Source of the DNA: Eubacterium sp. An11
Lineage (GTDB): Bacteria; Bacillota; Clostridia; Lachnospirales; Lachnospiraceae
Direction of reading: 5' to 3'
DNA length: 64,000 nucleotides
Assembly: GCF_002161065.1 (NCBI RefSeq)
Contig: NZ_NFLV01000006.1
Coordinates: 1-64,000, forward strand
The translations under genes and the position numbers were made by a program. Shown here one piece after another: positions 1 through 64,000 of this stretch. Each line of letters starts with the position of its first letter. Position 1 is the first letter of the stretch. Under the pieces are notes generated by a model that made no database searches, was not told the origin of the DNA, and was given only the letters and a program-made list of their open reading frames with translations.

Positions 1-254
1 GTGCCGTGCTGATCGTTCAGCACTTTGATGAGAAAAGTCTGTTCTTTATATCCTCCTGCCTTCACATCTCAAAACCCCTTTCCATTTATGATATTTTCAG
101 AATTATTAATGAAATTTTAACCCCCCCCGTGACAAAAAGCATTACAACTACTCTATTTTCAGAATTTTTTTCTTAAATTTTTCTTAATTTTCTTTATAAT
201 TATAAACTCACACTTGCAGAGATGACTGGAAGGGAGAAAATTACTGTTTGCGGA

Positions 255-393
255 CATAAGAAAGAATCCTGCAAAGCAGGATTTTCCGCCTGCGGCGGGT
301 CGCGAAAGCGGCATCTTCCTATCTGCCGCAGTGCGATCCTCGCGGAGCGTTTTTTATTTCATAGGAATACAATTTCCTATGAAATAAAAAAAC
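255..393. repeat. Dispersed multi-hairpin repeat, copy 1 (full length)
   Basis: About 139 bp. Read on the plus strand it holds, in order, a hairpin AATCCTGC/GCAGGATT, a CCGCC/GGCGG hairpin, a TCGCGAAAGCG stretch, a TGCCGC/GCGGCA hairpin, and an 18-bp perfect stem (350-367 with 374-391) built on TTTCATAGGAA. Near-identical copies lie at 4273-4407 (full), 7777-7853 (internally deleted) and 54090-54160 (5' part only). It has no coding capacity, so it is a MITE- or BIME-like element. It sits just beyond the terminator of the nuclease gene that ends at 474. Confidence 0.85.
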
Positions 394-436
394 GCCCTGA
401 AAGCATTTCCATATCTTATGGATTACTTTCAGGACG
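386..436 (-). terminator. Intrinsic terminator of the first Rpn-like gene
   Basis: On the minus strand an 8-bp stem (CCTGAAAG 396-403 with CTTTCAGG 426-433) is followed by GGCG and a T-rich run. The T run is shared with the end of dispersed repeat copy 1. Confidence 0.75.
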
Positions 437-473
437 TCCTGTGTCACATATTATGTATTATTTCTTTTTTATT

Positions 474-1286
474 TTATACCGAAACTATCTCTTCTTCCTG
501 CAAATTCTCCAGTATCTTCTTTATAGTCTCCTCATCAATCCCCTGTTTTTTCATTGAACGTATCATAGCACGACGTTCTTCTTCTCTTCCACCATTAAAG
601 ATTCTCTCTGAATATTCACACATTTCCTCGATTCCTCCTTCTTCCCGTTTCAGGTAATGTACCCGGCGAGACAGGGCTCCCTGGCTCATGTCATCCGGGT
701 CACAGGTCTTAAAATATTGCATTAAAGCGGCCTTTGGTGAGCCGTCGTTGATGGCCGCGTTGATGTATATAGTATGCTGGCCATCGTTATATTCTGTCAG
801 TTGTCCTTTTAAATATTTTTCCACCGGGGATTCCGTCATCCACGTCTTCCAGATGTCCGTTTCGCTGATATAGATGACGTACACCTCTGGCATCTCGCTG
901 TATTCTTTTCCTTTCTCCAGATACTCGGCGTCCACCATAGCGTTGTACCGCCGGGTGCGCCGGGCATGGTCGAGGGTTGTCTTTCTCTGGATTTCCAGGT
1001 TGTAGACCCGTCCTTGCGTATCTTCTGCCAGGATGTCCAGCACGGCATCTTTTGACACCAGTTTTGATATCCGGTACTGGCTCCTCACTTCCACTATCTC
1101 AATGGCGGGATCATCCATCAAGATACGGATGACGTACTGGCAGGCCTCAATATCGTTGAGGGCTATCTTCATAAATGTGTCATTGAGCAGGGTCAATTTT
1201 TCCACTCCCTGCAGTAAAAATTCCCGATGCCGGATGCGGCTGTCGGTTTCTCTGGCGTAAATGTCTGAATATCTTGTTTCGTCCAT
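474..1286 (-). CDS. Rpn family PD-(D/E)XK nuclease / putative transposase
   Basis: 270 residues from the ATG at 1286, which has AAGGAGG 7 nt upstream; a longer open frame reaches 1376 but that extension is absent in the paralogue. The protein belongs to the Rpn/PDDEXK_2 family (recombination-promoting nucleases, once annotated as transposases). The core shows the expected nuclease signature: Asp84 in an LDIL strand and Glu98-x-Gln100 plus Lys102 in NLEIQRK. A charged C-terminal tail (ERRAMIRSMKKQGIDEETI) is typical of the family. A paralogue about 90% similar lies 370 bp upstream and a broken third copy lies between. The cellular role is unknown; family members cut DNA and stimulate RecA-independent recombination. 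Confidence 0.85.
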   Translation of the reverse strand: MDETRYSDIYARETDSRIRHREFLLQGVEKLTLLNDTFMKIALNDIEACQYVIRILMDDPAIEIVEVRSQYRISKLVSKDAVLDILAEDTQGRVYNLEIQRKTTLDHARRTRRYNAMVDAEYLEKGKEYSEMPEVYVIYISETDIWKTWMTESPVEKYLKGQLTEYNDGQHTIYINAAINDGSPKAALMQYFKTCDPDDMSQGALSRRVHYLKREEGGIEEMCEYSERIFNGGREEERRAMIRSMKKQGIDEETIKKILENLQEEEIVSV

Positions 1287-1402
1287 TTTTCGCCTCCTTA
1301 GCTGTTCCTCCTTTGAAACAGCATTTTTGAAATCTTGACTGCTTTGAAGAAATTTTTTTCTAAAGCACTCCAGCACAATTTTTTCTTTTCAGACAGTTAT
1401 AC

Positions 1403-1621
1403 CTAAACTGTCTCTTCTTCCTTCAAATTCTCCAGTATTTTCTCTATCGCCTCTTTATCAATCCCTTGTACTTTCATTACATCTATCATCGCCTGGCGTT
1501 CTTCCCGGCGTCCCTCCTCTTTTCCAGCATTAAAGATTCTCTCTGAATATTCACACATTTCCTCAATTCCTCCTTTTCCCGTTTCAGATAGTGTACCCAG
1601 CGGGGCAGGGCTCCCTGACTC
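1403..1621 (-). pseudogene. Degenerate 3' fragment of an Rpn-like nuclease gene
   Basis: The minus strand matches the last ~75 codons of the two flanking Rpn genes, from SQGAL to the C-terminal NLKEEE and a TAG stop at 1403-1405. Relative to both neighbours one A is missing in the run coding for KREKGG (about 1582), which shifts the frame. The 5' two thirds of the gene are absent and homology stops abruptly at about 1621. This looks like the residue of a third tandem copy lost by recombination between paralogues. Confidence 0.8.
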
Positions 1622-1659
1622 TTAGCTCACGTACCGCCAGATATATTCACGTCGAATCT

Positions 1660-2508
1660 TTATACCGAAACTGCTTCTTCTTCCTTCAAATTCTCCAGTA
1701 TCTTCTCTATCGTCTCTTCATCAATTCCCTGTGCTCTCATTAAATGTATCATCGCCTGGCGTTCTTCCCATCGACCTTCCCGACGGCCCTCGCGCAATCC
1801 TTCTTCTCTTCCACCATTAAAGATTCTCTCTGAATATTCACACATTTCCTCGATTCCTCCTTTTTCTCGTTTCAGGTAGCGTACCCGGCGGGACAGGGCT
1901 CCCTGGCTCATGTCGTCCGGGTCACAGGTTTTAAAGTACTGCATTAAGGCGGCTTTTGGTGAGCCGTCGTTGATGGCTGCATTGATATATATGGTATGCT
2001 GGCCATCGTCATATTCTGTCATCTGTCCTTTGAAATGTTTCTCCACCGGGGATTCTGTCTGCCGGGTCTTCCAGATGTCTGTTTCACTGATGTAGATCAC
2101 ATACACCTCCGGCATCTCGTTGTATTCTTTTCCTTTCTCCAGATACTCGGCGTCCACCATGGCGTTGTACCGCCGGGTGCGCCGGGCGTGGTCGAGGGTT
2201 GTCTTTCTCTGGATCTCCAGGTTGTAGACCCGTCCCTGCGTATCTTCTGCCAGGATGTCCAGCACGGCATCTTTGGACACCAGTTTTGATATCCGGTACT
2301 GGCTCCTCACTTCCACGATCTCAATGGATGGATCATCCATTAGGATTCGAATGACATGCTGGCAGGCCTCGATGTCGTTGAGGGCAATCCTCATAAATGT
2401 GTCGTCGAGCAGGGTGAGGTCTTCCACTCCCTGCAGTAAAAATTCCCGATGCCGGATGCGGCTGTCGGTTTCTCTGGCGTAAATGTCGGAATGTCTTGTT
2501 TCGTCCAT
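1660..2508 (-). CDS. Rpn family PD-(D/E)XK nuclease / putative transposase (paralogue)
   Basis: 282 residues starting MDETRHSD, with GGAGG 7 nt before the ATG at 2508. It is a close paralogue of the gene ending at 474: the nuclease core (LDIL, NLEIQRK) is the same, and most changes are in the C-terminal tail, where a GLREGRREGRWEE stretch is inserted. Such Arg/Glu/Gly tails vary in length by slippage in this family. It is probably a single-gene unit, as the MATE gene upstream ends 154 bp away. Function is inferred from the family only. Confidence 0.85.
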   Translation of the reverse strand: MDETRHSDIYARETDSRIRHREFLLQGVEDLTLLDDTFMRIALNDIEACQHVIRILMDDPSIEIVEVRSQYRISKLVSKDAVLDILAEDTQGRVYNLEIQRKTTLDHARRTRRYNAMVDAEYLEKGKEYNEMPEVYVIYISETDIWKTRQTESPVEKHFKGQMTEYDDGQHTIYINAAINDGSPKAALMQYFKTCDPDDMSQGALSRRVRYLKREKGGIEEMCEYSERIFNGGREEGLREGRREGRWEERQAMIHLMRAQGIDEETIEKILENLKEEEAVSV

Positions 2509-2662
2509 TTTTCGCCTCCTCAGCTATTCCTGGTTTGGAACAGCATTTTGCAATATTTTGCTGCTTCTTCAGAGACCATTGTCTCTTATTCCGCATTGTA
2601 TCACATATTTCTTCCTTTTTTGTCATTTTCCGACAGAAGGTATGTTTTTCCTGATAAAGCAA

Positions 2663-4021
2663 TTAACAAGTGCTTCTGCAGTCTGGATTTCCGGATTTGC
2701 GTTTCCATAAGTATCGCAGCAGAAGGATTGCCAGCAGGAATATCCAGGAGAAGGCTTCCGCATAAGCCACGACCATGTTGCCAAATACCGGTTTCAGAGC
2801 ATAGGAACCGAGAATCCGGACCAGCAGGGCCAGGATGCCGGCCACACCGGAGAAAAGCATGTCGCCGGTTCCTTCCAGGAAGCCGCGGACGGCCATGCTG
2901 AGTCCGTAGATGACGTAGAAGCCGGCGATGGAATAAAAGAAGTTTTTGCCGATGGATACGGAGTCATCGGTCAGGCCGAACAGGGCGATGAGATGACTGC
3001 CGGCCAGAAGAACCACCAGAGTCAGGCCCAGGGAGACCACTGTCATTATAATAAGACCCATCCGAAATACCTTTCCGGCGCGTGTTCTGTCGCCGGCGCC
3101 GATGTTTTGCGCCACCAGGGTGGCGATGCCGGAGCCCAGGTTTATGATAGGGAGGAAGATAACCGTATCCACCCGGTAAGCGGTGGTGATGGCTGCCACC
3201 GTCTGCTCTCCGAAGCCATTCATAAAGTGCTGGAGGAATACGCTGCCCACAGAGCTGACACCGGACTGGATGGCCGGAGGACAGCCGAATTTGGCTCCCT
3301 GCCCTATGAGTCCTTTGTGCCGGTGCTTTCCATTTTCCGTCACGGATGAAAAGAGGCGAAACCGCAGCAACGGGTAATTTTTCACGACATAGAAGATGAC
3401 AAAAATCATCATGGCGGCCTGAGATATTACGGTGGCTGCGGCGGCGCCCGGCGCTCCCATACGCAGGTCGGCCACAAAGAGCAGGTCCAGGATCACATTG
3501 ACGCCGGAGGAGACCAGCACCGCCAGGAAAGGCGCCCGGCTGTTGCCGATTCCCCGCAGAACGGCGGAGTAGGTGTTATAGATGGCCAGAAAGGGGATGC
3601 CTATGAGCAGGATGCGGAGGTATCCTTCCGCGCTGGCAAAAATGTTTTCCGGTGTGTTGAGTAGAAGCAGGATGTTCTTGCTGAAGAGAATTCCTCCCAG
3701 AGCGATAAGGGCAAACAGCACCCCCAGCAGTACGGCATAGGCAGCAAGAATTCCGGTGATTTTTCTCTTTTCTTTCCTGCCGTAATATTGGGCGGCGAGA
3801 ACCGCCAGTCCGGAAGTAAATCCTGTGATCACCGTCACGAATAAATTGTAAAGAGAGGTGGTCGCTCCGATACCGGCCAGAGCCAGCTCTCCCTCCACAT
3901 TTCCCACGATGAAGGCGTCCACCCAGTTAAAGAGCTGCTGGAACATTCCGCTCATGATCAGGGGCAGTGTAAACGCCAGCAGACTTTTCATTACATTTTC
4001 TGTTGCTCCTTTATTTTTCAT
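2663..4021 (-). CDS. MATE family multidrug/cation exporter
   Basis: 452 residues, the usual length of a MATE transporter, with two repeated halves and about twelve hydrophobic segments. The N-terminal half carries the characteristic TLPLIMSGMFQQLFNWVDAF and a FTSGLAVLAAQYYG segment; the second half repeats this with GSGIATLVAQNIGAG. These proteins export drugs or metabolites by Na+ or H+ antiport. The substrate cannot be read from sequence. The gene has its own promoter (4189-4217) and a structured leader (4111-4178), so expression is probably controlled by premature termination. Confidence 0.9.
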   Translation of the reverse strand: MKNKGATENVMKSLLAFTLPLIMSGMFQQLFNWVDAFIVGNVEGELALAGIGATTSLYNLFVTVITGFTSGLAVLAAQYYGRKEKRKITGILAAYAVLLGVLFALIALGGILFSKNILLLLNTPENIFASAEGYLRILLIGIPFLAIYNTYSAVLRGIGNSRAPFLAVLVSSGVNVILDLLFVADLRMGAPGAAAATVISQAAMMIFVIFYVVKNYPLLRFRLFSSVTENGKHRHKGLIGQGAKFGCPPAIQSGVSSVGSVFLQHFMNGFGEQTVAAITTAYRVDTVIFLPIINLGSGIATLVAQNIGAGDRTRAGKVFRMGLIIMTVVSLGLTLVVLLAGSHLIALFGLTDDSVSIGKNFFYSIAGFYVIYGLSMAVRGFLEGTGDMLFSGVAGILALLVRILGSYALKPVFGNMVVAYAEAFSWIFLLAILLLRYLWKRKSGNPDCRSTC

Positions 4022-4110
4022 GTGCCTCTCCTCTCTGTCAGCCGGTCTTGTAATGATTTTTTCTGAAGATTTTTATACAGTCAAGATTCCGGCAGAATTC
4101 TTTTCTTACA

Positions 4111-4178
4111 CAAAAAATGCGTCCCGAAAGCTACCATACGGCTCTGCCGTACCCCAGGGGTAACTTTCCGAACGCCTC
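4111..4178 (-). promoter_or_regulatory. Structured leader with terminator upstream of the MATE gene
   Basis: On the minus strand the 5' end of the predicted transcript folds into a long stem. GCGT and AAAG (4175-4162) pair with CTTT and ACGC (4129-4119), then TACC/GGTA, with an inner hairpin TACGGC-AGA-GCCGTA. A run of six T (4117-4112) follows directly. It lies 90 nt before the MATE ATG. The form suits a riboswitch or attenuator, but I do not recognise a known class. Confidence 0.55.
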
Positions 4179-4188
4179 ACTGCCATAA

Positions 4189-4217
4189 AATATAGCACAT
4201 GCCAATTATTTGTTCAA
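4189..4217 (-). promoter_or_regulatory. Sigma-70-type promoter of the MATE transcript
   Basis: TTGAAC (4217-4212) and TATATT (4194-4189) are separated by 17 bp on the minus strand. Transcription would start at about 4182, just before the structured leader. Confidence 0.6.
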
Positions 4218-4272
4218 GAAATTTTTATAGTCCATACATCTATCCTGCCTGCCGTCGCAGGAAGCATTTTGT

Positions 4273-4407
4273 CATAAGAAAGAATCCTGCAAAGCAGGAT
4301 TCTCCGCCTGCGGCGGGTCGCGAAAGCGACATCTTCCTATCCGCCGCAGTGCGATCCTCGCAGAGCGTTTTTTATTTCATAGGAATGCAATTTCCTATGA
4401 AATAAAG
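4273..4407. repeat. Dispersed multi-hairpin repeat, copy 2 (full length)
   Basis: Same order of hairpins as copy 1, including the TTTCATAGGAA palindrome. Its A-rich right edge forms the T run of the terminator that closes the LytTR gene. The rest of the 4022-4446 gap holds the MATE promoter and leader. Confidence 0.85.
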
Positions 4408-4443
4408 AAACAGCCGCCCCGATTGCTGCCGGGACGGCTGTCT
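4402..4443 (-). terminator. Intrinsic terminator of the LytTR regulator gene
   Basis: On the minus strand ACAGCCG/CGGCTGT with an inner CCC/GGG (4410-4441) is followed by TTTCTTTATTT supplied by repeat copy 2. Confidence 0.8.
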
Positions 4444-4446
4444 CTT

Positions 4447-5148
4447 TTATTCGTTCTCCAGATAATCCATGTACTGCGACTTGGTATCCATATATCTGGA
4501 TTGACTGATTGGAAGCTTCATTCCATTTTCGAGGACAATCTCATACTTTTCCAGCTGCGATATGTGCATCAGATTCACTGCATAGCTTTTATGGCACTGA
4601 AGAAAATAAACCCCGTGCTCATACTTGAGGAAATCCGATATCTTGAGATTGATGGTCTTTACGAGACCTTCCTCTCCATAAATATTCAGCTTTCTTTTGT
4701 CACTCTCCACATAATATATCTTCGTATACGGTATGGTGTATATTCCCTGCTTATTGATAATTGTAAAATTCTTCTCTTTGGAAAGGCTCAGCTCATGCAG
4801 CGCCTTATCCAGTGCTTTTTTTACATGTCCAATATTCAGAGGCCTTGACAGTATATATGTCGGAGTGGAATGAAATACTTCAAAAACAGTGTCATTAAGC
4901 TCAGTGATATAGATAATCTTCACATCAGGATGAAGATCCTGAAGTCTTCTGGAGTACTCGATAATCTCCATGGGATTCTTCTCCAGAGACAGGAACAGAA
5001 TCTTGTACAACCCTCCGCTGCTGATATCCTCTTTTAAACTGCTGCCCTGCTCCCAAACCTTAACCTGTATATGGGGGCAATTCTCGTTAATAACTTCTGT
5101 CAGTTGATACGCTATCTCCTTGTCATATTCCAAAATACCAATGTTCAT
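4447..5148 (-). CDS. LytTR DNA-binding regulator with degenerate receiver
   Basis: 233 residues; GGGAGGGATG precedes the ATG. Residues 1-115 have a CheY-like layout, but the strand that should carry the phospho-accepting Asp reads ILFLSLE (Ser54), and the late Lys of receivers is replaced in ILSRPLN. Residues about 125-230 form a LytTR domain (YYVESDKRKLNIY, FLQCHKSYAVNL, LPISQSRY), as in AgrA and related regulators. No histidine kinase gene is adjacent. It is therefore probably an orphan regulator not controlled by ordinary phosphorylation. An extended -10 (TGGTATAAT, about 5255-5263) lies upstream on the same strand. Confidence 0.85.
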   Translation of the reverse strand: MNIGILEYDKEIAYQLTEVINENCPHIQVKVWEQGSSLKEDISSGGLYKILFLSLEKNPMEIIEYSRRLQDLHPDVKIIYITELNDTVFEVFHSTPTYILSRPLNIGHVKKALDKALHELSLSKEKNFTIINKQGIYTIPYTKIYYVESDKRKLNIYGEEGLVKTINLKISDFLKYEHGVYFLQCHKSYAVNLMHISQLEKYEIVLENGMKLPISQSRYMDTKSQYMDYLENE

Positions 5149-5651
5149 AACGCATCCCTCCCACTAATATTAACCTCCATCTTATTGTTAAAAGATCACA
5201 TTCAAAATAATAAATCTTTCAGTCAGGGAAGTACTTTATTCTATTAAATTATACCATAGCAGATGTTTATTTTCATTTTTAGTTATTGCACTTTGGGCTT
5301 TATTTTTGACATCTCTTTTGCCAAATGCGGACACTGTATACCCAGTGCCCGCTTTCCATTTTTCTTTTCTGAATGATTTTCCTGCTTTTTCTTCTGAGAA
5401 ATGTCTTCCAGCTGCCCGATACAGCCGCCCGTTTCTATTTTATCCTTTTTTAGTTTTTTTATCCATTTATGAAACTTTGAGAAAATATCTGCCGGAATCC
5501 CCGGGGAGATCCTCCGATTCCCGCAGATATCTCCCATCTAATATTTTCAATATGGGAGAAGAATTAATTTTATCTATGATTTTTTCCAATGTTCAAAGGA
5601 TCCGGCCAGCCGTCTTTTTTGTACACAAATTTCTTCTTCCGGCTCTTCCTC
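5149..5651. other. 503-bp intergenic region, no supported gene
   Basis: Contains the probable LytTR promoter (about 5255-5263) and a CTCCCAT/ATGGGAG inverted repeat near 5529-5555. An 84-codon minus-strand frame (5283-5537) has no ribosome binding site and no recognisable similarity, so it is not called. Confidence 0.5.
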
Positions 5652-6992
5652 TCAGCCTCTCCGATTGGACCGGCGCCAGATTTTTCTCTTTTCCGCTTCC
5701 TTGATAAGACCATCCCGAAAATCCGGATGAGCGATGGAAATGAGTCCCTCCGCCCGCTCCCAGGTGGAGAGTCCCTCCATGTTGATGACGCCGAATTCCG
5801 TGGCCAGAAAATACACCTGACTTCTCGGGGAAGTAATGATATCGCCGTTAAACTGAGGCAGCACCCGGGAATGCAGGCCGCCGTTTTTGTCTTTGTAAGT
5901 GGAGCTCATGCATATAAAAGCTTTGCCGCCTTTGGCGGAAGAGGCTCCGATGAGGAAATCCAGCTGTCCGCCGGTCCCGCTGATCTGCCTGGAACCAAAG
6001 CTCTCCGAAGATACCTGTCCGTAAATGTCCACCGCTACACAACTATTGATGGATACCATATTGTCAATTTGCGCAATGACATCGGGACGGTTGACATACT
6101 CCAGCGGATACGCCGCCACACCGGGATTGTCGTCCAGCCATTCATACAGATCCGGGCCGCCGATGGCGACGCCGAAGACACCTTTTCCCTTGTCAATGGT
6201 CTTTCGTTTGTTGGTGAGTTTTCCCGCACGGTACAGATGAAGAAACGCATCGGTACAAAGCTCTGTATGCATGCCGAGATCCTTCAGATCCGATTCGGCA
6301 AGAATCTCTCCCAGGGCATTTGGCATACTGCCCACCCCCAGCTGCAGCGTGGCGCCGTCGCAGATATACGGCAGCAAGTTGGATGCGATCTGCCGGTCCA
6401 CCTCCGTCGGTTCATACCGGGGACTTGCCGGAAAGGGCTCGTGTTTTCCCTCCACAATGTAGTCCACCTCGGAGATATGCACACACTCATCATAGCCTCC
6501 GTGGATTTTCGGCATGTACTCATTCACTTCTACGATCACGATATCCGCATTCTGCGCAATGGGCGCAGCCACTCCCGTGTTTACTGAATAATTGAAATAC
6601 CCGTGACGGTCCATGGGCGCCACACTGACCATGACCACATTGACATTGAGAAAATATTTATAATAAGCCGCATTATTATGAAACACCATGGGGATAAAAT
6701 AACAGAGTCCCCGGTCGCAGAGCTTTCTTTCGTAAGCAGAACAGTGCCATGTATGATAGATGAAATGTTCCTGGCTCTCGTCACATTCGGCCACCTCGAT
6801 GGGTCCGGAGATCAGATTGCCCCGGATCTTCACATCATAAAGCTCATCCCTTCTCTTTGCCAGCGCCCGGTCCAAAAGCACCGGCTTGCCCAGAGAACTG
6901 GTGTAATCCACCCAGTCTCCGCTCTTGATCACCTGCACAGCTTCCTCCGGCGTCCTGAGTTTCTCCATATATTCTTTCCTGAAATCCCTCAT
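5652..6992 (-). CDS. Butyryl-CoA:acetate CoA-transferase family protein
   Basis: 446 residues from the ATG at 6992, which has a G-rich ribosome binding site 6 nt upstream; the open frame extends 13 codons further without one. The protein matches the acetyl-CoA hydrolase/transferase family used for butyrate formation (But) and for 4-hydroxybutyrate activation. Visible motifs are GSMPNALGEILAESDLKDLG, MHTELCTDAF (Glu244, the likely CoA-thioester nucleophile by family), and GTGGQLDF (339-346). The C-terminus ends in the typical SIAHPDFRDGLIKEAEK. It would swap CoA between an acyl-CoA such as butyryl-CoA and acetate in the cytosol. Exact substrate is not decided by sequence alone. It is monocistronic as far as seen. 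Confidence 0.85.
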   Translation of the reverse strand: MRDFRKEYMEKLRTPEEAVQVIKSGDWVDYTSSLGKPVLLDRALAKRRDELYDVKIRGNLISGPIEVAECDESQEHFIYHTWHCSAYERKLCDRGLCYFIPMVFHNNAAYYKYFLNVNVVMVSVAPMDRHGYFNYSVNTGVAAPIAQNADIVIVEVNEYMPKIHGGYDECVHISEVDYIVEGKHEPFPASPRYEPTEVDRQIASNLLPYICDGATLQLGVGSMPNALGEILAESDLKDLGMHTELCTDAFLHLYRAGKLTNKRKTIDKGKGVFGVAIGGPDLYEWLDDNPGVAAYPLEYVNRPDVIAQIDNMVSINSCVAVDIYGQVSSESFGSRQISGTGGQLDFLIGASSAKGGKAFICMSSTYKDKNGGLHSRVLPQFNGDIITSPRSQVYFLATEFGVINMEGLSTWERAEGLISIAHPDFRDGLIKEAEKRKIWRRSNRRG

Positions 6993-7088
6993 AATCATCC
7001 CCCCTGGAGATTTATTTTCATCACAGTACAATTTTATCCCGGCGTAATCATTTTGATATAATATTCCGGCACAATTATCCCGGTGTAA

Positions 7089-7742
7089 TTATCCCAGCGT
7101 AACTGTATCCATGGTTTCCTGCAAAATCTTTTCCGGGTCAGCTCCCACGATATCCAGATTCTCCGCTTTGACGCAGATAGTCTCCGGTATGCCATAGAAA
7201 GTATGGGCCAGCGCTTTCACATAATCAAAACCGAAATTATAATCTCCCACCGGTCCGCCGGCAGTCATGACATAGAGGATTCTGGATGCCTTGCAAAGGC
7301 CTTTTGGTATGCCTTCCGGCGTGTAATAAAAGGTGACTCCGGTGACAGTGACCATCTCAAAATATGTCCGGAGCACCGCCGGGAAGAGCAGATCCCAGTA
7401 TGGTGCCGCTATGATGATCTCATCGGCCTCCGCAAACTGCCTGGCGTAACGGAACAGATCCGGCGAGAAATCTCCCGCGGCAATACAGCTGTTCCTCTCC
7501 TCCAGTCTTTCCTTATCCAGAGGCAGAAGCTGTTTCTCCTCATACAGCTTCACTTCTTCTACCTCTATCTTTTCGGCTTCTGCTTCCGGCCATGTCTTTT
7601 CAGCTCCCGGCTGTATTCCTTCTCCTGTTTCCGGGCCTTCTTTTCCACCGGCCAGTTTCAATTGTTCCAGTACATACTGCGCCAGCCGGTACGTCCTTGA
7701 TTCCGGTCTGGCACAGGCATTGATCAATAATATTTTCTTCAT
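7089..7742 (-). CDS. Flavodoxin-fold NAD(P)H oxidoreductase (azoreductase-like)
   Basis: 217 residues with the Flavodoxin_2 layout: KKILLINACARPESRTYRLA at the N-terminus (phosphate loop for FMN), AAPYWDLLFPAVLRTYFE in the middle, and TAGGPVGDYNFGFDYVKAL near the active site. The family reduces quinones, azo dyes or nitro compounds using NAD(P)H. Residues about 33-65 are an unusual Glu/Gly/Pro-rich insertion that looks disordered and is not needed by the fold. The gene ends 96 bp before the CoA-transferase start, on the same strand, so the two may share a transcript. Confidence 0.8.
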   Translation of the reverse strand: MKKILLINACARPESRTYRLAQYVLEQLKLAGGKEGPETGEGIQPGAEKTWPEAEAEKIEVEEVKLYEEKQLLPLDKERLEERNSCIAAGDFSPDLFRYARQFAEADEIIIAAPYWDLLFPAVLRTYFEMVTVTGVTFYYTPEGIPKGLCKASRILYVMTAGGPVGDYNFGFDYVKALAHTFYGIPETICVKAENLDIVGADPEKILQETMDTVTLG

Positions 7743-7776
7743 GATTTCCTATTTCCCCTGCCTGTAAATCGTAAAC

Positions 7777-7853
7777 AAGAAAGAATCCCGCAGTGCGATC
7801 CTCGCGGAACGTTTTTTATTTCATAGGCATGCAATTCCTATGAAATAAAAAAA
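7777..7853. repeat. Dispersed multi-hairpin repeat, copy 3 (internally deleted)
   Basis: Retains the left edge (AAGAAAGAATCC) and the right part (CGCAGTGCGATCCTCGCGGAACG plus the TTTCATAGG palindrome) but has lost the central hairpins. It abuts the pta terminator just as copies 1 and 2 abut theirs. Confidence 0.8.
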
Positions 7854-7882
7854 GCGGCGCATGACACAACATCATACGCCGC
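7845..7882 (-). terminator. Intrinsic terminator of pta
   Basis: Minus-strand stem GCGGCG/CGCCGC with inner ATGA/TCAT (7854-7882), followed by a run of seven T that belongs to repeat copy 3. Confidence 0.8.
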
Positions 7883-7920
7883 CCATTCTGGTTTCCCTGT
7901 CCACATACTTCGATATGTGA

Positions 7921-8976
7921 TTATTTCTTTAACTTTTTCGCTGCAATGAAAGTGGCAACAACTGTGCGGACGATGGCTTCCAGATCCGCCTCGTTAACCT
8001 CTTCCTGTTCCTCCGGAACACTGAGCGCAGCCGTAACGATGGACATGCTGTATACTTCCTCAGCGGTACATCCACGGCTCAGATCATTGATCGGAGCATT
8101 CAGTCCCTGCAGTACAGGGCCGACTGCTGTATAGCCGCCCAGACGGGAGGCGATCTTGTAACCGATATTTCCTGCGTTAATATCAGGGAAAATAAAGGTA
8201 TTCGCCTGTCCGGCAACCGGTGAACCCGGGCACTTGATGCTTGCCACATCCGGTGATACGGAGGCATCAAACTGAATCTCGCCTTCCACTGCCAGATCAG
8301 GTGCAGCTTCTTTAATCTTCTTTGTTGCGTTGGCTACCTTTGTCACAGAAGGTCCCTTGCCGGAACCCAGTGTGGAGTAAGACAGCATAGCCACTTTAGG
8401 GTCAATACCGAAGACCTTTGCGGTCTTTGCAGATTCGATTGCGATTTCAACCAGATCATCTTCAGAAGGATCAATGTTAATCGCACAGTCTCCCATGGCG
8501 ATCTTCTCGTCTCCACGAACGAGAATAAAGCAGGAGCTCACAATCTTGTTGCCTGGTTTCGTCTTAATCAGCTGCAGAGCCGGACGTACAGTATCTGCGG
8601 TGGAGTAAGTTGCTCCGCCCAGAAGACAGTCAGCCTTACCCATCTTCACCAGCATCGTTCCAAAGTAATTGCTCTGGGACAATGCTTTCCGGCACTGTTC
8701 CTCTGTCATCTTGCCTTTACGAAGCTTGACCATCTCAGCAACCATGGCATCCATCTCCGGATAGCCGGCCGGATCAATAATAGAACACTTCTCAATGTTA
8801 TAATTGCCTGCCTTGGCTGCTGCCTTCACCTCTTCCTCTGTTCCGAGGAGGATGACGCCCAGAATGCCCTCTGCAGTCAGCTTGTCAGCCGCATCAAGGA
8901 TTCTGTTGTCAGTTCCCTCTGTAAAGACAATCGTACGAGGATTCTTCTTCAATGTTTCAATCATTTTGGTTAACAT
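7921..8976 (-). CDS. pta: Phosphate acetyltransferase
   Basis: 351 residues from the ATG at 8976, preceded by GGAGG; upstream in-frame codons lack a ribosome binding site. It is a short-form phosphotransacetylase (acetyl-CoA + Pi to acetyl phosphate + CoA), with the family segments ADCLLGGATYSTADTVRPAL, DCAINIDPSEDDL, SYSTLGSGKGPSV and FPDINAGNIGYKIASRLG. No acetate kinase gene is next to it, which is unusual because pta and ackA are often paired. No encapsulation-type N-terminal helix is seen, so it should act in the cytosol rather than in the microcompartment encoded further on. Confidence 0.93.
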   Translation of the reverse strand: MLTKMIETLKKNPRTIVFTEGTDNRILDAADKLTAEGILGVILLGTEEEVKAAAKAGNYNIEKCSIIDPAGYPEMDAMVAEMVKLRKGKMTEEQCRKALSQSNYFGTMLVKMGKADCLLGGATYSTADTVRPALQLIKTKPGNKIVSSCFILVRGDEKIAMGDCAINIDPSEDDLVEIAIESAKTAKVFGIDPKVAMLSYSTLGSGKGPSVTKVANATKKIKEAAPDLAVEGEIQFDASVSPDVASIKCPGSPVAGQANTFIFPDINAGNIGYKIASRLGGYTAVGPVLQGLNAPINDLSRGCTAEEVYSMSIVTAALSVPEEQEEVNEADLEAIVRTVVATFIAAKKLKK

Positions 8977-9335
8977 TCTCTGAACCTCCAAAAGTATGTT
9001 GCATCCCGTTTTTTCATTTACTATAAATGAAATGTAAATCAACCCAGTGTAATTTATCCTTCTTTTATTGTAAACTCCCTGTCCCTTTTTTTCAACAGAC
9101 GGTTGCGATAAATTTTTGCCGGAAATACATAAGAAAATGTTTTTCAGTCAAACGCATTTGTGCAAATCGCCACAGGGGACAGCAACATTTTCCCCTATGA
9201 CCATCGGATATGGGGAGTTTCTTTCCCTTCCAATCAGCACGTATCGTGCAAAATGGAGCCTGTGAGGCACGGCCGCTTTTATCACTCTGATACATCCGTT
9301 GTACCGTCGGCTTCCGCACAGCGGCGTTTCAACAA
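8977..9335. other. 359-bp intergenic region, nothing recognised
   Basis: The pta upstream region and the 3' flank of the VanW gene. No RNA family, clear terminator or convincing small gene was seen. Confidence 0.4.
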
Positions 9336-10988
9336 TTATTCTGTAATTCCCGTGGCGTCCCCGGCCGCCGGAGCACTGCCGGTGGTTTCATCAGCCGCAG
9401 CTGTATCTTCCGCCGGAGCAGCCTCCTTTGTTCCGACCCGGACTACCCGGTCCTTTTTGCGGTATACGCAGTAAGCCTCTTTCTTAGTGGAAATCTTTTT
9501 ACCGCTGCCATCGTAAATATTCCGGTAGGTCTGAACCACATATCCGTCATGACCGGAGGAAACCACTGTGCTGGTGCCCGCGTCCATGTCCGGATCATCC
9601 TGATATACTGTGCCGCAGGAATTTACCTGGAGGGTCTCCGCCGTCATCTCCACATGGGTGTCATCCAGCTTGGCGCCATAGATGGCACATGTCACTTCGC
9701 CGTCCGAATAAGACGCCTTAATCTTAATCGGATAATCGGTATCATTTTTAAACTGATAATCCGGTCCTCCCCAGGACACAGTGGCGTCCATGCCGATACC
9801 GATATAGGACGACACGTAGGAATGGTTGTGATGCTCCACGATCTTCAGATTGGACAATAAAGTTGCCTTATAAAGCGTCGAAGATACCTGGCAGATACCT
9901 CCGCCGATCTCCTGCACCGATTCTCCGTTGGAATAGGCCGGCGCCGCCTGATATCCCCGCTCGGTGGTTCTCTCTCCCAGGGCGTCATTATAAGAAAATG
10001 TCTCGCCCGGCAGCAGGATGATGCCGTTCAGCGTCTCTGCCGCCAGCTTCACATTGGATATCCTGGCGCCGGAGCCTCCCACGCTGGTGGTACAGCTTCC
10101 CAGCTTATCTTTAAATAAATGCTTCTTCAGCTTCCTGGTTGTGATCTTCGGCTTCTTTACTTTTAGCGGCACAACTACGTCTTCGCCTTCCGCAGCCGCG
10201 TCAAAAGATGCCCTGGCGCTGTCCACATCAAAACTGATACCCTTGACAGATTTCACGATCTTATAATCGTGGTCCGGGTCCAAAGTGGCGTTGGACTTCT
10301 TTGTGTGGATCTCATCATAAATAGCCTGAATATCTGTGCCTTCCACCTGCCCCGTAAGCATCGGGCTCTCGATCACCGTGTCAAAATCCGCCTTCGCCAC
10401 GGCATCCCTGATCTCCTCCGTCAGCTTCTCCTTATCCACGGAGACACCGGTCTTTCCTTTGTGAAGCACCAGTGAATCTCCCGTCACCTCATAAGTGGTC
10501 TGCACCGTCGTATTGATAGAAGACAAACCAGAGGCATCGATGCTGTCCGACAGCGCAGCTTCATCGCCTACCTGTGGATTCTGTACAAAATCCTGACCAA
10601 ACACTTTACTTTTCAGGAGCGCCGCTCCTCTCGTCAGGAAACTGCCATGGCCGTAATCCATCGCCTTCCCGGCGGCTCCTTCCGCATCTATGGAAAGGCA
10701 GGGATACATCCCCACCTGATAGTCCGCTCCGCTGGCGTTCACCGTGAGAACCGCTTCCCCGTACTCTTCTTCAAAGGCGGTCTGTACCCGGTCCGCCGCC
10801 TGCTCCACTGTCAGGCCTCCGACTTCCGTCCCGTTTATCTGCACTCCGTCCAGAATCGTATTTTTTTCTGTCATGGAACAGGTCAGCAGATAACCTGCGC
10901 AGAGTACTGCCAGAACGGATATTCCCAGCAGTCCCCGTTTTTTTCTCTGTCTTTTTTTCTCCTGCTTTCTTTCCTGTCTTCTGCCCAT
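9336..10988 (-). CDS. VanW family protein with G5 domain, membrane anchored
   Basis: 550 residues. A highly basic start (MGRRQERKQEKKRQRKKR) precedes a membrane segment (about 19-38), so the protein is anchored with the rest outside. Residues about 45-300 contain two peptidoglycan-binding-like (PG_binding_4) units (VEQAADRVQTAF, DKEKLTEEIRDAV). About 320-450 is the VanW domain, with the hallmark PGETFSYNDALGERTTERGY and GGGICQVSSTLY. About 475-525 is a G5 domain (QTYRNIYDGSGKKISTKKE). The tail is rich in Ala, Glu and Thr. It is presumably a cell-wall surface protein; biochemical function is unknown for the family. It has no operon partner here. Confidence 0.88.
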   Translation of the reverse strand: MGRRQERKQEKKRQRKKRGLLGISVLAVLCAGYLLTCSMTEKNTILDGVQINGTEVGGLTVEQAADRVQTAFEEEYGEAVLTVNASGADYQVGMYPCLSIDAEGAAGKAMDYGHGSFLTRGAALLKSKVFGQDFVQNPQVGDEAALSDSIDASGLSSINTTVQTTYEVTGDSLVLHKGKTGVSVDKEKLTEEIRDAVAKADFDTVIESPMLTGQVEGTDIQAIYDEIHTKKSNATLDPDHDYKIVKSVKGISFDVDSARASFDAAAEGEDVVVPLKVKKPKITTRKLKKHLFKDKLGSCTTSVGGSGARISNVKLAAETLNGIILLPGETFSYNDALGERTTERGYQAAPAYSNGESVQEIGGGICQVSSTLYKATLLSNLKIVEHHNHSYVSSYIGIGMDATVSWGGPDYQFKNDTDYPIKIKASYSDGEVTCAIYGAKLDDTHVEMTAETLQVNSCGTVYQDDPDMDAGTSTVVSSGHDGYVVQTYRNIYDGSGKKISTKKEAYCVYRKKDRVVRVGTKEAAPAEDTAAADETTGSAPAAGDATGITE

Positions 10989-11179
10989 AATTCATCATAC
11001 CTTCTTTATTATAATTCTCCGTTTGCTTTTGGACTATTGTAGTATATTTCCCCGAAAAAGAAAAGCGAAACATTCCAAAATATGACGAATTATGTTTTTT
11101 TATTTTTACGCTAAAAAAGGACGCCAGGCTGGCGGCAAGCGATTCTGTCTGATCTCTTGTCATACCAGCCGGCCCCCTG

Positions 11180-13273
11180 TCACGCCTCTGTTTTCTCTTC
11201 CGGCAGAAGATTTCTCATACCATTCAGGCTGATGCACAGAGTCGACGTATTATGAAGAAGCGCAGATACCGTCGGCGGCAGAACTCCCAGAACCCCCAGA
11301 ACAATAAGCCCGGCATTGAAGCCCATGATAGCCCTGTAGTTATTCTGGATCCTCCTCATCAGACAGTTGCTGATGGCTTTTAATGTGACGATCTCCTGCA
11401 GATCATCTTCTCCGATGGTGATATCGGCAATCTCTCTGGCAATCTCCGCACCGTCGCTGATGGCAATGCCCACATCTGCAGCTGAGAGCGCCGGCGAATC
11501 ATTGATGCCGTCACCGATCATGATGACTTTCCGGCCGGCCTTTTTCTCTTTCTCAATGAATCCGGCCTTGTCTTCCGGCAGCACTTCAGAATAGTACTCG
11601 TCCACGCCCACCCGGGCAGCGATGGATCTGGCGGTCCTCTCACTGTCTCCGGTCATCATGACCACCTTTTCGATTCCGATTTCTTTTAACTGTCTTATGA
11701 CATCCGCCGCTTCCTCCCGCAGAGGATCTTCAATGCAGATGACAGCGGCCAGTTTTCCTTCCATGGCCATATAAAGATGAGAATACTCATCCGGCAGCTG
11801 CCGGAATGTTTCTTCCATCCCCTCCGGTATCATACATTTTTCATCCTCAAAAACAAAATGATAACTGCCGATGATCACTTTCTTATCATCAATCTTTGAG
11901 GAAATGCCATGGGCAATGATATATTCCACTTTGGAATGAAGTTCCTCATGGACAAGGCCCTTGTCCATGGCCGCCTGTACCACGGCTTTCGCCATGGAAT
12001 GTGGAAAATGTTCCTCCAGACAGGCGGCTGTCCGGAGCAGCTCGTCCTCCTCCTCGCCGTTGAAGGATACCACGTCCACCACCGTCGGCCGCGCCTTGGT
12101 AAGGGTTCCGGTCTTATCAAAGACGATGGTATTCGCTTCCGCCACAGCTTCCATGGATTTGCCTCCCTTGACTGTGATCTTGTAGCCGCTGGCCTCCCGG
12201 ATGGCGGACAGCACAGAAATCGGCATGGCCAGTTTCAGCGCACAGGAGAAGTCCACCATAAGCACGGAAAGTGCTTTTGTGGTATTTCTGGTCAGCAAGT
12301 ACGTCAGTCCGGTTCCCAGCAGAGTGTATGGCACCAGTTTGTCCGCCAGATGTTCTGCCTTACTTTCCAGCGTGGACTTCAGCCGCTCGGATTCTTCAAT
12401 CATGGTGACGATTTTTTCAAAACGGCTGGAACCGTTGATTTCTTTTACCCGCAGCGTGATTTCCCCTTCTTCCACCACCGTGCCGGCGTAGACGTAGCCG
12501 TCCCCGCATTTGTGGACCGGTAGTGCTTCACCGGTGAGGGAGGCCTGATTGACCATGGCTTCGCCCTCTGTCACCGTACCGTCAAAAGGGATCACATTTC
12601 CCATATGTACCCGGACCAGATCTCCTTCCTGAATCTCATGCACCGGCACCAGCACCTCCTGTCCATCGCGCACCAGCCATACTTTGCTGATGTTTAAGGA
12701 CATACTGCTGGCCAGATCATCCACCGATTTCTTATGAGTCCATTCCTCGAGGATCTCTCCGACTCCCAGCAGAAACATAATGGAAGAGGCCGTATTGATA
12801 TTGCCACGGACCATGGAGATGGCGATGGCCGTGCCGTCCAGCACAGGCACTTCTATCTTCCCCTTTGCCAGGGTCCCAAGGCCGTGTTTGATATATTTTA
12901 TGGATTTCACCGCCGTGAGAATCGCCCGCAGAGGATAAGGAATAAACAGCCGGCTTCCGTAATAGAGAACGATCCGGTTAATCAATTTATCCCAGTACTC
13001 CTGATTCAGTCTGCGGCTGCTGCTTTGACGGCATTCTTCCGGCACTTTCACATCGGCCGGGCGGAACTCTCTGAGCATCCGGAGGATGTTGTCCCGCTCT
13101 CCCGTATACCGGATCACGATATTGCCGGTGCGTTCCTGCACATCCACAGACTCCACGGGTTCTTTCAGACTCAAATAATACTGAAGCGCATCCGCCTGTT
13201 CGCAGGACAGCTTTTTCTGACAACTCTGCAGACGGATCCTTCCCCGGATTTCATGTTTGATCTTAAACTTCAT
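11180..13273 (-). CDS. P1B-type heavy-metal translocating ATPase
   Basis: 697 residues. The catalytic core is intact: SLTGEALP (246-253), phosphorylation motif DKTGTLT with Asp386, and the hinge GDGIND. The N-terminal 75 residues resemble an HMA-like fold but have no CxxC metal site. The sixth-helix metal motif reads DFSCALKLAMP rather than CPC or SPC, so the cation is uncertain. The start overlaps the end of the 101-residue protein gene by 11 bp, implying translational coupling; a 26-codon gene precedes both. Together these form a three-gene metal-transport unit in the membrane. Confidence 0.9.
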   Translation of the reverse strand: MKFKIKHEIRGRIRLQSCQKKLSCEQADALQYYLSLKEPVESVDVQERTGNIVIRYTGERDNILRMLREFRPADVKVPEECRQSSSRRLNQEYWDKLINRIVLYYGSRLFIPYPLRAILTAVKSIKYIKHGLGTLAKGKIEVPVLDGTAIAISMVRGNINTASSIMFLLGVGEILEEWTHKKSVDDLASSMSLNISKVWLVRDGQEVLVPVHEIQEGDLVRVHMGNVIPFDGTVTEGEAMVNQASLTGEALPVHKCGDGYVYAGTVVEEGEITLRVKEINGSSRFEKIVTMIEESERLKSTLESKAEHLADKLVPYTLLGTGLTYLLTRNTTKALSVLMVDFSCALKLAMPISVLSAIREASGYKITVKGGKSMEAVAEANTIVFDKTGTLTKARPTVVDVVSFNGEEEDELLRTAACLEEHFPHSMAKAVVQAAMDKGLVHEELHSKVEYIIAHGISSKIDDKKVIIGSYHFVFEDEKCMIPEGMEETFRQLPDEYSHLYMAMEGKLAAVICIEDPLREEAADVIRQLKEIGIEKVVMMTGDSERTARSIAARVGVDEYYSEVLPEDKAGFIEKEKKAGRKVIMIGDGINDSPALSAADVGIAISDGAEIAREIADITIGEDDLQEIVTLKAISNCLMRRIQNNYRAIMGFNAGLIVLGVLGVLPPTVSALLHNTSTLCISLNGMRNLLPEEKTEA

Positions 13274-13568
13274 GGGAATCTTCTTCCTCAGCGGTCTCCA
13301 CTACCTCTTCTTCTTCCCCGGCAGCCCGCTCTTCATTCATCTGCTGGGCTTCCGCATAAATGTCTTCCGCATTTTCCTGAATGGTGGATGCGGTATTCAT
13401 AATACATTCTTTCGCGCGGAGCGCCGCCGCAGTACAGTTCGTGTATACTTTCTTTGCTTCCCTGCTGGACAAAATCTTGATTCCGGCAGTTCCAAACAAC
13501 ACGCCCGCCGCGAAAATTCCCGTTTTCTTTCCGTCAATTTTTGATAAACATTTTAAACAATTTAACAT
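13263..13568 (-). CDS. DUF6110-like small protein, partner of the P1B ATPase
   Basis: 101 residues: CLKCLSKIDGKKT, a single hydrophobic stretch (about 15-30, GIFAAGVLFGTAGIKIL), a helical middle, and a Glu-rich C-terminus (EEEEVVETAEEEDSHE) that could bind cations. Proteins of this size and form (DUF6110, from memory) are commonly encoded beside heavy-metal ATPases of this type in Clostridia. The 11-bp overlap with the ATPase gene supports a joint function. The GGAGG ribosome binding site overlaps the stop codon of the 26-residue gene upstream. Exact role unknown. Confidence 0.75.
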   Translation of the reverse strand: MLNCLKCLSKIDGKKTGIFAAGVLFGTAGIKILSSREAKKVYTNCTAAALRAKECIMNTASTIQENAEDIYAEAQQMNEERAAGEEEEVVETAEEEDSHEV

Positions 13569-13579
13569 GCAAGTTCCTC

Positions 13580-13660
13580 CTATTTGTGCTTATACCCGGT
13601 ATACATTGTCATAAACAAACAAAAAATAAGAGCCCACGCCCAGAATTTATGTTTTTCCAT
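13580..13660 (-). CDS. 26-residue single-helix membrane peptide, first gene of the P1B ATPase operon
   Basis: The frame begins MEKHKFWAWALIFCLFM and ends TMYTGYKHK, so a basic end, one aromatic membrane helix and a second basic end. AGGGAGG lies 7 nt before the ATG at 13660. Its TAG stop at 13580-13582 overlaps the TAGGAGG site of the next gene, which argues for translation. It resembles the small DUF6219-type proteins I recall from similar operons; that identification is from memory. It is probably a subunit or regulator of the ATPase. It is too short for most automatic gene callers. Confidence 0.65.
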   Translation of the reverse strand: MEKHKFWAWALIFCLFMTMYTGYKHK

Positions 13661-13788
13661 TTGACAATCCTCCCTGTTTTCTAATTTTCTTCTTATTTTA
13701 ACTCTATATTCTGAGTATTTCCATATTTTTTCTCTTATTGAAAAACTTTATCAATAATTGGCGTTATAACACACTATATTCAGTGCAC

Positions 13789-13822
13789 GAAAAAAGACAC
13801 GGCAATAAATACCGTGTCTTTC
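13789..13822 (-). terminator. Terminator after tRNA-Tyr
   Basis: Minus-strand stem AAGACACGG/CCGTGTCTT followed by six T, 7 nt after the tRNA 3' end. Confidence 0.85.
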
Positions 13823-13828
13823 AGGCAA

Positions 13829-13910
13829 TGGGCGGAGGTGGATTCGAACCACCGAAGCAATTTGCAGCAGATTTACAGTCTGTCCCCTTTGGCCACTCGG
13901 GAATCCACCC
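13829..13910 (-). tRNA. tRNA-Tyr (anticodon GTA)
   Basis: 82 nt with a long variable arm, as expected for bacterial tRNA-Tyr. Acceptor stem GGGTGGA pairs with TCCGCCC with one G-T pair; the anticodon loop reads CTGTAAA; the T loop is GGTTCGAATCC. CCA is not encoded. An intrinsic terminator follows directly. Confidence 0.95.
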
Positions 13911-13970
13911 ATTCAATATGCAATTAACATATCTGACAGTTCTTTATTATAACGGATATGCACACAAAAA

Positions 13971-16085
13971 TCAAGCAGTTTTTCTGAAAATCGCTTTGAG
14001 AAGAATCGCTGATGTGGCAGGGAGGGTAATTTCCAGAACGCCGCCCCGTACCGGACAGACTTCCGGCTCCAGTGTGAAGCCCGACTCGCTGCTCATGATC
14101 AGCCGCTGCAGATCCTCCTGTTCCGTGATGCCCACTTCCCATACAGGCACCCGGACCTTCGCCTCGTCAAAACCTCCGTTGATGAGGATGACCATTTTCT
14201 CCTGCTCTGTAAACCGTCCGTAGCAGATCACTTTATAGGCTCCCTGCAGATATTTGAGAGAACCGGTGATCAATGCCTGATGCTCTTTATGAATCCGTAT
14301 CATCTGCCGGTGATACTCGATGAGCGCCTGATCTTCCCGTCCCCACGGATAGGTTCTCCGGTTATCCGGGTCCGTCCATCCGGTCACTCCGGCTTCATCC
14401 CCGTAATACAGAGTCGGCGCTCCCGGCCAGGTCATCTGCAGCATCACCGCCGCACGCATGACAGCCTTATTGACATTGTGGTCGGCAGCCTCCGGGCCCA
14501 GGGATTCTGTTCTTCCCACCGTCTGATTGGTCCTTGTGAGAAAACGGGAATGATCATGGTTGGACAGCTCATTCATGGCCACCAGCACCGATGGATACTG
14601 GAACCGGGACATATGATAGATCATCGAATCCAGGAACGCCTGTGTATTGCCAAGAAGGTCGCTCCTCTTCTCGTCGCTGTGCTTCTCCATCCCCGTAAAA
14701 AACCAGGTAACCGGTTCCATAAAGGCATTATAATTCATCACCGTATCCCACTGGTCGCCTTCCAGCCAGTCGCCGGGATCCGCATACTGTTCCGCCAGAA
14801 TAATGGCGTTCGGATTGGCCTCCTTGACCGCCTTACGGAAATCTCTCCAGAACTGGTGGTTCATTTCCTCGCTGTACCCCAGATCGGCAGCAACGTCCAG
14901 GCGCCATCCGTCTGCATTATATGGCGGAGAGACCCATTTTCGTCCGATATTTAAAATGTAATCATACAGCTGACGGGAGCCTTCATAATTTAACTTGGGC
15001 AGTGTCCGGTGTCCCCACCAGCCGTCGTACTCCTCATTGTACGGCCATTCATCTTCATTATAGAACTTAAAGTAATTGTGATACGGGCTGTTCTTATCCA
15101 CGTAAGCGCCCTTCTCATAACCGTACTGGTTCTCATAGAGCCTCTCCGCATCCATCCATTTATTGAAAGATCCACAATGGTTAAACACGCCGTCAAGGAT
15201 CACCTTCATGCCTCTTTTATGAACCTCTTCCACAAACTTCGCAAAAAACGCGTTGCTGGCCTCCAGATTCCTCTTGTCCGTCACTCTGGAAATATATTTG
15301 GCAGCCTGAATATTGTTAAAGGCTCCTTCCGGCAGGACCTCGCCCTCGTCCACCACGATTTTTGTAAAATGAGGATCCACATAATCATAATCCTGGATAT
15401 CATATTTATGATTGGACGGAGATACAAAGATCGGATTCAGATACAGCACATCCACTCCCAGATCCTGCAGATAATCCAAATGATCAAGGACTCCCTGCAG
15501 ATCGCCGCCGTAAAACTCCCGGACACCCATCTGCGCCGGATACTTATTCCAGTCTCTCACCCGGGTCACCGGTTCTCCGATATAAATGTACTCTCTGTCC
15601 AGCACATCATTGGTCGGATCCCCGTTGGCAAAACGATCCACGTAAATCTGATAGAAAATGGCTCCTTTCGCCCAGTCCGGTGTGGAGAATCCCGGCGTCA
15701 CCCTGTAATTAAAAAACGGCTCCAGTTCCTTTGTCGGTCCCTTTTTATTGAAAAAACAGGTTTTACCGCCCGCGTGTATCTCAAAATAGTACACGAGCAC
15801 TTCTTCTCCCATGGTGATCTCTATCTCATAGAAATCAAAAAGCCTGTCGTGAGAAGCAATCTGCATTTCCGTCCGTTCTTTTTCGGTGCAGAAATACACA
15901 TGCTCCACATTATCTCTTGCAGTCCGGAAACGAATTCTCACCGTATCTCCTGCCTCTGGTTCCATCGGCTCCACAAAGTTAGGCCCTCCATCCGTAAAGA
16001 GCGCCTGCTGATTCAAAATCGGCTTCGTTCTCTGGATGTGTAACTGGACCTTCTCTGATAATGACAGATTCTGAAACATTCCCAT
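13971..16085 (-). CDS. GH13 alpha-amylase family enzyme (neopullulanase/cyclomaltodextrinase-like)
   Basis: 704 residues with no signal peptide, so probably cytosolic. Residues 1-130 form an N-terminal beta-sandwich of the CBM34 kind found in neopullulanases. The catalytic barrel starts at about 140 (GAIFYQIYVDRFANGD). Key residues are visible: Asp397 nucleophile in DGWRLDV, Glu432 acid/base in ILAEQY, and Asp511 in LSNHDHSR; DGVFNH (298-303) and YYGDEAG are also present. It should hydrolyse alpha-1,4 (and perhaps alpha-1,6) links in maltodextrins, supplying substrate for phosphorylases such as the GlgP encoded at 45-48 kb. GAGGGG precedes the ATG at 16085. Confidence 0.9.
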   Translation of the reverse strand: MGMFQNLSLSEKVQLHIQRTKPILNQQALFTDGGPNFVEPMEPEAGDTVRIRFRTARDNVEHVYFCTEKERTEMQIASHDRLFDFYEIEITMGEEVLVYYFEIHAGGKTCFFNKKGPTKELEPFFNYRVTPGFSTPDWAKGAIFYQIYVDRFANGDPTNDVLDREYIYIGEPVTRVRDWNKYPAQMGVREFYGGDLQGVLDHLDYLQDLGVDVLYLNPIFVSPSNHKYDIQDYDYVDPHFTKIVVDEGEVLPEGAFNNIQAAKYISRVTDKRNLEASNAFFAKFVEEVHKRGMKVILDGVFNHCGSFNKWMDAERLYENQYGYEKGAYVDKNSPYHNYFKFYNEDEWPYNEEYDGWWGHRTLPKLNYEGSRQLYDYILNIGRKWVSPPYNADGWRLDVAADLGYSEEMNHQFWRDFRKAVKEANPNAIILAEQYADPGDWLEGDQWDTVMNYNAFMEPVTWFFTGMEKHSDEKRSDLLGNTQAFLDSMIYHMSRFQYPSVLVAMNELSNHDHSRFLTRTNQTVGRTESLGPEAADHNVNKAVMRAAVMLQMTWPGAPTLYYGDEAGVTGWTDPDNRRTYPWGREDQALIEYHRQMIRIHKEHQALITGSLKYLQGAYKVICYGRFTEQEKMVILINGGFDEAKVRVPVWEVGITEQEDLQRLIMSSESGFTLEPEVCPVRGGVLEITLPATSAILLKAIFRKTA

Positions 16086-16130
16086 GATCGTCCCCTCAAT
16101 TCATCTTTCTTTTTGCTGAGTCGCACAACA

Positions 16131-17717
16131 CTATTTTCGGTTTGCCGGCTCCACATTAATGGACTTCCCTTTGATCTTTACATTTTTCATGGCATCCAGT
16201 ACGTCGGAAGCAACCTCCCTCGGCACCTCCACAAAGGTATACTTGTCATACAGATCAATGGTGCCCACCAGATTACCCGGAATTCCCGATTCGCCTGCAA
16301 TGGCTCCGAGAATATCGCCCGGCCGGATTCCCTGTTTCTTTCCAATATTGATGAAGAGACGCACCATGCCTTCTTCTGCCCCGGTATCTCCGAAATCTTC
16401 ATTCTCCTGTGTGCTTCTCGCCTCGGCATTTCCCAGAATCTCTGCAAGAAATGCAGCTGCCACGTCCATTGCTGTATAATCTTTCTCATTAACGAAAGCC
16501 TCTATCATATTAATATAACGCTTTAAGTCCTGGTCTTCAATATAAGAATCCAGTCTTTCAAAGATTTTTTCCACCCGGGTCTCGGTCACATCATTTAAAG
16601 AAGGGATCGGCTGCGCCTTGATCTTGGCCCGGCAGTACTTCTTGATCTCCCGCAGTTTGTATACTTCACGGCCCACCACGAAGCTGAACGCCATGCCCGC
16701 TTTGCCGGCGCGCCCGGTTCGTCCGATCCGGTGTACATAATATTCATCGTCCTGCGGCAGGTCATAATTAAATACCGCATCCACGTCGTCCACGTCAATA
16801 CCCCGGGCTGCCACGTCTGTGGCCACAAGGATCTCCGTCTTTCCGTTCCGGAAGCTGCGCATGACTCTGTCACGCATGGTCTGTTTCATATCACCGTGGA
16901 GACCTTCCGCGAAATATCCTCTGCCCTGCAGATCCTGCACCAGCTCGTCAACTCCCTTTTTGGTATTACAGAATACCACGGAAAGCTTTGGATCATAAAT
17001 GTCCAGCAGACGGGAGAGGACCTCGCTCTTATTCTTCGGACGAACTTCATAATAATACTGGGTGATATTCGGAACTGTCAGTTCCTTTCTTACCACTTTG
17101 ATCGCCTGAGGATGCCGCTGATATTTTCTGGTGAGCTCCAGGATCGGCCGCGGCATGGTGGCAGAAAACAGCAATGTCTGTCTGTCTTCGCGGATTTCAC
17201 TCAATATGGTCTCAATGTCTTCACGGAATCCCATATCCAGCATCTCATCGGCCTCATCCAGGACCACCGTGCAGATCTCATCAAACTTTACAGTCTTTCT
17301 GCGCATATGATCCATGATCCGGCCCGGGGTTCCGATGATGACCTGCACGCCTGTTTTCAGGGAGCGGATCTGCTTGGATATCTCCTGACCGCCATAGATA
17401 GGGAGCACTTTTACGGACGGCATATATTTTGCCAGTTTTCGAATCTCATCCGCCACCTGAATGGCAAGCTCTCTGGTGGGACAGATGACCATAGCCTGCG
17501 GTTTTTTCAGCTTCGGGTTGATCTTTTCCAGAATCGGAATGGCAAACGCCGCGGTTTTTCCTGTACCGGTCTGGGCCTGGCCGATCACGTCCGCCCCGGA
17601 AAGCTCCACCGGAATGGCTCTTGCCTGAATCGGCGTCATCTCCTCAAAACCCATATGGGTAATGGCCTTTAAAATCTGCGGTTTAATGTTCAAATCCATA
17701 AATTGTAATGATTCCAT
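16131..17717 (-). CDS. DEAD-box ATP-dependent RNA helicase with DbpA-type RNA-binding domain
   Basis: 528 residues from the ATG at 17717 (MESLQF); the open frame extends upstream through a terminator and is not credible there. Motifs: Q motif in GFEEMTPIQ, Walker A AQTGTGKT (48-55), DEAD box VLDEADEML, SAT (LLFSATMP), and HRIGRTGRAG in the second RecA domain. The last ~75 residues (VRLFINIGKKQG to INVEP) match the DbpA RNA-binding fold, which directs helicases to structured RNA such as 23S rRNA. The likely role is ribosome assembly or RNA turnover, as for CshA/DbpA-type enzymes. Confidence 0.93.
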   Translation of the reverse strand: MESLQFMDLNIKPQILKAITHMGFEEMTPIQARAIPVELSGADVIGQAQTGTGKTAAFAIPILEKINPKLKKPQAMVICPTRELAIQVADEIRKLAKYMPSVKVLPIYGGQEISKQIRSLKTGVQVIIGTPGRIMDHMRRKTVKFDEICTVVLDEADEMLDMGFREDIETILSEIREDRQTLLFSATMPRPILELTRKYQRHPQAIKVVRKELTVPNITQYYYEVRPKNKSEVLSRLLDIYDPKLSVVFCNTKKGVDELVQDLQGRGYFAEGLHGDMKQTMRDRVMRSFRNGKTEILVATDVAARGIDVDDVDAVFNYDLPQDDEYYVHRIGRTGRAGKAGMAFSFVVGREVYKLREIKKYCRAKIKAQPIPSLNDVTETRVEKIFERLDSYIEDQDLKRYINMIEAFVNEKDYTAMDVAAAFLAEILGNAEARSTQENEDFGDTGAEEGMVRLFINIGKKQGIRPGDILGAIAGESGIPGNLVGTIDLYDKYTFVEVPREVASDVLDAMKNVKIKGKSINVEPANRK

Positions 17718-17740
17718 ATCTGTCTCTCTTTCTAATAGCA

Positions 17741-17769
17741 CAAAAATAGAGCCCGGACACTCCGGACTC
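17741..17769 (-). terminator. Terminator of the nitrilase-family gene
   Basis: Minus-strand stem GAGTCCGGA/TCCGGGCTC with a 3-nt loop, followed by TATTTTTG. It separates this gene from the helicase gene. Confidence 0.8.
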
Positions 17770-17828
17770 CATAATCCGTTCATATGTAAATTCTACCTGA
17801 TACAAGATACCACAGGCTTCCCGGAAAG

Positions 17829-18644
17829 TCAAACAGTAAAGAGGGATTCTTTCCGATATATATCATCCCGGCGATCCTTCTTAAGAGGGAATACCTCCCG
17901 GCATTTCTGTACCTGCAGGGGATCAATGTCCCCGATCAAAAGGCTCTCTTCCTCAGAAAAATGTGTCAGCCGCCTGCCCCGCGGGCTGTACAGCACGGAA
18001 TGACCGTTGTAGGCGATGCCTCCGCCTTCTCCCACCCGGTTGACTCCCGCCACAAAGGCCTGGTTCTCGATGGCTCTGGCTTTCAGCAGGCAGTCCCAGT
18101 CATCAATTCTGGCAGTCGGCCAGTTGGCGATGATCACAAGGACTTCGCTCTGGGCTGAGCTGATCTGAAAGATTTCCGGAAACCGGAGATCATAGCAGAT
18201 GAACCCGCCAAGAACGGTATCTTTCCAGTTCATGCACACAATCTCTTCTCCGCCCTGGAAATAGTCTCCTTCCTGTCCGAAGGTGAACGGATGGATCTTT
18301 GCGTAACTCATACGGATCTCCCCATTCTCCGCCACCGCCAGCCGGTTCTGGTATCGTTTCCACTGGGGATGCCGCTGCAGCTCTTCTTCTTTCACCGGCA
18401 CCGGATACCCGAATACCAGGGTGATTCCGCTGTCCCGGCTCTTCTCCCGGAAAAAGCGCACCTGCTCCTGCCAGTCAGCCGTGGTTTTCTCCACATTCAT
18501 GGAAAACCCCGTGAGACTCATCTCCGGAAAAATCAACAGTTCCACCTCATGTTCTTTTGCTTTTTCTATAAAATTCTCCGCCTTTTCCATATTCTTCTGT
18601 ACATTTTCCCAGAGAATATCCATCTGTGCCAATCCAATTCTCAT
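17829..18644 (-). CDS. Carbon-nitrogen hydrolase (nitrilase superfamily, omega-amidase-like)
   Basis: 271 residues, a single nitrilase domain. The Glu-Lys-Cys triad is visible in LIFPEMSLTGF (Glu41), YAKIHPF (Lys near 115) and GFICYDLRFPE (Cys near 148). The sequence is closest in style to YafV/Nit2 enzymes, which hydrolyse alpha-keto acid amides formed from glutamine or the Met salvage path. Substrate assignment is inference. AAGGAG precedes the ATG, and the gene stands alone, closed by its own terminator. Confidence 0.88.
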   Translation of the reverse strand: MRIGLAQMDILWENVQKNMEKAENFIEKAKEHEVELLIFPEMSLTGFSMNVEKTTADWQEQVRFFREKSRDSGITLVFGYPVPVKEEELQRHPQWKRYQNRLAVAENGEIRMSYAKIHPFTFGQEGDYFQGGEEIVCMNWKDTVLGGFICYDLRFPEIFQISSAQSEVLVIIANWPTARIDDWDCLLKARAIENQAFVAGVNRVGEGGGIAYNGHSVLYSPRGRRLTHFSEEESLLIGDIDPLQVQKCREVFPLKKDRRDDIYRKESLFTV

Positions 18645-18959
18645 AAAATTCTCCTTATTCTTCCGCCGCCGGTGCCCTTGCTGTCATTTATGTACGAATC
18701 GACGGCTCTCTTTCCGAAAATATACGTAAAACCAGGGGTTGCATTTTTGTTTTTAATGTGATAGTATTTAAACACTTGATACATAGTTTTTAAAACTACA
18801 TCATATAATATTTGCATGTTATTATATCTTCCCGCATCAGATATACTTCCCGACAGCATCTGTTGATCAGGAGCGCGGTGCGTTGGCTGTTTACTGATAT
18901 CCATCATAACACAGCCGGGAAGAAAACAATAGTATCTTTTTTTAAAGGAGGTATTTTTT
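18645..18959. other. 315-bp divergent intergenic region
   Basis: Separates the minus-strand amidase from the plus-strand hemolysin III gene. A TATAAT near 18806 is present without a good -35. No further feature recognised. Confidence 0.4.
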
Positions 18960-19610
18960 ATGAATACACGTTTAAAAGATCCTGGAAGCGCAATTACACA
19001 TCTGATCGCTATGGGAGGCGCCGTGATCTGCTCCTTCCCGCTGATTTTCAAGGCTGCCCAGAGCAACAGCGGCACCGCCGTATTGTCCATGGCAGTTTTC
19101 ATCGGAAGCATGATCCTTCTTTACGGAGCCAGCAGCCTGTATCACTCTCTGGATATTTCCACCAAGGTGAATCTGCTGTTCCGCCGAATTGACCACGCTA
19201 TGATATTTGTCCTGATCGCCGGCTCCTACACGCCGGTATGCCTGCTGGCTCTTCCGAAGAGCTCCGGAATCCCTCTTTTGATTCTGGTATGGGCCACCGC
19301 GGTGATCGGCATCGGACTTAAGATATTTATCATTAACTGCCCGCACTGGGTTAGTTCCGTCATTTATATTGCCATGGGCTGGACCTGTGTGCTGGTATTC
19401 AAGCCGCTGGTCGCTGCTCTTCCTACCGCAGCCTTTGGATGGCTTCTCGCAGGAGGCATCATTTACACCATCGGCGGCGTCCTTTACGGACTGAAGCTGC
19501 CTGTATTTGATAAGCTGCCTGCAAATTTCGGCAGCCATGAGATTTTCCATCTGTTTGTGATGGGCGGCAGTTTCTGTCATTTCATTTTCATGTATGTTTA
19601 CATGCTGTAA
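18960..19610 (+). CDS. Hemolysin III / PAQR family membrane protein
   Basis: 216 residues with seven hydrophobic segments. The conserved metal-binding pattern of the HlyIII/YqfA group is present: SSLYHS (about 59-64), RRIDHAMIF (about 75-83) and SHEIFHLFVMGG near the C-terminus. Family members sit in the cytoplasmic membrane; the toxin label is historical and a role in membrane lipid homeostasis is more likely. AAAGGAGG lies 7 nt before the ATG. It converges with the GIY-YIG gene and shares a bidirectional terminator. Confidence 0.88.
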   Translation: MNTRLKDPGSAITHLIAMGGAVICSFPLIFKAAQSNSGTAVLSMAVFIGSMILLYGASSLYHSLDISTKVNLLFRRIDHAMIFVLIAGSYTPVCLLALPKSSGIPLLILVWATAVIGIGLKIFIINCPHWVSSVIYIAMGWTCVLVFKPLVAALPTAAFGWLLAGGIIYTIGGVLYGLKLPVFDKLPANFGSHEIFHLFVMGGSFCHFIFMYVYML

Positions 19611-19703
19611 GCTTACTCCCTGCGCACAGATGTGAGTGCAGACGCATTCATATCTGTGCCAGCAGTTGTAAATACATTTACATCCTTAGTCATTTATTGC
19701 CGG

Positions 19704-19752
19704 AACCGGCTCCGATTTTTCAGGAATGTTGTCCTGAAGCGGAGCCGGTTTC
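19704..19752. terminator. Bidirectional terminator between hemolysin III and GIY-YIG genes
   Basis: AACCGGCTCCG (19704-19714) pairs with CGGAGCCGGTT (19740-19750), with a nested TTCAGGA/TCCTGAA. The stem includes the last codons of the GIY-YIG gene on the minus strand. Confidence 0.75.
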
Positions 19753-19998
19753 TCTCTGCCTGCTGTGGATCAGTTCCAGTTTCTGTTGTCTCGACAGCTG
19801 CTTGATGGCATATTCTCGTTTCAGGGCCTCCTGCTTTGTCTCGTATTCCTCATAGTATACAAGACGTACAGGGGCCCTGTTTCTGGTGTATTTCGCACCT
19901 TTTCCCGTGTTATGTGCCTTTATTCTTTTCTCGAGATCTGTCGTCCACCCGGTATAAAGGGTGCCGTCACGACATTCTACTATGTAAGTATACTGCAT
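19720..19998 (-). CDS. GIY-YIG domain protein (YhbQ/YazA, UPF0213 type)
   Basis: 92 residues, a free-standing GIY-YIG domain. The motif reads YTYIVECRDGTLYTGWT, with the conserved Arg in DLEKRIKAHN and the Glu in KREYAIKQLSR. Small proteins of this group are widespread; a DNA repair or nuclease role is suggested by the fold but not established. AAGGAAT precedes the ATG. Its 3' end lies within the shared terminator stem. Confidence 0.88.
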   Translation of the reverse strand: MQYTYIVECRDGTLYTGWTTDLEKRIKAHNTGKGAKYTRNRAPVRLVYYEEYETKQEALKREYAIKQLSRQQKLELIHSRQRETGSASGQHS

Positions 19999-20266
19999 TT
20001 GTATTCCTTTCCGCGTTTCTCCATCGTTTTCTTTCCGGGAGAACCGCTGCCGGTCCTCCCTATCTTATCAGCCGGAGATTTCTTGTATATTATCTGAGGA
20101 ATCATTCAAAAAAGCGTTTCTGCAATTGTATCATAAATCCGGCTGTATTTTTCACAGGTTTTTACGCCTTATTTATTTTATGCAGAAATTATCCGGAGGT
20201 TCCGCGGAAACATCCGGCAGTTCCATGGGTTCATCCCGGTAACGTACCTGAACTTTACGCACATCT

Positions 20267-21088
20267 TCACGCTTCCAGATAGTCTGTCGGATTCACCGGT
20301 TCGCCTTTGTAGGTCATTTTAAAGAAAAGATGAGGCCCTTCCAGGGTGAAGGATCTAGTCGGCTCCGCCACGGTGGCGATCACATCTCCTTCTTCCACTT
20401 CATCACCGATTTCAAAGTTTACATTTTCCACCTGCGAATAGGAAACCTCATAATATTCCCCGATCACTATGGTCACCGTCGTTCCGTAACGATCGGATTC
20501 CGCGATATTGACGATTCTTCCATCGGCAACAGCGGTCACTTCCTGTCCCTTTTTTGCTCCGATCAAAATCCCATCGTTGCAGGCATACTGGTCGAGCGTG
20601 GTGTAATACACTGTGGTATCCATGCTGTATGGAAGAATGATATTTCCCATTACCGGCCATGGCATCCTGGTGCTTCCATCGTAACTGAAATGACTGAGGT
20701 CAGCTTTCTGCTCGTCTTCCTCCTCTGATGTATCGTCGGAACTGCGGCCCTCGTCTTCCTGATCGGCGGCATCCCGGCCGCTCCTGTCCTTACTTTCATC
20801 CTCTTCTGTTTTTCCTTCACTTTCCGTGTCGTCTCCGTCGTTCTCCTCATTGTTTTCTCCTGCGACATTCCTGTCACGGACATCCTGTTCATCCCCCGTG
20901 CGGGCATCTCCGGAGCTGATGACATCATCGTTATTTCCGATGGTCTCTTCCACTTCCGTCTCCGCCGTATCCGGCCCGTTATTTCCAAACCGTATATTAT
21001 AGGCAGTCAGAACAGATAAGATCAAAAATGCTGCAATCACCAAACTTGAAATGGATTTCTTGTTTAAGAATTTATTTGGTTTTTTCAT
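20267..21088 (-). CDS. spoIIQ: M23-family peptidase-like protein, SpoIIQ-like
   Basis: 273 residues from the ATG at 21088 (AGAGGTGAT just upstream). A membrane anchor spans about 13-30 (SISSLVIAAFLILSVLTAY). A strongly acidic, disordered linker of about 100 residues follows, then an LytM/M23 domain from about 165 (MPWPVMGNIILPYSMDTTVYY) to the end. The Zn-binding His residues of active M23 enzymes are not evident, matching catalytically inactive SpoIIQ proteins. The gene lies 54 bp after spoIID, the usual order in Clostridia. SpoIIQ connects mother cell and forespore membranes with SpoIIIAH during engulfment. Confidence 0.75.
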   Translation of the reverse strand: MKKPNKFLNKKSISSLVIAAFLILSVLTAYNIRFGNNGPDTAETEVEETIGNNDDVISSGDARTGDEQDVRDRNVAGENNEENDGDDTESEGKTEEDESKDRSGRDAADQEDEGRSSDDTSEEEDEQKADLSHFSYDGSTRMPWPVMGNIILPYSMDTTVYYTTLDQYACNDGILIGAKKGQEVTAVADGRIVNIAESDRYGTTVTIVIGEYYEVSYSQVENVNFEIGDEVEEGDVIATVAEPTRSFTLEGPHLFFKMTYKGEPVNPTDYLEA

Positions 21089-21142
21089 ATCATCACCTCT
21101 GGCTATAGCTTTGCCAGCGGATGAAAATTTATACATTTTTTC

Positions 21143-22099
21143 TTATTTTTTCTCCGAATCCGTTTTCTTCTCTGCCGCCATATCAGAATTCATATCGCGG
21201 ATTTCCGTACCCGGATAATAATAGGAAAGAATCGTTGCAGCGGATAAATCCTTTTCCGCCAGTGCATTTGCTCCGTAAAGGCTCATTCCCATACTATGCC
21301 CTTTCCCTATGGTCACGATGCGGAGCCGGTCCCCGTAGTTTTCCAGATAAAAATTAGTGGAATTCAGATCAAAGATATCTTTCCATTCTTCTCCTGTCCA
21401 CTCGTTATCCTTGGTCTTTACCTTCTGCACGAATCCGTTTTCCGTCTGCTTCGCAATCTTAAGATTATTCTTGCAGTCATCCTCAGTTTCCTCGTACCCG
21501 GCGTCCGATAGTCTCGCGGCACAGTCTTTATAGGACATGATTTTTACATCCATGTAATCGGAAGATTCCACGTCCTGACTGCTGTCCACACTGATCAGGT
21601 AAGGTACATCCACCTCATAAATCTCGCTGGCGGAAACTGTCTTTCCTATACTGACCGGATGGTACAGGGCATCAATAAGATCATTCCCGTAACAGATCAC
21701 CTGACCGAAGGTCTCCTCAGAAGCTTCCTCCAGACGACTGTTGATTTCCAGCCAGGCCTTTCTTCCATTATTCTGTTCCAGTTCTTCTCTGGAAATGTAA
21801 TCCAGCGACAGGTCTCCCTCTTTGACTTCCTTTTTGTCTCCCACTGCCTTCACAAAATTTGTTCTGCACACGATCATCCACGCTTTTAATGCTTCCTCCT
21901 CCCTGGCGTAAGATAATTCTGAGGCAGCCATGCCGACGACAAAGTCTTCTCCGTCAATCTGTTCCCCGTTTTCCAGGGTCACTGTCACTCCCATCTTTTT
22001 CTGATTTCCGCTGGTTCTGCCGGTGATGAGCATCGTGCAGATGCCCGGCAGTAAAATACTGAGACTCAAAATCAGAATTGCCTGTATTATTTTTTTCAT
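21143..22099 (-). CDS. spoIID: Stage II sporulation protein D, septal peptidoglycan transglycosylase
   Basis: 318 residues with an N-terminal membrane anchor (about 4-24). The SpoIID domain carries the catalytic Glu in MAASELSYAREEEALKAW, followed by a TGEEWKDIF segment and the conserved C-terminal GHSMGMSLYGANALA and LSYYYPGTEI. SpoIID cleaves glycan strands to drive engulfment of the forespore, working with SpoIIM and SpoIIP (not in this window). It is upstream of and probably cotranscribed with the SpoIIQ-like gene. It diverges from the microcompartment genes. Confidence 0.92.
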   Translation of the reverse strand: MKKIIQAILILSLSILLPGICTMLITGRTSGNQKKMGVTVTLENGEQIDGEDFVVGMAASELSYAREEEALKAWMIVCRTNFVKAVGDKKEVKEGDLSLDYISREELEQNNGRKAWLEINSRLEEASEETFGQVICYGNDLIDALYHPVSIGKTVSASEIYEVDVPYLISVDSSQDVESSDYMDVKIMSYKDCAARLSDAGYEETEDDCKNNLKIAKQTENGFVQKVKTKDNEWTGEEWKDIFDLNSTNFYLENYGDRLRIVTIGKGHSMGMSLYGANALAEKDLSAATILSYYYPGTEIRDMNSDMAAEKKTDSEKK

Positions 22100-22354
22100 C
22101 TTACATTATATGGCCGCCCGGCCGGCTTTATGCCTTCCGGATCCCGTTCTTCCATCCGCCCTGACGCTTTTGACATAAGATTCCCTCCTGTGCACGGCGC
22201 TTCAAAAGATTTTCCTTCCCTGTCTGTAAAATCGCAAAAGAATACTTGTACTTTATGGCTAATTTGCATTTACTTTCCCCTTCTTTATTTATATAATATA
22301 TGCAATAGAGTTTAAAATTTGGATACGTATGCGCTTTTGTGGAAAGGAGCGAGT
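22100..22354. promoter_or_regulatory. Divergent control region between spoIID and the eutS arm
   Basis: A TATAAT (22292-22297) lies 58 bp upstream of the shell gene on the plus strand, with no good -35, which would suit activator-dependent expression. No operator was identified. Confidence 0.4.
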
Positions 22355-22732
22355 ATGGCAAAAGATATGATAAACAACGGGATCAACTCAGAAGACAAAT
22401 CCCGTATGATACAGGAATACGTTCCCGGCAAACAGATAACTCTCGCCCATATGGTTACCCGCCCGAAGGCCTCTGTCTATAAGAAGCTGGGTCTGCCGGA
22501 CGATTACCATGATGCCATCGGTATCATGACGATCACTCCATCGGAGGCGACGATCATAGCAGCGGATATCTGTACCAAGGCCGCTTCTATCAAGCTGGGA
22601 TTTGTAGACCGTTTTTCCGGTTCTGTGATCATTGTGGGTTCCACCGCGAATGTGGAGTCCGCGCTGAACAGTGTCATCACTACTTTTTATAACAAGCTGG
22701 GATTTGATACGGTCGCTATCACCAAGACGTGA
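22355..22732 (+). CDS. eutS: BMC shell protein, EutS/PduU type
   Basis: 125 residues from the ATG at 22355, with GGAAAGGAG upstream. It is a circularly permuted BMC-domain protein: an N-terminal beta-barrel strand region (RMIQEYVPGKQITLAHM), DAIGIMTITPSEATIIAADI, then KLGFVDRFSGSVIIVG. EutS/PduU hexamers occupy the shell of ethanolamine and propanediol microcompartments and are paired with EutP/PduV. Here the partner gene follows 15 bp downstream. This shell gene sits apart from the main pdu operon and on the opposite strand. Confidence 0.9.
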   Translation: MAKDMINNGINSEDKSRMIQEYVPGKQITLAHMVTRPKASVYKKLGLPDDYHDAIGIMTITPSEATIIAADICTKAASIKLGFVDRFSGSVIIVGSTANVESALNSVITTFYNKLGFDTVAITKT

Positions 22733-22747
22733 CAGGGGATCTTAATT

Positions 22748-23227
22748 ATGAGAATTATGCTAATCGGCCCTTCGGCCGCCGGAAAGACAACGTTGATTCA
22801 GCGTCTTATCGATAAGGAGATCAAATACGACAAGACACAGACGGTGGAATATGTGGGGAATTTTATAGATACGCCCGGTGAGTACATGCAGCAGCGCGGT
22901 TACTGGGGCTCTTTGACCATCACTTCCCATGATGCGGATATCATTGGTCTCGTGCAGGATTCCACCAGTGAAGACTGCTGGTTCTCCGGCGGTCTCACCA
23001 CAAAGTTTGAAAAGCCGGTTGTCGGCATTCTCACGAAGATTGACCGGGAGGATTCCAATCAGAAGCAGGCCCGTTCTTATCTGGAACTGGCTGGCTGCAG
23101 AGATATTTTCGCGGTAAGCTCTTACACCGGCGAGGGTGTGGACGAGCTTTCAGACAGTCTTCACAAAATGGTTGAGAAGTACAAAGAAGAGAATGCCCGG
23201 CGCTATGAGGCAGATTATTTTGATTAA
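22748..23227 (+). CDS. eutP: EutP/PduV family P-loop protein
   Basis: 159 residues. Walker A is GPSAAGKT (7-14), with DTPGEYM as the G3-like motif and TKID as the G4 motif of a Ras-like GTPase fold. PduV binds the microcompartment through PduU and has been linked to its movement; EutP of Salmonella has been reported to have acetate kinase activity. Adjacent position to eutS supports the assignment. If it were an acyl kinase it would partly fill the lack of a PduW-type gene in this locus (inference). Confidence 0.88.
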   Translation: MRIMLIGPSAAGKTTLIQRLIDKEIKYDKTQTVEYVGNFIDTPGEYMQQRGYWGSLTITSHDADIIGLVQDSTSEDCWFSGGLTTKFEKPVVGILTKIDREDSNQKQARSYLELAGCRDIFAVSSYTGEGVDELSDSLHKMVEKYKEENARRYEADYFD

Positions 23228-23282
23228 TGATTCCCGGACAGCGTATTTTGCCGGATGACATGGAAAAGGAGGAGGTGAAACC

Positions 23283-24569
23283 TTGATTATACTGACTAAA
23301 GAGAATGTGACTGATTATGTAAAATCAAGGCTTGATTTTTTTAATACAGACGGCGGTCCGGTGACGGTCTCCGCCATCGGGGAAGGTTCCGTTGAGGAAG
23401 ACGGCGACGGCTTTATCAATATGGTTTTTCGTGTGTCTGACGGAAAGTATCATTTGATTGTCAAACAGTCCACCGCCGAGCCCCGCTGCAAGGGGGATTT
23501 TGTTCTGGATGTGAATCGTTTCAAACTGGAATACGAATCCATGCATATTCGCAAGGCAATTGTTCCGGATCTGATTCCGGATTTATATGATTGTGACGAT
23601 GAGAACCGGATTTTTATCACAGAAGATGTATCCCGGCTGCGGATTTCCCGTTTTCAATTATTGAAGGGTGTCACATATCCGCTTCTGGGCGAACAGGTTG
23701 CCCGCTATATGGCTGCCAATAATTTCTACACATCGGAATTTTATCTGGACGGAAAGACCTTCCGCGATCTGTCCGTACATTTCATGAATTCCACCATGAG
23801 AGAGATTATGGACGTGGGCATGTTCCTTACCAGCGTTTCCCCGGAAGATACAGTGGGACGGCCGCTGGATCCGGATTTTGTCACATTTTCCAAGAGGATC
23901 TGCGCTGATCCGGCGGTGCTTCTCTCCAGACAGAAGCTTCGTCATCTTTTTATGACCAAGGGAGAATGTCTGATCCACGGCGACTTACATACATCTAATA
24001 TTTTTGCCAGCCAGACGGAGGCAAAGATCATTGATATGGAATATACGTTCTGCGGACCGTTTTCTTATGATATGGGTTATTTCCTGGCGAACTTTATCGC
24101 TCAGTATGCAGCCGCATTGTTCCGTCCGTACAAGACAGAACAGGCCCGCACGGTATTTAAGGATTACTGCCTGTTTATGATCAAAGAAACGTACTGCAAG
24201 TTCTGCGATTATTTCTGCCGTTACTGGGACGAGGACGCCAAACCGGTGTATCAGCATGTTCCGGGACTGCAGCAGGATTTCCGCCTGACCACGCTCAGAG
24301 AGTTCATTGGTTTTGCGGCTTCCGCCATGCTGGGACGGATTGCCGGAGATATTCCTTATCCGGATTATGACGACATTGACGATTATGTGGCACGGCACAA
24401 CGCCAAGTGCTATTCTATCATCCTGAACCGGCAGATGCTGGTTAAATGGGAACAGTACAACACGATTGACGAGTTTATCAACGATATGCGGACTGTGGAG
24501 GATATTTACTGCCGGTACGCAAGAGAGTACGATGAACAGCAGGCACAGAAGAATTTGGCTGGAAAGTAG
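23283..24569 (+). CDS. MtnK-like (APH-fold) small-molecule kinase 1
   Basis: 428 residues from a TTG start; GGAGGAGG lies 7 nt upstream and the paralogue begins with the same MIILTKEN. The fold is that of 5-methylthioribose kinase: probable ATP-binding Lys61 (LIVKQS), catalytic loop LIHGDLHTSNIF (Asp234) and the metal-binding Asp251/Glu253 in IDMEYTFCGPFSYD, which parallel HGDLHTGS and DPEFAFYGP of MtnK. Its place in a B12-dependent microcompartment locus is unusual. The substrate is unknown; 5-deoxyribose, choline-like amines or a sugar alcohol are all possible. It lies 55 bp after eutP and 15 bp before a paralogue. Confidence 0.82.
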   Translation: MIILTKENVTDYVKSRLDFFNTDGGPVTVSAIGEGSVEEDGDGFINMVFRVSDGKYHLIVKQSTAEPRCKGDFVLDVNRFKLEYESMHIRKAIVPDLIPDLYDCDDENRIFITEDVSRLRISRFQLLKGVTYPLLGEQVARYMAANNFYTSEFYLDGKTFRDLSVHFMNSTMREIMDVGMFLTSVSPEDTVGRPLDPDFVTFSKRICADPAVLLSRQKLRHLFMTKGECLIHGDLHTSNIFASQTEAKIIDMEYTFCGPFSYDMGYFLANFIAQYAAALFRPYKTEQARTVFKDYCLFMIKETYCKFCDYFCRYWDEDAKPVYQHVPGLQQDFRLTTLREFIGFAASAMLGRIAGDIPYPDYDDIDDYVARHNAKCYSIILNRQMLVKWEQYNTIDEFINDMRTVEDIYCRYAREYDEQQAQKNLAGK

Positions 24570-24584
24570 GAGGGAGAGTCGGTT

Positions 24585-25823
24585 ATGATTATTTTGACCA
24601 AGGAAAATATCGTTTCTTATATTAATGATAATGTCCCTTCTATTCATCTGGAAGAACCGGTAACGGTAAATGTTATCGGCGAAGGGGATCTCAGCGAGGA
24701 CGTGGAAGGAGACGGCTACTGTAACTTTGTATTTCGTGTCGCAGACGCTCATTCTTCTTACATCGTAAAACAGTCCACCAGCCATCTGCGTCGTCGGGGA
24801 CAGCCGATCACACCAAAGAGGAACCGGTATGAGTATGAGATCATGCAGCTTCGTTCCAAGATCGTTCCTCAGTATGTACCGTCTCTTTATCACGGTGATT
24901 TTGAGAATAATATTTTTATCATGGAAGATGTCTCAAATCTGAAGCTGGTTCGTTATCAGATGAACGAGAATCACCGGCTGCCGGAGCTGGCCAGCCAGGC
25001 TGCCCAGTATCTTGCCGCCACACATTTTTATACTTCAGAGTTTTATCTGGATTCCGAAGAATACCGCAGTCTTCTCTCTTATTTTATGAATGCCGAGATC
25101 CGGCATGTGATGGAGGACGGTATCTTCCTCGGCATCTTCGGCTCCGATGAGTTTGATCATGCCTGCGGTCCGGAATTTGAAGAATACTGCTGCAATATTT
25201 ACAAGGATACGGAGATCACATTCCAGCGTTTTAAGCTGCGTCATTTGTTCATGAGCAAATCAGAGACTCTGATCCATGGTGATTTCCATACATCCAATAT
25301 GTTTGCGGATGATACACATTTGAAGGTTATCGACATGGAATATACCTTCGGAGCGCCGTTTTCTTATGATTTAGGTTTCATTCTGGCCAATATCATCAGC
25401 CAGTTCTGCTCCGCCGCCTTCCGTCCGTTTGATGAGGAGAGCGAGAGAAAGGTCTGCCTGTCATACCTGATCACAATCATGCATCTGCTTTATACAGATT
25501 ACATTTCTTATTTCTTTGAGTACTGGGAGAAAGACGCCAAGCTGGAATACAAGCTGGCCAAGGGGTATAAGGAGTCTCTTTCCCTTGATATCCTGCGCGA
25601 GTGCTTTGGTTTTGCCGCCTGTGCTAATCTCTGCCGGGTATGCGGAACCATGCAGACCGCGGACTTTGACCACATCAAGGACAATCATCTGCGTACACAG
25701 GCGAAGTTCCTCTCCGTGGAGATTGACGAGCTTCTGTTCCGCAAATGGTTTACCTACAACACGATTGATGAACCGCTCAACGATATGATCGCATTATTAA
25801 AGAAGCGCAGAGAGATTGTGTAA
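24585..25823 (+). CDS. MtnK-like (APH-fold) small-molecule kinase 2
   Basis: 412 residues, roughly half identical to the preceding gene by eye and collinear with it. It keeps all catalytic features: Lys62 (YIVKQS), IHGDFHTSNMF (Asp233) and VIDMEYTFGAPFSYD (Asp250, Glu252). AGGAGGGAG precedes the ATG. Because both copies retain full active sites, they have probably diverged in substrate rather than one being a pseudoenzyme. It is the last gene of the plus-strand arm and ends at a strong terminator. No isomerase or aldolase of a methylthioribose or deoxyribose salvage pathway is nearby. Confidence 0.82.
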   Translation: MIILTKENIVSYINDNVPSIHLEEPVTVNVIGEGDLSEDVEGDGYCNFVFRVADAHSSYIVKQSTSHLRRRGQPITPKRNRYEYEIMQLRSKIVPQYVPSLYHGDFENNIFIMEDVSNLKLVRYQMNENHRLPELASQAAQYLAATHFYTSEFYLDSEEYRSLLSYFMNAEIRHVMEDGIFLGIFGSDEFDHACGPEFEEYCCNIYKDTEITFQRFKLRHLFMSKSETLIHGDFHTSNMFADDTHLKVIDMEYTFGAPFSYDLGFILANIISQFCSAAFRPFDEESERKVCLSYLITIMHLLYTDYISYFFEYWEKDAKLEYKLAKGYKESLSLDILRECFGFAACANLCRVCGTMQTADFDHIKDNHLRTQAKFLSVEIDELLFRKWFTYNTIDEPLNDMIALLKKRREIV

Positions 25824-25947
25824 AGCAGAGTAACGATTTAAAATAATTATTAACTAAGCCTTCATCAGAGATTCGAAAGTATCTCTCCTTTCAAATTTTT
25901 TGAAAGAGGTGACAGCGGAATTTATGGGTCTGTTCCCTGTTACCGAC

Positions 25948-26007
25948 AAAACAGCCCTGCAGGTTCCGGGATTTATGAATCCCGTTTTTTCCCGCAGGGC
26001 TGTCTTC
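25948..26007. terminator. Terminator closing the kinase arm (bidirectional)
   Basis: ACAGCCCTGC (25951-25960) pairs with GCAGGGCTGT (25994-26003). Nested inside, CGGGATT/AATCCCG is followed by TTTTTT on the plus strand. It lies between convergent genes. Confidence 0.85.
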
Positions 26008-26010
26008 TTT

Positions 26011-26361
26011 TTATCGCCAGGAGAACACATTAAACTTTGATGTCTTGTGTTCCAGTTCCAGGGAATCTTTGGCAATTTTGTAGGAATCCAGGTAGCAGTA
26101 GGTTGCTCCCTCTTCTTCCGGCTCGTTATCGTGGAAACGTTTCTGGGAATCCACTTTCACTGTCATGCTCCAGCACGGTTCCAGCACGTTTGTACTTCTG
26201 TAGAAGAGGTCAAACATGACAACGCCGATGCCTTCTCTCGGATCTTTAAAGGTAAAAGACGGTTCACCGTTTTCTTCCAGGCCGTTCATCCGGCACATTC
26301 CGATGAAATTCAAAATTGCTTTTTTGTTATTCTCACCGATTGGTATATATGTCTCTGCCAT
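26011..26361 (-). CDS. Uncharacterised 116-residue protein
   Basis: Begins MAETYIPIGENNKKAILNF with AAGGAG 7 nt upstream, so translation is likely. No signal peptide or membrane segment. The middle is beta-rich with aromatic and acidic residues (IGVVMFDLFYRSTNVLEP, EEEGATYCYLDSYKIA). I do not recognise the family. It sits between the terminators of the two microcompartment arms as an independent unit, so a link to the pathway is possible but not shown. Confidence 0.65.
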   Translation of the reverse strand: MAETYIPIGENNKKAILNFIGMCRMNGLEENGEPSFTFKDPREGIGVVMFDLFYRSTNVLEPCWSMTVKVDSQKRFHDNEPEEEGATYCYLDSYKIAKDSLELEHKTSKFNVFSWR

Positions 26362-26381
26362 AGTACTCTCCTTTTCATTTC

Positions 26382-26415
26382 AAAAAGGCTGCCCATATGA
26401 GCAGCCTTTTTTATT
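26382..26415. terminator. Terminator of the pdu operon (bidirectional form)
   Basis: AAAAGGCTGC pairs with GCAGCCTTTT around an 8-nt loop; each strand then has a T run. On the minus strand it lies 280 bp after pduT and 20 bp before the ATG of the 116-residue protein. Confidence 0.8.
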
Positions 26416-26431
26416 TTTATTATTATACCTC

Positions 26432-26590
26432 GCACGGTTTCCCACGCCATATCGCCCTCGCTTCGCGATGGCTCGGCGACAAATCCGCATCTCGATTCCG
26501 CTTCGCCTATGCATGGTTTCTCACGCCATGCCGCCCTCGCTTCGCGATGGCTCGGCGACAAATCCGCATCTCGATTCCGCTTCACTTCGT
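26432..26590. repeat. 79-bp tandem repeat, two units, in the pdu operon 3' region
   Basis: The segment beginning GCACGGTTTCCCACGCC at 26432 repeats from 26511 with period 79. The shared core contains GCCCTCGCTTCGCGATGGC, itself a partial palindrome, and CGGCGACAAATCCGCATC. GC-rich and non-coding; probably a genome-wide structured repeat of which two units are here. Confidence 0.8.
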
Positions 26591-26623
26591 TCCGCTTCAT
26601 CTCGATGTGTTTTGTCGCCGTAT

Positions 26624-26686
26624 ACAGATTTACAGGAACAGTTCTGCTTTCAAGCAAGCTTGAGCAGCCCAGTTCCTGAAATCTGT
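26624..26686 (-). other. Long imperfect hairpin in the 3' UTR of the pdu operon
   Basis: ACAGATTT (26624) pairs with AAATCTGT (26679), then CAGGAAC/GTTCCTG and CTGC..TCAAGC/GCTTGA.CAG, giving some 25 pairs in a 63-nt element right after the pduT stop. No T run follows, so an RNA 3'-end stabiliser is more likely than a terminator. Confidence 0.6.
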
Positions 26687-26696
26687 GCATGGCTTG

Positions 26697-27248
26697 TTAT
26701 TTCAGCAGGTTTTCCACAATTGACGGATGTGGACGTGGAATGATGGATGTGGAAGTCACTTCACCGCTGATGCTCAGCTTCGCAAGACAGGCATTCACTG
26801 CGGATCTTACGGAAGATACTTCGCCGGTGATAACCAGGTATCCTTTTCCACCTAAACCTCTGGCGATTCTTAAATCAACAATACTTACTTTGGAAGCCTT
26901 TACTGCAACATCGGCTGCGATAACTGCTGTCAAAGCGGAGATTGTCTCAATTGCACCAACTGCCTGAATATTCTCTGTATTGGTAAATCCGGAAATTGCC
27001 GGAAGAACTTCTTCACGAACATTATCAAGAATGTGTGTATCGATCAGATAGATGCCGCTCACGAGCTCTGCTTTGCTCATGGCTGCCTTTACCGGACCAA
27101 CATGTCCGCCGATGATAATCACATACTTGCCAGGGCAGATTGGTGTAGCTAATAATAATTCTACATTTCCTGCTTTTACCATCTCATCAGCCGTCTGGAT
27201 ACCAACAGGAATGCTTTTAATTTCTACAAATCCAACTGCTTTTCTCAC
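26697..27248 (-). CDS. pduT: Tandem-BMC shell protein, PduT-like (Fe-S)
   Basis: 183 residues from a GTG at 27248, with AAAGGATGG upstream and pduS ending 17 bp before; this equals the usual ~184-residue PduT length, whereas the longer open frame overlaps pduS. Two BMC domains occupy about 1-92 and 93-183. A Cys in ATPICPGKY matches the residue that binds a [4Fe-4S] cluster at the pore of PduT trimers. The protein probably passes electrons across the shell, which fits its pairing with PduS. It is the last gene of the operon. Confidence 0.87.
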   Translation of the reverse strand: MRKAVGFVEIKSIPVGIQTADEMVKAGNVELLLATPICPGKYVIIIGGHVGPVKAAMSKAELVSGIYLIDTHILDNVREEVLPAISGFTNTENIQAVGAIETISALTAVIAADVAVKASKVSIVDLRIARGLGGKGYLVITGEVSSVRSAVNACLAKLSISGEVTSTSIIPRPHPSIVENLLK

Positions 27249-27265
27249 TGCGTAAACACCATCCT

Positions 27266-28594
27266 TTATTTTTCGATTGAAATACAACCGTCAGCGATTT
27301 CCTTAATTGTACCGCTGATACTAGCATGAATACAAGCACCTAATTTACCTTCTGCAGGTTTAGCGATCACATCGCCTTTTGTAACTGTATCACCGACATT
27401 TACACATGGGACTGCCGGAGCACCGATGTGCTGTCCGCACGGGATAGAAACGTGATCTATCTCTTTTGGAATCTCTGTCAGTGGCGCAGCCACATTGTAT
27501 TTTGAGAGACCGAGATTTGCGATAAGCTTTTTAATCGGATATTTTTTGTATTCTCTCATTGGATGTGCTGATTCAGGCGCATTATGCAATGTATTTTTGA
27601 TACCCTGCTTTGCCATGATGCCTTTTAATTCATGATTTACCTTCCATGGCTGGAGGTTCATGATACAAGCGTACTGGCAAAGACGACATTCTGAACATAA
27701 GAATGCGATCATAGGAGTATCGGATCCGTCACACAAATGGCCATAACTAGCAAATCTGATAGTCTTATGCGGAGCAATTCTATGTCCTATCAAATTACGA
27801 GGACATACTTCTGTACAAAGGCTGCAGTGGCAGCACGCAGCTTTTGCGATATGAAGCATCTTGGAAATGTCCATCTTCACATCCTGAATCAACGGATGAC
27901 TTTCCGGTAATACGATCAGGCCCTTTGTGGTCTTGGTAATCTTGGAATCCAGAGGAACATGTTTGCCCATCATAGGACCGCCATTAATGACAACATACGG
28001 ACCATCCACAGTGACGCCGCCCGCCAGATCCAGGGCTTCTTTCACTGTCATACCGAGAGGAAGCTTCATGGTCACATGGTTCTTCACTTCTCCGGCAAAG
28101 GTTACGTAGGAATCCGTAACCGGTTTGTCCTCGTAATAAGCGTTATAAATGTTAAGGACTGTCTCAACATTAGAAACGATAACGCCTACGTTCAATGGAA
28201 TACCGCCTTCAGGAACGATTCTTCCCGTCACTTCGTATACCGTAACCTGTTCATCACCCGCTGGGTAAAAGTTTTCGAGAAGATGAAGGCTAAAGCCTTC
28301 ATACTCCCCAATAAGCTCATTAAAGCTGTTGATTGCTGCTGTGTAATGTTCTTTTAATGCAATAACGACTTTATCTGCGCCTACGGTTTCTTTGATGAGC
28401 TTTAAGCCTTCAAGGATTTTTCTTGTCTCGACTGCCATCAGCTGCTGATCCACTCTCAGCAGCGGTTCACATTCCGCGCCGTTGAGGATGACATATTCAG
28501 CCTTGGCATTTACTTTTACATGAGTAGGAAAACCTGCACCACCGGCACCTACAATACCGGACTGAGCGATAACATCAATAAGGTTTTTTTCCAT
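27266..28594 (-). CDS. pduS: PduS, RnfC-like cobalamin reductase
   Basis: 442 residues from the ATG at 28594, with GAGGTGAG 4-8 nt upstream. The N-terminus holds GAGGAGFPTHVK (flavin/NADH-binding, as in RnfC and NuoF), a SLBB-type middle, and two [4Fe-4S] motifs (CCHCSLCTEVCP and CSECRLCQYAC). The C-terminal ~60 residues resemble a biotinyl/lipoyl-like barrel (GQHIGAPAVPCVNVGDTVTKG). PduS reduces cob(II)alamin so that PduO can adenosylate it. It lies 16 bp after pduP and before pduT. Confidence 0.92.
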   Translation of the reverse strand: MEKNLIDVIAQSGIVGAGGAGFPTHVKVNAKAEYVILNGAECEPLLRVDQQLMAVETRKILEGLKLIKETVGADKVVIALKEHYTAAINSFNELIGEYEGFSLHLLENFYPAGDEQVTVYEVTGRIVPEGGIPLNVGVIVSNVETVLNIYNAYYEDKPVTDSYVTFAGEVKNHVTMKLPLGMTVKEALDLAGGVTVDGPYVVINGGPMMGKHVPLDSKITKTTKGLIVLPESHPLIQDVKMDISKMLHIAKAACCHCSLCTEVCPRNLIGHRIAPHKTIRFASYGHLCDGSDTPMIAFLCSECRLCQYACIMNLQPWKVNHELKGIMAKQGIKNTLHNAPESAHPMREYKKYPIKKLIANLGLSKYNVAAPLTEIPKEIDHVSIPCGQHIGAPAVPCVNVGDTVTKGDVIAKPAEGKLGACIHASISGTIKEIADGCISIEK

Positions 28595-28610
28595 TTTACT
28601 CACCTCTTAA

Positions 28611-30017
28611 TTATTTCATTCTGATATGGAGACCATCCTTTAATACACATCTTCTCTTACGGCAGAATGATTTCGCAGATGTCAGACCTTCACCTGTAGG
28701 ACCTGCGATGGTAAATGTGGTGTATCCCATTCCGCCAACGCCGATACCAGCATAAGATGGGCCGTTCTTAACGAAAATAGTTGTTTCGATTTCTTTTGCC
28801 ATCTTGGTAAGCTTATCTACATTTCTGGAATGCATCATTGCTGTATGTCTGTTTCCGTGTTCAACTTCTACGGCAAATTCGATTGCTTCATCAACGTTTG
28901 CCACACGAACGATAGGAAGAATCGGCATCATCAGCTCGATCTGAACAAATGGATGATCCTTCGGAGCTTCCATGATGATACATTTTACTTCCGGACCAAC
29001 TTTAATACCTACCTTGTCAAGGATATACTGTGCACTCTTACCAACAAAGTTTACGTTCGGTTTCTTTCTGTCGTTTGTAACCATGTCAACCATCTGCTCG
29101 ATGATAGCAGGATCTTTTACTTCATAAGCGCCGTTGTTCTTCATGTTGAAAATCAGATAATCTGCGATCTGATCAACAGCGATAACTTCTTTCTCTGCGA
29201 TACAAGGAAGGTTGTTATCGAAGGAGCATCCGTTTACGATATCAACGGCAGCTTTCTCGATATCAGCTGTCTCATCAACAACAACAGGAGGGTTACCTGC
29301 TCCGGCTCCGATTGCTTTCTTACCGGTGGACATAACGGCCTTAACGATTCCAGGACCGCCGGTAGCAACCAGCATACGAACCTTTGGATGATTCATCATG
29401 ATATTGGTGTTCTCGATGGATGGTTCTTTTACAGTAACAACCAGGTTTCTCGGAGCTCCCAGTTCTTCCAGTTTTGCGTTGATCTTTTTGATCAGCCAGA
29501 TGGAAACACCTTTGGAACGTGGATGCGGGCTGAATACTACAGTATTGCCGCCGGCCAGCATTCCGATGGAGTTACAGATTACTGTCTCTGTAGGGTTCGT
29601 TGTCGGTGCGATTGCTCCGATAACACCAAATGGGCAGTACTCAACCAGTGTGAGTCCGTCATCTCCGGATAAAGCTTCTGTGGTCAGATCTTCGATTCCA
29701 GGAGATTTCTCTGCTGCCAGTCTGTTTTTGATCAGTTTATATTCATAAGCTCCCATACCGCTTTCTTCTACGGCCAGTTTGCTCATGTATTCCAGATTTT
29801 CTTTCTGGCAAACTACCTCTCTGATTCCATTGACAAATCTTTCTCTGTCTGCCATGGAATAGTTCATATATTCTTTCTGCGCTTTTGCAGATGCTTCGAT
29901 CGCGTCATCCATTGTCTCAAAAATACCATAGGTATAATCGTCAGCAGGGCAAGCGGATTCAACATCTGTCAAAACCTTTTTCACAACTTTTTCAATTAAT
30001 TGAACATCAATATTCAT
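28611..30017 (-). CDS. pduP: PduP, CoA-acylating aldehyde dehydrogenase
   Basis: 468 residues. The first ~18 residues (MNIDVQLIEKVVKKVLTDV) form an amphipathic helix of the sort that targets PduP to the lumen. The aldehyde dehydrogenase domain shows APTTNPTETVICNSIGML, ATGGPGIVKAVMSTGK and the catalytic Cys in FDNNLPCIAEKE. It oxidises propionaldehyde or 3-hydroxypropionaldehyde to acyl-CoA with NAD+. GGAGG precedes the ATG, which overlaps the pduO stop by 1 nt (TAATG), so the two are translationally coupled. Confidence 0.94.
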   Translation of the reverse strand: MNIDVQLIEKVVKKVLTDVESACPADDYTYGIFETMDDAIEASAKAQKEYMNYSMADRERFVNGIREVVCQKENLEYMSKLAVEESGMGAYEYKLIKNRLAAEKSPGIEDLTTEALSGDDGLTLVEYCPFGVIGAIAPTTNPTETVICNSIGMLAGGNTVVFSPHPRSKGVSIWLIKKINAKLEELGAPRNLVVTVKEPSIENTNIMMNHPKVRMLVATGGPGIVKAVMSTGKKAIGAGAGNPPVVVDETADIEKAAVDIVNGCSFDNNLPCIAEKEVIAVDQIADYLIFNMKNNGAYEVKDPAIIEQMVDMVTNDRKKPNVNFVGKSAQYILDKVGIKVGPEVKCIIMEAPKDHPFVQIELMMPILPIVRVANVDEAIEFAVEVEHGNRHTAMMHSRNVDKLTKMAKEIETTIFVKNGPSYAGIGVGGMGYTTFTIAGPTGEGLTSAKSFCRKRRCVLKDGLHIRMK

Positions 30018-31036
30018 TATGCATTTCCTCCTTGCATTTTTTCTAATGCATATATAGCAACTGCCATATCTTCTTCGGCAGTACCTCCGCTGACGCCGAT
30101 GGCACCGATAATCTTGCCATCAACTTCAATCGGATATCCACCACCAAAACATACAATCCTGCCATCTCCGGAGTTATGAAGACTCCATAAGCTGTCACCC
30201 GGCTTGGTGACATCGGCAAGAGCTGAGGTTGGACACTTAAGAGCACATGCAGTATATGCTTTGTCCTGTGATACTTTCACGCTGATCAGAAGAGAACCTT
30301 CCATTCTCTGGAAATAGAGAAGATTGCCTCCCTCATCCACTGCGGAAAATACCATCGGCACACCAATTTCATTTGCTTTCTCTTCTACAAATTCAGCCAT
30401 CTTTTTCAGGCTCTTTAAAGACATGTCCATCTTGCATTCTCCTTTATTGCCGGCGCCTCCCATGGTTTCTTTCACCACTTTACGCACTACCTCTTTGAGC
30501 TCCTCGATTTCCTGCTGCTGTGCTCTGGACTCCTCCAGACGGGCCATGGCAAAGCATGCATCCGAAAGACGATTGATATATTTTCGTAATTCATCGCGAA
30601 CAGGAATCTCCCTGGCAAGGGTTGTTATTTTTCTTTCCGCCCGTCTTACGACTGTCCTTGCCACATGCAAGGCTGCGGAAGATGGATTCACTCCAGGCAC
30701 TACGAACTCGCGCATCAGCCCATTGACTTTTGTTGATTGATCGACAATATCTTCCAGGTATTTGATGTCTGCCTCTCCAATTTTGTCCTTAAGCATCTCC
30801 AAGCCTTTTTCATCAGACGCGAATTCTGCTCCTGCCTGGAACATTCTTTTCTGAATATGATTGATATATTCTCTGATATCCGGTGACTCAGTCTGAGCGT
30901 AGGCAACTCCCAGTGCGGAAATCGCCTCGTCGATGGTTCCGTAGACATCCACATTCATGCTGTCCTTATCTACTCTGGAACCACCATATAATCCTGTCGT
31001 CCCTTTGTCACCCGTTTTTGTATAAATATTAGCCAT
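30017..31036 (-). CDS. pduO: PduO, ATP:cob(I)alamin adenosyltransferase with GlcG/HbpS C-terminal domain
   Basis: 339 residues. Residues 1-190 are the PduO-type adenosyltransferase: MANIYTKTGDKGTTGLYGGSR (ATP-binding) and RTVVRRAERK plus RDELRKYINRLSDACF near the active site. Residues about 205-339 form the DUF336/GlcG-like domain (LLISVKVSQDKAYTACAL, GGGYPIEVDGKIIGAIGVSGG) that binds haem or cobalamin in some homologues. The enzyme makes adenosylcobalamin for the dehydratase from ATP and reduced cobalamin supplied by PduS. Confidence 0.93.
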   Translation of the reverse strand: MANIYTKTGDKGTTGLYGGSRVDKDSMNVDVYGTIDEAISALGVAYAQTESPDIREYINHIQKRMFQAGAEFASDEKGLEMLKDKIGEADIKYLEDIVDQSTKVNGLMREFVVPGVNPSSAALHVARTVVRRAERKITTLAREIPVRDELRKYINRLSDACFAMARLEESRAQQQEIEELKEVVRKVVKETMGGAGNKGECKMDMSLKSLKKMAEFVEEKANEIGVPMVFSAVDEGGNLLYFQRMEGSLLISVKVSQDKAYTACALKCPTSALADVTKPGDSLWSLHNSGDGRIVCFGGGYPIEVDGKIIGAIGVSGGTAEEDMAVAIYALEKMQGGNA

Positions 31037-31048
31037 ACATTCACACCT

Positions 31049-31330
31049 TTAACACTGTGACACTTCCACGGTATCCACAATCCCAACAATTGCGGCATCG
31101 ACAGGAAGACTGTTTTTCTTTTCACCATCACCTGACATACGAGCCGAACTGCCGCCAACGACAATTACGGTTTCGCCATCACCGGCTCCAACAGTATCGA
31201 CGGCAATTTCAGTCTGCTTTTTGGCGGTAAGATCCTGGTTGATCTTCTCGACGATCAGAAACTTGCATCCGGTCAGACTCGGGCATTTTACAGTAGATAC
31301 CACTGTGCCAATTACTTTACCTAAATACAT
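31049..31330 (-). CDS. pduN: PduN, pentameric BMC vertex protein
   Basis: 93 residues, the typical size of the EutN/CcmL/PduN family. It starts MYLGKVIGTVVSTVKCPSL, has the GAGDGETVIVVGGSSAR segment that lines the pentamer, and ends VDAAIVGIVDTVEV. Five copies cap each vertex of the shell. It lies 12 bp before pduO. Confidence 0.94.
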   Translation of the reverse strand: MYLGKVIGTVVSTVKCPSLTGCKFLIVEKINQDLTAKKQTEIAVDTVGAGDGETVIVVGGSSARMSGDGEKKNSLPVDAAIVGIVDTVEVSQC

Positions 31331-31343
31331 GTCTTCACCTACT

Positions 31344-32204
31344 TTACTCTCTCACAATCGTGATGCCACGATTGTATGCTTCGTCACTTGCGAGACCTGT
31401 CACAACTGCGCCAGCTCCCACAATAATGGTTTTATATCTTGCATTTCTGGCAATGTCCACACGGCCGATAACATTCTTATTCAGCTTGATGCTGGATGCT
31501 TCCTCCGCCGCCGCACTGCCGCTGCAGGATGGCTGTGCTGTCTGCTCCGCTTTTACCTTCGCCGGTTTTGCGTTGGAATCCGGTGACGGAAAATCAAAGC
31601 TGGCAGTATAGACTTTATTTACTTTCTCAAACAGATTATTGTCAACAGTGAGATGGATTCCGTAGGACTGCAGCGCTTCAAGATTGCTCCGCATCCGGGC
31701 CTTGTAAGCGTCCGTCACCTTGAATCCCATCTTTGCTCTGACCTCATTATCCGGACAGCAGCCGTCGACAGCAGCCACTACCGGCTTTCCGGTGGCCATC
31801 GCCCTGGAAATCATGTTCGTGAGCAGGTTGTCACTGATACAGTTTGCCACCTTTGCCGCCGTATTAATGGTCAGCGCAGGTACGATCACGAACTGATTAT
31901 CATCAATAATCTGTCTTCCATTTACCGGAGCGCCCTCAACATAAATGGCATCCGGACCAATATCATTCTGAATACGCTCTTTTGTCAGAACTTCATCGGC
32001 AGCTTTTGACATTACGACTGTCAGCTCCCAGCCATCATTTTTCAGCTCTTTCAGAGATTTCACCGCATCTGCATATCCAATAAGAGCTCCTGAGAAAAGA
32101 ACGGCAGCCTTTTTGCAGGCATTCATATATCTCAGAACAATCTGGTCAGAAATATATTCCACAATGGTTGACATAAGCGCATTCTCAAATTCGTTTCTAT
32201 TCAT
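31344..32204 (-). CDS. HFCD-type flavoprotein of the microcompartment operon
   Basis: 286 residues. Residues about 30-190 match the flavoprotein (PF02441) fold of UbiX, Dfp and dipicolinate synthase B: AAVLFSGALIGYADAVKSL at the start and VIVPALTINTAAKVANCISD, the classic flavin-site run. A Ser/Ala/Lys-rich linker follows, then a C-terminal ~45-residue segment (NKNVIGRVDIARN; TIIVGAGAVVTGLASDEA) that resembles the T-x-x-A helix motif at the N-termini of EutQ/EutT. It occupies the place where pduL and pduM stand in Salmonella. Flavin chemistry is inferred; the substrate is unknown. Confidence 0.75.
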   Translation of the reverse strand: MNRNEFENALMSTIVEYISDQIVLRYMNACKKAAVLFSGALIGYADAVKSLKELKNDGWELTVVMSKAADEVLTKERIQNDIGPDAIYVEGAPVNGRQIIDDNQFVIVPALTINTAAKVANCISDNLLTNMISRAMATGKPVVAAVDGCCPDNEVRAKMGFKVTDAYKARMRSNLEALQSYGIHLTVDNNLFEKVNKVYTASFDFPSPDSNAKPAKVKAEQTAQPSCSGSAAAEEASSIKLNKNVIGRVDIARNARYKTIIVGAGAVVTGLASDEAYNRGITIVRE

Positions 32205-32213
32205 TTATGCCAC

Positions 32214-33032
32214 CTATTGTCTGTTACAATTCATGGCAATTCCAAGGGGTGTCACCAGCAGCGGTTCCTTTGGCTTGATCGTCTTGATCCCGGTTTCCTT
32301 CTCAAAGACACTCTCGAACTTCTTAAAGCTGCAGGCACCGCCTACCACATAAATCACGTCCACATCGTATCCCTGGATGAAACGGGAGACAATCGCCGCC
32401 ATCTTCTCGATTACCGGCTTCACGACTGGAAATACCAGTACCTCCTGTTTCGGATCTTTTTTGATTCTCTCGGCTTCCTCAAAGGTGCATCCAAGACTTC
32501 CGGCAAGAACCAGAGTCATATGAGTACCACCTGTGGGCTCATCGGCCGTAAAAACCACTTTTCCATCTTTGAGAATACTGATACCGGTTGTTCCGCCACC
32601 GACATCCACAACCGCTCCGTCTGTAATTCCAAGAACGGAGGCAGCAGCCGTTGGCTCATCGATCACATTGACCACGTCCAGACCCACAGATTCCACAACG
32701 TTGGAAATGACTTTTACATTACCGGATATGATTCCCGGAGGAATGGCTGTGGCCGCTTCGCGGAACTCCACGCCCATCATCTGTTCCAGCCGGTTCTTCA
32801 TATTCTGAACCGCTCTGGACGCCCCGAGGAAATCAACAACGATTCCATCCCGGACCACTGTAGAAGGATAAGAAGCCCCTGCAATCGGGGTATTGTTGGA
32901 GTCCACCACTGAAACCACGATATTGGCGGTTCCCAGGTCCACTCCCAGTCTCAGCTCTCCTTCATATGGTCGAAATTCTTCATTTTTAATCAGCTCTGAA
33001 AAGCCGACCAAAACATCATTATAATTATTCAT
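32214..33032 (-). CDS. eutJ: EutJ family Hsp70-like ATPase
   Basis: 272 residues of the actin/Hsp70 ATPase fold without a substrate-binding domain. Motifs are LRLGVDLGTANIVVSVVD (phosphate 1), VIDEPTAAASVLG, VVDVGGGTTGISI (phosphate 2) and YVVGGACSFKKFE (adenosine). EutJ homologues are predicted chaperones for microcompartment enzymes; the role is not proven. It lies 9 bp before the flavoprotein gene and 193 bp after the tailed shell gene, a gap that holds a strong hairpin. Confidence 0.88.
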   Translation of the reverse strand: MNNYNDVLVGFSELIKNEEFRPYEGELRLGVDLGTANIVVSVVDSNNTPIAGASYPSTVVRDGIVVDFLGASRAVQNMKNRLEQMMGVEFREAATAIPPGIISGNVKVISNVVESVGLDVVNVIDEPTAAASVLGITDGAVVDVGGGTTGISILKDGKVVFTADEPTGGTHMTLVLAGSLGCTFEEAERIKKDPKQEVLVFPVVKPVIEKMAAIVSRFIQGYDVDVIYVVGGACSFKKFESVFEKETGIKTIKPKEPLLVTPLGIAMNCNRQ

Positions 33033-33123
33033 GCATTCCCCTTACTATCTAATGACCATTTCTGTATCATCATTGTCAAGGCATCATGCATTTGCCTCAC
33101 GTATCTACAGTATCATGAGATCA

Positions 33124-33154
33124 GATCAGGTGCGATGCGATACCGCACCTGATC
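33124..33154 (-). other. Intercistronic hairpin between tailed shell gene and eutJ
   Basis: Perfect 11-bp stem GATCAGGTGCG/CGCACCTGATC with a 9-nt loop; no T run follows. It is placed in a 193-bp gap of an otherwise tightly packed operon, so a processing or mRNA-stability role is likely. Confidence 0.6.
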
Positions 33155-33225
33155 ATACCTCAGTATTACGATCTGATTTTATTGAAACACAGGCCCGGAT
33201 CTTTTGAAATATCCTCTATGTCAGA

Positions 33226-34065
33226 TTATTTATCTGTGTTTTTGTCTGTGTTCTTTTTCTTTCTAGATCTTCCGCTTCTTCTATTTCCTGTTGATGGTTT
33301 TTTGGCAGGAGCATCTGTATTCGTTACAGTTTCAGCTTTTTTCTCCTCCGCAGGCGCCTCTTCCTTTGGCTCTTCCTCAGGAGCTGCAACCGGGGCTTTT
33401 TCTGCCTCAGGAGCTGCGACCGGTTCCGTTTCCTCCGGTTTGGCTTCTTCCTCTTTCGGAGCTTCTTCCGGCTGGCTCTCTGTTTCTTTCGGAATCTCTT
33501 CCACGGAGTCTTCCTCTTTTGAAACTTCCTCAGACTGTACTTCTTCAGTCTTTGGAGCCTCTTCCGGCTGATCCTTCACTGAATCTGTTACTGTATTTTC
33601 ATCAGATGTGTTTTTCTCCGGCTCTTCAACTACAGGCGGTTCAGGTGCTTCTTCCATTGGCGTTTCAGCCTTTGGCTCTGCTTTCGGCTTCCAGTTCTTA
33701 ACAAGAACCGGCTGTTTCGACTCACCTTTCGGGCGATAGCCTTCTGCCATTGCGATCTCACCGCCAACAGTTTCTCTGTTGTCTACCATAAGCTTTCTCA
33801 TGCTTGGAGCCGGTCTTGCTTTCAGCAGTACACTCTTTGTACCGCTTAAAGAGCCCTGTACGGATTCCGCCGCCTTTTTGCCAGCTTCCACCGCCGCTTT
33901 GCAGGCTCCCACATTGCCTTCTACCTTTACGGTACACATACCGCCGCCCTTTGCATATTCGAAACCGAGCAGTTTGACATTGGCAGATTTCACTGCCGCG
34001 TCAGCCGCTGCCACACAGGCAGCCAGGCCAAAGGTCTCAATAAAACCAATACTCTTGTCAGCCAC
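33226..34065 (-). CDS. BMC shell protein with long acidic Pro/Glu-rich C-terminal tail
   Basis: 279 residues from a GTG start (GGAGG 7 nt upstream). Residues 4-95 are one BMC-H domain (SIGFIETFGLAACVAAADAA to the RPAP segment). Residues about 130-255 are a disordered tail with repeated PEEAPK/EE units and dozens of Glu, and the last ~24 (STGNRRSGRSRKKKNTDK) are strongly basic. It stands where pduK, another tailed shell protein, lies in Salmonella, but this tail is much longer and lacks Cys. The tail may project into the lumen or cytosol to hold enzymes or link compartments; this is inference. Confidence 0.85.
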   Translation of the reverse strand: MADKSIGFIETFGLAACVAAADAAVKSANVKLLGFEYAKGGGMCTVKVEGNVGACKAAVEAGKKAAESVQGSLSGTKSVLLKARPAPSMRKLMVDNRETVGGEIAMAEGYRPKGESKQPVLVKNWKPKAEPKAETPMEEAPEPPVVEEPEKNTSDENTVTDSVKDQPEEAPKTEEVQSEEVSKEEDSVEEIPKETESQPEEAPKEEEAKPEETEPVAAPEAEKAPVAAPEEEPKEEAPAEEKKAETVTNTDAPAKKPSTGNRRSGRSRKKKNTDKNTDK

Positions 34066-34104
34066 CTTTACACCTCCTTACTTTTCAGATTAAAACTTCT
34101 ATGA

Positions 34105-34467
34105 CTAGTCCAGACTGCGGAACGGCATCTTCTTTACGAGTCTTGCCGCATTGGATCCGATATTTCTGAACTGATCTGTCTGATAAAACTTAATTCTAAA
34201 AAGAGGGGCCGCTTTATCTAGCTTTTCATACTGAAGAACAACGCCTTCTTTGCTGATTCCAACGCCCACCCCTAATCTTGATTCCAAGCTGGCATTATGG
34301 GCAAGTTCCAGAACGTCCGCACAATGCTCTGCCTGAAGGTCATAGGGGATTCCTTCTTCTTCGATTCCAAGAAGAACACCGGAAAAATCAGCCAAAGAAA
34401 GATGGTCACAGTCATAAAAAACTTTTATTGAAGGTCTTGTATTTATTCCTGTATTACTTCCTTCCAT
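34105..34467 (-). CDS. pduH: PduH, small subunit of dehydratase reactivase
   Basis: 120 residues from the ATG at 34467; GGAG lies 8 nt upstream within the end of pduG, so this start is preferred to an overlapping TTG at 34473. The sequence (RPSIKVFYDCDHLSLADF, LLGIEEEGIPYDLQ, GVGVGISKEGVVLQY) matches the beta-subunit-like fold of PduH/DhaG/DdrB, which displaces inactivated cobalamin from the dehydratase together with PduG. Confidence 0.92.
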   Translation of the reverse strand: MEGSNTGINTRPSIKVFYDCDHLSLADFSGVLLGIEEEGIPYDLQAEHCADVLELAHNASLESRLGVGVGISKEGVVLQYEKLDKAAPLFRIKFYQTDQFRNIGSNAARLVKKMPFRSLD

Positions 34468-34469
34468 AC

Positions 34470-36290
34470 TCAATCTCCTATTTCAGAACAAGACATTGCC
34501 AGTCCTGTTGCCACCGCATTTCGAGGTCCCTCGCATCCGCGAATGTTACCCCGGCCAGCTACTATATTATATTGTGATAATGCATCAGTTACGAGAGTCG
34601 GCACCTCAAAGTCCAGTGCAGAACCGCCGACTAATACTACAAATTCAATATCTCTTACATTTCCCGTCGGGCTGACCTTGGCCAGCGAACGGATTGCATT
34701 TGTAACAAATACTTTTCGCTTTGCATTAGTCCGTACCAGCTTAATCTTCTCCAGGGAGGAAAATCCCTCAAGCGGTACTAATTCTCCACCTTCCTTTACC
34801 AATACAACCTTTGCGAAAACACCCGGATCCAGCGGTTCCTCAAAGAACTGCACTGTTCCGTCTTCATGGCGGATGTGGAAAAGGCTTTCCACCTTTGCCA
34901 GAGGATATTTTTTAATGTCTTCCGCTGTGTTAAAGTCTTCAAGACCCAACTCAGATTGAATCAGGAGAGTAACCATATTGCCGGCACCAGCCAGATGCAC
35001 GAGCTTTACATCTCCGTCTTTATTCTTAATGGATGCGTCTGTCGAACCTGCGCCCATATCAACAATTGCAATCGGCACGTTCGTACCCGGTGTCGTCAGA
35101 GCACCTTTGATAGCCATATCGGCTTCCACGCCGCCGACATATACAGGTATTTTCAATCTGTCAGTCAATTCTTCGGCGATCATCTGCATCTGCAGACGGT
35201 CCGCCTTAACCATAGCCGCGATACCAACGGCGCTTTCCAGTGAGTACTCATTGGCCAGTCCGCCCTTTACCTGCTGTGGATTATAGGTATCCACTGCCAG
35301 TAAATCCTGAATCTTGATATCTCTCGGATGCTGGTTGGTAAGATTTGACATAACCTGACGAACTTTTTCAAGCATTCCGCCGGCATTCGTTCCCGGTTCG
35401 CCTTTAATATCTTCGATGACATCAATGCTCTTTACGGCATCCATCATCTTCTCAGCGCCTTCGTCAACGCCAACCGTTACTTTCTTCTTTTTACCAATAA
35501 TTTCAATTGAACCAGCAGGGATCCGTCTTTCCTTTACATCTCCCTCAGGTGTCTTAATTACAACAGCAGAACGGTTTCCGATCAATGCACGGGCAATCGG
35601 AACCACCTGCTTTGTCTCTTCCGGTGTCAGCTTAAAGAGAGTCGCGATACCGTACGGGTTGGAGAGAACTTCCACAACTCCGCCCACAGCCGCAACCTCC
35701 ACGGCACATTTCATGCCCAGCGGGACTTTATCGACCATTCCCACTTCATCAACAATCGGAATCTTTTTCTCAAGACGGTTGTTAATTAAAACGCCATCAT
35801 CGCGCTGGACAATGGCACCTGTAATATTTAATATTTTATTATACTGGTTAATAATCTTTGCAGCGGCTTCAAAGGAAATACTTGACGGGATAACCACTAT
35901 CACATCTGTACCAGATTCCACCTTATCCAGCTTTGTAATCATCTGGGATGTTCCAACACCAATCCCAATACCACCTGGGGTATTGGGATTGTGTCCAATC
36001 ATGGTAGATTCAGTGATAATAGTTTCGGTAATCGTTTCCATGGCAACATCACCGATTACGGGAGCTGCCTCATTCACGCGAACTTCATCCAGATCACCGA
36101 TGTCGAGCCCAACCTTGTCCAAAGCTCTCTTCAGGGACTGGAAAACGCCGTGAATATTCTGTTTTGTTCCTTTAATTCCGGTGGTACCTGTGATACCACT
36201 GGAAAGAAACGTCACATGCTTTCCGTCGATCCTGGCAACGGCTGTCTCTGTCGTCGCATTGCCAATATCAACGCCCGCAACTAATTTCAC
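34470..36290 (-). CDS. pduG: PduG, large subunit of diol/glycerol dehydratase reactivase
   Basis: 606 residues from a GTG start with GGAGG 8 nt upstream. It has the Hsp70-like ATPase fold of DdrA/DhaF/PduG: VAGVDIGNATTETAVARIDG at the N-terminus, PGGIGIGVGTSQM, and PIAIVDMGAGSTDASI later. With PduH it exchanges damaged for fresh adenosylcobalamin using ATP. Presence of this protein independently indicates that the dehydratase is B12-dependent rather than a glycyl-radical enzyme. It ends 2 bp before pduH. Confidence 0.94.
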   Translation of the reverse strand: MKLVAGVDIGNATTETAVARIDGKHVTFLSSGITGTTGIKGTKQNIHGVFQSLKRALDKVGLDIGDLDEVRVNEAAPVIGDVAMETITETIITESTMIGHNPNTPGGIGIGVGTSQMITKLDKVESGTDVIVVIPSSISFEAAAKIINQYNKILNITGAIVQRDDGVLINNRLEKKIPIVDEVGMVDKVPLGMKCAVEVAAVGGVVEVLSNPYGIATLFKLTPEETKQVVPIARALIGNRSAVVIKTPEGDVKERRIPAGSIEIIGKKKKVTVGVDEGAEKMMDAVKSIDVIEDIKGEPGTNAGGMLEKVRQVMSNLTNQHPRDIKIQDLLAVDTYNPQQVKGGLANEYSLESAVGIAAMVKADRLQMQMIAEELTDRLKIPVYVGGVEADMAIKGALTTPGTNVPIAIVDMGAGSTDASIKNKDGDVKLVHLAGAGNMVTLLIQSELGLEDFNTAEDIKKYPLAKVESLFHIRHEDGTVQFFEEPLDPGVFAKVVLVKEGGELVPLEGFSSLEKIKLVRTNAKRKVFVTNAIRSLAKVSPTGNVRDIEFVVLVGGSALDFEVPTLVTDALSQYNIVAGRGNIRGCEGPRNAVATGLAMSCSEIGD

Positions 36291-36335
36291 TTTATATACC
36301 TCCGTTGTCTGTTTCGTTCCAGTTTATATGCGGTA

Positions 36336-36394
36336 ATCAGGGGTGCTTCACCTGGTACAGCAATCCAGCGCTGTCCAGGTTCTGCCCCCTTGAT
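36336..36394 (-). other. Nested intercistronic hairpin between pduE and pduG
   Basis: ATCAGGGG pairs with CCCCTTGAT (one bulge), then ACCTGG/CCAGGT, then ACAGC/GCTGT, making a long nested stem within the 124-bp gap. No T run follows. Likely an RNA processing or stability element. Confidence 0.6.
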
Positions 36395-36414
36395 CCGTCA
36401 CGGAAGCGTGCTGA

Positions 36415-36909
36415 CTATTTTTTTAAACGTCCACGTTTTTCGTAAATATCAGCTGCTTCTTTTACGAAGTTACCACAAACAGTTGCGCCGTACTGGTTGA
36501 TTAACTCATCAGCGATAGCGTATAATTCAGCTTTTGTGGAACGATAAGGTCTTAATGCATTGTAAATCTCAAGAAGTCTTGCGTCTGGTACAGGGATTAA
36601 CTCACCAGCTCTTCTTAAGTTTACAGCGAAGAATCCACGTCCTGCGGATTCAGCAACCTGAGCCTGTAATTCCAGAGTTTCTTTTGTGATACGGAAATCT
36701 TTGGCGTCTAAAGTACCATCGATAACACCCTGTAATGTTAACTCATCCAGAGATTTACCTGATGCACTCTTAATTAACTCAGGTCTTTTTTCTCCAATAG
36801 GATAATCAGCGGCTGTTACTTTGCCTTCGCATTCACAAGCTGCTGCAGAGCCCTGCATATTTTTAAGCACTTCCTGCATAATCTGTCTTACTAATAATTC
36901 CTGATCCAC
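36415..36909 (-). CDS. pduE: PduE, small subunit of B12-dependent diol/glycerol dehydratase
   Basis: 164 residues from the GTG at 36909, chosen because ACGGAGG then sits 8 nt upstream; an alternative GTG 9 nt earlier overlaps that site. The N-terminal helix (ELLVRQIMQEVLKNM) is of the encapsulation type. The body contains SLDELTLQGVIDGTLDAKDFRI and ARLLEIYNALRPYRSTKAEL, hallmarks of the gamma subunit. Confidence 0.94.
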   Translation of the reverse strand: MDQELLVRQIMQEVLKNMQGSAAACECEGKVTAADYPIGEKRPELIKSASGKSLDELTLQGVIDGTLDAKDFRITKETLELQAQVAESAGRGFFAVNLRRAGELIPVPDARLLEIYNALRPYRSTKAELYAIADELINQYGATVCGNFVKEAADIYEKRGRLKK

Positions 36910-36924
36910 GATTGACACCTCCGT

Positions 36925-37569
36925 TTATTTAAATTCAACTTTAAGAGCTTTAGGAGCTTTATTTCTGTCGGCATGTTCTGTCTCTTTGATGTGAAGAACA
37001 GCGGATAAAGCCTGGTATTTCGGTCTTGCCATCTGGTCATTCTTTACTGGTACAGGGTTTGGAGATTCGCCTTTTGCGTATTTAGCAGCGTTCTTACCAA
37101 TTGCTCTGTATGTTTCAAGGTCAATCAGAGGGCACTGAGGGAATAACTCCAGGTTAGACAGTGGTGGGAGGTCTTTCTGATGGATTACAGTAGTACCTTT
37201 GGACTGGATACCAATACCAATGCCTGATCCAGATAATTCTGCTGCATCATGAGCGATAAAGGATACGTCAGATGTTCTGTATACTTTAACGATTCTGCAG
37301 GCAACGCCTTCTTCCTCAAGACCAGCCATGATTTCTTTGATGATGGCTGCGTGAGGAACACCAACGATATTCTTTGTCTGGGATACGCCGAAAGCCGGTG
37401 CAACGCCTAAAACAACTTCGTTAGGGTTTGTACCTTTCTGAGCATCGCCAACTTCTGTGATGGTCATGCCTTCGGAACAAGCCTCTTCAGCTGCTGCTGC
37501 GGAAGTAGTGTTCATTTCTTTGAGAACTTCAGCGATAACGCTTTTTAATAATCTTTCATCAATTGCCAT
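36925..37569 (-). CDS. pduD: PduD, medium subunit of B12-dependent diol/glycerol dehydratase
   Basis: 214 residues. The N-terminal ~18 residues ([19 protein letters not shown]) form the amphipathic targeting helix that in Salmonella directs the whole dehydratase into the compartment. The body shows [20 protein letters not shown] and [19 protein letters not shown], typical of the beta subunit that binds the lower face of cobalamin. GGAAGGTG precedes the ATG. It lies 33 bp after pduC and 15 bp before pduE. Confidence 0.95.
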
Positions 37570-37602
37570 TATAGTTCACCTTCCTTAAAATAGACTATCT
37601 TA

Positions 37603-39264
37603 TCAAATCTTTGACGGGTCAACAGCTGTACGAATGTTGCTGAGTTTTGTCCACAGCTCTGGGCTGATCTGGTAACCAGTCATAGGTCCTTCGTAGCAGT
37701 TCGGGCTGTTAACAGCGGAAATTACGTGGAACTTGTTATCAAGCATGGACGCTGTATGTAAGTAGTCACCAACAACTTTCGCTTTCTGAATATTGAAGAT
37801 AGACTCTGCAACGTCTTCAAATCCACCTTTGTAAAGAGCTTTAACAAAGTCGATACCTGTTACGCCGCGATCAAGCATATCTGTAGCAGCTTTAAGGTCA
37901 GCAACAACGTCACGGTCAGGCATATCCTGAGATCCACGTGCGTATGTAGCAGCTTCAACTTCTTCGTCTGTGATTTCAGGTAATCCTAATTCACGGAAGA
38001 GAGCCTGAATAGCTCTTGCAGCTTTGTTACGAGCAGCAACAACTTCATCTTCTGTAGCAGGAACAAGACCTGCGTCAACTTTTAAGTCACGCTGGATTAC
38101 TACCCAGTCATCATAATCGTCTGCATCCCAGTTGGATCCAGCGAACATGTTATCATAGTTAGGTGTTGCAGAATATCCGGAACAGATGTAGTCAGTTCCC
38201 GGGATAAACTGAGGAATGGAACGAGCAACTCTACGAAGATCAGAATGTGTAAATGTCTGGTCATTGGAGGAAGCGTTCTCAAGGTCAAGCATAGCGGCAA
38301 TTAAGTTCTCACATGCAACGGCGCGGATACCACCTGGTACAGCGGCAGGAACACCGATACAGGATACGGAACCGTTCTGAGTTCCCTGAACACCAGCACC
38401 ACGGGTAACACCAAGACATCTAGCCTCAAGGTAAAGCATGGATTTTCCTTCTGCCATACCCATCTGAACTTCAGAACCGGTACCGGATGTAAATCTCATC
38501 TTAACACCACGGGAAGCGTAGCAGGAAGCAAGGAATGCTTTGGACCATGGAGTGTCATCACCATCCATGAATACGTCCTCTGTTCCGTATACGGAAACTG
38601 TCTCAGCGTAAGCTGTGTAACCTCTCATACCAAGGTCAAGCTCTGTAGCCTCTTCAACAGCACACTGTGTAAGGATACCAGGACGTCCTACGTTAGCACC
38701 GAGCATGATAGCGATAGCGTTAAACGGAGCGTAACGAACGATACCAACAGTTGTCTCCATCTCAGCGAAACCACGAACAGCTGCCTCAGCTGCGTCTGCT
38801 GCGATCTGGATCATGTTATCTTTTACGTTAGTAACGTGACACTGGTTAGCTGGTTTTAATCTACATCTCATCTTGGTGATACCCATCATGGTCTCAAGAA
38901 CATTCAGGTTACCAACGATCTCAACCAACTTAGCAGGTGTAACTGCTGTTGTATATTTCAGACACTCAGCTCTGTTAACGTTGATATCAACGAGCATACG
39001 TGCGATCTCCAGAGAATCTTTAGCCATAGCTTCCTCTGCGAAATCAAGGTTAATAGCGTATTTAGCGATGAAAGCATCGAGCATATCGAACTCGTCTTTT
39101 GTCTTGCCGTCCATCTCTACTACTTCGCCGTTCACGATCTTGATGGAAGGAGTAGGGTCATATGGGCTGTTCATCGCAATAAATCCAACTTCTGGCCACT
39201 CTAAAGCGTAGCCGTCCTGATTAACAGGTCTTTGATCTAAATATTCAAAACGTTTACTTCTCAC
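37603..39264 (-). CDS. pduC: PduC, large catalytic subunit of B12-dependent diol/glycerol dehydratase
   Basis: 553 residues from a GTG at 39264 (first residues MRSKRFE match Salmonella PduC, and AGAGGTG precedes it); the longer frame adds six codons. Strong similarity runs end to end: HVTNVKDNMIQIAADAAEA, RFTSGTGSEVQMG, GSVSCIGVPAAVPGGIRAV and SSNDQTFTHSD. The enzyme turns 1,2-propanediol to propionaldehyde or glycerol to 3-hydroxypropionaldehyde by radical chemistry started from adenosylcobalamin. Sequence by eye does not separate diol from glycerol preference. Confidence 0.95.
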   Translation of the reverse strand: MRSKRFEYLDQRPVNQDGYALEWPEVGFIAMNSPYDPTPSIKIVNGEVVEMDGKTKDEFDMLDAFIAKYAINLDFAEEAMAKDSLEIARMLVDINVNRAECLKYTTAVTPAKLVEIVGNLNVLETMMGITKMRCRLKPANQCHVTNVKDNMIQIAADAAEAAVRGFAEMETTVGIVRYAPFNAIAIMLGANVGRPGILTQCAVEEATELDLGMRGYTAYAETVSVYGTEDVFMDGDDTPWSKAFLASCYASRGVKMRFTSGTGSEVQMGMAEGKSMLYLEARCLGVTRGAGVQGTQNGSVSCIGVPAAVPGGIRAVACENLIAAMLDLENASSNDQTFTHSDLRRVARSIPQFIPGTDYICSGYSATPNYDNMFAGSNWDADDYDDWVVIQRDLKVDAGLVPATEDEVVAARNKAARAIQALFRELGLPEITDEEVEAATYARGSQDMPDRDVVADLKAATDMLDRGVTGIDFVKALYKGGFEDVAESIFNIQKAKVVGDYLHTASMLDNKFHVISAVNSPNCYEGPMTGYQISPELWTKLSNIRTAVDPSKI

Positions 39265-39325
39265 GGTCTCAACACCTCTCAATTTCTCAATTAAACTTTC
39301 TTCTATACTATCTTACAGAAGCTCC

Positions 39326-39404
39326 GATATCTGCCTTTCCGTTCACATTATGTAAGCAGATATCCCATTTACCAGTTCCCTTATGTTCTCTCAACGTACA
39401 TAAG
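39326..39404 (-). other. Two intercistronic hairpins between pduB and pduC
   Basis: GATATCTGC/GCAGATATC (39326-39334 with 39356-39364) and CTTATGT/ACATAAG (39380-39386 with 39398-39404) occupy the 165-bp gap between pduB and pduC. Neither has a following T run on the minus strand. Confidence 0.55.
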
Positions 39405-39429
39405 GTATGCTAAAAATCAAAGCGTTATC

Positions 39430-40257
39430 TTAGATATAAGGAACAGTTGTGGATTCCAGTGGTTCGTTCGGCTCTAAGGCTTTCAGTAACTGTTTTCCAA
39501 CTTCTCTTGCGCCGATAATAGCCTGTCTAACTGCACCTGAATCTCCAGTAAAGAAGAAGTTAACCTCGTTGGAGAAGGATGTTCCGCCGTTACCTGGTGT
39601 AGCGATAGCGATAGGATCAATTGTAGCAGTCTTAGCAGCTGTATCCGCTAATACAACACCGATACCTGCAGGAGCACCTACAGTGATACCAAATGCTTTA
39701 CCAACAACAGCGCCGAATGCTTTCTCTAAGCAGTAGGATGCACGTGCTGTGTACTGGAACTCCAGATGTCCTGCGGAGTTACCGTATACATCACCCATCT
39801 GTTTCTCAACAAAGCTTAATGCAACTTCAACAGCTCTTCTTGCATCGGATACGTCCTCAGCACCAAAGATTGTTAAGGAACCATGACCAGCGCCGCCTTC
39901 TGTATCTCTTGGGCACTCGCAAAGAACGATTTCAGTATTTGTAGCTTTAACAGCTTCGTCACATGCAAAAATCTGTGGGCCTGCACCAACACGGTCGGAA
40001 ATAATACCGATAGAACGGTATTTAGGATCGATTTTCAGTAATTCATGAACGCTGTAGTCAAGGTTAGCGATTACCAGACCGATTGTATGTCCTAAAGCTG
40101 TTCCAACGTACTCTGTTAATCCGCAAAGGTCTTCGTTGATTCCCTTAGGAGTTGGAGCTGCGATAGTTGTATCATTAGCGAAAGCACTTTCAGCCTGAGT
40201 GCCACCCATTTTTTTCATCACTTCGTCCATGATTTTAGCCATCATTTCATCTTTCAT
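39430..40257 (-). CDS. pduB: PduB, trimeric tandem-BMC shell protein
   Basis: 275 residues with two BMC domains after a ~45-residue N-terminal extension. The extension begins MKDEMMAKIMDEVMKKMGG, an amphipathic helix implicated in Salmonella in binding cargo to the shell. Shell motifs include VGTALGHTIGLVIANLDYS, CPRDTEGGAGHGSLTIFG and GDSGAVRQAIIGAREVG. Salmonella makes a shorter PduB' from an internal start; here no ATG, GTG or TTG occurs in frame at the matching place (before CGLTEYVG). Confidence 0.94.
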   Translation of the reverse strand: MKDEMMAKIMDEVMKKMGGTQAESAFANDTTIAAPTPKGINEDLCGLTEYVGTALGHTIGLVIANLDYSVHELLKIDPKYRSIGIISDRVGAGPQIFACDEAVKATNTEIVLCECPRDTEGGAGHGSLTIFGAEDVSDARRAVEVALSFVEKQMGDVYGNSAGHLEFQYTARASYCLEKAFGAVVGKAFGITVGAPAGIGVVLADTAAKTATIDPIAIATPGNGGTSFSNEVNFFFTGDSGAVRQAIIGAREVGKQLLKALEPNEPLESTTVPYI

Positions 40258-40300
40258 TGAATTATACCTCCATTAATAATTGATCAGACTAGGACTAAAC

Positions 40301-40573
40301 TTATTGTGGTAAGATTTTTTCTACGTCTGTATGTGGTCTTGGGATTACATGGCTGGACACAACTGTACCTACCTTGTCAGCAGCAACTGTACCTGCATCA
40401 ACAGATGCCTTAACAGCTCCTACATCACCTCTGACCATAACAGTAACTAAACCAGATCCGATTTTCTCATATCCCACCAGTGTTACGTTTGCTGATTTAA
40501 CCATGGAATCGGCTGCTTCGATTGCGCCAACCAAACCTTTGGTCTCAATCATTCCTAAAGCTTCTTTCTGCAT
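40301..40573 (-). CDS. pduA: PduA, major hexameric BMC shell protein
   Basis: 90 residues, one BMC-H domain: [56 protein letters not shown], and the C-terminal [21 protein letters not shown] lies 6 nt before the ATG. It is the first gene of the main operon and likely the most abundant shell component, with a pore for the diol or glycerol. Confidence 0.95.
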
Positions 40574-40648
40574 AATTGACCTCCTTATAAAAATTCTTGT
40601 CTGTCTGGATAGGACAGACTACCTTTGGTTGATTTACAGGATAGTATC

Positions 40649-40690
40649 ATTATATAGCAACTTTCACAAAATTACTTGGCTTTTTCCTAT
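40649..40690 (-). promoter_or_regulatory. Promoter region of the main pdu operon
   Basis: A TATAAT (40654-40649) lies 75 bp before pduA with no good -35 hexamer 17 bp upstream, as expected for a promoter that needs an activator such as the adjacent AraC-type regulator. A GCCGGA/TCCGGC inverted repeat (40755-40795) between pduQ and this promoter has no T run on the coding strand and could be an operator. Confidence 0.45.
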
Positions 40691-40799
40691 AATTTTTAGC
40701 TTTTAAATACACAGGAACTGCCAAAAGCCATTCTTCGACATGATACTTTGTTGACATCTTTTTTGCCGGACAACAAAACAATTCTATCCGGCATGTCTA

Positions 40800-41954
40800 T
40801 TATTTTGCGATGTGATCCAGGATCTTACTGATATCCTCCGCTGTAACTTTTCTCGGGTTAGCCTGTGTGCAGGCGTCAGCGAGCGCTCTGCGGATGATCT
40901 CATCTCTGTTTGCCTCAAACTCTTCCAGTGTCACGCCGCACTCTGTAATGCACATCGGGCGGTCCATGTACTTCAGAAGACGATTGATCTCAGCGATCAG
41001 ATTGGATACACCAACTTTTGTGGTCGGAGCCGGCAGACCGACAACGCGGGCAAGCTTCTGATATTTTTTTGCTGCGTCGTTGCTGTGTTTTGCTGCTTCT
41101 CTGTCCATATCCGCATTGAAATAAATAACATGCGGCAGCACAAGCGCGTTGGCACGGCCGTGCGGGATGTGGAAAATAGCGCCCAGGGCGTGAGCGATAC
41201 CATGGTTCAGTCCGAGATTAACAAGGCTGAACGCCATACCTGCCAGACAGGATGCCCGGTGCATTTTATCCCTTGCCTTAATGTCATAGCCGTTGCGGTA
41301 TGCCTTTGGCAGATATTCAAAAGCCAGTTCCATAGCTTTTTCTGCCAGACAGTCGGAACAGTCGCTGGCTGTCTCAGCCACATATGCCTCAATGGCGTGA
41401 GTGATTACGTCCATACCAGTATCCGCCGTGATAAATGGCGGCGCTGATTTCACCAGTTCCGGATCCAGAATCGCGATATCCGGCATCAGGCTCTCATCAA
41501 TCAGAGGAATCTTGACACCAGTCTTTGAATCGGTAACCACCGCAAACTGCGTCACCTCAGAACCAGTGCCGCTGGTGGTCGGAAGGGCAATCAGCTTGAT
41601 CTTCTTTGTGCTCTCCGGATTCTGTGCAAGTTCAATCTTTCTTGCCATGAAAACGATCGCCTTCGCCGCGTCGATGGAAGAACCTCCACCCAGCGCGACA
41701 ACAACGTCACACTCCTTGTCCTGAAGAAAATCAATTCCTCTCTCGATCAAATCCATCGGCGGGTCAGGAATTACCTCGTCAAATACGGAAACTGAATTAC
41801 AGTTTGACAACTTTTTAAGAATCATGTCAGCCATCCCTGAATCCACCATGAACTTGTCCGTAATAAGGACAGCGTTCTCATCCTTTTCTTCAAGCAGAGC
41901 GTCGATGGCATCCTCACTGAAAAGCACCTCAGTGGAAAGCTTAAACCGTTTCAT
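40800..41954 (-). CDS. pduQ: PduQ, iron-dependent 1-propanol dehydrogenase
   Basis: 384 residues of the group III iron alcohol dehydrogenase family. NAD-binding GGGSSIDAAKAIVF and TTSGTGSEVTQFAV are present, and the metal ligands lie in TGMDVITHAIEAYVA, LGLNHGIAHALG and HIPHGRANAL. It reduces the aldehyde to alcohol, regenerating NAD+ for PduP inside the compartment. The gene overlaps the response regulator gene by 14 bp, so the alcohol dehydrogenase is cotranscribed with its likely regulators rather than with pduA onward. Confidence 0.93.
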   Translation of the reverse strand: MKRFKLSTEVLFSEDAIDALLEEKDENAVLITDKFMVDSGMADMILKKLSNCNSVSVFDEVIPDPPMDLIERGIDFLQDKECDVVVALGGGSSIDAAKAIVFMARKIELAQNPESTKKIKLIALPTTSGTGSEVTQFAVVTDSKTGVKIPLIDESLMPDIAILDPELVKSAPPFITADTGMDVITHAIEAYVAETASDCSDCLAEKAMELAFEYLPKAYRNGYDIKARDKMHRASCLAGMAFSLVNLGLNHGIAHALGAIFHIPHGRANALVLPHVIYFNADMDREAAKHSNDAAKKYQKLARVVGLPAPTTKVGVSNLIAEINRLLKYMDRPMCITECGVTLEEFEANRDEIIRRALADACTQANPRKVTAEDISKILDHIAK

Positions 41955-43008
41955 TTTCCTCCTCCTTTCTTACTCTGTACTTTTCTCTATACTCAGACGG
42001 CGTCAATCCGGTTTTCTTCTTGAAAGCCTTACTGAAGTAGTTCGCTTCATTGTACGCCAGATCCAAGGCAATATTAAGCACCGGTATGTCGGTGTTCACA
42101 AGCATCTCCTTTGCCAGGTCCATCTTGCGGTCCGTGACATAGGTGATGAAATTGACCCCCATCTCTTTCTTGAAAATCTTACTGAGATAGTAGGTACTGA
42201 TGTTGACGTGGTTGGCCACGTCCTCCAGGCTGATGCCCCGCTTTAAGTTTCTCTCTATGTAGTCCACGACGGACTTCATGCCGCCGTCAGACAGCTTCCC
42301 TTTGATGTTCATCTTATCAAAGAGAATATCAACCATCTTCACAACTTCATTGTAGGCATCATGTTTATTGTTATAAAGCAGATATTTGATCTTTAACTTC
42401 TCCATCTGCATAACAAGCTCATTGGTATCACTGATGTTGAGCTCCTCCGCGGTCCGCACGATCATCTTTGCCAGATCCTGCAGCCGCTTGGAAATCACAT
42501 TTACATCGTGATGTTCTAAATATAACTGGTCAATGTACTCTCTTAAAAGGTCTACAGTAGCTTTGTAAGAGCATTTTCTTAGTTCCACTTCCAATTTTGA
42601 CAACAATTTATTACTCTTATCTGTCTGAGGACCCTCGCCAAGCCTCCCGGCAAAGGCCTTCACGGACTCCAGAAGCACCTCTTTCCGGATGGGTTTCAGA
42701 AGAAAATCATCCACTTTCAGTTTGATCGCCTTGTGGGCGATATTGAAGTCATCATAGGCTGTGGTGATGATGATCACCGCCTGAGGCAGCTTCTTTCTGG
42801 CATATTTGATAACCTCCATGCCGTCTATGCCGGGTATGTTGATATCCACCAGAATCAGATTGATATCGCAGTTTCCAATCAGTTCCACTGCCTCATACCC
42901 GCTCTTGGCCTCTCCGACAATCTCCACATCCGGAAGATTTTCTTCCAGAAAGATCTTCATCGAGGTTCTCTCCAGCTCTTCATCCTCTACAATTAAAATA
43001 CGGTACAA
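41941..43008 (-). CDS. AraC-type response regulator of the microcompartment locus
   Basis: 355 residues from a TTG start (AAAGGCGG upstream). Residues 1-120 form a CheY-like receiver with the acidic pair EDEE, phospho-accepting Asp in LILVDINIPGIDGM and Lys in LLKPIR. A linker helix region follows, then two HTH motifs of the AraC type near the C-terminus (ISLEDVANHVNISTYYLSKI and NIALDLAYNEANYFSKAF). It pairs with the PocR kinase encoded 15 bp upstream and probably activates the pduA promoter and perhaps the eutS arm. Confidence 0.92.
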   Translation of the reverse strand: MYRILIVEDEELERTSMKIFLEENLPDVEIVGEAKSGYEAVELIGNCDINLILVDINIPGIDGMEVIKYARKKLPQAVIIITTAYDDFNIAHKAIKLKVDDFLLKPIRKEVLLESVKAFAGRLGEGPQTDKSNKLLSKLEVELRKCSYKATVDLLREYIDQLYLEHHDVNVISKRLQDLAKMIVRTAEELNISDTNELVMQMEKLKIKYLLYNNKHDAYNEVVKMVDILFDKMNIKGKLSDGGMKSVVDYIERNLKRGISLEDVANHVNISTYYLSKIFKKEMGVNFITYVTDRKMDLAKEMLVNTDIPVLNIALDLAYNEANYFSKAFKKKTGLTPSEYREKYRVRKEEENETV

Positions 43009-43023
43009 AATGACACCGCCTTT

Positions 43024-44259
43024 CTATTGAATTTTTAACGGCACTTTAATGGTCACCTTCGTCCCCATGGACGGCTTGTTCTCACTCTCGATCATGAGCG
43101 CATACTCATGCCCGAAATAATGGGTCAGGCGGCTGTTGATGTTATAAATGCCGACAGCCCCCTCCTTCTCATTCTTATAGGCATCTCCTCGAAGGATCCT
43201 GGTAATCTTTTCCGGAGCGATCCCGTCTCCGTCATCAATGACATCCACATACAGATCCTTACCCTCCCGGTGAGCCCGCACCTGAATGGTTCCTCCGGAC
43301 GCTCTGTTTTCCACCGCGTGTTTGATGGAATTCTCCACAATGGTCGTCACGGACAGAAACGGCAGCTTCACCGCGTAAAACTCTTCCGGCACATCGATGG
43401 TATACTGCATCCGGCTGCCCAGACGGATCTTCTGTATCTTCAGATAATTGACCACGTAGGCGATCTCGTCTCCGAGAGAGCTCAGCGGCTGACTGCTTTT
43501 TCGCAAAATGTACCGCATCATGTCGGAAAATGCGTAGACCACATCTTCCGTCATCTTTGCATTTTCAAAAAACGCAAGACGCCCGATGGTATTCAATACA
43601 TTGAAAAGGAAATGCGGATTGATCTGATAGTGGAGAGCCTTAAGCTCGATCTCCCGCAGCGCCTTTTCCATCTCAATCCGGAGCTTCTCCTCTTTGATGA
43701 GCTTCAGATCCTTTTCCCGCAGCTCCGCATCCACCTTGTTGGCGTACTGTTTCTCCACGGAATAATTGTAACTGTCACAGAGGATCTGTGCCACCGCCAG
43801 AATCTTCTCCACAGGCATAACAGTCACCTGCTTATAAAGCTCCATCAATTCCTCGTTATCCTGCCACCCCTCACTGATCGGGGCGATCTGCCTTAAATCC
43901 TGAAAATCCGCGCTGGTCACCTGGCCGGCAAGGATGGCTCCCACATACTGGCCCTTGATCATGATCGGAATTGCAAAATCGATCAGGCCGGCATGGCAGA
44001 TATAGGTATAGGCCTTTCCGATCCTCTTCGCCTTTCGTCCTCCGCAGGCATCACAATAATGGCATTTCTCCCGAAATTCATCAAACTCCCGAAGTTTTTC
44101 GCAAAAAGGAGTAAAATTACTGTAATTAGTGATCGGTGTCCCGTTGCAATCCACGCTGACAAACGCAAGGTTTGTCGCCTTCGCCCAGTTATCCTGCAGA
44201 TTCTGTAGTTCTTTCACATCTATGACATCTTCAATATGAATATTATTTTTATCTGCCAA
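43024..44259 (-). CDS. PocR-domain sensor histidine kinase
   Basis: About 411 residues. I prefer the TTG at 44259, because GGAGG lies 8 nt upstream of it; an ATG at 44274 is possible but contains that GGAGG and has no site of its own. The N-terminal half is a PocR ligand-binding domain (VDCNGTPITNYSNFTPFC, CHYCDAC, YICHAGLIDFAIPI), the module that senses propanediol-type ligands. The second half has the phospho-accepting His in LHYQINPHFLFNVLNTIG and an ATPase domain (IVENSIKHAV, VDVIDDGDGIAPE). No membrane segment, so it is a cytosolic sensor. Confidence 0.9.
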   Translation of the reverse strand: MADKNNIHIEDVIDVKELQNLQDNWAKATNLAFVSVDCNGTPITNYSNFTPFCEKLREFDEFREKCHYCDACGGRKAKRIGKAYTYICHAGLIDFAIPIMIKGQYVGAILAGQVTSADFQDLRQIAPISEGWQDNEELMELYKQVTVMPVEKILAVAQILCDSYNYSVEKQYANKVDAELREKDLKLIKEEKLRIEMEKALREIELKALHYQINPHFLFNVLNTIGRLAFFENAKMTEDVVYAFSDMMRYILRKSSQPLSSLGDEIAYVVNYLKIQKIRLGSRMQYTIDVPEEFYAVKLPFLSVTTIVENSIKHAVENRASGGTIQVRAHREGKDLYVDVIDDGDGIAPEKITRILRGDAYKNEKEGAVGIYNINSRLTHYFGHEYALMIESENKPSMGTKVTIKVPLKIQ

Positions 44260-44356
44260 TGATTCGTCCTCCATCTACTCTGGTGTACTGTATCATCCAC
44301 AATTCGCATAATGAATGAGGCTGTACCCTAATCCCTTCAGAATACCCGGTAATCTT

Positions 44357-45019
44357 TTACTGGTATCGTTTTCTTCTCCCCTTTTTCATCAAATACTGGT
44401 ATGCCTTCTCCGCGCAGGCGCAGGCGTCCTCCGTGTAACAGTCGGCGCCAATCTTTCTGGCCTGTTCCGCATCCATAAAATATCCGCCCACCATAAAGTA
44501 CACCCGGTTTCGGATCCCCCTGTCTTCAAAGGCTTCCACCACCGCGCGCATGTCTTCTCCTGATCTGGATAAAATCCCACTCATGCAGACAATCTGTGCC
44601 CGGCTGGCAATGGCCTCATCCAGAAATCTTCTGGGCGAAACATCAACCCCCAGGTCCACCACATGAATGTTCTTGCTTTCCATCATCATTTTTACCAGAT
44701 TTTTCCCTATATCATGCATATCGCCTTTCACTGTACCGAGAACAACCGTCCCCACTTCTTTGGAGTTGCTGCTGCCGGTGTAGCTTCTGAGCGACTGCAC
44801 TCCTTTATCCAGCGCCCTTGTGACGCTTAATATCTCCGGAACCCCCACTTCTTCCTGGCGGAACTTGTCCGCCACCTGTCCCATGCCTGCAAGGAAACCA
44901 TCTTCCAGGATCGTCTGGGCGGAAATTCCTTCTTCCAGCGCCATCTTCACCAGATCTGTCACCCGCTTGCCCTGTCCTTTTTTCAGGGAATCAATAATCT
45001 CATCAATAATTGCGCTCAT
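44357..45019 (-). CDS. Corrinoid-binding protein (MtaC/MtbC-like)
   Basis: 220 residues from the ATG at 45019 (GGAGGGAG upstream). Residues 1-85 form the helical cap (B12-binding_2) and 88-215 the Rossmann-like B12 domain, with the lower-ligand motif GTVKGDMHDIGKN (Asp100-x-His102-x-x-Gly105) and late MVGGYFMDAEQARKIGAD. Such proteins shuttle methyl groups between a substrate-specific methyltransferase and a second one, but neither partner gene is in the window. It is the first gene of the unit leading to the PocR kinase, so a role as B12-responsive accessory or sensor is possible. Confidence 0.85.
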   Translation of the reverse strand: MSAIIDEIIDSLKKGQGKRVTDLVKMALEEGISAQTILEDGFLAGMGQVADKFRQEEVGVPEILSVTRALDKGVQSLRSYTGSSNSKEVGTVVLGTVKGDMHDIGKNLVKMMMESKNIHVVDLGVDVSPRRFLDEAIASRAQIVCMSGILSRSGEDMRAVVEAFEDRGIRNRVYFMVGGYFMDAEQARKIGADCYTEDACACAEKAYQYLMKKGRRKRYQ

Positions 45020-45057
45020 TTTTCTCCCTCCACACATCAAAGGACTCATTTGTTCTT

Positions 45058-45086
45058 ATTCTATACTTTTTTGCATGAAAAAGCAA
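45058..45086 (-). promoter_or_regulatory. Promoter of the corrinoid protein-PocR-regulator-pduQ unit
   Basis: TTGCTT (45086-45081), 17-bp spacer, TAGAAT (45063-45058) on the minus strand, about 40 bp before the ATG. Confidence 0.5.
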
Positions 45087-45187
45087 ATTTTTATCGTAAG
45101 TTTTACAATGTTTTTTATTTTTCCAAAATATTACACAACTTTTATCATAAAAGCCTTATATATTTTATTCAACAACACATATATCCG

Positions 45188-45276
45188 GACAAAAAAAGCA
45201 AAGAAACCGCTGCAAACAGGTCTTAGGGTAATAATTTACCAGCAAAGCCCATTTACAACGGTTTCTCCGCCTCAAC
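45188..45276 (-). terminator. Terminator after glgP
   Basis: On the minus strand AGAAACCGTTG pairs with CAGCGGTTTCT around a loop that itself contains GGTAA/TTACC; TTTGCTTTTTTTG follows. It separates the ileS-glgP unit from the corrinoid protein gene. Together with the promoter at 45058-45086 it accounts for the 45020-45359 gap. Confidence 0.7.
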
Positions 45277-45359
45277 TGTTATATTTTATTGTATTGTATT
45301 TTTTACAAAACGGACAGTTTTATCACAGTCCTGTCTGTACCCGGGTGTCACTGCCTGTA

Positions 45360-47795
45360 TTACAGTTTCACTTTTTCCAGATGCCAGATATCTCTCACAT
45401 ACTCTTCGATGGTTCTGTCAGAGGAGAACTTGCCGCAGTGAGCGGTCTGCATCATCGCCATGCGGGACCATGCTTTTTCATCGCGGTAAGCTGCTTCCAC
45501 TCTCTTCTGAGCCTCTTTGTAGGACTCAAAATCTGCCAGAATGAAGTACATATCTTTCTGCATCAGTGTATCATAGAGCGGACGGAATAAATCCGGATTT
45601 TCCGGACAGTAATAGCCGTTGATCATCTGAGTCATCACACGGCGGATATCATCGTTGCTGTTATAGAGATCAGCCGGATGATAGTTTTTGTTCTTTTCAT
45701 ATTCCATTACCTGCTCTGCGGACAGGCCAAAGATGAAAGCATTCTCTTTGCCGACTTCTTCCACAATCTCCACATTGGCTCCGTCCATGGTCCCGATGGT
45801 CACAGCGCCGTTCAGCATGAACTTCATGTTACCGGTTCCGGAAGCTTCTTTTGAGGCAGTGGAAATCTGCTCACTGACATCGGCCGCCGCAAAGATCAGC
45901 TCTGCGTTGGATACGCGGTAATCCTCGATGAAGACAACTTTCACTCTGCCGTTGATGGCCGGGTCGTTGTTGACACGGTCTGCCACGGAGTTGATCAGCT
46001 TGATGGTCAGCTTGGCTGTATCGTAGCCGGCCGCCGCTTTGGCGCCGAAAATAAAAGTACGAGGCACGATATCCATCTCCGGATGCTCTTTCAGCATATT
46101 GTAAAGATGCATGACATGCATGATATTCATCAGCTGACGTTTGTACTCATGAAGTCTCTTTACCTGGCAGTCAAAGATGGAACGAGGATCCACATCGATA
46201 CCGTTATGCTCTTTGATATATTTAGCCAGACGAACCTTATTCTGATATTTGATATTCATAAATTCCTGCTGACATTTCTCATCATCCACATAAACGCCCA
46301 GCTTGCTGATATGAGACAGATCTGTGATCCAGTCGTCTCCGATCTTGCTGGTCACCCAGGAAGCCAGCAGAGGATTGCCGTGAAGCAGGAATCTTCTCTG
46401 TGTGATACCGTTAGTCTTGTTGTTGAACTTCTCCGGCATCATCTCATAGAAGTCCTTGAGCTCTCTCTTCTCAAGAATCTCTGTGTGAAGACGAGCCACA
46501 CCGTTGACGGAAAAGCTGCCCGCGATGGCAAGGTGTGCCATGCGCACCTGTCCATCATAGAGAATAGCCATCTTGCGCACCTTCTCGTGATCGCCCGGAT
46601 ATCTTGCCTGAATCTCCATAACGAAACGGCGGTTGATCTCTTCCACGATCTGATATACACGAGGAAGCAGACGGGAGAACAGCTCGATCGGCCATTTCTC
46701 CAGAGCCTCTGCCATGATGGTATGGTTGGTGTACGCACATGTCTTTGTGGTCACATCCCATGCCTCTTCCCATGTCAGTCCTTCTTCATCCACCAGGATA
46801 CGCATCAGCTCGGCAACGGCCACTGTCGGATGGGTATCGTTCAGCTGGAAGACAACCTTCTCATGGAACTTACGGATATCATCATGGGTCTCTTTATATT
46901 TCTGCACAGCTCTCTGCACGGACGCGGAGATAAAGAAATACTGCTGTTTTAAACGAAGCTCTTTACCTGCCATATGGTTGTCATTCGGGTAGAGCACCTC
47001 ACAGATCGTTCTTGCCAGGTTCTCCTGCTCTACAGCCTTCTGATATTCACCTTTATCAAAGGAGTCCAGGTTAAAGGTATTGATCGCTTCCGCATCCCAG
47101 ATACGGAGAGTATTTACGATGTGGTTGCCGTAGCCTACCACCGGCATGTCATACGGCACGGCACGGACGCTCTGATAGCCCTTCTGCACAAACTTTGTAT
47201 GGCCGTTGTGGTTCTCCACATCCACATAACCGCCGAATTTAACCTCGACAGCGTACTCGTCTCTCTTGATCTCGAACGGGTTGCCATTCTTTAACCAGTC
47301 ATCCGGAGTCTCAATCTGGTATCCGTTCTCAATCTTCTGTTTGAACATACCATAATGGTAGCGGATACCGCAGCCATATGCCGGATATCCCAGAGTAGCC
47401 AGGGAATCCAGGAAGCAGGCAGCCAGACGGCCGAGGCCGCCGTTGCCCAATGCTGCATCCGGCTCCTGATCTTCGATCACATTCAGATCCAGTCCCATCT
47501 CTTCCAGGGCTTCGCGAACGTCATCGTAGCAGGTAAGGTTAATCATATTATTACCAAGGGCACGGCCCATCAGGAACTCCATGGACATGTAATATACTGT
47601 CTTCTTGTCCTGAGCAGCGTATGCCTTGTGAGTCTCAATCCAGTTATCGATAATATCATCTTTGATGGAATAGGCCACCGCCTGATAAATCTGCTGCGGA
47701 GTCGCCTCTTCCAGAGTCCGGCGGAACAAAATACGGGTATTTGCCTCTACTTCTTTCTTGAACTTCTTCTTGTTAAAGGTTATTTTCTTAATCAA
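45360..47795 (-). CDS. glgP: Glycogen/starch/maltodextrin phosphorylase
   Basis: 811 residues, the normal length for the GT35 family, from a TTG start (TAGGAGG upstream, 9-nt spacing). Typical segments are YYMSMEFLMGRALGNNMINL, DAALGNGGLGRLAACFLDSLA, VFQLNDTHPTVAVAELMR and the PLP-binding EASGTGNMKFMLNGA. It releases glucose 1-phosphate from alpha-glucans. Only 18 bp separate it from ileS with no terminator between, so it should be transcribed under the ileS T-box. The GH13 enzyme at 14-16 kb may supply its linear substrates. Confidence 0.94.
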   Translation of the reverse strand: MIKKITFNKKKFKKEVEANTRILFRRTLEEATPQQIYQAVAYSIKDDIIDNWIETHKAYAAQDKKTVYYMSMEFLMGRALGNNMINLTCYDDVREALEEMGLDLNVIEDQEPDAALGNGGLGRLAACFLDSLATLGYPAYGCGIRYHYGMFKQKIENGYQIETPDDWLKNGNPFEIKRDEYAVEVKFGGYVDVENHNGHTKFVQKGYQSVRAVPYDMPVVGYGNHIVNTLRIWDAEAINTFNLDSFDKGEYQKAVEQENLARTICEVLYPNDNHMAGKELRLKQQYFFISASVQRAVQKYKETHDDIRKFHEKVVFQLNDTHPTVAVAELMRILVDEEGLTWEEAWDVTTKTCAYTNHTIMAEALEKWPIELFSRLLPRVYQIVEEINRRFVMEIQARYPGDHEKVRKMAILYDGQVRMAHLAIAGSFSVNGVARLHTEILEKRELKDFYEMMPEKFNNKTNGITQRRFLLHGNPLLASWVTSKIGDDWITDLSHISKLGVYVDDEKCQQEFMNIKYQNKVRLAKYIKEHNGIDVDPRSIFDCQVKRLHEYKRQLMNIMHVMHLYNMLKEHPEMDIVPRTFIFGAKAAAGYDTAKLTIKLINSVADRVNNDPAINGRVKVVFIEDYRVSNAELIFAAADVSEQISTASKEASGTGNMKFMLNGAVTIGTMDGANVEIVEEVGKENAFIFGLSAEQVMEYEKNKNYHPADLYNSNDDIRRVMTQMINGYYCPENPDLFRPLYDTLMQKDMYFILADFESYKEAQKRVEAAYRDEKAWSRMAMMQTAHCGKFSSDRTIEEYVRDIWHLEKVKL

Positions 47796-47813
47796 TTGGG
47801 AAATCCTCCTACA

Positions 47814-50800
47814 TTATCTTTTTTCCACGGAAAGCTGCACTTTCTCACCGTTGATATTCCACTCTTTGGAATATCCGCGCTCTGCGTCAAATACAATCTC
47901 CTCTGCCAATACATCCCGTTTGATCACATCTGCGTTATCGGTCATAATTGCCCTGATTTTATCATTGCCGTTCTCGCAGACTGTAATGTGATCTGTCACC
48001 TCAAAGCCGGCTTCTTTCCGCATGGTCTGAATCTTGCTGATTATTTCTCTCACAAATCCTTCTTCGATCAGCTCCGGTGTCAGATTCGTATCCAGCACAA
48101 CTGTAACCCCACGATCTTCCTGAGATACAAATCCTTCCTTCTGTGTCGTTGTGATAAGCAGTTCCTCCGGAGTTAAATCAATCTTACCATCATTCACAGT
48201 AATTGTCAAAACACCTTCCGTATCCAGCTGCTTCTTGGCGGCGCTGCCGTCGACCTCTGCCAGGGCCTTGCTGATCTGTCCCAGCTGCTTGCCGTATTTC
48301 GGTCCCAGAAGACGAAGCTGCGGTTTGAAAATGTATCCGGCAAACTCGGAAACATCATCTTTAAACTCCACATTCTTGACATTGAGCTCTTCCTCAATGA
48401 TCTCTTTATAGAAGACGTTAAGCTCGCTGTCCGCTTTCACAAACATCTCGCCGATCGGCTGACGGTTCTTGATACCGGACGCATTTCTTGCGGCACGGCC
48501 GAGAACAACGATATCCAGCACTTCCGCCATGTCTTTCTCCAGCTGAGCATCGATCATCTCTTCTTTTACTTCCGGGAAGTCGCACAGATGGATACTCTCC
48601 GGCGCGTCTTTGTCCACGGTTCTCACCAGATTCTGATAAATGTCCTCTGTCATGAACGGGATCATCGGAGCCGCTGCCTTGGCGATGGTCACAAGGGCTG
48701 TATATAAAGTCATATATGCGTTGATCTTGTCCTGCTCCATGCCTTTTGCCCAGAAACGGCTTCTGGAGCGGCGCACGTACCAGTTGCTCATCTCATCCAC
48801 AAAGCTCTGCAGCACCTTGGCCGTCTCTGTGATCTTGTAATTGTTGAGATTATCATCTACGGCTTTCACTGTGGAGTACAGACGGGACAGAAGCCATTTA
48901 TCCATAACGGAAAGCTTGTCGTAATCCAGAGTATACTGTGTCGGGTCAAAGGAATCGATATCCGCATACAATACAAAGAATGCGTAGGTGTTCCAGAGAG
49001 TTCCCATGAATTTTCTCTGTCCTTCTGTCACCGCATCATCGTGGAACCGGTTCGGCAGCCACGGCGCGCTGTTGGAGTAGAAATACCAGCGGATGGCGTC
49101 AGCACCATGGCGTTCCAGCGCATCGAACGGATCCACCGCATTTCCTTTACTCTTACTCATCTTCTGTCCGTTCTCATCCTGCACATGGCCAAGAACGATG
49201 ACGTTCTCATACGGTGCCCGGTTAAACAGCAGGGTGGATTCCGCCAGCAGGGAATAGAACCATCCACGGGTCTGATCCACAGCCTCAGAAATAAACTGTG
49301 CCGGGAACTGTTCCTTAAAGGTCTCCTGATTTTCAAATGGATAGTGATGCTGCGCAAACGGCATCGCTCCGGAGTCAAACCAGCAGTCAATGACCTCAGG
49401 CACACGGCGCATGGTCTTTCCACAATCCGGACAGGTAAATGTGATCTCATCAATATACGGGCGATGCAGTTCCACTGTTCTGGCATCCGGATTGCCGCTT
49501 CTCTCTGCCAGTTCTTCACGGCTTCCGATGGATTCCATATGGCCGCAGCCTTCGCACTCCCATACATTTAACGGAGTACCCCAGTAACGGTTTCTGGAAA
49601 CGCCCCAGTCCTGCAGATTGTTGAGCCAGTCGCCGAAACGTCCTTTTCCGATGGATTCCGGAATCCAGTTGATGGTGTTATTGTTGCGGATCATATCCTC
49701 TTTCACTGCTGTCATTTTGATGAACCAGGATTCTCTCGCATAGTAGATCAGCGGAGTGTCACATCTCCAGCAGAACGGATAGTCATGCTCGAACTTCGGC
49801 GCATCAAAGAGCAGTCCTTTGGCATCCAGATCTTTGAGAATCTGCGGGTCTGCATCTTTTACGAAAGTTCCGGCATAGTCGGTCTCTTCTGTCATCTCAC
49901 CTTTGGCGTTGACGAACTGTACGAACGGCAGGTCATATTTTCTTCCCACATTGGAGTCATCCTCACCAAACGCCGGAGCGATATGAACGATACCGGTACC
50001 GTCGGACATGGTTACATATCCGTCGCAGGTCACGAAGAATCCTTTCTTGTGCTGTTTTTCGGCAGCTGCTCCCGCTGCGGCAAACAGAGGCTCGTACTCT
50101 TTATATTCCATATCGGAGCCCTTCATGGTCTCAAGGACTTCGTAGGCCTTTTCTCCTTCCCCGGCCAGTTTGCCGAGGACTTTATCCAGCAGAGCCTCCG
50201 CCATATAATAAGTGTATCCATCCACAGCCTTTACCTTGCAGTAAGTCTCGTCCGGATTCACACAGAGCGCTACGTTGGATGGCAGTGTCCACGGAGTCGT
50301 GGTCCATGCCAGGAAATATGCGTCCTCACCTACCACTTTAAAACGTACCACGGCAGAACGCTCTTTTACCGCTTTGTAGCCCTGCGCCACCTCGTGGGAG
50401 GAAAGAGGAGTTCCACACCGCGGGCAGTAAGGCACGATCTTAAATCCTTTGTATAAAAGTCCCTTGTTCCAGATGGTCTTTAACGCCCACCATTCGGACT
50501 CAATGAAATCATCGTGATAAGTGACGTATGGATTATCCATATCAGCCCAGAAACCGACGGTGTTGGAGAAATCTTCCCACATGCCTTTGTATTTCCAGAC
50601 AGATTCTTTACATTTTCTGATGAAAGGATCCAGACCGTACTCTTCGATCTGCTCCTTTCCGTCAAGCCCCAGTTCTTTTTCCACTTCCAGCTCCACCGGA
50701 AGACCGTGGGTATCCCATCCGGCCTTTCTTGGCACCATGTATCCTTTCATGGTTCTGTACCGCGGAATCATATCCTTGATGACACGGGTCAGCACGTGAC

Positions 50801-50969
50801 CGATATGCGGCTTGCCGTTGGCAGTAGGCGGTCCGTCATAAAAAGTATAAGTCGGACATCCTTCTCTTTGTTCCATGCTTTTCTTAAAAATGTCATTGTC
50901 CTTCCAGAACTTTGCAGTTTCCTTTTCTCTTTCCACAAAATTCAGGTTTGTCGAAACTTTTTTGTACAT
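47814..50969 (-). CDS. ileS: Isoleucyl-tRNA synthetase
   Basis: 1051 residues, the long eukaryote-like (type 2) form common in Clostridia. The class I signature HIGH is in GKPHIGHVLTRV and the second motif is KMSKSKGNAV. The editing domain and a zinc-binding C-x2-C pair (WECEGCGHM; TFTCPDCGKTM) are visible. The start codon follows GGAGGG. A T-box leader ending 25 bp upstream controls it. Confidence 0.96.
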   Translation of the reverse strand: MYKKVSTNLNFVEREKETAKFWKDNDIFKKSMEQREGCPTYTFYDGPPTANGKPHIGHVLTRVIKDMIPRYRTMKGYMVPRKAGWDTHGLPVELEVEKELGLDGKEQIEEYGLDPFIRKCKESVWKYKGMWEDFSNTVGFWADMDNPYVTYHDDFIESEWWALKTIWNKGLLYKGFKIVPYCPRCGTPLSSHEVAQGYKAVKERSAVVRFKVVGEDAYFLAWTTTPWTLPSNVALCVNPDETYCKVKAVDGYTYYMAEALLDKVLGKLAGEGEKAYEVLETMKGSDMEYKEYEPLFAAAGAAAEKQHKKGFFVTCDGYVTMSDGTGIVHIAPAFGEDDSNVGRKYDLPFVQFVNAKGEMTEETDYAGTFVKDADPQILKDLDAKGLLFDAPKFEHDYPFCWRCDTPLIYYARESWFIKMTAVKEDMIRNNNTINWIPESIGKGRFGDWLNNLQDWGVSRNRYWGTPLNVWECEGCGHMESIGSREELAERSGNPDARTVELHRPYIDEITFTCPDCGKTMRRVPEVIDCWFDSGAMPFAQHHYPFENQETFKEQFPAQFISEAVDQTRGWFYSLLAESTLLFNRAPYENVIVLGHVQDENGQKMSKSKGNAVDPFDALERHGADAIRWYFYSNSAPWLPNRFHDDAVTEGQRKFMGTLWNTYAFFVLYADIDSFDPTQYTLDYDKLSVMDKWLLSRLYSTVKAVDDNLNNYKITETAKVLQSFVDEMSNWYVRRSRSRFWAKGMEQDKINAYMTLYTALVTIAKAAAPMIPFMTEDIYQNLVRTVDKDAPESIHLCDFPEVKEEMIDAQLEKDMAEVLDIVVLGRAARNASGIKNRQPIGEMFVKADSELNVFYKEIIEEELNVKNVEFKDDVSEFAGYIFKPQLRLLGPKYGKQLGQISKALAEVDGSAAKKQLDTEGVLTITVNDGKIDLTPEELLITTTQKEGFVSQEDRGVTVVLDTNLTPELIEEGFVREIISKIQTMRKEAGFEVTDHITVCENGNDKIRAIMTDNADVIKRDVLAEEIVFDAERGYSKEWNINGEKVQLSVEKR

Positions 50970-50987
50970 TTTTCCCTCCTATGGCCT

Positions 50988-51235
50988 GTTGAAATAAAAA
51001 AAGCTTCCATCCGTAACAGGATGAAAGCCCAAGCGTTCATTATACCACCTTTTACATACTATCATATGCCTCTCTTGTAACGGTGAGATTCCGTCGCCGC
51101 TTACTGTATGCTTTCAGCAGCGCAACTCAGGAGTGATGTTCAGAGATTCCCTACTGGCGGCGGGTTCCCACTGTCTCCGCCTCACTGGAGCGTTCAGAAA
51201 TTCCTACTGTCTCCGTCTTCGTTTTTAACACAACA
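50988..51235 (-). promoter_or_regulatory. T-box leader (isoleucine specifier) upstream of ileS
   Basis: Minus strand. The specifier region reads GAACATCACTCCTGAGTTGC with the Ile codon ATC at 51137-51135. A stem CGCTGCT/AGCGGCG with AGTA follows, then the T-box core AAGGTGGTATAATGAACGC (about 51053-51035) with the TGGT bulge able to pair with the ACCA end of tRNA-Ile. The terminator GCTTTCATCC/GGATGGAAGC plus seven T is at 51028-50994. Uncharged tRNA-Ile should favour read-through. Confidence 0.85.
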
Positions 51236-51264
51236 ATCATATACTACCTGCGGAAAAATGTCAA
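51236..51264 (-). promoter_or_regulatory. Promoter of the ileS T-box transcript
   Basis: TTGACA (51264-51259) and TATGAT (51241-51236) with a 17-bp spacer on the minus strand. Confidence 0.75.
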
Positions 51265-51424
51265 TTATAATTCTATGGCATTTTCCATAATATTATGGTA
51301 AAATATCAGATAAACCTTGTGTCAAATGTATAGCCGCATCTGCCGCAGGGGAATACTACCTATATTTATAGAAAGAAACTGACTGATTTCTTCTTTTTCA
51401 ATACAATGATCGAAAGGAGTCCAC

Positions 51425-51856
51425 ATGATAAAAAAATTCATTGTATCTTTTCTTTGCGTTGTGTTTATCGCAGGAGTTATTTTCTCCGGTATTTCGTTTC
51501 TCTACTTTGCCATTCCAAGCAAACAGGCAATGAACTCTATCAGTCTGCCTTCCACTGTGGAGGATTCAGAAGAGACGGAGAGCGCCTCCACCGAGGAGGA
51601 AGAAAACAGCGAGGACATTTACGTGGCCGATGTACATCAGTCGCTGACCCTCCGCAACGGACCGAGCAGCGATTCTGATGAAATTGCCAGTCTGACGCCC
51701 ATGACACATTTACGGCTGATCGAATCCGTAGAGAATACCGATTACGCTTTAGTGGAAGTACAGACCGGTCAATACGAAAGCTACAGAGGATATGTAAACA
51801 GCGAATACATCACCCCGTTGGGGGAATCGACGATTCGTGTAGGAACAGAGGAGTAA
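51425..51856 (+). CDS. Membrane-anchored SH3b-domain protein
   Basis: 143 residues. A signal-anchor helix (about 5-28, IVSFLCVVFIAGVIFSGISF) is followed by an acidic linker (EETESASTEEEENSED) and an SH3b-like domain from about 67 (VADVHQSLTLRNGPSSDSDEI; YRGYVNSEYITPL). SH3b domains commonly bind cell-wall peptides. AAGGAG precedes the ATG. The stop codon lies 4 bp before pncB, so the two are cotranscribed, an unexplained pairing. Confidence 0.8.
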   Translation: MIKKFIVSFLCVVFIAGVIFSGISFLYFAIPSKQAMNSISLPSTVEDSEETESASTEEEENSEDIYVADVHQSLTLRNGPSSDSDEIASLTPMTHLRLIESVENTDYALVEVQTGQYESYRGYVNSEYITPLGESTIRVGTEE

Positions 51857-51860
51857 GATT

Positions 51861-53309
51861 ATGTTTTCCAGCAACCTGACCATGATGACTGATTTATACG
51901 AGCTGACCATGATGCAGGGATATTTTTTGAACGGCAACAACGACACTGTCGTGTTCGATATGTTTTACCGCACCAATCCCAGCGGAAGCGCCTACGCCAT
52001 TACCTGCGGCCTGGCTCAGGTCATTGACTATGTAAAGAATTTAAGTTTTTCTTATGACGATATTGATTATCTGAGAAGCCTCCACATTTTCCGGGAAGAT
52101 TTTCTTTCCTATCTGGCAGGCTTCCATTTCAGCGGCGACATCTACGCGATTCCGGAAGGCACCGTTGTCTTTCCGAAAGAACCGCTGATCAAAGTGATCG
52201 CTCCGATCATGGAGGCGCAGCTGGTGGAGACAGCGATTTTAAACATCGTCAACCACCAGAGTCTCATCGCCACCAAGGCATCCCGGGTAGACTACGCCGC
52301 CGGCGGCGGCGTCATGGAGTTCGGCCTCCGCCGTGCCCAGGGACCGGACGCCGGAACACTGGGAGCCAGAGCGGCTGTCATCGGCGGCTGCACCGGCACC
52401 TCCAATGTACTGGCAGGAGAGCTCTTCGGCATTCCGGTGCAGGGCACTCACGCCCACTCCTGGATCATGAGCTTCCCGGATGAATATACGGCTTTCAAGA
52501 CTTACGCCGACATGTATCCGGATGCCTGCATCCTTCTGGTGGATACCTATGACACACTGAAATCCGGCGTTCCCAACGCCATCCGCGTATTTGAGGAAAT
52601 GCGTGCCAGAGACATCCACCCTAAGTTATATGGCATCCGCTTAGACAGCGGCGACCTGGCTTATCTCTCCAAAAAGGCCCGGGCCATGCTGGATGAGGCC
52701 GGATTTACCGATGCGGTCATCTCCGCTTCCAGCGATCTGGATGAATACCTGATCGACAGTCTGCGGACGCAGGGCGCAGCCATCACCTCCTGGGGTGTTG
52801 GCACCAATCTGATCACCTCGGCGGACAATCCTGCCTTCGGCGGAGTATACAAGCTGGCCGCCATCAAAAAAGCTGATGAGACAGAGTTCACCGCCAAGAT
52901 CAAGATCTCCGAGAATCCGGAGAAGATCACAAATCCGGGTAACAAGACCATCTTCCGCATCTATGATAACGAGACGAAGAAGATCAAGGCTGACTTAATC
53001 TGTCTGGTGGGCGAACATTATGATATTTCCGAAGATCTTAAGATTTTCGATCCGATTTCCACCTGGAAAAAATCAACGATACCGGGAGGCACCTATCACA
53101 TGCGTGAACTTCTGGTTCCGGTTTTCCTCAACGGACAGTGTGTCTATGAATCTCCGGACACCATGAGCATCAAAGCGGTCTGTCAGCAGGAATTAGACAC
53201 TCTCTGGGACGAGAACCGCAGACTGATGAATCCACAGACGGTATACGTCGATCTGTCCCAGCCGCTCTTCGATCTGAAGCGCCGGCTGCTGGAGGACGAG
53301 AAACAATAA
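51861..53309 (+). CDS. pncB: Nicotinate phosphoribosyltransferase
   Basis: 482 residues of the clostridial/Bacillus-type enzyme: LTMMTDLYELTMMQGYFLNG at the N-terminus, EFGLRRAQGPDAGTLGARAA, the catalytic His in PVQGTHAHSWIMSF, and KLYGIRLDSGDLAYLSKKAR. It joins nicotinate to PRPP for NAD salvage. AGAGGAG provides the ribosome binding site inside the end of the SH3 gene. A strong terminator follows. Confidence 0.94.
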   Translation: MFSSNLTMMTDLYELTMMQGYFLNGNNDTVVFDMFYRTNPSGSAYAITCGLAQVIDYVKNLSFSYDDIDYLRSLHIFREDFLSYLAGFHFSGDIYAIPEGTVVFPKEPLIKVIAPIMEAQLVETAILNIVNHQSLIATKASRVDYAAGGGVMEFGLRRAQGPDAGTLGARAAVIGGCTGTSNVLAGELFGIPVQGTHAHSWIMSFPDEYTAFKTYADMYPDACILLVDTYDTLKSGVPNAIRVFEEMRARDIHPKLYGIRLDSGDLAYLSKKARAMLDEAGFTDAVISASSDLDEYLIDSLRTQGAAITSWGVGTNLITSADNPAFGGVYKLAAIKKADETEFTAKIKISENPEKITNPGNKTIFRIYDNETKKIKADLICLVGEHYDISEDLKIFDPISTWKKSTIPGGTYHMRELLVPVFLNGQCVYESPDTMSIKAVCQQELDTLWDENRRLMNPQTVYVDLSQPLFDLKRRLLEDEKQ

Positions 53310-53330
53310 ATGATCAACAAGACATACGAA

Positions 53331-53364
53331 AAACAGGCAGCCGGTAAACGGCTGCCTGTTTTTC
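53331..53364. terminator. Terminator of pncB
   Basis: AAACAGGCAGCCG/CGGCTGCCTGTTT with a short loop and T run; it also has a T run on the opposite strand and could stop RNA entering from the small-RNA region. Confidence 0.9.
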
Positions 53365-53385
53365 TGGCTTTATACATGTATTTGC

Positions 53386-53480
53386 GAGAGCGGCCCCGAT
53401 GCCGCTCTCAATTTGGAGAAGGTATTTTGTTACGTTATTAGCAACAAAATCTATAATGTATTGGGGGGGGTTACGCCTAT
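53386..53480 (-). ncRNA. Candidate C-rich small RNA, copy 1
   Basis: Minus strand: an upstream block TGCACACTTCAG and a TATTATAATA -10 (near 53485) precede an AACCCCCCCC run (53470-53463). ACCTTCTCC follows, then a 9-bp hairpin GAGAGCGGC/GCCGCTCTC (53409-53386). The same layout recurs 350 bp away. No T run follows this hairpin, so the pncB terminator at 53331-53364 may set the 3' end. Two C-rich stretches could pair with ribosome binding sites. No ORF is conserved between copies. Confidence 0.4.
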
Positions 53481-53726
53481 TATAATAGCATCTGTTTCTT
53501 CTGAAGTGTGCATAAACTTTATTTTTTTCTCCTTATTTTTTTATGCATTTTGTCAAAATACATGTAAAAGTTTTCCAAACTATCTGACAATAAGAATGAT
53601 TACTATATGTTGACTTCCCGGTCTCTTTATAATCGCGGTTTACAGACTTGTGAGAAAGCCGGCAGCACCAAACCGCCTCTTTCTCAAACGCTCCACAAAC
53701 GATTCGACAAAATATTTTTGTGCACG

Positions 53727-53824
53727 AAAAAAGGATGGCAATTCCGAACGCCATCCTTTTTTGGAGAAGGTATTTTTGTTACTTATTGGGTGTAGCAAAA
53801 ACTATATAATGTATTGGGGGGGTT
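53727..53824 (-). ncRNA. Candidate C-rich small RNA, copy 2
   Basis: Minus strand: TGCACACTTTAG, then a TATAAT -10 at 53835-53830 inside the palindrome GCTATTATAATAGC, then AACCCCCCC (53822-53816) at the expected RNA 5' end. ATACCTTCTCC follows, then a full intrinsic terminator AAAAGGATGGC/GCCATCCTTTT with six T (to 53727). The predicted transcript is about 95 nt. Over 80% of positions match copy 1 by eye across some 100 bp. Confidence 0.5.
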
Positions 53825-53865
53825 ACGCTATTATAATAGCATCCCCCTTCGCTAAAGTGTGCACA

Positions 53866-54089
53866 AAAAAACATTTTTTTAACAAAAAATTTTGTGCAGG
53901 ATAGACTCGTTTCGACAAGTTTTGGTCATATTGTCTGAAATTCTAGAATTTTCCGCCTTCCTTTTTACTATTTTTCCGTAATTGAGTCGATTTTACCAAT
54001 TTTTTACCTTGCTTTACAACAATAATACTACTCCGTTTTAGTATAAAAAAGTATCTTTTTATATATTGTATGACTTATAATTAACAAAA
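53866..54089. other. AT-rich intergenic stretch after ftsH, no gene seen
   Basis: The remainder of the 865-bp gap between pncB and ftsH outside the two small-RNA copies and repeat copy 4. No gene, RNA family or promoter was recognised with confidence. Confidence 0.4.
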
Positions 54090-54160
54090 AAAGAATTCTG
54101 CAAAGCAGGATTCCCCGCCTGCGGCGGGTCGCGAAAGCGACATCTTCCTTCCCGCCGCCG
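54090..54160. repeat. Dispersed multi-hairpin repeat, copy 4 (5' part)
   Basis: Matches the first half of copies 1 and 2, from the AAGAATTCTGCAAAGCAGGATT hairpin through CGCGAAAGCGACATCTTCCT, and ends at CCCGCCGC 15 bp after the ftsH stop. Read on the minus strand, the final hairpin plus seven T could terminate ftsH transcription. Confidence 0.8.
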
Positions 54161-54174
54161 ATGAGAAATCCTTT

Positions 54175-56028
54175 TCAGGCTTCTGCATTCTGTTCTGTGG
54201 GATGCTCGCGGTTTTCAAATAAGGCTTCAAATTCGTCGCGGTTGATTCTCTCTTTCTCGATCAGAAGGGCCGCACAGGCATGCAGCACATCCATATGCTC
54301 CAGGATGATCCGTTTAGCGTCCGCATAACATTCATCCACCAGTTTCTTGACTTCTTTGTCAATCTCGCTGGCCACTTCTTCACTGAAGCTTCTGGAATGT
54401 CCCAGATCTCTGCCCAGGAATACTTCATCTGTGTTCTCCTCGTAATTGATGAACCCAAGCTTCTCAGACATACCGTACTGGGTGATCATAGCTCTCGCCG
54501 TGGATGTCACGCTCTTGATATCCTGTGCCGCTCCGGTGGTCACATCCCCGAAAATCAGCTCTTCGGCAATTCTTCCGCCCATGCCCACCTTGATATCCTG
54601 AATCATCTTACTCTTCGTGTTGAAGACATTGTCATTCTCCGGCAGCGGCATGGTATAACCTGCCGCTCCAACGCCGGTCGGAATAATGGAAACCGTGTAG
54701 ACCGGCCCCACATCCGGCAGCACATGGAACAAGATCGCATGGCCGGACTCATGATAAGCCGTAATCTTTTTCTCCAGTTCCGGAACCAGGCGGCTCTTTT
54801 TCTCCGTACCGATTCCCACTTTGATAAATGCCTTCCGCACATCTTCCATTTTGATAAACCGGCGGTCATTTCTCGCCGCAAGGATCGCCGCCTCGTTCAT
54901 CAGGTTCTCCAGATCCGCGCCGGAAAATCCCGGTGTCGTCCTGGCGATCTGATGCAGATCCACGTCCTGTGCCAGCGGTTTGCCCTGAATGTGCACTCTG
55001 AGAATCTCTTCTCTTCCTTTTACATCCGGTCTGCCCACCGCCACTTTCCGGTCAAAACGTCCCGGACGCAGGATAGCCGGATCCAGAATATCCACACGGT
55101 TGGTGGCCGCCATGACAATGATTCCCTCGTTGACGCCAAAACCGTCCATCTCTACCAGCAGCTGGTTTAATGTCTGTTCTCTCTCATCGTGTCCGCCGCC
55201 AAGACCGGTTCCTCTCCGTCTTGCCACGGCGTCGATTTCATCGATAAAGATGATACACGGTGAATTTCTCTTTGCTTCCTCAAAAAGATCCCGGACTCTG
55301 GACGCTCCGACGCCGACAAACATTTCCACAAAGTCAGAACCGGAGATACTGAAGAACGGCACATCCGCCTCTCCTGCCACCGCTTTGGCAAGAAGCGTCT
55401 TACCGGTTCCCGGAGGGCCCACTAAAAGGACGCCTTTTGGAATTCTGGCGCCCACTTCGATGAACTTTCCGGGATTCTTCAGGAAGTCTACAATCTCTTT
55501 GAGTTCTTCCTTTTCCTCCTGGAGTCCGGCCACCTGATTAAACTGTACCTTTTTCACATGCGGGTCCTGCATCTTGGCCCGGCTTTTACCGAAATTCATC
55601 ATTTTGCCGTTGCTGCCGCCTCCGGCCGCTCTTCCCAGCATCATGAACATAAACACGAACATCACAATAAAGATAAGAAGATACGGAAGCACTCCCACAA
55701 GAATTCCGCCGGCGTGGCTCACATTGGAAACCACATAGGTCACTTTGTATTGCTGCGCATCTTCAATGGCATCATTGACATCCGTAACATACAGGGAGTC
55801 CTCTTCTCCGTCAACGAACTTCACATTGACCGTTCCGGTAGGAACTTCTTCATTCTGCATGATCTCAATGGATGCAATCTCACCCTGTGACAGGTCCTGC
55901 TCAAACTGCGTATAAGTATACACCTCATCTCCCGAGGTGAAATTCCTGTGCATGTAGTAGCTCACAAAGGAATAAATCAGCAGCATCACGACCAAAAAAA
56001 CGAGAATATTTTTAAAGTTCTTACTCAA
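54175..56028 (-). CDS. ftsH: ATP-dependent zinc metalloprotease FtsH
   Basis: 617 residues from a TTG start (GAAAGGAG upstream, overlapping the hpt stop by 8 bp). Two membrane segments (about 8-25 and 107-131) flank an extracytoplasmic domain. Walker A is [12 protein letters not shown], Walker [12 protein letters not shown], and the second region of homology ends in [10 protein letters not shown]. The protease site is [10 protein letters not shown] with a downstream Asp ligand. It degrades membrane and regulatory proteins. Last gene of the tilS-hpt-ftsH unit. Confidence 0.96.
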
Positions 56029-56599
56029 CGATTTCTCCTTTCTTATCCGGTTCTGCTTCCCCGTCGCCGGCGGAAGCCTCCGGCTCTACAACTCCGATAA
56101 ATGGAAGATTTCTGTATTTCTGCGCATAGTCAAGTCCGTAACCCACCACAAACTCATCCGGAATATCGAATCCCAGATAATCGATCTGCACCTCAACTTC
56201 CCGGCGATCCGGCTTATTTAACAGCGCGCACAGACGAATGCTGGCCGGATTCCTCTGTTTTAAAACAGGAATCAGATAATGCAGCGTGCGTCCGGAATCA
56301 ATGATATCCTCCACAATGAGGACCTCTCTGCCTTCCATGGAATCATCCAGGTCTTTTTTAATCCGGACAATACCCGAACTGCTGGTGGCATTGCCATAAC
56401 TGGACACCTGCATGAAGTCCAGCGAAACCGGTACGGTGATGTGTTTTGCCAGCTCACAGGCAAAGAACACGCCTCCTTTCAGAATACAGATCATATGCAC
56501 TTCCTTTCCTGCATACTCTTCACTGATTCTCGCTCCCAGTTCTTTAATCTTTTCATTTACTTCTTCTTCCGGTATCAGCACACTGATCTTATCAGCCAT
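56021..56599 (-). CDS. hpt: Hypoxanthine phosphoribosyltransferase
   Basis: 192 residues from the ATG at 56599 (GGAGG upstream; seven earlier codons lack a site). The PRPP loop is [17 protein letters not shown] and the PPi loop lies in [14 protein letters not shown]. It salvages hypoxanthine and guanine. Order tilS-hpt-ftsH is conserved in Firmicutes, and the end overlaps the ftsH start. Confidence 0.95.
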
Positions 56600-56629
56600 T
56601 GTATTTCCTCCATTTCTCACTCCACAATG

Positions 56630-58057
56630 TTACTTTTGAATACTTTTATCTTCTGCACGGACGACAAGGATCCGACCGGTATCAGATCTCACTTTGTACG
56701 CCTCACTGATCCTTCCGCCAAGCACCCACAGTACATGGGAACCTTCCGTCAGGAGCAGCCTCTCGTCCCGCTCTTCAGCCGGGATCTTCTCATCGATAAA
56801 ATAGCGCCGCAGAGATTTATGCCGCCCCTCTTTGTCCACAACAAAATAATCGCCGGTCTGCCGGCTTCTTATACAAAGAGTACTTTTTATTCTATCATAA
56901 TCAAAGTATTTAACACAATCATTTTTTTCGATATCACCGCCATGAAATTGCTTCAGGCAAAAACAGATCTTCCTCTTATGGTCAATATCCGTCTCCCAGG
57001 CATTGTTCTTCTCAAGCGCCTCCATATCCACCCACCGGACCGCCGGCTTTTTCTCATTTTTCTTTCTCCCGGCCTCCTGACAGGCCTCCCGGCGAAGAAG
57101 AAGAATCCCCTCTCTGGTTCTCTCTGCCACCAGTCCGTAGGGAAGCTCCCGGCGCCTGCCGGCTTTCTTATCCACCAGCGACGCCATCTGCTCCACATGC
57201 GTTGCCGTCAGATCCTTTTGATGTCCGGCCATGTCCGTCAGCATTCTGCGCAGCGTCTCGTGTCGTTCCACCGGATGCATGTTCCGGGCTTTTTCCACCG
57301 GCAGAAAGCAGGTGTCTTTCTGCCGGATCACATTTTTCTCATAAATATTCTGAAAGACCGGCTCCAGATAATCCATGAACGCCGCTGCCTGCCGGGAAAT
57401 CTGCCCCAGGTGTTCCACCGCCCCGGCATTCAGATGTTCCATCTCCGGCAGAAGGCGCAGACGGATATAATTCCTGCTGTATCCGTCGTCCTGATTGCTG
57501 GTGTCCTCCACAAAATCCTGCCCGAGGTCCCGGAGAATTCCCCTGATCTCTTTTCTTTCCAGGCAGAGCAGCGGACGGATGATCGTCCCTGTCACCGGGC
57601 GGATGGCCGCCAGCCCTCTGAGTCCGGTTCCTCTCGCCATGCGGAAAAGCATTGTCTCCGCCAGATCATTTTTGTGATGGGCCACCGCCGTCTTATTACA
57701 ATTCCATTTCTTCGCAAACTCCTCAAAACAGGCATAACGCACCAGCCGTCCGGCCTCCTCGACGGAACAGCCCCGGTTCTTCTTTTCTTCCCATACATTT
57801 CTCCTTACCGCGGCAAAGGGAACCTCCCAGTCTCTGCACAGACCGGCGGCGAACTGTTCATCCCTTTCCGCCTCCTCTCCCCGCAGCAGGTGATTGACAT
57901 GCAATGCATATACCTTAATATGTATTTTCTCCCGAACGGACAACAGATACCGCAGCAGGCACACGGAATCCGCTCCGCCCGATAATCCCACCAGCACGGA
58001 GTCTCCCTCCTGCAGCATATGATGTTCTCTCACAAATGTGTCAACCTTTTTCCACAT
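56630..58057 (-). CDS. tilS: tRNA(Ile)-lysidine synthase
   Basis: 475 residues from the ATG at 58057 (MWKKVDTFV, AAGGATG upstream); the frame extends 48 codons into spoIIE but those are not family-like. The PP-loop is VGLSGGADSVCLL, followed by HVNHLLRGEEAERDE and TAVAHHKNDLAETML. A C-terminal TilS domain is present. It converts C34 of tRNA-Ile(CAU) to lysidine and is essential for AUA decoding. Confidence 0.94.
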   Translation of the reverse strand: MWKKVDTFVREHHMLQEGDSVLVGLSGGADSVCLLRYLLSVREKIHIKVYALHVNHLLRGEEAERDEQFAAGLCRDWEVPFAAVRRNVWEEKKNRGCSVEEAGRLVRYACFEEFAKKWNCNKTAVAHHKNDLAETMLFRMARGTGLRGLAAIRPVTGTIIRPLLCLERKEIRGILRDLGQDFVEDTSNQDDGYSRNYIRLRLLPEMEHLNAGAVEHLGQISRQAAAFMDYLEPVFQNIYEKNVIRQKDTCFLPVEKARNMHPVERHETLRRMLTDMAGHQKDLTATHVEQMASLVDKKAGRRRELPYGLVAERTREGILLLRREACQEAGRKKNEKKPAVRWVDMEALEKNNAWETDIDHKRKICFCLKQFHGGDIEKNDCVKYFDYDRIKSTLCIRSRQTGDYFVVDKEGRHKSLRRYFIDEKIPAEERDERLLLTEGSHVLWVLGGRISEAYKVRSDTGRILVVRAEDKSIQK

Positions 58058-58164
58058 GATTTCATCCTTATCATCTATTCCTTTTGTCTGTTTCTCCTGC
58101 ATCTGTCCGGACGGCGGACATGCCGTCCCCTGTATGTTCTGCCTCCCGGCAGTTTTGCCGGTCT

Positions 58165-59580
58165 TTATATTTTCCGCCTGCCCGGCCGGCCCGTCTCCCA
58201 CAGAGCCGCCACCATTACCGTCCGGTCATCATCATGCCCTTCCGGAGGCACCGGCACCGCCTTCATCAACTCATCGGCAAAACGCTGGGCGCTGGTCGTC
58301 TTTATATTCTGTAAAATCGTCTCCATCCGGAGCGTGCTGCCAGGCATGGCCTCAAAGTCCAGCATCCCATCGGAAAGCAGGATAACCATATCCCCATCAT
58401 ACAGCTTTCTGTGAGAAATATCAAACCGTTGTTCTGTCAGACATCCCGGCGGCAGACTGGAAGGAAGAATACGCTCCACAGACTTTTTGTGGCGGATAAA
58501 GGCTGCTGTTCCCCCCGCCTTTAAGGTTTTGAGGGTTCCGGTCTGCAGAGAGATCACAGCGGCATCCAGGGTGGCATACTCCGCCTTTTTGCGCGTCAGC
58601 AACGTGCTGTGCAGGATTTCCAGGGCATACTCCTCATGGATTCCCGCCTCCAGCATCGCCTCAAAGGCTTCAATGAGTTCCTGACTGTCATGACTGGCGC
58701 TCTCCCCCACGCCCATGCCGTCGGAGAGCAGCATCACCGCCCTCTTCTTATTATAATTTGCAAAAGAGAAGGAATCTCCGCAGACTTCCTCCCCTTTTTT
58801 ATTGCAGCGCCGGATCCCAAACAATACCTGAAAACCGCCCTCTTCCGTAAACTCCATCCTGTTTCTTCCGGAACGGACCCAGGTATCGGTACCCGCCGCG
58901 CGGAATTCCTTTCCGTAGGCAGCGGCAAGCGCCTGCAGCACTCCTGTGATCTTTCTCGAGCCGGCTATGGGACGCAGACTGAGACTCACGTTCAGAAGAC
59001 CGCTTTCATCCACATATTCTCTTCCGCCAAGCAAATGGAATCCTCTCCGGAGAAGTGACAGGCGGAGCCTCCTTTTTCTCTCCCCCTCTATCACATTCCC
59101 ATCGGACAGCAGTCTCCGGCATTCCTGCATCAGCATATACTGGGACAGTATCTGTTTCTGCATGACCCGGCGAAGTCCACTCATCCTTCTCTCCCAGCAG
59201 CGGTTCTGATAGAGCATCCGGAACAGCCAGGCCATTTCTTCCATAAAAGGCTGAAAATAGACGCATTGTTTTCTGAAGTCCCCCGAAGCCATTCTGCCGT
59301 CCACACGGCTTTCGCTGGCTGCTTTTTCCAGAATAGCCGAAATCTCCCCCAGCGTCTTCTCTTTTTTCCGGCCGAAACATTCCCTGTATTTCGGGCATCT
59401 CCGGCAGACATCTTCCGTCAGTGTCGTATATATAAATTCTGTTCCCTTTCCGGACAGTACTTCCGGCCGTTCCTCCGCAGATTCCGAGAGCCTCAGCAGC
59501 TCTTTCAGAGAATCCTCAAACATCTGCAGCCGGTGGTACACCTCGCCTTCCAGGGAAAGCTCTCTTTTCTTCTCTTTCAT
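58165..59580 (-). CDS. spoIIE: SpoIIE-family PP2C serine phosphatase without membrane domain
   Basis: 471 residues from the ATG at 59580 (GGGGGTGG upstream). The C-terminal ~210 residues are the SpoIIE phosphatase: GDSFSFANYNKKRAVMLLSDGMGVGESA and MVILLSDGMLDFEAMPG hold metal-binding Asp residues, and GHDDDRTVM ends the domain. The N-terminal part has a cysteine cluster (CRRCPKYRECFG) and helical region like the central part of SpoIIE, but the ~10-helix membrane segment of B. subtilis SpoIIE (827 residues) is missing. The phosphatase activates sigma-F by dephosphorylating SpoIIAA in the forespore. Position between divIC and tilS supports the call. Confidence 0.85.
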   Translation of the reverse strand: MKEKKRELSLEGEVYHRLQMFEDSLKELLRLSESAEERPEVLSGKGTEFIYTTLTEDVCRRCPKYRECFGRKKEKTLGEISAILEKAASESRVDGRMASGDFRKQCVYFQPFMEEMAWLFRMLYQNRCWERRMSGLRRVMQKQILSQYMLMQECRRLLSDGNVIEGERKRRLRLSLLRRGFHLLGGREYVDESGLLNVSLSLRPIAGSRKITGVLQALAAAYGKEFRAAGTDTWVRSGRNRMEFTEEGGFQVLFGIRRCNKKGEEVCGDSFSFANYNKKRAVMLLSDGMGVGESASHDSQELIEAFEAMLEAGIHEEYALEILHSTLLTRKKAEYATLDAAVISLQTGTLKTLKAGGTAAFIRHKKSVERILPSSLPPGCLTEQRFDISHRKLYDGDMVILLSDGMLDFEAMPGSTLRMETILQNIKTTSAQRFADELMKAVPVPPEGHDDDRTVMVAALWETGRPGRRKI

Positions 59581-59681
59581 AATCCACCCCCACATCTTCT
59601 ATGATATTATATAGAGCGGCAGCGGATTCGTTTGTCAAAATCTGTCACAGATTTATAAAAACAAGAATTTCCTACAAAATG

Positions 59682-59703
59682 AAAAAAGGCCCTTTCGGGC
59701 CTC
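59682..59703 (-). terminator. Terminator after tRNA-Met
   Basis: Minus-strand AGGCCC/GGGCCT hairpin with CGAAA-type loop followed by six T. Confidence 0.85.
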
Positions 59704-59715
59704 TCAAAAAAATAG

Positions 59716-59789
59716 TAGCGGGAACTGGATTTGAACCAGCGACACCACGGGTATGAACCGTGTGCTCTAGCCAACTGAGCTATCCCGCC
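59716..59789 (-). tRNA. tRNA-Met, elongator type (anticodon CAT)
   Basis: 74 nt; acceptor GGCGGGA/TCCCGCT, D arm with AGCTCAGTTGGCTAGAGC, anticodon loop TTCATAC, T loop GGTTCAAATCC. The first base pair (G-T) and lack of the GGG/CCC anticodon stem argue against the initiator; elongator Met is more likely than the lysidine-type Ile tRNA. CCA is not encoded. Confidence 0.9.
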
Positions 59790-59982
59790 GCACTCAACGA
59801 GCGATATAATACCATGAAAAAAAAGCTGTGTCAACCATTTTTTACATGTTTTCTTTTATATTTTTTGAAAAAAGTGATTTCCCGTTGCGAAACGTTCCTG
59901 TGCGGCGCCTGACATCCTGATTTTGAGGAAGTATCGCCCGCCATGCAGTCTCTTCCAAAACAACGCTGCGCCAAAGCTGAGA

Positions 59983-60471
59983 TCACTGTTCTCCGGAATC
60001 GGCGCCATCCTCACCGGGATCATCGGCTACGCCGTCATCTTCCTCATCATCCGCAGCGCTGCTGTCATCTGCTGCATCAGTCTGCTTATCTTTTTCTTCA
60101 ACGCTCTTTCCGGAATCAGCACCGGCAGTCTCCCCGGAATCTCCATTCTCCGATTGCTGCAGGGAGTACTCATCTTCTCCGATCATCCCCAGCTTCTCTC
60201 TGGCCATTTTCTCCTTGAACTCCGCGGAATCCATATTGTTCCTCTCGTCTTCCAGTGTCTGATTGGTATCCTTAATATCCCTGATCTCCGTGCTCAGCTC
60301 GTCAATAGTATTCTCATAGCGTTCCGCTCTTTTTCTCAGATCCTGACATCCAAAGGCCACGGCAACCAGAATGATCACAACGCAAATGATCACCGTCACA
60401 GATTTTTTCGTAAAAAATCTCTTGCGAAACCTTTGGTTGAATTGTTTGCTGTTCTTTCTTTTCTTCTTCAT
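59983..60471 (-). CDS. divIC: DivIC/FtsB-type septum formation initiator
   Basis: 162 residues: a very basic cytosolic start (MKKKRKNSKQFNQRFRKRFF), one membrane helix (about 25-41), a coiled coil (about 42-85, LRKRAERYENTIDELSTEIRD) and the EKMAREKLGMI motif. The last 50 residues are an unusual acidic Asp/Glu/Ser tail. DivIC acts with FtsL and DivIB at the division septum. It lies 27 bp after yabQ. Confidence 0.88.
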   Translation of the reverse strand: MKKKRKNSKQFNQRFRKRFFTKKSVTVIICVVIILVAVAFGCQDLRKRAERYENTIDELSTEIRDIKDTNQTLEDERNNMDSAEFKEKMAREKLGMIGEDEYSLQQSENGDSGETAGADSGKSVEEKDKQTDAADDSSAADDEEDDGVADDPGEDGADSGEQ

Positions 60472-60498
60472 CTGCTCACCTGTTCCCGCATGATTGGT

Positions 60499-60933
60499 TT
60501 ACTTTCTGCTTCTCACTATTTTAACGGTTCTCCTTACTTTTTTCAATGTCTTTAAAAGAGAATTCACAATTATTTTTCCGGGAAAAAACAAAGCGGCAGC
60601 AGCTTTTTTCAGAAAAAATACCGCCGCGCCCACCAGCAGTTCCATCCCTTTTTCCATCAGTGCGCTCAAAAGGAAAAAATATCCCATGGCTCCGGCAAAC
60701 AACCCCAGCAGTACATAAAAGCGGATACTCCCCTGATTATATATCTGGAACAGCAGAAAAAGCCCCGCCGCAGCGCTGAGACAGAACACGATATCTTCCA
60801 TATGCACGGTCCGGTTCCGGTGTGAGATTTTTCTCCGGACCGCCCGGAAGAAATCATACCACAGCCCCAGTATCACGCCGTAAAGGACACTGATCAAAAA
60901 AAGCGATGACTGCTGCACGATGATTTCCGCCAC
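60499..60933 (-). CDS. yabQ: Spore cortex biosynthesis protein YabQ
   Basis: 144 residues from a GTG at 60933, chosen because GGGAGGGAG lies 5-8 nt upstream. Four hydrophobic segments and the conserved LYGVILGLWYDFFRAVRRK near the start identify YabQ, a mother-cell membrane protein needed for cortex formation under sigma-E control. Followed by divIC. Confidence 0.88.
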   Translation of the reverse strand: MAEIIVQQSSLFLISVLYGVILGLWYDFFRAVRRKISHRNRTVHMEDIVFCLSAAAGLFLLFQIYNQGSIRFYVLLGLFAGAMGYFFLLSALMEKGMELLVGAAVFFLKKAAAALFFPGKIIVNSLLKTLKKVRRTVKIVRSRK

Positions 60934-60979
60934 AGCACTCCCTCCCCGCACAGTTTTGACGCCGGCACAAACGGCCGCC

Positions 60980-61261
60980 TCACCGGAACAATCTCCTCAT
61001 GATCCCGCCCTTTTCTCCTTTGGCAGGCCCGCTGTCCGAATATATAAAACTGTCCACGATCCCCTCTATTTCCACTTCTCCCTTTTCGACCATGAGTTTG
61101 GTCACATGCAGATCTTCTCCGTGGATCATCAGCATCCCCTGTTCTGTATCCAGAATGATCTCCCCGGGATCAAAAGAAATCACTTCCCGCACTCCGTTGA
61201 TGATACCGCTGTTTCGGTTAAACAATGATATTTTGTGATTTTTCATGATACGTTCTTCCAT
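60980..61261 (-). CDS. yabP: Sporulation protein YabP
   Basis: 93 residues from the ATG at 61261 (GGAGG upstream). The YabP/YqfC fold is visible: KNHKISLFNRNSGIINGVREV, then DTEQGMLMIHGEDLHVTKL and a VEIEGIVDSFIYSD strand. It is a spore-cortex/coat-associated protein expressed in the mother cell. First gene of the yabP-yabQ-divIC group, divergent from hup. Confidence 0.9.
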   Translation of the reverse strand: MEERIMKNHKISLFNRNSGIINGVREVISFDPGEIILDTEQGMLMIHGEDLHVTKLMVEKGEVEIEGIVDSFIYSDSGPAKGEKGGIMRRLFR

Positions 61262-61402
61262 GTATCCTCCATTCTCCTGAAACTGCATCAAAACGCCTCC
61301 GGCTTATGTCCCCTTTCTTTCATTCTTATGCGCTCCGGCGGACTGACATGCATGGAGGCGAAAACTTTAAACAAAGCGTCAGAAAGTTTTAAATATATCT
61401 CC

Positions 61403-61431
61403 TTGACAAATAAAGCGGAAACCGTTATAAC
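61403..61431 (+). promoter_or_regulatory. Promoter of hup-rqcP
   Basis: Perfect TTGACA (61403-61408), 17-bp spacer and TATAAC (61426-61431). The leader to hup is about 108 nt. Confidence 0.85.
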
Positions 61432-61545
61432 TATGGAAGTAAGTAGACTCTATGCGGATTTTACAACAAATATACCGCCTGAATTCTACACTTTTTTTAT
61501 TATCCAAAGTGTCGGTTTCGGGTGTGAATATCAGGAGGAATTATT

Positions 61546-61821
61546 ATGAATAAAACTGAATTGGTTACAGCCATCGCTGAGAGAACAGAACTGACAAAAA
61601 AAGATGCTGATAACGCTTTAAAGGCATTTATCGATGTTGTTGGAGATGAACTGAGCAAGGGTGAAAAAGTACAGCTTGCCGGCTTTGGTACATTTGAAGT
61701 GGCTGAGCGTGCAGAACGTGAAGGTATCAATCCAAGAACAAAAGAGACCATCACGATCCCTGCATCCAAATCTCCGAAATTCAAAGCCATGAAGGCATTA
61801 AAGGAGAAAGTGAATAATTAA
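61546..61821 (+). CDS. hup: HU-type DNA-binding protein
   Basis: 91 residues of the HU/IHF family: MNKTELVTAIAERTELTKKDAD, VQLAGFGTFEV, then the DNA-arm region with PRTKETITIPASKSPKFKA. A dimeric nucleoid protein. AGGAGG precedes the ATG, and a strong promoter lies upstream. Its stop overlaps the next start (TAATG). Confidence 0.96.
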   Translation: MNKTELVTAIAERTELTKKDADNALKAFIDVVGDELSKGEKVQLAGFGTFEVAERAEREGINPRTKETITIPASKSPKFKAMKALKEKVNN

Positions 61822-62060
61822 TGAGACTGGATAAATTTCTGAAAGTTTCCCGCCTGATCAAACGGCGCACCGTGGCCAACGAGGCCTGCGACGCAGGACG
61901 GGTACTGGTCAACGGCAAAGCTGCCAAGGCCAGCCTCAATGTAAAAAGCGGCGATATCCTGGAGATCCAGTTCGGCAACAAAAGTGTAAAGGCCGAGATC
62001 CTGGATGTCAAAGATACCGCTAAAAAAGAGGAAGCCAAAGAGCTGTTTCGATATTTATAA
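61821..62060 (+). CDS. rqcP: RqcP (YabO/Hsp15-like) S4-domain ribosome quality control protein
   Basis: 79 residues, almost entirely an S4 RNA-binding domain: MRLDKFLKVSRLIKRRTVANEACDAGRVLVNGKAAKAS. In B. subtilis the homologue stabilises P-site tRNA on stalled 50S subunits during RqcH-driven alanine tailing. Translationally coupled to hup by a 1-nt overlap. Confidence 0.93.
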   Translation: MRLDKFLKVSRLIKRRTVANEACDAGRVLVNGKAAKASLNVKSGDILEIQFGNKSVKAEILDVKDTAKKEEAKELFRYL

Positions 62061-62067
62061 AGTTGCT

Positions 62068-62120
62068 AAAAGGACAGTGCACTGTAGCGGAACATCCGTA
62101 CAGCGCACTGTCCTTTTGTT
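62068..62120 (+). terminator. Terminator of hup-rqcP
   Basis: 13-bp perfect stem AAAAGGACAGTGC/GCACTGTCCTTTT, then TGTTTTT on the plus strand. Confidence 0.9.
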
Positions 62121-62183
62121 TTTATCGTCTCATTTTTTTAATTTGTGTTTTTTACTTTCCTTCTTTTCATGCTCTGTATCTCT

Positions 62184-62729
62184 TTACACATTGACCTGGC
62201 GGCCCAGAAATTCCGCCGCAATGGCAGCCACCTTTCGTTCCAGCTCACCCAGCTTCCGTCCCGGTTCCTTCGCCTGAAGAAATACGGCTCCGAGGATCTC
62301 ACCGCCGCTGCGGATCACCGAAAAAATCTGATCACCGCCGGCTTCCATTCCTTCCGTCACCGGAATAAAACGTTTCCTCTCCGAGGCCGGCAGCTGTTCA
62401 TCTCTGTCGTCCAGAATTCTTTCCAGACGTCCGCTGATTCCCTGTCCTTTTAATCCCTTTCCCGCTCCGCCGGCTGCGGCGATCACTTTTTCCCTGTCGG
62501 TGATAATGGCGCAGGCTCCCGTCTGCTGGACCATGCACTCAGCGTATTCTTCAGCCAGGGAGGAAAACTCGGAAAAAGGGAGATACTTTTTTAAGATAAT
62601 GCCCCCTTCCTGATCTGTATAAATTTCCAGGGGCATCCCTTCCTTCACCTTCAGAGTCTTTCTTATCTCCTTTGGGATCACAATTCTGCCTAAATCATCG
62701 ATTCTGCGCACAATCCCTGTCGCTTTCAT
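62184..62729 (-). CDS. spoVT: Stage V sporulation protein T
   Basis: 181 residues from the ATG at 62729 (GGAGGT upstream). The N-terminal AbrB-type swapped-hairpin domain is MKATGIVRRIDDLGRIVIPKEIR; residues about 60-175 form the GAF-like C-terminal domain (CAIITDREKVIAAAGGAG). SpoVT is a forespore regulator that adjusts sigma-G genes. It is monocistronic. Confidence 0.94.
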   Translation of the reverse strand: MKATGIVRRIDDLGRIVIPKEIRKTLKVKEGMPLEIYTDQEGGIILKKYLPFSEFSSLAEEYAECMVQQTGACAIITDREKVIAAAGGAGKGLKGQGISGRLERILDDRDEQLPASERKRFIPVTEGMEAGGDQIFSVIRSGGEILGAVFLQAKEPGRKLGELERKVAAIAAEFLGRQVNV

Positions 62730-62925
62730 AATGCATTTACCTCCATCGTTGTCTATTCTTCCCAAATCCGGCTTCTTATCTGCTGTAAAATGCCAGTTCG
62801 GGTATGCTCTGGTTCTGATTTTGTATAGCTTTCACCAGAAATAGTATGAGCCGATGCAGGTATTTTATACTAAAAGATTTCAGTCAGAACACATTCGCAG
62901 GATGCACCTGCTTTATCTTCTGCTC

Positions 62926-63606
62926 TCAGGCTTTCTTATCCGGCTGTACTGCCTTATAGTTATCCACACATAACGATCTATCATAATAAATCTTATCACC
63001 CAAAACAATCTGTGCCGATCCGTCTTTAACCTCCACCACATTTACCGTACAGTTAAAAGGCACATGTCCCTGCCAGAAATCCGCAGGATCATCGTACAAC
63101 GGATTCATCAGCGCCCGCATGGCGCAGCCATGGGTGGAAATCAGAATGATCTTGTCCTGATATTCCGGTTTATGTATCAACTCCTGCCAAAATTCTGCTG
63201 TTCTGTCACAAAGATCCGCCACACTCTCCCCGTCCGGAGCTCCTTCAAAATGAAGCGCATCGGTGTAAAATAAATTAAAATTTTTATCCGGTATAGCAAA
63301 ATTCTCCTCAAGACAGCCAAGCCCTTCCCAGCTTCCCCAGCTCAGTTCTTTGAGCCTCTCATCTTCTGTCACCGGAATCTTTCTTCCAAAATGTTTTTCT
63401 GAAGGTGCGATCACCAGTTCTCCTGTCTCTCTCGCTCTCTTCAGAGGACTGGTGATCATCAAATCAAACGGCACTCTCCTCAGCGCTTCTCCTGTAACGC
63501 GGGCAAGATTCCTTCCATTCTCATTTAAGGGAATATCCGCGCCTCCCTGCAGACGACCGGCAGTATTCCAATCGGTTTCTCCGTGACGAATAATGTACAG
63601 CAACAT
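62926..63606 (-). CDS. Histidine phosphatase family protein
   Basis: 226 residues. The RHG signature is YIIRHGETDWN with the second catalytic His in ISTHGCAMRAL and Glu in LKELSWGSWEG. Members act as phosphoglycerate mutase-like phosphatases, cobalamin phosphatase CobC or sugar phosphatases; no neighbour decides which. AAGGAG lies upstream of the ATG. Confidence 0.88.
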   Translation of the reverse strand: MLLYIIRHGETDWNTAGRLQGGADIPLNENGRNLARVTGEALRRVPFDLMITSPLKRARETGELVIAPSEKHFGRKIPVTEDERLKELSWGSWEGLGCLEENFAIPDKNFNLFYTDALHFEGAPDGESVADLCDRTAEFWQELIHKPEYQDKIILISTHGCAMRALMNPLYDDPADFWQGHVPFNCTVNVVEVKDGSAQIVLGDKIYYDRSLCVDNYKAVQPDKKA

Positions 63607-63923
63607 ATCATTCTATCTCCTTTTATCTTTTTAATACATCTTGTATCGGGCGGTAATTCTCCGTCTGACAGCAGACATCGATCTTATCAAAAATCACCTC
63701 TCCCATGTCCGCTCTTTTTTCATTCTATCTTACATTTTTCTTTAAAGTCAATGGTTTCGCAGCATCTTGCAAATTTTTGTACTATCCCTTACAATAACAG
63801 CTGAAAGACATTCCGATCAGGATGCGCGGTTTAATTTTTATAAGTTTTTGCATTATAAGTTTTTGCACCGGGACATTGGTTCACGGCGCGCGGACGCGCA
63901 TCTGTTTTCACAGAGGTTATTGT
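63607..63923. other. Intergenic region before the right window edge
   Basis: Holds the upstream region of the phosphatase gene. A short direct repeat AAGTTTTTGCA occurs at about 63841 and 63858. Nothing else recognised. Confidence 0.4.
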
Positions 63924-64000
63924 ATGCAGCATCTAAAAAAAGTACCACAGGCTGCTTCTGCATTTTTTCGGACGGGGAACCGGCAGGCAGGAATTTTTTT
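63924..64000 (+). CDS. Possible start of a plus-strand gene, cut by the window edge
   Basis: An ATG at 63924 preceded by CAGAGGT opens a frame with no stop up to 64000 (MQHLKKVPQAASAFF...). Only 25 codons are visible, too few to identify. Confidence 0.3.
   Translation, partial: MQHLKKVPQAASAFFRTGNRQAGIF

Follow-up and report, generated by a model that had tools for sequence, protein, structure and literature searches.

What do two tandem kinases resembling methylthioribose kinase (MtnK) contribute to a B12-dependent microcompartment (BMC) locus? The window that we analyzed, a stretch of 64,000 nucleotides from Eubacterium sp. An11, contains two such open reading frames on the forward strand, here called kinA (positions 23283 to 24569) and kinB (24585 to 25823). 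They follow an eutS/pduU-type shell gene (22355 to 22732, forward strand; PF00936, and NF012012 below its cutoff) and an eutP/pduV-type GTPase-like gene (22748 to 23227, forward strand; PF10662, E 6e-49; TIGR02528, over its cutoff). The gaps are 15 bp between eutS and eutP, 55 bp between eutP and kinA, and 15 bp between kinA and kinB, in agreement with the first-pass annotation, which had described an intact tandem pair closely following eutS-eutP. The likely start of eutS is the ATG at 22355 after AAGGAG, both kept across the genus upstream alignment, whereas the open reading frame list gives an upstream TTG at 22319. A consensus scan placed a sigma-70-type promoter for the four genes, TTTACT-17-TATAAT, at 22269 to 22297 on the forward strand. 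In a by-eye count over the 16 aligned genus upstream regions, the promoter is conserved (TTTACT exact in 14/16, TATAAT in 14/16), and an upstream AAAAGAATACTTGT element precedes it in 8/16. A terminator-like hairpin with a T run lies 3' of kinB (25967 to 25984, forward strand; consensus scan only).

Convergent with this unit, tail to tail, is a pdu microcompartment operon on the reverse strand (26697 to 41954), in which family matches identified pduT, pduS, pduP, pduO, an eutN-type vertex gene, a flavoprotein-like gene, eutJ, a BMC gene, pduH, pduG, pduE, pduD, pduC, pduB, a short BMC open reading frame, and Fe-ADH. Of these, pduG and pduH are named by likeness to annotated Ilyobacter genes, and the short BMC frame is a by-eye reading of the gap at 40258-40799. 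Between kinB and pduT lies a conserved 116-amino-acid open reading frame (26011 to 26361, reverse strand) with no Pfam or NCBIfam match and with 56-97% identity among the genus loci showing it. An AraC-type response regulator and a PocR-domain histidine kinase, recognized by family matches, form a two-component pair at 41941 to 44274 on the reverse strand. When the promoters of eutS and pdu were compared visually, no common regulator motif was obvious, and no cobalamin riboswitch was found in the 64-kb window.

The best family by far for both kinases is TIGR01767 (MtnK), but kinA (249 bits) and kinB (255 bits) score below its curated cutoff of 275, as do seven checked relatives (208-268 bits); the MtnK-MtnA fusion of the window genome and K. 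pneumoniae MtnK reach 421 and 503 bits, respectively. Pfam matches are of the APH and choline kinase types only. Alignment with MtnKs, including that of B. subtilis (2olc), shows the catalytic residues in place, namely HGD, the D-x-E metal motif (DME), and the ATP lysine, with D233, D250, and E252 (B. subtilis numbering) present in 41/41 aligned BMC-type kinases. Of the MtnK active-site set that had been claimed for the pair, HGD and DME thus stand; the HTSN stretch proved not to be MtnK-like, since 14/14 MtnKs have H[TS]GS at this site and 41/41 BMC-type kinases have H[TSA]SN. The twin arginines R340/R341 belong to the substrate (sugar-binding) site of MtnK, as reportedly described by Ku et al. 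in 2007. The second is present in 14/14 MtnKs and in 41/41 BMC-type kinases, whereas the first is found in 14/14 and 0/41, respectively. The corresponding residues are D234, S238-N239, DME, and G351-R352 in kinA and D233, S237-N238, DME, and C350-R351 in kinB, with the final pair replacing RR in each.

In the protein tree, the 14 MtnKs make up one side of a branch with support of 100/98, and kinA and kinB fall into separate, fully supported clades, as befits the two maintained paralogues proposed earlier. Both genes are under strong purifying selection: measured against the closest relative in the comparison (dS about 1.1), dN/dS is 0.025 for kinA and 0.024 for kinB. A pseudogene pair was rejected on these values of about 0.025, and the in-frame TAG of kinB in genome G005 turned out to be simply the stop codon at its end, following residue 407. 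An ordinary methionine salvage kinase was likewise rejected on the sub-cutoff score, the lost arginine, and the lack of an adjoining mtnA. From these sequence comparisons, we read kinA and kinB not as methylthioribose kinases but as belonging to a pdu-linked family of kinases, as yet unnamed and sister to MtnK.

The gene neighborhood separates the two families further. The order eutS-eutP-kinase occurs in 20/24 genus genomes, and every genus genome showing kinA or kinB (20/20) has eutS-eutP upstream in at least one locus. One assembly (G016) has kinA-kinB without an eutP match in the 1,056 bases up to the contig end (contig C174, locus L061), together with a second locus carrying eutS-eutP-kinA. 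In a second family, the order is found in 28/31 loci, the exceptions (L218, L219, and L240) having no eutS-eutP within the stretch. The linkage of the kinase to eutS-eutP exceeds chance. The search of other genomes for this order, which the first-pass annotation had named as the test that could refute it, therefore upheld the assignment of the kinases to the BMC locus, and the unit has the makeup of a BMC satellite locus, in which a shell gene and the non-shell genes linked to it are kept together from genome to genome. A general partnership with eutP was rejected, as no such kinase was seen in 29 EutP loci outside the window (L122-L149 and L151; 1.5-kb flanks) or in 20 wider, partly overlapping places; the second-family eutP genes with a kinase were read separately from these. 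In three Fusobacteriota genomes, one of them matching Ilyobacter polytropus, a relative of the kinase lies inside the pdu operon itself, with no eutS-eutP pair beside it. It is followed by Fe-ADH, with an acetate-kinase-like gene and a small open reading frame intervening in one operon, and the Ilyobacter copy (WP_013388763.1) is annotated "phosphotransferase."

Among 137 kinases, all but 3 (one with no pattern match, one AN, and one GN) divide into GS and SN types, and in the loci examined, mtnA lies near 28/33 GS kinases versus 0/101 SN kinases and BMC or pdu genes near 0/33 versus 74/101, in a set from which only identical cores were removed, so that near relatives count separately, and in which some stretches are short. 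As would be expected of a pdu-dedicated gene, the kinase also co-occurs with PduC. In the class sample, the kinase type (E 1e-30) is present in 8/391 genomes and PduC in 28/391, including 8/8 of those with the kinase type; in the second family (n = 40), 34 genomes have both, 3 have the kinase alone, 3 have neither, and 0 have PduC alone, all counted with kinship left in place. Genus genomes carry up to three paralogues (kinA, kinB, and kinC), and the kinC-type copies are located apart from BMC genes. Conserved synteny is all that these copies show, with metA/aroF-type genes nearby or else cysE and a gene for a B12-binding radical SAM protein.

We tentatively favor the explanation that kinA and kinB are active small-molecule kinases serving the PduCDE microcompartment, with a small amino alcohol or hydroxy alcohol supporting the adenosylcobalamin (AdoCbl)-dependent dehydratase as the likeliest substrate. 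The two would be produced from a single unit together with the shell protein of PduU type and the GTPase-like protein of PduV type. Judging from the conserved residues, the lysine would hold ATP, Asn238 and the D-x-E pair would hold Mg, the HGD aspartate would activate the substrate hydroxyl, and the remaining arginine (R352 in kinA and R351 in kinB) would orient the phosphate or substrate. Loss of the first arginine would probably leave a pocket that no longer binds ribose, so the product would stay out of the isomerase-aldolase route for methylthioribose (MTR) and 5-deoxyribose. The leading, although unproven, substrate candidate is an amino alcohol for the cobamide linker, for instance L-threonine, or else 1-amino-2-propanol, which would make the kinases a nonhomologous counterpart of PduX, and under this linker reading, the two paralogues would have diverged in substrate.

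Comparison with known systems bears on the amino-alcohol reading from both sides. In Salmonella, pduX follows pduU-pduV-pduW, and PduX is a GHMP kinase. Like enteric PduX, kinA and kinB lie in or beside a pdu locus, but they match APH-type families and fall outside the GHMP family. In Ilyobacter, a cob operon comes after the kinase-bearing pdu operon and includes CobD and CbiB, with no L-threonine kinase annotated in it, and among solved relatives, two MtnK-like chains are followed by 4-hydroxytryptamine kinases, whose substrate is an amine-bearing alcohol; both points argue for an amino alcohol, as does the tendency of PduX toward the end of Pdu operons (PMC4315436). A pduX annotation, like cobD, is absent from most verified cobamide producers according to PMC6461909. 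AutD, an APH-superfamily kinase of another BMC, that for aminoacetone, has been linked to 1-amino-2-propanol use and is present in at least two copies in Firmicutes aut loci (PMC6620236), and a kinase for (S)-1-amino-2-propanol from this BMC has also been published. AutD differs in BMC type, and its name is absent among the 40 solved relatives listed. Against the preferred explanation, the nearest characterized relatives are sugar kinases, MtnA is present in many carriers, three paralogues exceed the need of one linker step, the cobalamin riboswitch of Ilyobacter precedes the cob operon and not the kinase, and kinC-type copies are not tied to BMC genes. A satellite locus of Acetobacterium woodii with the same gene order, compared by description (pduU-pduV2-"methylthioribose kinase," Awo_c26570-26590), is reported to be expressed at least 20-30 times below the pdu cluster, with its products not found in enriched BMCs. 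The most specific form of the proposal, in which this MtnK-sister family provides the phosphorylated amino alcohol of adenosylcobamide (L-threonine phosphate or aminopropanol phosphate) beside diol BMCs and the tandem copies are tuned to different linker alcohols, is speculative and on balance improbable. If true, it would offer one solution to the lack of an L-threonine kinase in most cobamide producers; the kinase type is too scarce in the class sample to be the universal solution.

A doubtful but competing explanation is that the kinases phosphorylate a diol, a polyol, or an aldehyde-derived compound of the BMC pathway, for example by trapping an escaping intermediate or opening a second substrate, with the paralogues serving different diols. 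In three groups the kinase is tied to either eutS-eutP or pdu genes, and in Fusobacteriota Fe-ADH comes after it; both are consistent with such a role. To our knowledge, however, no such kinase is listed for the well-studied enteric pdu operons; the earlier claim that standard pdu sets lack one holds for enterics to that extent and fails for the three Fusobacteriota operons. Ilyobacter, moreover, already has dihydroxyacetone kinase genes, according to PMC4777399, and a dihydroxyacetone kinase role was judged unlikely on that basis.

The first-pass annotation had proposed that the kinases phosphorylate 5-deoxyribose derived from 5'-deoxyadenosine, a product of AdoCbl breakage in the dehydratase, for later cleavage to DHAP and acetaldehyde. 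The closest characterized relatives are indeed MtnK and DrdK, the latter acting on 5-deoxyribose and MTR according to PMC6079011, and the strong tie to an AdoCbl-dependent dehydratase offers a possible source of the substrate. MtnA is over the cutoff in 20/24 genus genomes and 36/40 second-family genomes. A canonical mtnK sits next to cobD in four genomes of one further genus, and two of those loci, read further, show an mtnK-mtnA-aldolase trio at the end of the cob operon, so canonical MtnK can be cobamide linked. However, the window kinases, unlike the drdK-drdI-drdA set of the DHAP shunt, have no adjoining isomerase or aldolase. Their absence at the locus had been observed correctly, but elsewhere the genome does encode the MtnK-MtnA fusion, on a different contig, and a single PF00596 aldolase, which belongs to a separate sugar operon, and the shunt kinase role is better filled by that fusion. 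The shunt also calls for MtnA in every kinase-bearing genome, and searches did not find it in G005 (a single contig with kinA, kinB, and kinC), in G017, in the three Fusobacteriota with a pdu-embedded kinase (G448, G490, and G491), or in G564 (83% complete, with kinase and PduC). Together with the loss of R340 and the lack of mtnA near any SN kinase, these results make the 5-deoxyribose idea unlikely; the original observation is confirmed, and its interpretation is partly supported.

It is very improbable that kinA and kinB act on the PduU-PduV pair, as protein kinases or docking factors, and not on a metabolite: the genes mostly lie downstream of pduU-pduV in two families, and PduU and PduV interact by two-hybrid assay (PMC4315436), but the similarity of kinA and kinB is to metabolite kinases and the Fusobacteriota operons have the kinase without the pair beside it. 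Equally remote is a mere neighbor without microcompartment function, as the authors of the A. woodii study state for its satellite kinase; kinC-type copies would fit, but linkage in three groups with differing genomic surroundings and the co-occurrence with PduC argue otherwise.

By sequence, genes of the kinA and kinB type pass for methylthioribose kinase, and the comparative data set them apart as a separate family, one that, across three bacterial groups, tracks the B12-dependent diol dehydratase. Its existence suggests that gut bacteria related to Anaerobutyricum, and probably acetogens too, have an overlooked enzymatic step in their propanediol/glycerol microcompartments or in how these are supplied with cofactor.

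The kinase genes kinA (23283-24569) and kinB (24585-25823) form, with eutS and eutP, a closely packed single unit of four genes on the + strand. The likely start of eutS is the ATG at 22355 (+), and consensus scans place a promoter-like TTTACT-17-TATAAT at 22269-22297 and a terminator-like hairpin 3' of kinB. Counted by eye in 16 aligned upstream regions of the genus, TTTACT and TATAAT are each exact in 14, and a AAAAGAATACTTGT element lies further upstream in 8. Convergent with this unit, on the opposite strand, is a B12-dependent pdu microcompartment operon (PduCDE, reactivase, PduP, PduO, PduS, PduT, shell genes, and Fe-ADH) accompanied by a PocR-type two-component pair. A 116-aa ORF without a known family (26011-26361, - strand) sits between kinB and pduT and is present in most genus loci that extend that far.

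Both kinases are real and maintained. With the nearest relative compared as reference, kinA has a dN/dS of 0.025 and kinB of 0.024; silent sites are saturated in most wider pairs. A kinB orthologue at 62% identity or more occurs in 18 of the 24 genus genomes, counting the window's own, and eutS-eutP-kinA lies at contig edges in 2 more. In each of these 20 genomes eutS-eutP is upstream in at least one locus, the position for G007 and G013 being taken from the corresponding named records; L061 is the single odd genus locus for this linkage. The observation in the first-pass annotation of tandem MtnK-like kinases following eutS-eutP is confirmed, and its assignment of the kinases to the BMC locus is supported.

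The kinA/kinB family is very probably distinct from MtnK. Against the MtnK model TIGR01767 (cut-off, 275 bits), kinA scores 249 and kinB 255 bits, and seven relatives score 208 to 268; the MtnK-MtnA fusion of the window's genome scores 421 and Klebsiella MtnK 503. Across 41 BMC-type kinases aligned with 14 MtnKs, the catalytic aspartate, D-x-E motif, and ATP lysine never vary. After the catalytic loop, MtnK has GS where all 41 BMC-type kinases have SN; these 41 also all lack R340 (B. subtilis MtnK numbering), half of the twin-arginine motif, and retain R341. The twin arginine reportedly belongs to the MTR site of MtnK (work of Ku et al. in 2007). Identification of kinA and kinB as methylthioribose kinases was rejected on the sub-cut-off scores, the SN in place of GS, and the loss of R340. 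All 14 MtnKs fall on one side of a branch (support, 100/98), and kinA, kinB, kinC (the third paralogue), a Fusobacteriota group, and two groups from a second family form one clade each; the tree is unrooted, so joining the eutS-eutP-linked second-family group with the rest in a single clade depends on the shared sites. The next solved relative, 4-hydroxytryptamine kinase, has the D-x-E motif and an N at the second GS/SN site, and this N is therefore probably ancestral. The fused MtnK and MtnA of the window's genome form one 798-aa protein (L015:7969-10365, contig G000:C50), and 12 of the 20 genus genomes whose MtnA passes the cut-off have it in a frame of at least 790 aa.

Gene neighborhoods separate the two types. 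Among 137 distinct kinases in the loci covered (33 GS, 101 SN, and 3 neither, including one AN and one GN), MtnA lies within 6.5 kb of 28/33 GS kinases but of 0/101 SN kinases, whereas the corresponding counts for a BMC or pdu gene are 0/33 GS and 74/101 SN. A same-strand eutP is upstream of 68/101 SN kinases. No BMC gene neighbors the other 27 SN kinases: 24 of kinC type, 2 from the second family (L218 and L219), and 1 kinB whose stretch is short (L020). The unlinked kinC (L014:7927-12056) adjoins a B12-binding radical SAM (DUF4080) gene in all 5 genus loci compared (L014, L046, L048, L050, and L064); in 3 of the 5 it also adjoins a divergent membrane-protein-like gene that has no Pfam family. 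The window's genome has four further eutP-type genes (C1:186171, C1:396481, C19:2225, and C94:77067; L152-L155) outside any pdu locus seen; one is paired with eutS, and no eutS match lies beside the other three.

The linkage extends to other bacterial groups. In the class sample, 21/391 genomes had kinase profile matches at E 1e-30 or better, a threshold that would miss weaker members. This kinase type occurs in 8 of the 21; from the remaining 13, 11 loci were retrieved with wide flanks, and in 9 of these MtnA adjoins the kinase. PduC, present in 28/391 class genomes, occurs in all 8 with the kinase. In the second family (40 genomes; probably Eubacteriaceae, judging from the published A. woodii gene order), 28/31 loci (7/7 first fetched and 21/24 fetched later) contain a unit of eutS, eutP, and one or two kinases, which usually adjoins prmA. 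Of these genomes, 37 carry the kinase and 34 carry PduC: PduC is absent from all three that lack the kinase (G555, G562, and G563), three have the kinase without PduC (G553, G576, and G577; 70-81% complete), and none has PduC without the kinase, counts that are non-independent through kinship and pool linked and unlinked copies. One second-family locus (L096:4830-7356) carries a kinase, an AraC-type regulator, and a lone BMC shell gene consecutively; its kinase clusters with kinA (support, 89/82). Within the Fusobacteriota (class of L013), the kinase lies inside the pdu operon in 3/98 genomes, in the order pduT, kinase, Fe-ADH; one of the three matches Ilyobacter polytropus pILYOP01, whose annotation calls the gene a "phosphotransferase."

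A 5-deoxyribose route to DHAP and acetaldehyde, put forward in the first-pass annotation, needs an MtnA-type isomerase. MtnA was over the cut-off in 36/40 second-family and 20/24 genus genomes, so the isomerase is available to most kinase carriers. At E 1e-5, MtnA was not found in G005, G017, G448, G490, G491, or G564 (83% complete); G005, which carries kinA, kinB, and kinC, is assembled as a single contig and is 99% complete. The kinases persist in genomes without detected MtnA, though most carriers have the isomerase, and the route is not supported. The one PF00596 aldolase of the window's genome sits in a separate sugar operon. Elsewhere, a canonical mtnK-mtnA-class II aldolase trio stands immediately after cobD and closes a cobalamin operon (L109:6719-10990 and L108:5603-9911), a link of 5-deoxyribose disposal with cobamide synthesis; cobD likewise adjoins the kinase in L077-L080, which come from four genomes of a single genus.

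Literature found for methylthioribose kinase together with microcompartments consisted of the A. woodii paper, a passage of which describes the kinase as having no relation to BMC function, and an alpha-glucan review; the A. woodii paper alone joined pduU with methylthioribose. The kinase terms used had no match in the main texts of two BMC surveys.

The catalytic machinery is intact, and kinA and kinB are predicted from these residues to be ATP-dependent kinases. PduX is an L-threonine kinase. This B12-synthesis enzyme tends to end Pdu operons, according to a passage of PMC4315436. In Ilyobacter, the kinase-bearing pdu operon closes with eutJ and an aquaporin gene at 464628; one manganese-efflux gene separates it from an 18-gene cob/hem operon that begins at 466030, includes CobD and CbiB and, as annotated, lacks an L-threonine kinase. 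G491 has cob genes as in Ilyobacter, about 10 kb downstream of pduG. AutD, an APH-superfamily kinase, belongs to a different BMC and is present in two or more copies in Firmicutes, as described in part of PMC6620236. For the substrate of kinA and kinB, the PduX position, the Ilyobacter cob genes, and AutD are the best positive leads. Poor expression of the A. woodii satellite, reported in a passage of PMC7593272, and the occurrence of up to three kinase paralogues in a genus genome agree less well with them.
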